Virus record (IMG/VR): IMGVR_UViG_3300017917_002230
Span: 1-23,390 of that record
Strand: one strand, 5' to 3'
Source of the DNA: a virus
DNA length: 23,390 bases
Part shown: in pieces, positions 1-23,390 of the stretch
Layout: each line of letters starts with the position of its first letter
How positions within the stretch are numbered: position 1 is the first letter of the stretch
Notes under the pieces: generated by a model
Database searches by the model: none
What the model was told of the DNA's origin: nothing
What the model saw: only the letters and a program-made list of their open reading frames with translations
Position numbers and translations under genes: made by a program

Positions 1-1450
1 TGTTTACCTTTGTAATCGTGAACGGATACTTCGCATCCTTATAAAATTTCTTCCTTTCGGTGAGATGGCGCTTGGCGTATTTGCAGGTAGATGTGATATC
101 CCAGATCTGGACGAAGTCTTTGTCTTCTGCTTTTCTAATGCCTCGGCCAATGCTTTGGATAACGCGGACAAAGCTCTTTCCGGGTTCCAAAAGAACCAGA
201 TTAAAAATCCTTGGAATATTAATACCCACAGCGGCCACACCATAAGTCGCCACAATAATCTTGTTATCACTTGTTTTAATTTCGTCATATTCATCTTTCC
301 TATCTTCGAGTTTAACTGCGCCTGAAATGAAAACAGCATCTGACAATCTTTCGATTAATTTATTTCCGGTATCAATCCTATTGACTAATATTAATGTATT
401 TCCCGAAGATGAAATATTTTTAATCTTATCACCGATCCAATCTAATCTTTTTTCGTCGGTTACTAACCAAGTGTATTCCTCGGCATAATTTCTAAAAACT
501 TCTACATCATTGGTCTGTAATATCTGTATGTCTAATTGTGCCAGAACATCTTTCTGCTGGAGATCGTGTGCAGTGACTTGATTAATAACTGGGCCTATGC
601 TGGATAAAAGACTCTGGAATTCCCATTTTTCTTTAGGTACAGTTCCGGTCAATCCCCAACGTATGGCACAATTTCTAAAATTCTGCGTCAATAATTTAGT
701 TAAGACATCTGCCTTGGCTTGATGTACTTCATCGATGATGACAGCACAGACACCTTCGCAGAATTCTGCCAAACTTAGTGTATCGTCATCGTAACTTTTC
801 TTATCTAAAACATTGAGACTCTGCCATGTACATATAGTATGCGTACGATTTAGTTCTTTACGATCGCCGAAATATACGCCCACGTCTAGACCCAAGTTAC
901 GATAATCTTCTTCTGTCTGTACCACAAGACTTTTATTAGGCACGATAACCATCGTACGACCATAAGGCTCACAGAGATGCGACAAAGTGGCTGTGGTGAT
1001 CGTTTTACCTGCCCCGGTAGCTACTTCTTGTAGGCTTTGAGGGTTTTCTAAAAACTTGTTAACTACATCATATTGATAATCACGCAGAACTATCGGCTGT
1101 CCTTCCATGACGTGACCTTTGGGCCATGTCTTGCCTTGATCAGCCCAATAATTTTCAGTCACAGGGTTGAATTTAAATGACTGATGTTGACGTAGATCTT
1201 CTACTTCGATGTCATAACCAGATTCTTCTACGATAGGTAATATGACATCGAGATGTGCCAAATACCCGGTACCGCCAATGCCGAAGAAAGTTTTCGTACC
1301 ATCCCATCGACCCAACTTATATGCGGGCATGTGACGAGCATAGGGAAGATCATACTTTAGCTTGTTGACTATTTTTCTTCTAGTTTCAACAGCTAGACCC
1401 TCAAATTTTATGTTAACTTCATCTTTAATTATTAATTTACAAGTCGACAA
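1..1450 (-). CDS. uvsW: UvsW-like SF2 DNA helicase (3' end cut by window edge)
   Basis: Superfamily 2 helicase of the T4 UvsW type, which unwinds branched recombination intermediates and helps move phage replication from origin-dependent to recombination-dependent initiation. I translated the frame by hand: 483 codons are open from the start to the left edge with no stop. Visible motifs are Walker A ATGAGKT (residues 144-150), DEVH box (240-243), motif III LTGT (267-270) and motif VI QSIGRGIRK (432-440). The N-terminal part carries RWDG at 48-51, as in the UvsW N-terminal domain. T4 UvsW is about 500 aa, so only the last few residues are missing. The start is a TTG at 1450-1448: an in-frame TAA lies two codons upstream, no in-frame ATG exists near the N-terminus, and a strong AAGGAAG lies 7 nt before it. 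The start overlaps the end of the upstream gene by 14 nt, which implies translational coupling. Identity is confident; the TTG start is likely. Confidence 0.93.
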   Translation of the reverse strand, partial: MSTCKLIIKDEVNIKFEGLAVETRRKIVNKLKYDLPYARHMPAYKLGRWDGTKTFFGIGGTGYLAHLDVILPIVEESGYDIEVEDLRQHQSFKFNPVTENYWADQGKTWPKGHVMEGQPIVLRDYQYDVVNKFLENPQSLQEVATGAGKTITTATLSHLCEPYGRTMVIVPNKSLVVQTEEDYRNLGLDVGVYFGDRKELNRTHTICTWQSLNVLDKKSYDDDTLSLAEFCEGVCAVIIDEVHQAKADVLTKLLTQNFRNCAIRWGLTGTVPKEKWEFQSLLSSIGPVINQVTAHDLQQKDVLAQLDIQILQTNDVEVFRNYAEEYTWLVTDEKRLDWIGDKIKNISSSGNTLILVNRIDTGNKLIERLSDAVFISGAVKLEDRKDEYDEIKTSDNKIIVATYGVAAVGINIPRIFNLVLLEPGKSFVRVIQSIGRGIRKAEDKDFVQIWDITSTCKYAKRHLTERKKFYKDAKYPFTITKVN

Positions 1451-2630
1451 TTGTTATCTTCCTTTGCGCCGACGGTTTTATATTTCCTAAGTGAACAACA
1501 CAGGGATGTGATTCTGTTAGAGCCTGTGTTAGATTACTAGTCGAAGGATACAAACCGTTCGTAACTACTATTTTAACAGAAATATTATCTTTAAACAACC
1601 ATTTAGGTGGTTTATGTTGAAAGATAAAAATCTTAGCGTTCTCCAACGTTCCGCCTAGATGATTGTGTTTAACCCAATCGTTAAATCCTGTTTGGCTGTC
1701 TTGCGATTCTCTAAAACAAACTTTGATAAGATCTCGAGAAACCTGATTTTTTTCGGCAGATTCCACAAATTCTCCGATCCACTTTTTAACGTCACAATTT
1801 CTATCTAATACCACAGCACAAATTCCGCCGACTGTATTGTATAGATCAAAAAATTGATCGTTATCTTTAATCCAGAAATGAGTTTCTTCGGATGTTGAAA
1901 TTCTTTTTACAATATCGTGGGTATCATTATCGTTGAACTGTAGGGGAAATCCTGCGGTTTTCGCTAAAAACATATCTTTTCTTAAGTCGCCAGTGGCATT
2001 TTCTTTCCACCATGTTTCCACATCTTCCACGGCATTGACCAAATAAATTTTTTGATCAACAATGTGAGCAGAAGGAATAATATCATTGGCACTATCCCAT
2101 ATTTCTTCTACCTCACTGACCGCGGTCAGCACCGATTCGTCCACTTCAAATCCGTGTTTAATTGCAAATTCATAGATATGAATAATGTTACAATTTCTGA
2201 AAGGAATTTTTCTAACCTTGGAATCAGGATCCCAATGACTGCCCGGTAGTCCGCTAGAGTCAACAATTTCTTTCTGAAAGGTGTCTTTTAAAGAATATGG
2301 AAATTTTGCATTCACCCAAAGATTATTGTGATCGTCTTTTTCTATGTAAATGCGTTTTGAAGTATCGATCACACGAAATGCATTTCGCCACTTAGGATCG
2401 TCTAATAGATGTTGATATTGTAGATTTAGATTTGACGAAAATTTTTTATATTTTTCTAGAATCTTAAGTATAAATCTTCCTTGATTTTCAGTGAGCTGTT
2501 TTTTTTCAGTGATGATATTGAAAAAATTGTCGCAAGGCTGTCTATCCTGGTATTGTAATGGAATTTTACCATACATTACCTGAGAATAGAAATCTACATA
2601 AGCATCTTCAATATAGAGGTGGTTCGACAT
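1437..2630 (-). CDS. conserved phage protein next to UvsW, possible HARP-like domain
   Basis: Protein of 397 aa with no certain assignment. Residues about 90-168 look like the HARP domain of annealing helicases: a basic strand-rich start (RVIDTSKRIYIEKDD), then PYSLKDTFQKEI, a WDPDSKVRKIPF stretch and a helix FAIKHGFEVDESV. This reading is from pattern memory and is tentative. The C-terminal half (about 220-397) alternates strands and helices like a RecA-type domain but has no Walker A or DEAD/DEVH motif, so it cannot be a complete helicase. Its 3' end overlaps the TTG start of uvsW, and the uvsW ribosome site lies inside this gene, so the two are probably made together. That suggests a partner in DNA annealing or fork processing (inference). 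Its own start codon sits just after a stem-loop that separates it from its AAGGAAAA ribosome site. Confidence 0.75.
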   Translation of the reverse strand: MSNHLYIEDAYVDFYSQVMYGKIPLQYQDRQPCDNFFNIITEKKQLTENQGRFILKILEKYKKFSSNLNLQYQHLLDDPKWRNAFRVIDTSKRIYIEKDDHNNLWVNAKFPYSLKDTFQKEIVDSSGLPGSHWDPDSKVRKIPFRNCNIIHIYEFAIKHGFEVDESVLTAVSEVEEIWDSANDIIPSAHIVDQKIYLVNAVEDVETWWKENATGDLRKDMFLAKTAGFPLQFNDNDTHDIVKRISTSEETHFWIKDNDQFFDLYNTVGGICAVVLDRNCDVKKWIGEFVESAEKNQVSRDLIKVCFRESQDSQTGFNDWVKHNHLGGTLENAKIFIFQHKPPKWLFKDNISVKIVVTNGLYPSTSNLTQALTESHPCVVHLGNIKPSAQRKITIVDL

Positions 2631-2656
2631 GTGTTAATTTTAACACATTTTTCCTT
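2629..2656 (-). promoter_or_regulatory. stem-loop between Shine-Dalgarno and start codon
   Basis: On the minus strand AAGGAAAA (2656-2649) overlaps the stop codon of the upstream gene. It is followed by an inverted repeat with arms 2648-2640 and 2637-2629 (core GTGTTAA/TTAACAC) and then the ATG at 2630-2628. The linear gap from AAGG to ATG is 22 nt, too long for normal initiation. Folding out the 16-nt core hairpin leaves about 6 nt. T4 gene 25 is known to use such a hairpin to bring a distant ribosome site close to its start. The outermost base pairs would involve the start codon itself, so a fully closed stem could instead inhibit translation. Confidence 0.5.
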
Positions 2657-3515
2657 AGGAGAGCAAAGAATTCGCAACCAGTTCGTTGAGTTTTGGCTTT
2701 AATCTTTTTAAAGGAATGCCCTGTGCTATCTCGTCAACGGTCCATTCGGTATGAGATAATTTAACTAACCAATTTTTTCGATCAGGCAACTGGATATTTT
2801 CTATATTTTCAAAAGTACCACTCAATTCTCCTGCTAAACTAGAAGAATCGCATATAATAGGGACTCCTTGTATAGCCGCTTGTACAGCAGGACCGCTATT
2901 ATGGTTTATCACACAATGATAATTATAGTCTATATCAAAATCGTCATAGGTATCTCTGATTTTTTGAGGTGTTTCTACACGGACTCCGGGAAGATCTAGA
3001 GAGAACGGCGATCTAGGGTGAGGTCTCACCACTATTCCACGGTCGGAGTACTGTCTAATTTTGTTAACAGTCTGCTTAACCCATTCGACCATGGGTGGCA
3101 TGCCTTGCCATTGTAAACTATTTTGATGTTGTGCTGCAATTAATATTTCAGAACGTCTATTAGGATTGGTATCTTTAAGTTTAATGCCTAATTGTTTTGG
3201 CCTGCTCTTGTCTAGGTCTGTGTCATTGGCAAAATAACCAAGACCGTTGATGTTATCAAGTGAAATTCTCCAGGTATAATTTCTGATAAGGTTTCCTACT
3301 TCTATGATTACCACTGGTTTTTTCTTGCGTTGGAAATCGTTGAATATGTATTGGTTCCCTTGCATTCGTCCGTTCCACAAAACTGACCAAATAACCGCAA
3401 TATCTTCTCCATCAGATACAGGATATTCTTTAATGCTGCGTATTCCTTGTTCGAACGCATCAAAAACTGGACCGCTATTTAATGCGCCGTTGGATCTATA
3501 AAGTTTGTATCTCAT
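2655..3515 (-). CDS. capsule-glycosyltransferase-like protein, paralogue 5
   Basis: Protein of 286 aa, the most divergent of five related genes in the window. It shares the C-terminal plan of the set: a hydrophobic strand EILIAAQ (about 123-129), W-x5-T-V-N-K-I-R-Q-Y-S-D-R, then V-R-P-H-P-R, an N-H-N-S-G-P motif followed by QGVPI, and a last block DRKNWLVKLSHTEWTVDEI. Such an HPR motif followed by NS-x-G and a G-P pair is typical of the GT-B capsule transferases related to KpsC/KpsS, so a sugar-nucleotide-dependent transferase is likely by resemblance only. There is no signal peptide or membrane segment. It is separated from its four relatives by the two plus-strand genes and starts from its own late promoter, diverging from them. 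The neighbour on its 3' side starts 25 nt after its stop. Confidence 0.65.
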   Translation of the reverse strand: MRYKLYRSNGALNSGPVFDAFEQGIRSIKEYPVSDGEDIAVIWSVLWNGRMQGNQYIFNDFQRKKKPVVIIEVGNLIRNYTWRISLDNINGLGYFANDTDLDKSRPKQLGIKLKDTNPNRRSEILIAAQHQNSLQWQGMPPMVEWVKQTVNKIRQYSDRGIVVRPHPRSPFSLDLPGVRVETPQKIRDTYDDFDIDYNYHCVINHNSGPAVQAAIQGVPIICDSSSLAGELSGTFENIENIQLPDRKNWLVKLSHTEWTVDEIAQGIPLKRLKPKLNELVANSLLS

Positions 3516-3524
3516 AATTCACTC

Positions 3525-3532
3525 AATAAATA
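3525..3532 (+). promoter_or_regulatory. putative T4-type late promoter, rightward
   Basis: AATAAATA matches the T4 late consensus TATAAATA at 7 of 8 positions. With T4 geometry (5 nt between the box and +1) transcription would start near 3538, leaving a 14-nt leader before the ATG at 3552. It interleaves with the leftward promoter at 3539-3546. This is the only promoter-like site found for the two plus-strand genes. Confidence 0.5.
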
Positions 3533-3538
3533 TCATAG

Positions 3539-3546
3539 TATTTAAT
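3539..3546 (-). promoter_or_regulatory. putative T4-type late promoter, leftward
   Basis: The minus strand reads ATTAAATA followed by CTATG, close to the extended T4 late consensus TATAAATACTATT. The predicted start is near 3533, giving an 18-nt leader with a weak GAG ribosome site before the ATG at 3515. Each of the two divergent start sites lies just beyond the other's promoter box. Confidence 0.55.
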
Positions 3547-3551
3547 CTAAA

Positions 3552-3947
3552 ATGAACAAGTTCCATAAAAGAATAACTAAAGCCGCCGATGGTACGGATT
3601 TTTGCCTCGTTTTAAGTGGGGGGACAGAATTTCTTGGAGATTTTTCCGAAATTTTCAATACTGTTTTTGTTTATAAGGAACACGATGCTATAGTTAAAAG
3701 AAAAAATATCATTTATCAAGAATTTTTTGATGAATTGATAAATCTACCAAAATTTAATCTGATTTTCACGGAGGTTAGTGGTGTAAAAAATCTAAGATTG
3801 GTGGAGAGGCTGTTAGTAAGACAGCATCCTACGATTATGATCTACACCGATAACTACATTGACAAAGAATTTTCAGAATTTTTAAAAAATTGCCAATATG
3901 TAATTGTTGACATAGGCAAGGGTAATCAAATATGGAAGAAAAAATGA
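3552..3947 (+). CDS. hypothetical protein upstream of glycosyltransferase
   Basis: Protein of 131 aa that I do not recognise. It alternates strands and helices: a Gly-rich turn LVLSGGTEFLG (about 19-29), strand VFVYKEHD, strand NLIFTEVSG, strand TIMIYTDNY and strand YVIVDIG near the end. This looks like a small Rossmann-type fold, possibly a degenerate or minimal methyltransferase-like domain, but no signature motif confirms it. It is the first of two plus-strand genes, and its stop overlaps the next start as ATGA (3944-3947), so it is translationally coupled to the glycosyltransferase. A role in the same sugar pathway is inferred from position only. No Shine-Dalgarno is visible before the ATG. 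Confidence 0.6.
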   Translation: MNKFHKRITKAADGTDFCLVLSGGTEFLGDFSEIFNTVFVYKEHDAIVKRKNIIYQEFFDELINLPKFNLIFTEVSGVKNLRLVERLLVRQHPTIMIYTDNYIDKEFSEFLKNCQYVIVDIGKGNQIWKKK

Positions 3948-4789
3948 CAAAATATTCGGTAGTTACTACATTTCACAAGAAGGGTTATGAAATGTACGGT
4001 AAACGGATGATAGAAACGTTTCTAAAATCTTGGCCTAGGGAAGTTACTCTTTATGTCTACGGTGAAGACGTGGAAATTTCTGAAAGATCCGATAATCTCG
4101 TAATTTTAGACCTACATCAGGTCAGTCAAGATTTGGTAAATTTTAAAAATAAATGGCGAGGTGTCCCTAAAGCCAACGGTGATGTAAGAAGTGATCCGGT
4201 TAGAAGTCGGAGAAGAGATGCAGGCAAAGGATTTAAGTGGGACGCTGTGAGATTTAGTCATAAAGTTTATTCGATTTTTCATTGTGCGAAAAATTGTGAC
4301 TCCGATGTGTTAATTTGGATGGATGCTGATACCATTTGTCATAGTCCTATTACCGTATCTGATCTAAACAGGATGATTCCCGGCGATAAAGATCTGTGTT
4401 ATCTCGGCCGCAAAGGAAAATTCAGTGAGTGTGGCCTGTATTCGATGAATTTAAGATCTCTACAAACAAAAAGTTTCCTGGCCGAATTCCAGCGCATGTA
4501 TGATCATGCCGAGACTGGTATATTTTATCTAGACGAATGGCACGACAGCTTCGTGTTCGATGCTGTTAGAGCTAAATTGCCTTTCTTGAACCAACTGAGT
4601 TGGAGCGAAAATCTCGGTGATCTCAGACCGGGTGTTGGTAACAGCGTTGGCGAAGGCCATCCTCTAATCAACAGTGAATGGGGAGCTTGGCTAGATCATC
4701 TTAAAGGTGATCGAAAGTTTGCGGGTCGCAGCAAGAGAGAAGATCTAAAGGTTGTAAGAACAGAACCTTATTGGCAGCAGTTCAATTAA
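3944..4789 (+). CDS. GT-A-type glycosyltransferase
   Basis: Protein of 281 aa. The N-terminal strand YSVVTTFHKKGYEMYGKRM and the metal-binding DxD motif in LIWMDADTICH (about residues 124-134) mark a GT-A fold transferase that would use a divalent metal and a nucleotide sugar. Near the C-terminus GEGHPLINSEWGAWLDHLKG looks like an acceptor or active-site block that I recall from phage-encoded glycosyltransferases. There is no membrane segment, so it should be cytoplasmic. I chose the ATG at 3944 over the one at 3932 because GGAAGAA lies directly before it and it forms an ATGA overlap with the upstream stop. Its stop codon overlaps the stop of the opposing gene tail to tail (4786-4789), with no terminator between them. 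Donor and acceptor are unknown. Confidence 0.82.
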   Translation: MTKYSVVTTFHKKGYEMYGKRMIETFLKSWPREVTLYVYGEDVEISERSDNLVILDLHQVSQDLVNFKNKWRGVPKANGDVRSDPVRSRRRDAGKGFKWDAVRFSHKVYSIFHCAKNCDSDVLIWMDADTICHSPITVSDLNRMIPGDKDLCYLGRKGKFSECGLYSMNLRSLQTKSFLAEFQRMYDHAETGIFYLDEWHDSFVFDAVRAKLPFLNQLSWSENLGDLRPGVGNSVGEGHPLINSEWGAWLDHLKGDRKFAGRSKREDLKVVRTEPYWQQFN

Positions 4790-5712
4790 ACATATTTTCT
4801 AAAAAATTTCCACGCTTCGCCTGATCGCAATTCTTCAAAGTTCCAATGGCACATAGAAATTTTTTCAATCCAACTTTGTCTGTCATACAATTGCGGATTG
4901 TTTATCTGTGATAGGTCAGTATTTGCAATAGAAAAACTCTGGCTGTGCTGTGGTATTGGATCTGTTATGAATGTAGGGATGCCTTCGATCAAACTTGCCA
5001 CACTCGGACTGCTATTATAAACCACACTGGCCCACGATCCTTTAAGATCGTCTACTAAATTTTCTTTTTGACTAAGAAAAACATTTTTGTAGTTAAGAGT
5101 CAACATAGATCTAATTCGTTTGTCGCCTGGGTGTGCTCTTACTATTATAGGACGTTTTACTGTTACTTGTCGTATCTTGTTAATCGTTTGATCTAACCAT
5201 TCTAAAGTACTAAGACCGCCCATGCTCCAACCCCCGTGTCTTTGGAGACAGATTAAAATGTGATCGCCCTCTTGTCTATAAGGTTTTAAAGAAATATTTA
5301 GGTCATTACTGATTTTTTTCCATCGGGTAGGATCAACATCAGTGTCAAAATAAAATCCGGTGGTAGGAAATACGCCATCAAAGCTGTATCGAAGATAAGT
5401 TTTAGTATTACCAGGATCGGCATATAAAAATAAATTGCTATCTACTATTAAACTACGTTTACCGTTTCGTTTTTGTAATTCGATCGCCTGTTTTCTTAAT
5501 TCTAAATGAGGTAATTGTTTACCGTCGTCGTGAACAAAACCTTGTATCAATGCTACGTCGCATTCGATAACTTTCATTTCTTGATTATTAATAGCGATGT
5601 CGCCCGCTTGTCTTACACCTTGTAAAAAGTTGTTCAAAATCATAGGTTTCTCCATATTTTTATTATTAGGAGGAATTCCTTTGAAATAAGCGACTGCGGT
5701 TAATTTAGACAT
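4786..5712 (-). CDS. capsule-glycosyltransferase-like protein, paralogue 4
   Basis: Protein of 308 aa in the five-member paralogous set. Shared blocks: HILICLQ (strand), W-L-D-Q-T-I-N-K-I-R-Q-V-T, IIVRAHPGDKR, VVYNSSPSVASLIEGIPTF, then TDLSQINNPQLYDRQSWIEKIS and a final FEELRSGEAWKFF. The RAHPGD and YNSSPSVASLIEGIP motifs are the ones most like the KpsC/KpsS-type capsule transferases, so this member best supports that assignment. Its start overlaps the end of the neighbour upstream (5705-5712), as in a translationally coupled operon. It is the last gene of the leftward glycan operon and meets the plus-strand glycosyltransferase head-on; their stop codons overlap. No signal peptide or membrane segment is visible. 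Confidence 0.7.
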   Translation of the reverse strand: MSKLTAVAYFKGIPPNNKNMEKPMILNNFLQGVRQAGDIAINNQEMKVIECDVALIQGFVHDDGKQLPHLELRKQAIELQKRNGKRSLIVDSNLFLYADPGNTKTYLRYSFDGVFPTTGFYFDTDVDPTRWKKISNDLNISLKPYRQEGDHILICLQRHGGWSMGGLSTLEWLDQTINKIRQVTVKRPIIVRAHPGDKRIRSMLTLNYKNVFLSQKENLVDDLKGSWASVVYNSSPSVASLIEGIPTFITDPIPQHSQSFSIANTDLSQINNPQLYDRQSWIEKISMCHWNFEELRSGEAWKFFRKYV

Positions 5713-6796
5713 GATATCGATTTATAATCTTCGAAGCTGTTCCATTGATTAACTCATCATATGTAAATTGACTGTAACTTAACATACATAACCAATTGGC
5801 TAGATGGGGTCTTAAAAGGTCGTTGATATCGGACAGTCGGTTTCGTGCTACCGAGTTTGTTATGTGTTTATCTAATGTTATAACCGGCACGCCTGCCCAG
5901 ATAGCTTCTGTGGCTGCATTAGAGTTGATATTTACAAGACAATAATAATCCTCGTCGAGCAGGTGCTGATATAAAGGATCTCTTTGTTTTTTAGGAGCTT
6001 TTTCTCTAAAAATAATTTTCTTATCTGTAAATTTTCTCAATTCAGCTTCAATTCCATATTTCCAGGTTTTTAGATCAACACCACTAATACCGGCAGCGAA
6101 AGGACCTGGTTCGATTATCAAGATCTTGTTCCCGCCGGTCCTCCATTGTCTTGGAAATTCAGTAAAGATGTTTAGCCTATCTACAGGAGCTTCAAAGTCT
6201 TTATAAAAATGTATATGATTTCTTACGAGTCTATGCCATTTTTTATGTGTTTCTACAAAATTAGTATAGCCGCTATCGATAAACCAAAAAGGATAATTGT
6301 TATTAATCTTAGATATTATTAGTTGTTCGTTGCCGATGGTATTTCTAAATAAACAATCTTGTTCGACAGAATTAAAATCTTTCCTTCGTATAAGTTCAGC
6401 TGAAGGATCAATATGTAGTCCAACACTCTTGACAAAATTTTGAACTTCGCTTTTTTTATATGCAGATAAGATTTTTTCTTCGCCTATTTTTTCGATGAAA
6501 TAATCTGTATGTTTGTTTATCAGTTGACCGTAGTCTTTTCTTACAAGCTCTATCTGCTTTTTAACAGCATCAACCCATCTTTTAAGATCTTTTCTTACGG
6601 CTTTACCTATTTTCTTTTTAAACACTTCTCGCATTTCATCGATGTTATAAGTGATTCTAGCAGTTTCATGCTCAATGAATACCTTAACATTGACTGTTTC
6701 TATTTCTTCAAATTCTATTTTTTCACAGAAGGTGCTTACATCTAATTGCGTTACTAAGAAAGCAGCTATTTCTTTGTTGTTTAATAATAATTTCAT
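5705..6796 (-). CDS. capsule-glycosyltransferase-like protein, paralogue 3, with N-terminal extension
   Basis: Protein of 363 aa, about 100 residues longer than its closest relatives. Residues from about 165 on match them: PFWFIDSGY, W-H-R-L-V-R-N, NKILIIEPGP, a helix before FTDKKIIFREKAPKK, NINSNAATEAIWAGVPVITL, and a last block YSQFTYDELINGTASKI. The first 110-120 residues are a separate, charged, helix-rich region (KKKIGKAVRKDLKRWVDAVK and similar) with no counterpart in the other four, perhaps a fused partner or binding domain. The start is 1 nt after the stop of the upstream paralogue. Function by resemblance is transfer of a sugar from a nucleotide donor (GT-B-like C-terminal domain); the substrate is unknown. 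Confidence 0.7.
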   Translation of the reverse strand: MKLLLNNKEIAAFLVTQLDVSTFCEKIEFEEIETVNVKVFIEHETARITYNIDEMREVFKKKIGKAVRKDLKRWVDAVKKQIELVRKDYGQLINKHTDYFIEKIGEEKILSAYKKSEVQNFVKSVGLHIDPSAELIRRKDFNSVEQDCLFRNTIGNEQLIISKINNNYPFWFIDSGYTNFVETHKKWHRLVRNHIHFYKDFEAPVDRLNIFTEFPRQWRTGGNKILIIEPGPFAAGISGVDLKTWKYGIEAELRKFTDKKIIFREKAPKKQRDPLYQHLLDEDYYCLVNINSNAATEAIWAGVPVITLDKHITNSVARNRLSDINDLLRPHLANWLCMLSYSQFTYDELINGTASKIINRYHV

Positions 6797-6797
6797 T

Positions 6798-7568
6798 TTA
6801 ATATCTTTGAAGTATTTTCCAGGCAGTACCGTTCTTCATCTCTTCAGTGGTAAATTGGTTATATGCCAGACTACTGCATTTCTGTTGTATCTGACGCTCG
6901 TCGGGAAAATATGGTGTTTCTATTTTTGAAAAATCAGTGGATACCAACGGAGTTCCGCAGCACGGAACAGTGGCAAAGTGTGGAATGCCATATAATAACG
7001 ACTCTATAGCTGCGATACTATTAAGTGATACTGTAGCGAATGCTCCGTCCATCTGATCATATACGCTGGAAATAACCTTGCGATCTTTTCTTCCTGGTTT
7101 TTCTCTTAATACTATTTTTCTATCAGTATTGGCTTTTAGTGTTTCAATTGTATTGTTTACCCATTGTTCGTATTCGAACCCATAAAACTTACAGGCCTTG
7201 GGCGTGGGTAATAAAATCAATATATGAGAGCCGCCTTTCTTCCATCCTTTAAATTGCAATCTAGGGTCAGTCTTTGATACAGCATCCCATCTGTCAGAAG
7301 GAACATCTAAAATCCTTGATAATTGTAATTCGTTTTTTACGATTCGATGAAATAATTTTTTTCCTATCGGATTATGCTTTGAGGGATAATTTCCAAAGTA
7401 ACCGGTATCTAAGTAATAGAAATCTCTTCCGGTGTTTTGGCACTTATAGATGTGTTTTTTAGAAGCTATTCCTCTGATCAATAGAGGTTTAGTTGACTCG
7501 ACATTAGGATCACTTTCTATGGCGTCGTTGCAGCCTTTCTTGATATAATTATAAAGTATTTCATCCAT
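6798..7568 (-). CDS. capsule-glycosyltransferase-like protein, paralogue 2
   Basis: Protein of 256 aa, most similar to the gene directly upstream. The two share FYYxDxGYFGN, a K-x-x-HRIVKN-x-LQ block, P/S-D-R-W, ILI-x-x-P, K-A/P-C-K-F-Y-G, W-x-N-x-T-x-E, TDR-x-I, LNS/YNS-x-A-A-x-E-A/S, a D-x-S-K-I-x-x-P-Y-x-P-D block and QF-x-x-E-M/L-K-N-G-T-A-x-K-I-L at the end. Such close collinear similarity indicates recent tandem duplication. In this copy the NSNAATEA motif has become NSIAAIESLLYGIP. The start lies 1 nt after the upstream stop (TAA-A-ATG). It is probably a cytoplasmic sugar transferase of the capsule type, by weak resemblance only. Confidence 0.7.
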   Translation of the reverse strand: MDEILYNYIKKGCNDAIESDPNVESTKPLLIRGIASKKHIYKCQNTGRDFYYLDTGYFGNYPSKHNPIGKKLFHRIVKNELQLSRILDVPSDRWDAVSKTDPRLQFKGWKKGGSHILILLPTPKACKFYGFEYEQWVNNTIETLKANTDRKIVLREKPGRKDRKVISSVYDQMDGAFATVSLNSIAAIESLLYGIPHFATVPCCGTPLVSTDFSKIETPYFPDERQIQQKCSSLAYNQFTTEEMKNGTAWKILQRY

Positions 7569-7569
7569 T

Positions 7570-8370
7570 TTATTCTTCCAATATTTTTCTTGCTGTTCCG
7601 TTTTTTAATTCATCGTTATGAAATTGCCCATATGCTAAATGACAGACCCAGGCATATAATTTATCTCTATCAGGATAGTAAGGTTCATTGATTTTGGAAA
7701 GATCCTGCAGCGATACCGGACTAGCTGCATTTGTTGGTGCTAGGGTAAATGCAGGATAACCGTACATTACTGCCTCAGTGGCAGCATTAGAGTTATATGT
7801 AACCAATGCAAACACATCATTATCTAATGCCTGTTTTAAAGTAGAATTTTGTATTCTATCAATCCTATTAGGTGCTCGAGATCTTATTTCTATCGGTCGG
7901 TCAGTATATTGTTTGATTTTCTCGACTGTGGTGTTTATCCAGGATTCTAAGTCGATTCCGTAAAATTTACAGGGCTTTTCGTCCGGCGCTGCTATTAGAA
8001 TCTTTCTACCATTTTTTTTCCAAGGCTCGAGATTTTGTCTTAATCTCAACCATCGATCGTCAGAACGTTTTACGATTTCGTTATGTTGCAGATCATTTTT
8101 AACAATCCTATGCCATACTTTCCATCCCTGAGGATTTAAAGGATTAGGTTGATTACCGAAATAACCACTGTCCATATAATAGAATGTCCTAGAATCCTTC
8201 CAGCATTGTTTCATGATCTTGTGTTTCATGATTCCTCTTAATACAATAGGATCATTACTAGATTCATATACAAAATTTTCAGTGCTGATTATCGGTGATC
8301 TACAACCTTTGGCGAACATATTAATATATTCGTCCTCGCCATCTTTGCTAAGAAATATCCAGTTGCTCAT
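7570..8370 (-). CDS. capsule-glycosyltransferase-like protein, paralogue 1
   Basis: Protein of 266 aa, first of four consecutive paralogues. Landmarks in order: FYYMDSGYFGN (about 63-73), WKVWHRIVKNDLQ, DDRWLRLR, KILIAAPDEKPCKFYG, W-I-N-T-T-V-E-K-I-K-Q-Y-T-D-R-P-I-E-I-R, YNSNAATEAVMYGYPAF, DLSKINEPYYPDRDKLYAW and the terminal QFHNDELKNGTARKIL. I chose the ATG at 8370, which gives an ATGA overlap with the upstream stop and has AAGG 8 nt before it; a GTG at 8379 is an alternative that adds three residues. The NS-x-A-x-x-EA-x-x-x-G-x-P pattern resembles the donor-binding half of GT-B capsule transferases. Substrate is unknown. Confidence 0.7.
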   Translation of the reverse strand: MSNWIFLSKDGEDEYINMFAKGCRSPIISTENFVYESSNDPIVLRGIMKHKIMKQCWKDSRTFYYMDSGYFGNQPNPLNPQGWKVWHRIVKNDLQHNEIVKRSDDRWLRLRQNLEPWKKNGRKILIAAPDEKPCKFYGIDLESWINTTVEKIKQYTDRPIEIRSRAPNRIDRIQNSTLKQALDNDVFALVTYNSNAATEAVMYGYPAFTLAPTNAASPVSLQDLSKINEPYYPDRDKLYAWVCHLAYGQFHNDELKNGTARKILEE

Positions 8371-9131
8371 AAGCTGCACCTTACGCCTATCTGAGATAAT
8401 TTCATAGCGAACTGATAATTGATATTTCTAAATCTATCTAAAAATAAATTAGAATTTTTTATAGATATAAATTCAGGATTTTTAACAGCGTTTGATATTA
8501 AATCACTCAGATCATTTTTGTTTTTTATTTTATAAAAATTTTCTTGAGGTAGTTCTTTTTCAAACATCTTTAAGACACTAAAAAACTTAGAAGAATATCC
8601 GAATGGCATTACAGATCGGCCTGTTAATAACGACCAATAGATTCCGTGATAAGAGTTTGTAATAATTTTATCTGCTGATTGCCACCCTTGAAGGAATTGA
8701 TCTAAAGAAACTGCGTTGGTTATGTAGGGATGATCTAATTTGATTTCGCCTGATACTTTTTCATTTGCATTTAAGAAAATTAAGACGTTATCTTTTTTAG
8801 GGGATGTTAAAATTTGACGATTAAAACAACTAACGCAGGGAACGAATCTTTCTGTAGATGTTATATCTCTAACACCCCATTCTAGATACGGTAAAGAATT
8901 TATTTTTTCGTTAATTAATTTTTTATCTGAATTTCCAAGACCCCACGCTATAGTCTTTTTAGGATCGATATTTAATTTTTTTAATCTTTTTAATCCGTGA
9001 TCAACATAGGCACCACCGCCAATTATAAAAAGATTCTGTTCTGATTCAATTTTAAAATATCTATCTGGGGTACAGAAATCATCTCCGATATTATATTGTT
9101 GAGAAAGATTTTTTTTAATAAAAGAAATCAT
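8367..9131 (-). CDS. polysaccharide pyruvyltransferase-like protein
   Basis: Protein of 254 aa resembling the polysaccharide pyruvyl transferase family (CsaB/WcaK type), which adds ketal pyruvate from phosphoenolpyruvate to a sugar. Family marks: NIGDDF near the N-terminus (about 14-19), a glycine-rich IIGGGAYVDHGL (about 37-48), TIAWGLGNSDK, WGVRDITSTERF (the usual RD-x-x-S/T motif) and the C-terminal TNSYHGIYWSLLTGRSVMPFG with its S-x-H. At about 254 aa it is shorter than many family members (300-400 aa). The ATG at 9131 was preferred over a longer frame because it gives an ATGA overlap with the upstream gene and begins close to the family N-terminus. The protein may make the glycan anionic. 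Family membership is fairly confident; pyruvyl transfer itself is inferred. Confidence 0.75.
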   Translation of the reverse strand: MISFIKKNLSQQYNIGDDFCTPDRYFKIESEQNLFIIGGGAYVDHGLKRLKKLNIDPKKTIAWGLGNSDKKLINEKINSLPYLEWGVRDITSTERFVPCVSCFNRQILTSPKKDNVLIFLNANEKVSGEIKLDHPYITNAVSLDQFLQGWQSADKIITNSYHGIYWSLLTGRSVMPFGYSSKFFSVLKMFEKELPQENFYKIKNKNDLSDLISNAVKNPEFISIKNSNLFLDRFRNINYQFAMKLSQIGVRCSL

Positions 9132-9805
9132 AGATTGTGCTGCAAACAATAATCGGCATAGATTCTTTCTCTGTGCCACTCATCGCCCATTGGTGTGGTG
9201 GCAAATTCGTGGAAGCTAGGTGTTCCAAGAGTATAATGCAATAATTTAGCATCTGGATTCGCGCCGAACTCATCCGGTAGCCAATTCCAAATCTTAGGAA
9301 GTTCGCCAATTAAATCATCTGTAAGCCAAGTAAATCTATGTACCTGAGCACCTGTGGCCGTTTGTACAAATTCTGGTGTTACGACAGCATTTGCAGGATG
9401 ACTACAATTCCAAAGAATAACAGAACTCCAATTTTTACGCGGATAGTTCTCGTTCTTCGCTCCAAGATACTTTTCAGTAAGTCTGGTTTGATAATCGTGT
9501 TTAACGACTTGTACGGCTTTTGATTCATCTCTCAATTCCCATAATTTAGCGATGTCGTCACGCAATAGCATATCACCGTCCATGAATATAGCCCAACCTT
9601 GATAATTCATTAGATGGGGAACTAAAAATCTACTATAGATAAAATGATTACTACCGTCAGTGTGAGTTTCTTTATAATCTTTAAGTATGTTTAGTGCTAG
9701 AGGGCAGATACTAACTGGCTGACTAGATTGACGTATTATGCTGTTCGTACAGACATGATATGCTACTGCTTCTCTGGGATCATACCCTATAAAAATTGGA
9801 ATCAT
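9128..9805 (-). CDS. GT-A-type glycosyltransferase (GT8-like)
   Basis: Protein of 225 aa beginning MIPIFIGYDPREAVAYHV, a start typical of small GT8-like transferases. The donor and metal site is the DxD in WAIFMDGDMLLRDD (about 72-85). Later blocks SSVILWNCSHPANAVV and WLPDEFGANPDAKLLHYTLGTPSF contain the conserved N-C and the L-H-Y-T-x-G motif, whose histidine often completes the metal site in this clan. The ATG at 9805 is chosen because the family N-terminus begins there and it overlaps the upstream stop as ATGA; a longer frame to 9865 would add only residues encoded inside the previous gene. It is cytoplasmic, with no membrane segment. The sugar and acceptor are unknown. Confidence 0.85.
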   Translation of the reverse strand: MIPIFIGYDPREAVAYHVCTNSIIRQSSQPVSICPLALNILKDYKETHTDGSNHFIYSRFLVPHLMNYQGWAIFMDGDMLLRDDIAKLWELRDESKAVQVVKHDYQTRLTEKYLGAKNENYPRKNWSSVILWNCSHPANAVVTPEFVQTATGAQVHRFTWLTDDLIGELPKIWNWLPDEFGANPDAKLLHYTLGTPSFHEFATTPMGDEWHRERIYADYCLQHNL

Positions 9806-10569
9806 CTTCTTTCTATGTCCTCTTCTTCGCAATAGTCTCCGTATTGTATTTCTACAATTTTGCAAGGAACGTCATAAGGATTAAACAGTCTATGCCATTT
9901 GGTCCTCGGTACACGATACTCGTGATGCGTCATCAATGGAGTATGTACTAGGTATTCATCAGTTTCTATAGCATGACCGTGATGTTCTACCATACATTTT
10001 CCTTCAGATACTAACCAAATTTCAGTTCGATATTGATGTCGCTGTAGACTTAATGTCTGTCCAGGATTAACTGTCAGTTCTTTTACTTTGCATCCGGGAA
10101 GTTCGTGTAGCACACGATAGTATCCCCAAGGACGTTCAGTTTTAGGAGCTTTCCATTCAGTTAAAATCCATGAGCTTGAATTCTTTTTATCTTCACCGCC
10201 CACACCAAAAACAAATGTTAAGTTATGATCTACAACATCCATTTCTGGAATATTGTCCTTGGTGCGATCACCACCATTGGCGAAAATTAATTCTGCATCG
10301 GGATAATGCGCTCTAACCTGTTGAATGAAATGTTTGGCCGATCCGTCCTCATCGTCAAAGGTGTAGACTTCATCAACCATTGTAAGATTATTGATTATAC
10401 AAAGACGCTCATTCCAAGGCATGAACGCACGACCTTTTTTGCGAGTAAGCCAGTCGTCAGAATTTAATCCAACGATTAGCATATCGCCAAGAGTTTTTGC
10501 TGATTTAAAATAACTGATATGCCCCGAATGAATTGGGTCGAAGCCGCCCGTAACCAAGACTATTTTCAT
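9802..10569 (-). CDS. fused nucleotidyltransferase / ManC-type cupin
   Basis: Protein of 255 aa with two domains. Residues 1 to about 135 form a cytidylyltransferase-like domain: TGGFDPIHSGH (7-17) holds the HxGH nucleotide-binding motif, followed by MPWNERLCIINNL and FANGGDRTKDNIPE, as in glycerol-3-phosphate cytidylyltransferases and the adenylyltransferase part of HldE. Residues about 147-255 are a cupin like the C-terminal phosphomannose isomerase-type domain of ManC: ERPWGYYRVL, VKELTVNPGQTLSLQRHQYR, EIWLVSEGKCMVE and the end VEIQYGDYCEEEDIERR. The protein probably makes a nucleotide-activated sugar for the glycosyltransferases downstream. In ManC the partner is a GTP-dependent enzyme, so this pairing is unusual. 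It is the first gene of the glycan operon, and a perfect TATAAATA lies 5 nt before its ATG with no ribosome site. Confidence 0.85.
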   Translation of the reverse strand: MKIVLVTGGFDPIHSGHISYFKSAKTLGDMLIVGLNSDDWLTRKKGRAFMPWNERLCIINNLTMVDEVYTFDDEDGSAKHFIQQVRAHYPDAELIFANGGDRTKDNIPEMDVVDHNLTFVFGVGGEDKKNSSSWILTEWKAPKTERPWGYYRVLHELPGCKVKELTVNPGQTLSLQRHQYRTEIWLVSEGKCMVEHHGHAIETDEYLVHTPLMTHHEYRVPRTKWHRLFNPYDVPCKIVEIQYGDYCEEEDIERR

Positions 10570-10574
10570 AGTCT

Positions 10575-10582
10575 TATTTATA
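10575..10582 (-). promoter_or_regulatory. T4-type late promoter of the glycan operon
   Basis: Perfect TATAAATA on the minus strand, followed by AGACT and then the ATG at 10569. In T4 the box lies at about -13 to -6, so transcription would begin at the A of the ATG. No Shine-Dalgarno is visible between the box and the start. Confidence 0.7.
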
Positions 10583-10602
10583 TGGGTATATTATTGATAA
10601 AA

Positions 10603-11058
10603 TTAAAGAGTGGCGTCTTCTAAGCCGGAAGTCCTTAATTTAACGATATTACTTAATTGCCATTGTTTAATGTCTAGAGCTTTAATAATACCTAGCCATT
10701 TATTTCTTAGCAAAGCAAAGTCGTTGATAATCTTTTCAAAATCTACAACGTCAGCTTCGCCCTCTACAAACTTTTCACAGTCTCTAGAGGACAAGCTACG
10801 TTGATAGTTTTCGAGATACTTACGAAAGTGCTGACTACGAAGGCGTCTTAATTCAATATTAAGATATTCTAAGATGCCTTCGATTTCTTGAAGTTGGTTA
10901 AATCTGTTTTCAACGATTCCGGGCATTGCGGCTGCTGCCTTTTCGATATTTCCCGCTATACGGGTATCTTGTTTAGCCGCTATTAATTCGGCCTCATAAT
11001 ATGCCACAGCATCCGGGATATTAGAAATATCCCTTGAAACTTTATCGTACCAATTCAT
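10603..11058 (-). CDS. uvsY: UvsY-like recombination mediator (probable)
   Basis: Protein of 151 aa, mostly helical. The C-terminal stretch LLRNKWLGIIKALDIKQWQL followed by SNIVKLRTSGLEDA lines up with the end of T4 UvsY (ILLDFCSGALDAIKSRGFAI, then KHIQDMRAFEAG) in spacing and hydrophobic pattern. Length is close to T4 UvsY (137 aa). UvsY loads the UvsX recombinase onto gp32-coated single-stranded DNA, and this gene lies just downstream of the gp32 and UvsX genes, which supports the call. The N-terminal half has the conserved-looking blocks PGIVENRFNQLQEIEGIL and LNIELRRLRSQHFRKYL, which I recall from other T4-like phages without a firm name. Start and upstream stop share TAATG. Assignment rests on context and a weak C-terminal match. 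Confidence 0.6.
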   Translation of the reverse strand: MNWYDKVSRDISNIPDAVAYYEAELIAAKQDTRIAGNIEKAAAAMPGIVENRFNQLQEIEGILEYLNIELRRLRSQHFRKYLENYQRSLSSRDCEKFVEGEADVVDFEKIINDFALLRNKWLGIIKALDIKQWQLSNIVKLRTSGLEDATL

Positions 11059-11291
11059 TAATCCTCGTCTTCGTAATAGTCTTCATCTTCTTCGATCTCT
11101 TCGCCGTCGATGACATATTCAATAGCTTCATCTAGGTAAGGATCGACACCTAACAGACTTTCAATAGTCGACTCTTTGATTCCGTAGTCCATGAGTGTAT
11201 TGACAAAATCATGTGCTACATCTTTCTTTTGTTTTTCAGGAATGTGCTCTACTACAACATTCCACAAGTCGGCAATTAAATCTTCTTTCAT
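11058..11291 (-). CDS. small acidic conserved protein between uvsX and uvsY
   Basis: Protein of 77 aa. A helical N-terminal part (about 1-60; LIADLWNVVVEHIPEKQKK, then DVAHDFVNTLMDYGIKES) is followed by an almost wholly acidic tail (GEEIEEDEDYYEDED). Similar small proteins directly after uvsX are, from memory, common in aquatic T4-like phages, with no known role. The start overlaps the uvsX stop as ATGA and its own stop overlaps the next start as TAATG, so it is made together with both recombination proteins. The acidic tail recalls the C-terminal tails of single-stranded DNA-binding proteins that recruit partners or mimic DNA, so a modulator of UvsX is plausible but unproven. Confidence 0.75.
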   Translation of the reverse strand: MKEDLIADLWNVVVEHIPEKQKKDVAHDFVNTLMDYGIKESTIESLLGVDPYLDEAIEYVIDGEEIEEDEDYYEDED

Positions 11292-12370
11292 TGTGCGCTC
11301 TCCGGTTCAGGTACAACATCATTAGTAGTTATCTCAGAATTGACTTTTTCGCCATATTTAGAAATATCGTTCATGATGGCATCTAAACCACCATTCTCAT
11401 TTCTTTCCCAAGCCTTGCGGAACTGTTTGATAATTTCACCGTCCTTAGTTACATATACAAGACTATTTCCTTCTTTCTTGAGCATACCTTTAGCTTCTGC
11501 CAGATCTACCAGTCCGCTATACGGATTCATACCTGTTTCGTAAGGAATCTTAACCTGTACACTTTCAAACGGTTTAGCATAACGAGTTTTCATAATTTTA
11601 CAGGCAGCACGAATGCCTCGTACTTCTGTGATCTTATTGCCATCGTCATCTTCTTTGAGCTTGAGTTTCTTCATAGCTACAACGATACTTGACGCATAGA
11701 TAAAGCCTTGACCGCCGGAGATCTTGTCATCCGGATCAAACATATCTTGCGATGCGTATGTATGATTTGTAGCCACTAATCCGATGTTTAAGCTACCGAA
11801 CATATTAACACAATTGCGAACCAATGCTGTAAGTGCTTTAGGCTTACGACCCATATCACCTTTTAGATCGCCTGCTTCGAACTGATTAACATCAGTGGGT
11901 GTTAATAACATACCTAATGAATCTAATACAAATAAAACCTTAGGACGACTGTCTTCGGGCATTTGTTTATATTCAGCTACAAATTCTGTAATGGTTTTTG
12001 CCACGTCGTCGATCATTGCCATATTAAGTTTCAACAACTTATCTTCGGCCGTGTCAACGCCTAATGCTTTCAACCAATCTTCGTCAAGTGCGTTTTCAGT
12101 ATCAATCAAGATAGGATAGATACCCTGTGCCTGTGCTGCTTTGATTAGATTACCCGAACAGATATAAGATTTACCGGCGCCGGATTCACCAGCAAACACA
12201 GTAACCTTACCTAGCGGAACGCCTTTGTGAAAATCTCCGCTGATCAAATAGTTTAAGGCATAATTACCTGTTGAGACCCAATCAGTTGGGTCATTAAAAC
12301 CAATACTAAGTCCTTCAATTGACTTAGTAATTGATTTTCTAAATTTAGAAATATCAAATGCTTTTGCCAT
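11288..12370 (-). CDS. uvsX: UvsX RecA-like recombinase
   Basis: Protein of 360 aa. It is the phage strand-exchange recombinase, which forms ATP-dependent filaments on single-stranded DNA and starts recombination-dependent replication. Walker A is GESGAGKS (61-68), Walker B is in VLFVLDSLGML (about 149-159), an ATNHTY segment follows, and the DNA-binding loop region is KISGGQGFIYASSIVV. T4 UvsX is 391 aa, so this is a normal, slightly short member. I placed the start at the ATG at 12370 (MAKAFDISKF), which has AGGAAAAG before it. A longer frame to 12409 would run through the strong hairpin downstream of gene 32 and adds residues unlike the family. The gene is third-last in the leftward recombination block and overlaps the following small gene by 4 nt. 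Confidence 0.95.
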   Translation of the reverse strand: MAKAFDISKFRKSITKSIEGLSIGFNDPTDWVSTGNYALNYLISGDFHKGVPLGKVTVFAGESGAGKSYICSGNLIKAAQAQGIYPILIDTENALDEDWLKALGVDTAEDKLLKLNMAMIDDVAKTITEFVAEYKQMPEDSRPKVLFVLDSLGMLLTPTDVNQFEAGDLKGDMGRKPKALTALVRNCVNMFGSLNIGLVATNHTYASQDMFDPDDKISGGQGFIYASSIVVAMKKLKLKEDDDGNKITEVRGIRAACKIMKTRYAKPFESVQVKIPYETGMNPYSGLVDLAEAKGMLKKEGNSLVYVTKDGEIIKQFRKAWERNENGGLDAIMNDISKYGEKVNSEITTNDVVPEPESAQ

Positions 12371-12388
12371 ATTCTTTTCCTGTAGAAG

Positions 12389-12412
12389 AGAGTGCGAGTT
12401 TCCTCGCACTCT
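12389..12412 (-). terminator. GAAA-tetraloop hairpin between gene 32 and uvsX
   Basis: On the minus strand AGAGTGCGAG and CTCGCACTCT form a perfect 10-bp stem closed by the loop GAAA, a very stable GNRA tetraloop. The 3' flank is CTTCTACAGG, not a T-run, so full intrinsic termination is doubtful. It may end some gene 32 transcripts, lower uvsX expression relative to gp32, or protect the 3' end of gene 32 mRNA. Confidence 0.6.
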
Positions 12413-12423
12413 TTAGTTTATTA

Positions 12424-13404
12424 TTATTGACTCTGACGAGCGCGAATCTTGGCAAGGATGTCTTGCGCACGACTAGCACCATCCGATGTCGCTGCAGGTG
12501 CCTCTACTTTAGGAGTAGGTGCTGGCGCAGAAGCTGCTACCGGTTCGTCGTCATAATCTTCAGAAGATGACATTGTTTTTGTTTTGGCTACAGGATCGCC
12601 TGTGGCTGCGCCCATACCGGCCGGTTTGAAGTATTGACCCCAACGGTCCATGTCATAAGCTTCACCGTCAACGGAAGCTTCGAACATTTCTTTCATTACT
12701 TTGAGCTCAACATCAGTCGGCTTCTTGGGCAGGAATGCTGAAAGATCAAACAGACCGTACTGATTGATAGCTGCTTGTTCTTGTTCAGTTAAGGCACGCT
12801 CTCTACGACTCCACTTTGAAGTAGAATAATCTGCGAAGCCGCCTTTGCTGGTTTTAGCAATTCGGAAGTCAACGCCTTTGACATAATCAGTTGGCAACTC
12901 ATCCAACTCAGGATCCATTAGGGCGCCGCGAATCAATTGATAGATCTGAGGACCAATGATAAATCTACGGATAGGATTTTCAGGTGTCTTATCTTCTTTG
13001 ATAGGATCTTCAACAACAAAACCCTGGAAGATATATGAACGCTTCTTCCAATATTTACGACCCATATCTTCAAGCGATTTATCTTTAAACCAACCGCGAA
13101 CTTCTGATAAGATCGGGCAGACTGAACCGTCGTTGTACATTTCGACACAAGGTACCTGAACTTGTACTTGACGTGAATCTGTCTCGCCTTTGATTCCTGC
13201 AAACGGCAATTTGATCATTGCTCGTTCAACCCAGAAGAAAGTGTTGTTGGCATTGCCGTCAGGTAAGAACCGTACCACGGCTTCTTTGCCTTCTTGCATA
13301 TTCCAGTGTGGGTAAATTGCGTTGTCGCCGCCGCTTGATGTAGAGCCTGTGCTCTTGTTTTGTGCTTCTTGAAGTTTAGCACGAATTTCTGCTAGTGTTG
13401 CCAT
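12424..13404 (-). CDS. 32: gp32 single-stranded DNA-binding protein
   Basis: Protein of 326 aa (T4 gp32 is 301 aa). It coats single-stranded DNA cooperatively during replication, recombination and repair. The N-terminal region (1-25) has the basic and Ser/Thr-rich stretch needed for cooperativity. The core carries YPHWNMQEGKEAVVRFLP (31-48), FFWVERAMIKLPF, and a KKRS stretch at 120-123 in the place of the internal LAST motif. The C-terminal tail mixes acidic SSSEDYDDEP with an Ala/Pro-rich linker and ends with a short basic helix AQDILAKIRARQSQ. Only two cysteines (86 and 96) lie in the zinc-ribbon region and no nearby histidine is present, so the His-Cys3 zinc site of T4 appears incomplete. 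AAGGAGG precedes the ATG, and a structured leader lies upstream. Confidence 0.93.
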   Translation of the reverse strand: MATLAEIRAKLQEAQNKSTGSTSSGGDNAIYPHWNMQEGKEAVVRFLPDGNANNTFFWVERAMIKLPFAGIKGETDSRQVQVQVPCVEMYNDGSVCPILSEVRGWFKDKSLEDMGRKYWKKRSYIFQGFVVEDPIKEDKTPENPIRRFIIGPQIYQLIRGALMDPELDELPTDYVKGVDFRIAKTSKGGFADYSTSKWSRRERALTEQEQAAINQYGLFDLSAFLPKKPTDVELKVMKEMFEASVDGEAYDMDRWGQYFKPAGMGAATGDPVAKTKTMSSSEDYDDEPVAASAPAPTPKVEAPAATSDGASRAQDILAKIRARQSQ

Positions 13405-13442
13405 TTTATAGCCTCCTTATGCCTTAATTTAAATGACTTGAT

Positions 13443-13471
13443 ATATGCCTTTCGCATAAACATATTATGCG
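13443..13471 (-). promoter_or_regulatory. predicted pseudoknot in the gene 32 leader
   Basis: The minus strand has CGCATA/TATGCG as a stem (13471-13466 with 13458-13453; a seventh A-T pair is possible). The loop ATATG (13465-13461) is complementary to CATAT at 13447-13443, just after AAAGG. Together these can form an H-type pseudoknot 39-67 nt before the ATG. T4 gene 32 has a pseudoknot at a similar distance that nucleates gp32 binding and represses its own translation. The RNA between knot and ribosome site here is A/U-rich and looks unstructured, also as in T4. Stem 2 is short and the first loop is very tight. Confidence 0.5.
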
Positions 13472-13476
13472 CTTTT

Positions 13477-13484
13477 TATTTAGC
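13477..13484 (-). promoter_or_regulatory. putative late-type promoter of gene 32
   Basis: GCTAAATA on the minus strand, the same 8-mer as the box at 18491-18498. With 5 nt to +1 the transcript would begin near 13471, the first base of the leader stem, giving a 67-nt leader. Gene 32 may also have earlier promoters that I could not identify. Confidence 0.45.
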
Positions 13485-13521
13485 ATTTACAATATCTCTT
13501 GCAAGATTTTTTAGCCAAAAG

Positions 13522-13545
13522 AAAAGGCTCTAAAAAGAGCCCTTT
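13522..13545 (-). terminator. intrinsic terminator of the 60-aa peptide gene
   Basis: Stem GGCTCT/AGAGCC (13526-13531 with 13536-13541) and a 4-nt loop. On the minus strand it is followed by TTTTCTTTT. It ends transcription just after the stop codon of the secreted peptide gene and before the gene 32 promoter. Confidence 0.8.
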
Positions 13546-13557
13546 CAATCGCTCACA

Positions 13558-13740
13558 TTACTTCTTTGCTGCTTCTTTCTTTTCTTCTTTCTTAGCAGGG
13601 GCTGGTGCAGGAGCTGCTTTAGCATCCTTCGCCGGTGCTGCTGCTGGTGCTGCTGGTTTTGCTTCTTCTTTCTTAGCAGGTGCCTGAGCAAATGCTGTAG
13701 CTGCGAAAAGAGCAGCGGTTAATGCAACGATTGATTTCAT
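13558..13740 (-). CDS. small secreted Ala/Pro/Lys-rich peptide
   Basis: Protein of 60 aa. The first 18 residues, MKSIVALTAALFAATAFA, are a textbook Sec signal peptide with an A-F-A cleavage site before QAPAKKEE. The mature part of about 42 residues contains only Ala, Pro, Lys, Glu, Gln and Asp, with repeats of the type A-P-A-K-K-E-E. It should therefore be disordered, exported to the periplasm and rich in charge. Such short proteins are common in aquatic betaproteobacterial chromosomes (from memory), so host origin is possible. GGAG precedes the ATG. The gene stands alone between two intrinsic terminators with its own promoter and 5' hairpin, the arrangement of a moron (an added cargo gene). 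An antisense frame over the same bases is a shadow. Function is unknown; lysis, envelope protection and superinfection control are all possible. Confidence 0.8.
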   Translation of the reverse strand: MKSIVALTAALFAATAFAQAPAKKEEAKPAAPAAAPAKDAKAAPAPAPAKKEEKKEAAKK

Positions 13741-13763
13741 ATGAAAATCTCCATTTTGTTATT

Positions 13764-13794
13764 GTTGTCGAGATAATCGACAACTGTATATATA
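13764..13794 (-). promoter_or_regulatory. promoter and 5' hairpin of the 60-aa peptide gene
   Basis: TATATATA (13794-13787 on the minus strand) differs from the late box at one base. A sigma-70 reading is also possible: TTTACC about 18 nt upstream of TTATAT. Immediately downstream GTTGTCGA/TCGACAAC forms a perfect 8-bp stem with a 5-nt loop (13764-13784), near the predicted 5' end of the mRNA. It could stabilise the mRNA or be an operator for a dimeric repressor. Confidence 0.45.
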
Positions 13795-13830
13795 ACGCAG
13801 TAGAGTGGTGGTTGGTAAACGTGATTTGGT

Positions 13831-13853
13831 AAAAAAGGGCGATCTAGTCGCCC
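13831..13853 (-). terminator. intrinsic terminator after the 573-aa gene
   Basis: GGGCGA/TCGCCC stem (13837-13842 with 13848-13853) with a 5-nt loop, followed on the minus strand by TTTTTT. It ends the packaging transcription unit 8 nt after the stop codon. Confidence 0.82.
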
Positions 13854-13860
13854 ATTTATA

Positions 13861-15582
13861 TTACCATTGTGCCAATTCTTTAATTCTTGACAGTTCTGCC
13901 AATTCTGGATTTTGTTCTGTTGTTTGCTGTGGAGCCATTCTTTCAACAAATTTTCTAGCAACATGTTCTGCCTGTTCACCAAACTTCTTGCCTACCATTG
14001 TGCAAACGCCTTCTGGTCCTTTAGGGAATGTGCCTGATTCTTTATCGTAAAATGATTGAATAAATTCTGCCAGTTCTTGTACGTTAAGTTTTTTTGGTTC
14101 TGCCTCTTGATCCATGTCTGCCATCTGTGGTTCTTCTGCCGGTACTTCGTCGGCGGCTGGAACTTCCTCGCCTGGTTCGGTCATGTCACCAAAATCTAAT
14201 TTGCTTACTACATCAGGAGCATTGTCCTCTAGCCATTGTTTTACTAATGGACGTACACATTGATCTGGATCTTCTTTGGCAGCATCCTTGATCTGCCTAA
14301 ATAATTCAGGGTCATCAATTATGCCTTTAAGACTTTCAATTGCATTGCTTCCGTCGACGCCTGCAGGAAAATGCTCTCCTACTAGTTCTTGTAATTGTTT
14401 AATTGCATCTGCCTGTTCTTCTGCATCTTGACTAGTGATAGCACTTTCTTCGCCTAATGACATCACCCAAGATTCAAATTTTTCAAAATCATCTATTTGT
14501 TCGGAAACTTCTAAGTCATCGTGAATCTCTTCTTCTTGACCGGAAGTCATAGCGACTATGTCGTCATAGCCTAAGGTATTTCCTTCTTGCATTAGTCTGT
14601 ATAAAACAGGAAATACAGATTTAATATCTTCTTTAAAATTACGAACTGTGAATTTTTCTTTGAAGTCTTCAACTACTTCTTCTGGAATCTCCATTTGTTC
14701 GCGAGCCTGAAAACTTTCTCTGTATGTTTCGTAATGACTTTGTTTTGCCAGTGCTTTGATCTGTTCGCGTAAATTGTTTAATGCCTCTGTGCTTCTTTCT
14801 ACTATGCTGTTGGTATCGCTGTTCATTAGATCGTTGCGAACAACATAGTTTGAAAAACTTTTTAGTTGAGCGATTTCTTCACTCATTTGAATAATGCTTT
14901 TGCCGAGATCATCATAGGGTAAGCCGCCATTAGCAACGTGACGCTGCATCGCACGAGCACCGGCTAAATGTATGAATGGATATTTAAATCTTTCACCGTC
15001 TTGATTTTCAACAAATAACGCAGAAATGTTTCGAGTTCTTGCGCCCGGTTGAGTATCGTCTACTAGTGCTTGACTATGCTTGATAATCAAACGTGTATCC
15101 ATTAATTTTTGATAGCTGACGGTTTTAGTTCCGTACATCGCGCTTTCATTCATAACACTTTCTCCGACTGGTTTTATGATATCTGTAGATGTTTGTGGCT
15201 TTGGTTGAGCATTTTGACTCAAAAATGCATAGTCTCTTTTATCGAGATTATCTTTAGCGATATCTCTGGTATCAAAAGCCATTAGACGCCTTTTAGCGAA
15301 TTTTCTTAATTCTCTCAAAAATCCGTACCAATTGTCTTTCTGTGATTCTTCCATCGATTCTGTAATACCAGTACTAAAATAAACTTTCATTGAATTTGGT
15401 TCGGCGAGACTGATACTAACGTGTCCCAATGGGGTTTCTCCCTCCATATAATCAAAATCAAAAAATCTAGCTTCTTCTGGATTGATGGTGATAGCACCGT
15501 CTTCTGCACCTAATTTTAGGCCGGAAAAACGGCTGCGTATTTTATAGAAAAGATCTGTTGAAATATTGTTTCTTGCGTCCAT
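13861..15582 (-). CDS. conserved phage protein after large terminase, probable virion protein
   Basis: Protein of 573 aa from the ATG at 15582. The N-terminal 120 residues form a mixed alpha/beta region with strands such as LGHVSISLAEPNSMKVYFST and a basic block FAKRRLMAFDTRD. The middle (about 160-330) is helical, and residues 350-500 are highly acidic with a Pro/Glu-rich linker (GEEVPAADEVPAEEPQ). The last 70 residues hold a compact segment, FIQSFYDKESGTFPKGPEGV then KKFGEQAEHVARKFVERM. I recall related large proteins near the terminase in aquatic T4-like phages, but no function. A TTG at 15597 could extend it by five codons, but a late promoter box (15588-15595) lies between and ends 5 nt before the ATG, so ATG is preferred. 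A structural or scaffold-associated role is inferred from position. Confidence 0.75.
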   Translation of the reverse strand: MDARNNISTDLFYKIRSRFSGLKLGAEDGAITINPEEARFFDFDYMEGETPLGHVSISLAEPNSMKVYFSTGITESMEESQKDNWYGFLRELRKFAKRRLMAFDTRDIAKDNLDKRDYAFLSQNAQPKPQTSTDIIKPVGESVMNESAMYGTKTVSYQKLMDTRLIIKHSQALVDDTQPGARTRNISALFVENQDGERFKYPFIHLAGARAMQRHVANGGLPYDDLGKSIIQMSEEIAQLKSFSNYVVRNDLMNSDTNSIVERSTEALNNLREQIKALAKQSHYETYRESFQAREQMEIPEEVVEDFKEKFTVRNFKEDIKSVFPVLYRLMQEGNTLGYDDIVAMTSGQEEEIHDDLEVSEQIDDFEKFESWVMSLGEESAITSQDAEEQADAIKQLQELVGEHFPAGVDGSNAIESLKGIIDDPELFRQIKDAAKEDPDQCVRPLVKQWLEDNAPDVVSKLDFGDMTEPGEEVPAADEVPAEEPQMADMDQEAEPKKLNVQELAEFIQSFYDKESGTFPKGPEGVCTMVGKKFGEQAEHVARKFVERMAPQQTTEQNPELAELSRIKELAQW

Positions 15583-15587
15583 AGTTA

Positions 15588-15595
15588 TATTTATC
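15588..15595 (-). promoter_or_regulatory. T4-type late promoter of the 573-aa gene
   Basis: GATAAATA on the minus strand, followed by TAACT and the ATG at 15582. The box overlaps the stop codon of the terminase gene. No ribosome site lies at a usable distance; AGGA is about 20 nt away. Confidence 0.6.
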
Positions 15596-17180
15596 AAAAT
15601 CCTGTACTAATGAATATTGGCATAGGCATCTGTTCCTCTGTAATTTTTTCTGTCATTTTGTCATAGATTTTAGGGTCCCAGTCGCTGAGAACGTTGGCCA
15701 TGCGTATGATCAGTAGAGTTGCAGATACCAGATCGTCGTGTTCTCCTGTTTTCGCCCCAAAACCCACACCGTGAGCCACGAATGTTTTTAGTTCTGAAAT
15801 CAAGGGTTTTGACCTTAAAATCATTTTATAAGTTTCTATCATATTTTTAAGTTGGCTACAGGCTGTAATTTTAGTTCTGTGGGTGGTGTTAAATCCTTTA
15901 CGGAATTTACGGATATGACCCTTGCGTATAGGTTCACTTAAAAATAAACCGTGAAAATTCTCTTCTCCTATATCACCGATAACTATCAATGCTGCTTCAC
16001 CTAGTGTGTTATTTTCAACGCTATAATAGATCTGTGGTGTACCGCCTTTTTCCTGGCCTCGATCATTGATATACTTTAAAATTTCTCGCATGTGTTTAAC
16101 CTGGGCTTGGATGGGTGTTAGATTGTGACGCCATTCTGCAACCTGTTCCATTGAAGGCATTTCAAATACCTGGATGGCTCCGTAGTCGCCGCCCGTGCCT
16201 AAACTAGGGTCTAATGCAACTAGATATGTGGCTTTAGGATCTATGTCTTTATACCATCGAGTCTGCCCCATAGTCATTACCGGGTCTACGCCTGATAATT
16301 CAGATAATTTAACTGCATTAATCAGTGTTTCATCAAAGATTAAAAATTCACAATCAAATTCTCTGCGAAAACGCTCGTCGCCAATCTTAGCACGTTCAAT
16401 TTTTGCCCATTCTTCGTCACGGTCTGGATGCTCTGACCAATGGGCAAAATAACTGTAGAATCCGTTGGTGCCTAATTTACTTTCGTTTCCGTACTCGTCA
16501 AATTTCTTATTAGCTTCGGTCCAAATTAGAGCGAACTGGTCTTCGTCTGAGTTTGGTGTTGAAGTGATAATACATTTACCGCCAGTGGACAATGTCGGAG
16601 ATAGTGCAGTCCAAAACTCTTTGGCTTTCTCCGGTGGTTGCACGAATGCAAACTCATCGCAATAAATTAAAGAAAGGGATTTACCACGGCCGGTGTTTTC
16701 TGTAGTTGTTACTGCTTGAATACGTGCTCCGTTATCATATTCAATTGTATTTCTGTTATATGAATATACGCCAGCGCGAATAAAGTCAGGCAAGTTTTCG
16801 TAACCAAAGCGGTAACGATTCATGATATCCTGTGCGCCTTCCATTTTATGGGCGGCGATTAGTACCTGCGCTTCTGGTACAAACATTGTATACCATAATA
16901 GGTAACCTGTAGCACAGGTTGTCTTACCCATCTGACGAGGTAACATAGCGATACATTGCTTATTCTCATGATAAGCCTGAATCAACCTTTCTTGATATTC
17001 GTAAGGATCAAACATAATAGCACCGCGTACAGGGTGCTGGATCTTTAAGAAATTTCTACAGAAGTACAACGGACCTGTAACAGGGTCCATACATGCTTCT
17101 AGATGTTTAACTTCTTCTAGTGTATATCTTTCAGGCTTGTGTGCCTTTTTGATTAGGTTGCCGTCTAGTGATTTTGCCAT
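15594..17180 (-). CDS. 17: gp17 large terminase subunit (ATPase and nuclease)
   Basis: Protein of 528 aa (T4 gp17 is 610 aa). It is the DNA packaging motor: an N-terminal ATPase pumps DNA into the prohead and a C-terminal nuclease cuts the concatemer. Walker A PRQMGKTT is at 81-88, with the adenine-binding Y-Q pair at 62-63. Walker B LIYCDEF ends in D175-E176, and the coupling motif TSTPN is at 206-210. The nuclease acidic residues are D324 in VALDPSLGTGGDYG, E389 in YSVENNTLGEA and D482/D483 in GEHDDLVSA, equivalent to D401, E458 and D542 of T4. All key residues are present, so it should be active. The start is preceded by a late promoter box 5 nt away and no ribosome site. Confidence 0.96.
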   Translation of the reverse strand: MAKSLDGNLIKKAHKPERYTLEEVKHLEACMDPVTGPLYFCRNFLKIQHPVRGAIMFDPYEYQERLIQAYHENKQCIAMLPRQMGKTTCATGYLLWYTMFVPEAQVLIAAHKMEGAQDIMNRYRFGYENLPDFIRAGVYSYNRNTIEYDNGARIQAVTTTENTGRGKSLSLIYCDEFAFVQPPEKAKEFWTALSPTLSTGGKCIITSTPNSDEDQFALIWTEANKKFDEYGNESKLGTNGFYSYFAHWSEHPDRDEEWAKIERAKIGDERFRREFDCEFLIFDETLINAVKLSELSGVDPVMTMGQTRWYKDIDPKATYLVALDPSLGTGGDYGAIQVFEMPSMEQVAEWRHNLTPIQAQVKHMREILKYINDRGQEKGGTPQIYYSVENNTLGEAALIVIGDIGEENFHGLFLSEPIRKGHIRKFRKGFNTTHRTKITACSQLKNMIETYKMILRSKPLISELKTFVAHGVGFGAKTGEHDDLVSATLLIIRMANVLSDWDPKIYDKMTEKITEEQMPMPIFISTGF

Positions 17181-17185
17181 ATGAC

Positions 17186-17193
17186 TATTTACT
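17186..17193 (-). promoter_or_regulatory. T4-type late promoter of gene 17
   Basis: AGTAAATA on the minus strand, followed by GTCAT and then the ATG at 17180. It lies directly downstream of the terminator at 17194-17222, so gene 17 starts a new transcription unit. Confidence 0.6.
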
Positions 17194-17222
17194 GAAAAAA
17201 ATAGGCTCCGTAGAGCCTATTT
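17194..17222 (-). terminator. intrinsic terminator upstream of gene 17
   Basis: AAATAGGCTC/GAGCCTATTT stem of about 10 bp (17199-17208 with 17213-17222) with a 4-nt loop. On the minus strand it runs into a T-tract. It ends the unit carrying the 230-aa gene. Confidence 0.85.
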
Positions 17223-17237
17223 GAATATTAGATTTGA

Positions 17238-17930
17238 TTATTTAGATTTGGCTTCTTCTAATCGTTGTTTTAATTCGGTTTTAATCCAAGCTCGCAACTC
17301 TTCACCTTCCATTGCCATTGGATTATCTCCTTGCTTGTAACTATGCTTGAACATTTTCTTTTGACCATTCATTCCGCCGGCTAGCTTGTTAACCATGTAG
17401 TCGGTATCTTTGAATTCTGGATCTTCCTGTGACCCGTCTGGACTATTTGCCCATTCGTCTTTTTTCTTTTCATCATCGTCAGATTTTTCATCGTCAGATT
17501 TTTCATCATCAGAATCCATTGCTTTGCTAATAATGTCGATCTTGTTATCAGCATCATTGTCGCTAGGACCTCCCATATTATCTGCATCTGGTTCTGGATG
17601 ATCGTCTTTATCTAAATCCGGTAACATCTTTAATGGAGGCATAGCAGGCTTAATGCTAGTAATGCTCGGAGGCATACTTAGGCTCGGTAAAGGAGGCATT
17701 TCTGGTTTGCCCATGTCTGGATTTACTTTTGTAATCAGCTTTAAAAGGTCTTCGATGTTGTCCATGCCTTGAGCATTTAAATTCACACTCATACTTGGCG
17801 GTGCCACAGGCGGAGTTGATGGTGTTGGGGGCATTCCCATTGGTGCGCCGCAATTCTCAGCAGCAGGTACTGTTTCGGCCACAGGACGATCTAGTTCCTG
17901 CATTCTTGCTAGTAATTGATTGAAATCCAT
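17238..17930 (-). CDS. Pro-rich, acidic low-complexity conserved protein
   Basis: Protein of 230 aa that I cannot name. A short N-terminal helix (MDFNQLLARMQELDRP) is followed by a Pro/Met-rich disordered region (about 28-110; PSTPPVAPPSMS, PEMPPLPSLSMPPS). Then comes an acidic Asp/Ser/Lys region containing the tandem pentapeptide SDDEK (about 140-156). The end is more ordered, with DTDYMVNKLAGGMNG and a charged helix GEELRAWIKTELKQRLEEAK. A long disordered centre between two short conserved ends suggests a linker, tether or scaffold-like assembly protein, and its place between the two terminase genes fits head assembly (inference). GGGAG lies 7 nt before the ATG, one of the clear ribosome sites in this block. 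Its gene is followed by a strong terminator. Confidence 0.7.
   Translation of the reverse strand: MDFNQLLARMQELDRPVAETVPAAENCGAPMGMPPTPSTPPVAPPSMSVNLNAQGMDNIEDLLKLITKVNPDMGKPEMPPLPSLSMPPSITSIKPAMPPLKMLPDLDKDDHPEPDADNMGGPSDNDADNKIDIISKAMDSDDEKSDDEKSDDDEKKKDEWANSPDGSQEDPEFKDTDYMVNKLAGGMNGQKKMFKHSYKQGDNPMAMEGEELRAWIKTELKQRLEEAKSK
17473..17502. repeat. two tandem 15-nt repeats encoding SDDEK
   Basis: Unit TCATCGTCAGATTTT occurs twice (17473-17487 and 17488-17502), with a partial degenerate third copy to 17514. It lies inside the 230-aa gene, keeps the frame, and encodes a disordered acidic stretch. Copy number may vary by slippage. Confidence 0.8.
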
Positions 17931-17933
17931 TTA

Positions 17934-18485
17934 TTAACTCCCTATGGCGCTTTTAGCACCAGCTTTATCTTCTTTTGATTTTGGTAATTTGTATTCCCCA
18001 GTGCCGCTATCTTTCTTACGATCTTTAGCAGACTTGGATAAATCTTTTAAGAAACTTTTATTAAAGTCGTCACCGAAATAATCTTTGGCTTTGACTTTGT
18101 CATTGTATTCTGGTTCTTCCAGGATCGCTTCGCCAGTTCCTTCGATATTAAAATTAGCATGTTCTGCTTCTGCAGGATCGCCACCGTTTCTAACTCGTAG
18201 ATGACTTTCTGGAACTAGACACTTAATTCTTTCTAGAATCTGCGGAGCTGTAGTTGGGTATTCGCAAACCACTTCAAACACATGAACTTCCATATTACTT
18301 AACTGTGGAAAATCTAAAGGCTGTGCTTGAATCGGGGTTTTTGATTTTTCGACCAAAGTAGCTTTACAATATCCTAGATATTCTTTGACTTTTTTGACAA
18401 ATCCTTCAGGTAACTCTCCAGCTACTTTAATACGAAACGGATAGGTCTTTTTACTTTCGGTAAGATATTCTGTAAAAGTTTTCAT
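17934..18485 (-). CDS. conserved phage protein between gp16 and gp17 genes
   Basis: Protein of 183 aa starting MKTFTEYLTESKKTYPFRIK. Residues about 15-105 look like a small alpha/beta domain with strands at FRIKVAGEL, ATLVEKSK, MEVHVFEVVCEYP and SHLRVRN. The C-terminal 75 residues are charged and Lys-rich (FLKDLSKSAKDRKKDSG) and probably disordered. The MKTFxEYLxE opening is a short motif I recall from several head-associated proteins of aquatic T4-like phages, but I give no function. A late promoter box (18491-18498) ends 5 nt before the ATG. AAGGG is too far upstream (about 16 nt) to act as the ribosome site. The next gene starts 3 nt after the stop. Confidence 0.72.
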   Translation of the reverse strand: MKTFTEYLTESKKTYPFRIKVAGELPEGFVKKVKEYLGYCKATLVEKSKTPIQAQPLDFPQLSNMEVHVFEVVCEYPTTAPQILERIKCLVPESHLRVRNGGDPAEAEHANFNIEGTGEAILEEPEYNDKVKAKDYFGDDFNKSFLKDLSKSAKDRKKDSGTGEYKLPKSKEDKAGAKSAIGS

Positions 18486-18490
18486 AGTAG

Positions 18491-18498
18491 TATTTAGC
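18491..18498 (-). promoter_or_regulatory. T4-type late promoter of the 183-aa gene
   Basis: GCTAAATA on the minus strand, followed by CTACT and the ATG at 18485. The extended match TAAATACTA is close to the T4 extended late consensus. The box overlaps the stop codon of the gp16 gene. Confidence 0.6.
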
Positions 18499-18976
18499 CC
18501 TTTTGACCTAATTTCTTAAGCAACTCGTTGCGATCAGTTATAATATAACCCTGGCCGTTGATTACGTCGTTTGGGTCTTCGTTGTTGTCTTTGTCGATCT
18601 TATATTTTTTTAATTGTAGATCGATAGCTTTGAGCTTTTTCTCGATTTTAGCATTTTTAGCGTTAATAGCATTACCCATCATACTAGCAGCTACTTCAAA
18701 TATACGTCCAGAATAACGTACTTCTACATTCATACCTAGATCCATTAAATCGTCATAGGCAGCTTCTGCCTTGCTGGCAAGAGAATCTAGCTCTTTTTCG
18801 TCTAGATCGTCTAGCTCTTTTATCTGCGGTAATCCTCTGGTGATTTCAGCGACCGCTTTATAGCTGTCATCAAGACTTTTAACTTGCTCGTGACTAGGTT
18901 TTTCTGTTTCGGGAGCCGGTACCGTAGCAGGACTCGATTCTTCTAGATTAAAAAGTTCTTCTAATTTTTTAGTCAT
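18494..18976 (-). CDS. 16: gp16 small terminase subunit
   Basis: Protein of 160 aa (T4 gp16 is 164 aa). The small terminase binds phage DNA as a ring and stimulates the gp17 ATPase to begin packaging. The N-terminal 35 residues are acidic and Pro-rich (ESSPATVPAPETEKPSHE). The central region has the family pattern: DSYKAVAEITRGL, then VRYSGRIFEVAASMMGNAIN, then NAKIEKKLKAIDLQLKKYK, that is, two long helices of the oligomerisation core. The end NGQGYIITDRNELLKKLG matches the C-terminal GQMNI..VFMGSPTELMDEIG segment of T4 gp16 in layout. Position beside gp4 and just upstream of gp17 supports the call. No strong ribosome site precedes the ATG. Confidence 0.82.
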   Translation of the reverse strand: MTKKLEELFNLEESSPATVPAPETEKPSHEQVKSLDDSYKAVAEITRGLPQIKELDDLDEKELDSLASKAEAAYDDLMDLGMNVEVRYSGRIFEVAASMMGNAINAKNAKIEKKLKAIDLQLKKYKIDKDNNEDPNDVINGQGYIITDRNELLKKLGQKG

Positions 18977-18983
18977 AATGTAC

Positions 18984-19424
18984 TTATCGACGTTTGCCGC
19001 CTTGATGGAAAATATCGCCTTCGTTTACTACCCTAAACTTGATGCCTTGTTGTTTACACCAAGCTGTTGCTGCTTCCCATTTAGCCATATTTTTAACATA
19101 TTGTTGTTGATTATATGCACTCTTACCCACTGCTTCTTTTAAAGTGTGATTACTAGGTTTTACCTCTACGACTTCGGCATGTTTCTTACCATTTTTATCG
19201 TTATACACAATAAAAAAATCCGGAACATATATTGTATATTTTCCAGTTAACGGATCTCTATAAGGTATTTGTATGCTTTCGCTAGCCCATTTTTCAACAC
19301 CCTGATGCTCATCCAACATTCGCATAAAAACAAATTCCCAACTGCTACGAGCCAATGGTGCTTTCTTTCCGACATATTTGTCTGGATTTTTCATCTCGAA
19401 TCGACCCTGGGCAAATTTAACCAT
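18984..19424 (-). CDS. 4: gp4 head completion protein (endonuclease-like fold)
   Basis: Protein of 146 aa, close to T4 gp4 (150 aa; also called gp50/65). It acts on filled heads before tail joining. The match is good: opening G-R-x-x-x-K-N-P-D-K-Y-V-G against K-W-V-P-K-N-I-S-K-Y-R-G, then SSWEFVFMRMLDEHQGVEKWASE, IPYRDPLTGK, YVPDFFIVYNDKNGKKHAEV, then VVEVKPSNH, and later KWEAATAWCKQQGIKFRVVNEGD. The PDF...EVKP pattern is the active-site signature of the TnsA-like nuclease fold, with D69 and the E/K pair in VEVKP as likely catalytic residues. It may trim DNA at the portal. The gene follows its neighbour with a 4-nt gap. Confidence 0.88.
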   Translation of the reverse strand: MVKFAQGRFEMKNPDKYVGKKAPLARSSWEFVFMRMLDEHQGVEKWASESIQIPYRDPLTGKYTIYVPDFFIVYNDKNGKKHAEVVEVKPSNHTLKEAVGKSAYNQQQYVKNMAKWEAATAWCKQQGIKFRVVNEGDIFHQGGKRR

Positions 19425-19428
19425 ATCG

Positions 19429-19800
19429 TTACGCTGAAATGTTTCTTATCTGATCGCTTTTACTTACGCTGTTGGTTCTAAACCCTAAAGTCGACGAGGG
19501 ATTTCTATTATTGTTTAATATTTCACCAATTAAAGAACTTAACTGTAAACCATTAAGAGTTTTTAAAGAATCAAGTAATGTGAATACCGGAACACCATCT
19601 ATCTTAGCCTGTCTTAATATCACTGAAGCAGTGATCTGTGCCGCTTCTTTTCCAAATCCATTAGATTCGAAAAAACCGACTGCGGCTGAAACTTCATTAG
19701 CAGAAAATTCTAAGGGCTCTTTTCCGTATTGATCAAAAAATAGTTTGGTACCGTCGGCGCTGTCGGTATTGCCTTGTACTGGTAGATTAGTAATTGCCAT
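19429..19800 (-). CDS. small conserved phage protein after tube-like gene
   Basis: Protein of 123 aa, mostly helical: FFDQYGKEPLEFSANEVSAA, VGFFESNGFGKEAAQITASV, ILRQAKIDGVPVFTLLDSLK, then LQLSSLIGEILNNNR. The end SSTLGFRTNSVSKSDQIRNI is a polar tail. I recall closely similar proteins at this place in cyanophage-type T4-like genomes, where they are usually listed as virion structural. No enzymatic motif is present. It begins 2 nt after the stop of the tube-like gene and is probably translated from the same late mRNA. A role in the tail or neck is likely from position only. Confidence 0.75.
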   Translation of the reverse strand: MAITNLPVQGNTDSADGTKLFFDQYGKEPLEFSANEVSAAVGFFESNGFGKEAAQITASVILRQAKIDGVPVFTLLDSLKTLNGLQLSSLIGEILNNNRNPSSTLGFRTNSVSKSDQIRNISA

Positions 19801-19802
19801 AA

Positions 19803-20870
19803 TTAAAATTTCTTCTGTGTAGCTGTAGTGCCGCCTGCGCCTTGAGTATTAGAAGGAAAAAGAGAACCAACTACTCCGCTGACAGTATTCACTGCTCCTC
19901 TGATATTAGAGGGACTGGTTAAGATATTAATAGCTTCCGATTTTAAACCTTCCTTAGAAAGTCGCCCAGCATTATTATAGGTATTAGCGGCCGCTATAGC
20001 AGTTCCTAAAAAACCACCCACTGAGCCAAAAGCTGATCCGTTTCCTACAGCACCAAATACTTGACTAATGCCGTCAAGCACTCCACCGTCACCGGTGAGT
20101 CTAGCTACGCCTCCTCCAGCTACGCTAAGAGGACTAGGTGTTACATCGTAATGAAGGGTCGCAAACCCTTTAGGATTATTAACACTGACATTTCCTGAAG
20201 TATATCGCACGGCCTCGTATTGTATAGTCATCTGGCTTTCTAACACGTCTGCTTCTGAATAAGCAACATTTCCGTGTGACCAATTTTGTATTCTAGGATT
20301 AACTAAGGTATAACCATTAAATCTCTTTCTGCTTAATGTATAAATGCTGATACTTTTAAAAATATCAACACTTTTGTCATTATCAAGACCATAACGAAAT
20401 TCATCTAAAGGTCCGTACTGCGGTCGGTATTTTGTTTCTGAATATGCAGCATCTGGCAATGCTCTATCTTGAAAATAATAACCATAATAGATAGCCCACA
20501 AAGCATTAATAATTCCAGCATTGTCATCATGGAATGACATTGTTATAGGATCATAGGTTATATTTTTATAAATTAATTTTTTTCTGTTATATTGATTCTT
20601 AGTTACTGTGTCAATTGTAAACTTGGGAAGATCTGTTCCTTTGATCAGAAATCCTACTTCATTGGAATGCTTTTCTGTAAAAACATTTGATTTAACCACG
20701 CTTCGATCTAGCTCAAATTGAGCATAGAACATGAACTTGGTTCGAGGCGCGAGCCTATAGTTGTCATCAATAAACAACCGTGTGGCATGTTGCCAATTGG
20801 CCATATTGCCTTTAGGATTTAAAAGGCCGCCGACGAACCCTTGGGTTAGATATCTCACGAATTTATTCAT
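19803..20870 (-). CDS. second tail-tube-fold protein (gp19/gp54-like)
   Basis: Protein of 355 aa. Residues about 40-235 have the layout of a phage tail tube domain: PRTKFMFYAQFELDRS, EVGFLIKGTDLPKFTIDT, YNRKKLIYKNITYDPITMSF, HDDNAGIINALWAIYYGYYF and DVLESQMTIQYEAVRYTSG. The C-terminal 110 residues are Gly/Ala/Ser-rich (GGGVARLTGDGGVLDG, GSAFGSVGGFLGTAIAAA), resembling the flexible end of the T4 tube initiator gp54. It could cap or initiate the tube, or form a special ring. It lies one gene downstream of gp19, behind a terminator and with its own late promoter, so it is expressed separately from the main tube protein. Fold assignment is likely; equivalence to gp54 is uncertain. Confidence 0.7.
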   Translation of the reverse strand: MNKFVRYLTQGFVGGLLNPKGNMANWQHATRLFIDDNYRLAPRTKFMFYAQFELDRSVVKSNVFTEKHSNEVGFLIKGTDLPKFTIDTVTKNQYNRKKLIYKNITYDPITMSFHDDNAGIINALWAIYYGYYFQDRALPDAAYSETKYRPQYGPLDEFRYGLDNDKSVDIFKSISIYTLSRKRFNGYTLVNPRIQNWSHGNVAYSEADVLESQMTIQYEAVRYTSGNVSVNNPKGFATLHYDVTPSPLSVAGGGVARLTGDGGVLDGISQVFGAVGNGSAFGSVGGFLGTAIAAANTYNNAGRLSKEGLKSEAINILTSPSNIRGAVNTVSGVVGSLFPSNTQGAGGTTATQKKF

Positions 20871-20875
20871 ACTAA

Positions 20876-20883
20876 TATTTATG
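20876..20883 (-). promoter_or_regulatory. T4-type late promoter of the tube-like gene
   Basis: CATAAATA on the minus strand, followed by TTAGT and the ATG at 20870. It lies immediately downstream of the terminator of the gp18-gp19 unit. No Shine-Dalgarno is visible. Confidence 0.65.
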
Positions 20884-20886
20884 TCA

Positions 20887-20912
20887 CAAAAAAACCCGCT
20901 TCTGCGGGTTTC
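20887..20912 (-). terminator. intrinsic terminator of the gp18-gp19 unit
   Basis: AAACCCGC/GCGGGTTT stem (20892-20899 with 20904-20911) with loop TTCT (AGAA on the minus strand). It is followed on the minus strand by TTTTTTT, with no T-run missing. It lies 18 nt after the gp19 stop codon. Confidence 0.88.
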
Positions 20913-20929
20913 TTTGATCAGGTTGTATA

Positions 20930-21559
20930 TTAACCGTTGAAGGCGCCTTGACCTGTAATCGCTTCGCCGACTGTTCTTGCAACCACAGTTCCGATACCAA
21001 CTGTTCCTGCTGAATGGATAGCATTATCAAATCTAATTGTTAACGCTACAGTAGCTGGTTCGTTAGTGCCGTAGTTTAGATCACCGTAGTCTGCGTTCTG
21101 TACAAAACAACCATAGCATTCAAATGTCTCAAGAACGCTGGCTGCACCAGTACCGCCGTTGCCGCCGTCTAATACTTCAATCTTAGTAGTAAACTTGTAG
21201 TCAACACCAGAACGAGCACTTGCCTGTTCCATAAAGTCAAATTGCTTCTGGATTTGTTGACCAACTAGCTTGGTAACATTACCACTTGCATCATCGCGTA
21301 GTGTCAATGTCATTGTTTCCCAGCTGTATTTGCCAGCTAGATAAACACGTGAGTTGTACACAGGGATGTCCATTTCTTCAAAAGAAACTTTAGGTCTTGT
21401 AACATCCATGACCTGTTTGGTTAATTCTGTGCTCGGCTCAACACCAAAACCTAAAAGAATCACTCTAAAGCGATATTTTAGTTTTGGCATTAACAAGCTC
21501 TGGTTACTACCAGGGCCTGCTGTCTGCACAGAGTAATTATTTAATGATGTAATTGCCAT
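20930..21559 (-). CDS. 19: gp19 tail tube protein
   Basis: Protein of 209 aa (T4 gp19 is 163 aa). It stacks as hexameric rings to form the inner tail tube through which DNA passes. Typical segments are LMPKLKYRFRVILLGFG (about 23-39), MDVTRPKVSFEEMDIPVYNS, VYLAGKYSWETMTLTLRDDA, VLETFECYGCFVQNADYG and EPATVALTIRFDNAIHS. The extra length relative to T4 is mainly in the N-terminus and a Gly-rich insert GGNGGTGAAS. AGGAGA lies before the ATG, a clear ribosome site, and the gene starts 2 nt after the sheath gene, so sheath and tube are made from one mRNA. Being next to gp18 confirms the assignment. Confidence 0.93.
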   Translation of the reverse strand: MAITSLNNYSVQTAGPGSNQSLLMPKLKYRFRVILLGFGVEPSTELTKQVMDVTRPKVSFEEMDIPVYNSRVYLAGKYSWETMTLTLRDDASGNVTKLVGQQIQKQFDFMEQASARSGVDYKFTTKIEVLDGGNGGTGAASVLETFECYGCFVQNADYGDLNYGTNEPATVALTIRFDNAIHSAGTVGIGTVVARTVGEAITGQGAFNG

Positions 21560-21561
21560 TT

Positions 21562-23390
21562 TTAGATCTCTCCTGTGTTCTTGACACGTAATGGAATGTA
21601 GATAAACTCAACTGCCTTAACAGGTTCGATAGCAATATCTACCCACAATTCGTTGCGGTCAATTCTACTTGGTGTGTTATTAGATTCATCACAGACCACA
21701 GCAAAGTCATAAAGTGCTCTTAGGCCTACTAATTCTAATAACAAGCTCTCTACAGCACCCTTGATCTCATCACGTGTGATCTTATCGTTAGGTTCAAACA
21801 CATACGGACGAGCCAACTTGTTCAACTGACTGCGTAGATATACAATCAATCGAGCTACGTTGATGCGATCCAATGCACTTGCGTTTCTTGCACGGGTTTT
21901 TTGACCATATGCAACTAAACCAACTCCAACAAAGAATGGGATTGGATTAACTTTTAAATCATACAATACATCGCGTGTGCCTTCATTTAGTGCCACAGTC
22001 TGGAATTCGCCAGTTGCAGCATCGATGTAACCAACTGCTGTTGCATTAGTAATACCACCACGTCTTGTACCTGCTGGTGCAAACCATGGATAGCTAACTT
22101 GGTCGCTTAGAGCGATAGTTTTTAGCATCATGTGGCTAGCTGGAACAACTGCGTTGGCACCGCCTAAGTCTGTGGTAAATCCGTTTGGATAATAAACTGC
22201 GCAATACTCGTCATAGCTAACGATACCGTCATCGCCGTTATCTGTTACTAGTCTTGCGTTAGTACCCCAGTTAATTAATGTTGTTGCATTGCTGCTTAAT
22301 CTTAATGGTGTATCGCCGATAACAAATGCTGTCACTCCGCGATCGATATTTAGATTAATCAAGTTACTTAGAACTTCGGGATAACCAGGAGCAGCTATTA
22401 AGTTAAAGTTACGACGTTCTTCATCACGTATTTCTTGGCTAGTATCGATCACGCTCTTCATAGCCATTACAACAACTTTACGCTGTGCCTTGCGACCAAA
22501 TGCGCCCGAACCGTCTTCATTGTTTGGTGAAGCTGTAGTCCAGCGGTCGGTTGAGTATGCTGCCATACTTACATTGCCTAAACGTGGATTGTCTTCGGCT
22601 GTATTAATATAGTTGTTATTATATTTCTTAACGTTGCCACCACTTCTACGTAGATTCCATAGCATCATTCCTTTTGGATATAGTGCTGGATCTGGAGCGT
22701 CTGGATCAAGATAATTAGAAGCTAGCAAATCTTTGATTGTTGCTGCCACATGACCAGTTGCTCCTGAGGAACCAAAACGTGCATCGGCAAATAGAACACC
22801 ATCTTCAGTGGTTTGGTCTGTCTTGTCGATTAGATCCCATTCTAGAGATAAACCGTTATATCTATAGATTGTTGGGAAATTCTCGATATCAGCTGTGCTG
22901 ATCCATAGGTCTCCATTCTTTAGAACAGTACCGTCGCTCTGTGTTTCTGGTTGTGTAGCAGAAACGATAGGACCATTTGGATCTGTACGATCTGCTTCTG
23001 TTCCTGCCCAATATGGGCTTGTTGACTGTCTATAACCGACCCAGGTTGTACCATTATGTATCATGATATCAACTTCGCTGAAGCTTGGGTTATACCATAA
23101 TTGGCCATCGAATGGCTCGTCTAATGGTGCGCCTGCTTGTGCAAAGAAATCTCTTGCAGCGAAAGGTTGCCAGTTAGAAGCGATAAAATCAACGCCGCTA
23201 GCTGCCGGTGCTGTGTAGCAGTTTAATGTTCCTGCACCGGAGTCAATATTATAACCAGTAAACAATGTTGAAAGTGTTGTTCCTGATGTATCTTTCATTC
23301 TAAAATCACCGCCAACTTTGTGATATACCACTAGTTGGTAAACTGCTGGAGTTGCAGAAACCACTTCAACATCAGCTTCAACATGTGTAA
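21562..23390 (-). CDS. 18: gp18 tail sheath protein (5' end outside window)
   Basis: The open frame enters from the right edge, with about 608 residues visible and the N-terminus missing (T4 gp18 is 659 aa). The sheath contracts to drive the tube through the cell envelope. The last 130 residues hold the conserved polymerising domain: RINVARLIVYLRSQLNKLAR, PYVFEPNDKITRDEI, LRALYDFAVVCDESNNTPSR and the end ELWVDIAIEPVKAVEFIYIP. The first part of the visible region is a variable insertion domain with repeated YNG-x-x-W and NGTTWVGY-type strands that display on the tail surface. A GTG at 23364 could look like a start, but the frame stays open to the edge (THVEADVEV before it) and the family N-terminus is absent, so the gene is partial. 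Confidence 0.95.
   Translation of the reverse strand, partial: THVEADVEVVSATPAVYQLVVYHKVGGDFRMKDTSGTTLSTLFTGYNIDSGAGTLNCYTAPAASGVDFIASNWQPFAARDFFAQAGAPLDEPFDGQLWYNPSFSEVDIMIHNGTTWVGYRQSTSPYWAGTEADRTDPNGPIVSATQPETQSDGTVLKNGDLWISTADIENFPTIYRYNGLSLEWDLIDKTDQTTEDGVLFADARFGSSGATGHVAATIKDLLASNYLDPDAPDPALYPKGMMLWNLRRSGGNVKKYNNNYINTAEDNPRLGNVSMAAYSTDRWTTASPNNEDGSGAFGRKAQRKVVVMAMKSVIDTSQEIRDEERRNFNLIAAPGYPEVLSNLINLNIDRGVTAFVIGDTPLRLSSNATTLINWGTNARLVTDNGDDGIVSYDEYCAVYYPNGFTTDLGGANAVVPASHMMLKTIALSDQVSYPWFAPAGTRRGGITNATAVGYIDAATGEFQTVALNEGTRDVLYDLKVNPIPFFVGVGLVAYGQKTRARNASALDRINVARLIVYLRSQLNKLARPYVFEPNDKITRDEIKGAVESLLLELVGLRALYDFAVVCDESNNTPSRIDRNELWVDIAIEPVKAVEFIYIPLRVKNTGEI

Follow-up and report, generated by a model that had tools for sequence, protein, structure and literature searches.

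Late promoter boxes adjoining start codons and a predicted class of leaderless late mRNAs in T4-type phages

The viral sequence analysed here (the window, 23,390 nt) carries five genes whose ATG is preceded by TAAATA at a distance of exactly 5 nt (ATGs at 20870, 18485, 17180, 15582, and 10569); these genes and the other window elements given with coordinates below lie on the minus strand. The tail tube gene gp19 (20930..21559) is followed by an intrinsic terminator (20888..20910; 7-bp hairpin, T7), whose U-run ends 6 nt before the TAAATA of a late promoter box, CATAAATA (20876..20883), and by a gene for a 355-aa tail-tube-like protein (19803..20870; phrog_4542 tail tube, E 1.8e-9). A 183-aa virion structural protein (17934..18485; phrog_14802, E 7.2e-9) is preceded by the box GCTAAATA (18491..18498), whose TAA also terminates the reading frame of the gene before it. 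The gene for the terminase large subunit (gp17; 15594..17180; phrog_36964, E 6.6e-119) has the box AGTAAATA (17186..17193) directly behind a second intrinsic terminator (17195..17220; 8-bp hairpin, T7; U-run ending 3 nt before TAAATA). The box GATAAATA (15588..15595) of a gene for a 573-aa virion structural protein (13861..15582; phrog_13484, E 1.2e-13) in turn overlaps the last part of the TGA with which the terminase gene stops. The fifth box, TATAAATA (10575..10582), belongs to a cytidylyltransferase-cupin fusion (9802..10569; PF01467 and PF01050), the first gene of a glycan operon. All five genes are predicted to be leaderless and use AUG as start codon, and four of them encode head, tail or packaging proteins according to PHROG.

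The five sites had been described in an original prediction and lie far above the expectation from shuffled sequence, as the TAAATA-N5-ATG layout averaged 0.55 occurrences in 100 shuffles of the window (largest value 3). Each of these ATGs begins a long frame (183-573 aa). Among the start-like ATGs of the window, TAAATA is the most frequent 6-mer at -11 to -6 (5/51), where 0.02 occurrences would be expected from its 6-mer frequency. A T was predicted to precede every one of the five ATGs and does so. The TAAATA core is likewise present in all five boxes, but the perfect 8-mer, TATAAATA, is restricted to the 10569 gene. Within the glycan operon, for which leaderless translation was originally proposed, the layout is confined to this first gene. 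The absence of a Shine-Dalgarno (SD) motif also needs qualification, since the 18485 gene carries AAAAGGG at -19 to -13, upstream of its box, where it could be used only on a read-through mRNA. Three genes put forward as contrasts behave as anticipated: gp32, which encodes the single-strand binding protein (12424..13404) and has no box, gp19, and a 230-aa gene lack the layout and carry SD motifs in 61/61, 47/47, and 42/43 sequences, respectively, the window included.

A peak at 5 nt in wider genomes had been set beforehand as a test of the prediction, and a sharp one was found. In 79 related sequences (1.02 Mb), the distance from TAAATA to ATG peaks sharply at 5 nt (252), with a further spike of 52 at 4 nt, counts that include duplicate sequences, and any other distance occurs at most 54 times. 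This maximum of 54, at 31 nt, drops to 8 if only start-like ATGs are considered, on a somewhat different set. After filtering for starts and de-duplication, 123 of 336 sites are spaced at 5 nt and 38 at 4 nt. The pattern is present in 21/21 long records, some of which are near copies (e.g., G002 and G003), with 152 matches against 19 in a reversed control. As ATG was required by the spacing searches, the AUG start is not independent evidence outside the window. The short spacing of 4-6 nt is kept in 67/71 orthologous sequences of the terminase gene, in 49/49 scored sequences of the tube-like protein gene, and in 0/61 of gp32; a spacing of 4-5 nt is found in 68/71 sequences for the 15582 gene and in 25/26 for the 10569 gene. 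Orthologues of the 18485 gene are divided among spacings of 4-6 nt (43/61), 18-26 nt (14), and others (4). No box was detected within 45 nt upstream of gp32 (61/61 sequences), uvsX (49/49), or uvsY (37/37). The box is thus found upstream of late structural genes and not of replication genes, a distribution shared with the late promoters of T4. Some genes with the layout in the relatives are not structural.

The late promoters of T4 depend on gp55, gp33, and gp45, and share with the boxes described here the TAAATA core and its offset from the inferred transcription start. A homologue of the late sigma factor gp55 is encoded in 4/8 related records, with E values from 4.0e-25 (phrog_234) to 6.5e-80 (phrog_12791); these are the four longest, and no match was obtained in the four shorter ones (66-86 kb). 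The co-activators gp33 and gp45 are present in the pelagimyophage HTVC008M according to PHROG. In T4, the late box occupies positions -13 to -6 relative to the transcription start (PMC1524935; PMC2988020), which in the 5-nt layout would place +1 on the A of ATG. Positions -13 and -12 of the box are relaxed here compared with T4. A pyrimidine directly precedes ATG at 98% of the 123 sites at 5 nt (T at 83%). At this position and the next, the 32 perfect boxes of T4 favor T (53%) followed by a purine (81%). No clear pyrimidine-purine step is seen 5 and 6 positions after the box at 74 leadered sites with an SD motif.

The surroundings of some boxes leave little room for a leader. At 52/161 short-spaced sites the U-run of a terminator ends 2-9 nt before TAAATA, which allows almost no space for one, and no terminator was detected in the ~50 nt examined at 105/161. 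Leadered sites show such a terminator in 2/120 cases, and shuffled upstream sequences in 1.2 on average and 4 at most. A hairpin with U-run was detected in 62/67 short-spaced terminase sequences, with changes in both arms of the stem, and in 34/49 short-spaced sequences of the tube-like protein. In HTVC008M, the start codons of a divergent gene pair are separated by 26 bp that hold nothing but two boxes and two 5-nt spacers.

Genomes with short-spaced boxes have the box 15-34 nt upstream of ATG as well, often with an SD motif in between, and the box therefore behaves as a T4-type late promoter. For gp19, it lies 12-45 nt upstream in 20/47 sequences and at 4-6 nt in 0/47, and for some genes the orthologues alternate between the short-spaced and the leadered arrangement. 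An SD motif within -16 to -4 is found at 8/123 sites at 5 nt and 4/38 sites at 4 nt, the middle of this region being filled by the box. With +1 at the A of ATG, no SD motif would be part of the mRNA, as expected of a leaderless one. The coexistence of short-spaced and SD-leadered late promoters in the same genomes thus indicates two modes of initiation, as had been proposed.

Taken from sequence, these observations are very probably explained by gp55-type late promoters that adjoin start codons and give rise to leaderless late mRNAs, with 0 to 3 nt ahead of AUG; the sharp 5-nt peak and the geometry of the T4 box support this reading, which the original prediction had advanced. Directed by the phage late sigma factor, RNA polymerase would recognise NNTAAATA at -13 to -6 and initiate transcription at the A of ATG, and the mRNA, beginning with 5'-AUG, would be initiated by ribosomes binding the terminal AUG, while a second class of late promoters would be kept further upstream. 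We infer both the exact 5' end and the mode of ribosome binding, the former from T4 geometry, the adjoining terminators, and the divergent gene pairs. As a variant of the same explanation, transcription might start 1-3 nt upstream of ATG (e.g., at the A of AGT-ATG) and leave a tiny leader. This is possible though rather unlikely: A at -3 and G at -2 are frequent (54 and 35% of the 123 sites at 5 nt; 68 and 55% of the 38 sites at 4 nt), and the enrichment of AGT before ATG in both classes makes a start at -3 possible. The existence of the 4-nt class, in which +1 at the A would be one base off T4 geometry, points in the same direction, but T4 sites, too, are rich in A three positions after the box (56% of 32 boxes), and the start described there lies six bases after the box (PMC1524935).

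Two further readings dispense with a start of transcription at these ATGs as the main source of translation. Coupled translation from polycistronic read-through mRNA, with the leaderless transcript as a minor species, could operate at the 18485 and 15582 genes, where the box overlaps the upstream stop codon, and an SD-like motif lies just 5' of the box in 24/43 short-spaced orthologues of the 18485 gene. As the principal mode it is improbable, since terminators directly precede the 17180 and 20870 boxes and most of their short-spaced orthologues, and since gp2 and gp4 diverge in HTVC008M and its relatives, which leaves no same-strand upstream gene for coupling. Even less credit, amounting to very little, is due to the idea that TAAATA at -11 to -6 acts in translation instead of transcription, for instance as an A/U-rich ribosome or S1 site. 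Its fixed distance from ATG and the scarcity of SD motifs at the 5-nt sites would fit such a role, but the box matches the core of the T4 late promoter, recurs upstream of SD genes, is kept in orthologues with or without an SD leader before ATG, and directly follows terminators.

The late leader of T4, between box and ATG, holds the SD motif. The box mostly lies ~21-29 nt before ATG in T4, where the 5-nt layout occurs at 1/388 start-like ATGs. Late promoters of cyanophages and of Melnitz, NATAAATA, share the motif found here (PMC2984593). The gp2 orthologue of Melnitz has the 5-nt layout, which occurs at 3/336 start-like ATGs in this phage and at 0/382 in Syn9; most boxes of both phages are located further upstream. 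Counted over whole records, the pattern exceeds its reversed control in HTVC008M (14 vs. 4) and Mosig (11 vs. 3), both with Pelagibacter HTCC1062 as recorded host, and in T4 (10 vs. 5), Melnitz (5 vs. 3), S-PM2 (5 vs. 3), RB49 (4 vs. 0), OLIVR5 (4 vs. 0), pf16 (2 vs. 0), D507 (2 vs. 0), and PA5oct (15 vs. 12). It does not in P-SSM2 (6 vs. 6), Syn9 (3 vs. 3), Vibrio 2.275.O (3 vs. 3), KVP40 (2 vs. 2), AG-345-F15 (2 vs. 3), Vi01 (0 vs. 2), phiM12, or DLP6 (both 0 vs. 0). PA5oct, whose terminase is the closest among the named phages, was rejected as a carrier, with the layout at only 2/171 start-like ATGs in 100 kb. A scan of genome contigs for the terminase, intended to point to a host, returned no relative.

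Leaderless mRNAs are known from lambda cI (PMC9031893) and mycobacteria, with the start codon at or near the 5' end and no SD motif, as predicted here. In contrast to these, the mRNAs proposed here, which are predicted from sequence, would form a recurring class of late transcripts that depends on a phage sigma factor and coexists with leadered ones. In phiKZ, a TATG motif touches the late promoter, comparable to the T that precedes most ATGs at 5-nt sites, but this phage employs its own polymerase and starts at G (PMC4666361), whereas the box here is TAAATA and the sigma factor is of the gp55 type. A full-text literature search yielded no description that we recognised of T4-type phages with leaderless late genes.

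The well-supported branches of a terminase tree, which has long branches and weak forks and was used solely for this statement, require at least two changes of layout label (assigned per phage; weakly for Melnitz). It might be speculated that late promoters became leaderless starts separately in at least two T4-type lineages and that protein dose is adjusted through the two modes: leaderless initiation would serve many proteins needed in small amounts for assembly (terminase, gp2, gp3, gp25, gp48, head-tail adaptor), and leaders with a strong SD motif would serve the major capsid, sheath, and tube proteins. This idea is doubtful, as there are counter-examples to dose control by copy number.

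Pelagimyophages, which infect the marine bacterium Pelagibacter, show the layout as well. Late promoters could not be predicted for them (PMC7029224), and we infer that the layout may account for this failure. HTVC008M and Mosig with their Pelagibacter host provide an isolated system for testing, and the layout rule could serve to annotate start codons and promoters in many environmental phages. If the proposed reading is correct, a single virus would operate two modes of translation initiation in parallel under a single late sigma factor.

TAAATA stands exactly 5 nt before ATG at five minus-strand genes of the window, named here by the positions of their ATGs (20870, 18485, 17180, 15582 and 10569), as the original prediction had claimed for all five; dinucleotide shuffles of the window contained 0.55 such sites on average and at most 3, compared to the 5 observed. 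Each of the five ATGs starts a reading frame of 183-573 aa, and the products are a tail-tube-like protein, two virion structural proteins, the terminase large subunit (17180) and a cytidylyltransferase-cupin fusion at the head of a glycan operon. The operon (8367-10569, minus strand) begins with this fusion, which joins an HldE-like cytidylyltransferase to a mannose-6-phosphate isomerase-type cupin, and continues with genes for a glycosyltransferase of family 8 and a polysaccharide pyruvyl transferase-like protein; a Pfam search gave no match for the four next genes (4786-8379). A 60-aa protein rich in Ala, Lys and Pro, with a signal-peptide-like start and GGAG upstream, is encoded between a structural gene and gp32 (13558-13740, minus strand).

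Using the terminase, 78 related loci were found in IMG/VR. Together with the window (79 sequences, 1.02 Mb, not de-duplicated), they showed the predicted peak in the TAAATA-to-ATG distance, with 252 cases at 5 nt and 52 at 4 nt, while the remaining distances up to 60 nt reached 54 (31 nt), 36 (45 nt) or no more than 34 cases. The pattern occurred in 21 of 21 long records searched, some of them near copies, with 152 matches versus 19 for a reversed control. A filtered set, restricted to start-like ATGs, with four loci replaced by whole records and near-identical sites removed, retained 336 sites within 45 nt, namely 123 at 5 nt, 38 at 4 nt and 17 at 6-9 nt, the remainder lying at other distances. 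One 5-nt layout, at a 111-aa frame of locus L094 (3439-3771, minus strand), lies on the strand opposite to its short-spaced neighbors; similar frames exist in the related records G001 (81635), G004 (123893) and G005 (44951), and the copy in G002 matches HNH endonuclease families.

Orthologue starts were taken as the start codon nearest the aligned start, ignoring the box and counting the window once in each set; sequences were dropped if they lay too near a contig end, had no start codon close to the aligned one or gave a match beginning after residue 25. A spacing of 4-6 nt was found for the terminase in 67 of 71 sequences, the tube-like protein in 49/49, the structural proteins 15582 and 18485 in 68/71 and 43/61, and the cytidylyltransferase in 25/26. 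In contrast, it was absent from gp32 (0/61; Shine-Dalgarno (SD) motif in 61), gp19 (0/47; SD in 47, box 12-45 nt upstream in 20), uvsX (0/49), uvsY (0/37) and the 230-aa gene (0/43; SD in 42). Three other genes of the structural region were short-spaced in 2/57 (a 160 aa gene), 0/55 and 0/53 sequences. The terminase of L020 (match at 10001) is a natural leadered version: terminator and box resemble those of its relatives, but 15 nt with AGGA separate box and ATG.

In T4, late promoters carry TATAAATA at -13 to -6 (PMC1524935; PMC2988020). The TAAATA box is very probably a late promoter of this type, on the grounds of this geometry, of the same box upstream of SD genes and of a late sigma homologue, identified in four of eight related records, namely the four longest. 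Where other genes of these genomes have the identical box farther from their ATG, it is accompanied by an SD motif in 19/41 cases at 18-22 nt and 50/71 at 23-34 nt; short-spaced sites carry one in 8/123 (5 nt) and 4/38 (4 nt). Of the 123 sites, 83% have T and 15% have C immediately before ATG. With the box at -13 to -6 and 5 nt between, +1 would therefore be the A of ATG: the box would recruit a polymerase bearing the late sigma factor, which would initiate at the ATG, and the 5'-terminal AUG would be bound by ribosomes. 70S ribosomes are described as binding an AUG that lies at the 5' end or close to it (PMC9031893).

A start 1-3 nt upstream of the ATG, yielding a nearly leaderless mRNA, is suggested by the existence of the 4-nt class and by the preference for AGT before ATG. 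Among the 161 short-spaced sites of the clade, AGT is favored directly 5' of ATG in the 4-nt and 5-nt classes alike and thus tracks the ATG, not the box. At 18485 and 15582, part of the expression may come from coupling on read-through mRNA. Of the 161 short-spaced sites, 56 had a detected intrinsic terminator upstream, its U-run ending 2-9 nt before TAAATA in 52; of 120 leadered sites, 2 had a terminator; shuffled upstream regions gave 1.2 on average and at most 4. It was found at 62 of the 67 short-spaced terminase sequences, with stems varying on both sides (e.g., GGCTC/GAGCC, GGGCC/GGCCC, GCGCC/GGCGC). Upstream transcripts should therefore mostly end right before the box, and sites with an adjoining terminator should leave almost no room for a leader.

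A second group is found among Pelagibacter phages. In HTVC008M, 11 of the 263 start-like ATGs have TAAATA at the 5-nt place, against an expectation of 0.17, compared to 5/295 in Mosig, 3/336 in Melnitz, 1/388 in T4 and 0/382 in Syn9. Twelve of 14 HTVC008M pattern sites are annotated starts. By annotation, six of these belong to virion assembly (DNA end protector, head completion, tail-tube-associated baseplate, baseplate wedge, tail completion and tape measure; T4 numbers gp2, gp4, gp48, gp25 and gp3, plus the tape-measure gene, were assigned in this analysis), and six code for a phytanoyl-CoA dioxygenase, curli CsgF, an adenylate/guanylyl cyclase and three hypothetical proteins. The divergent gp2 and gp4 are 26 bp apart (L158, 18917-18942), a gap consisting solely of two head-to-head boxes and two 5-nt spacers; its length is identical in seven close relatives, and elsewhere it differs or the starts could not be resolved. 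For gp48, 64 of 80 relatives were scorable: all 57 at ≥40% identity have the 5-nt layout, and of seven distant ones, whose starts are less certain, one has it and six carry the box 20-26 nt upstream, four of these with an SD motif. gp2 is short-spaced in HTVC008M, Mosig and Melnitz, and gp3 in the first two, with the box 22 nt upstream in Melnitz.

Late promoter prediction in pelagimyophages was reported as unsuccessful (PMC7029224), 15 late promoters were reported for Melnitz, with “leaderless” appearing solely within a cited title in the available portion of that source (PMC9004378), and phiKZ late promoters are TATG with a start at G (PMC4666361). A full-text literature search returned no recognizable account of this box-to-ATG layout. 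The window terminase is 53% identical to that of PA5oct and 33% to that of Syn9; the HTVC008M terminase is ~64-68% identical to cyanophage proteins among the matches listed. In a 19-row terminase tree, the well-supported branches require a minimum of two switches between presence and absence of the layout, a repeated change that is only a lead, given the long branches of this tree.

An SD leader precedes the capsid gene gp23 of HTVC008M, Mosig, Melnitz, Syn9, G001, G002 and G004, and also sheath gp18 and tube gp19 of HTVC008M and Mosig. Short-spaced genes include those for minor assembly and packaging proteins, a head-tail adaptor and a baseplate connector, but also for an HNH endonuclease, a kinase and proteins of unknown function. 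HTVC008M speaks against a simple rule of dose: its portal gp20, protease gp21 and baseplate gp8 genes have leaders with SD motifs, and its terminase is without a box. A less probable reading, drawn from this distribution and from virion copy numbers, is that these phages could control protein dose by the choice between the short-spaced and the leadered form.
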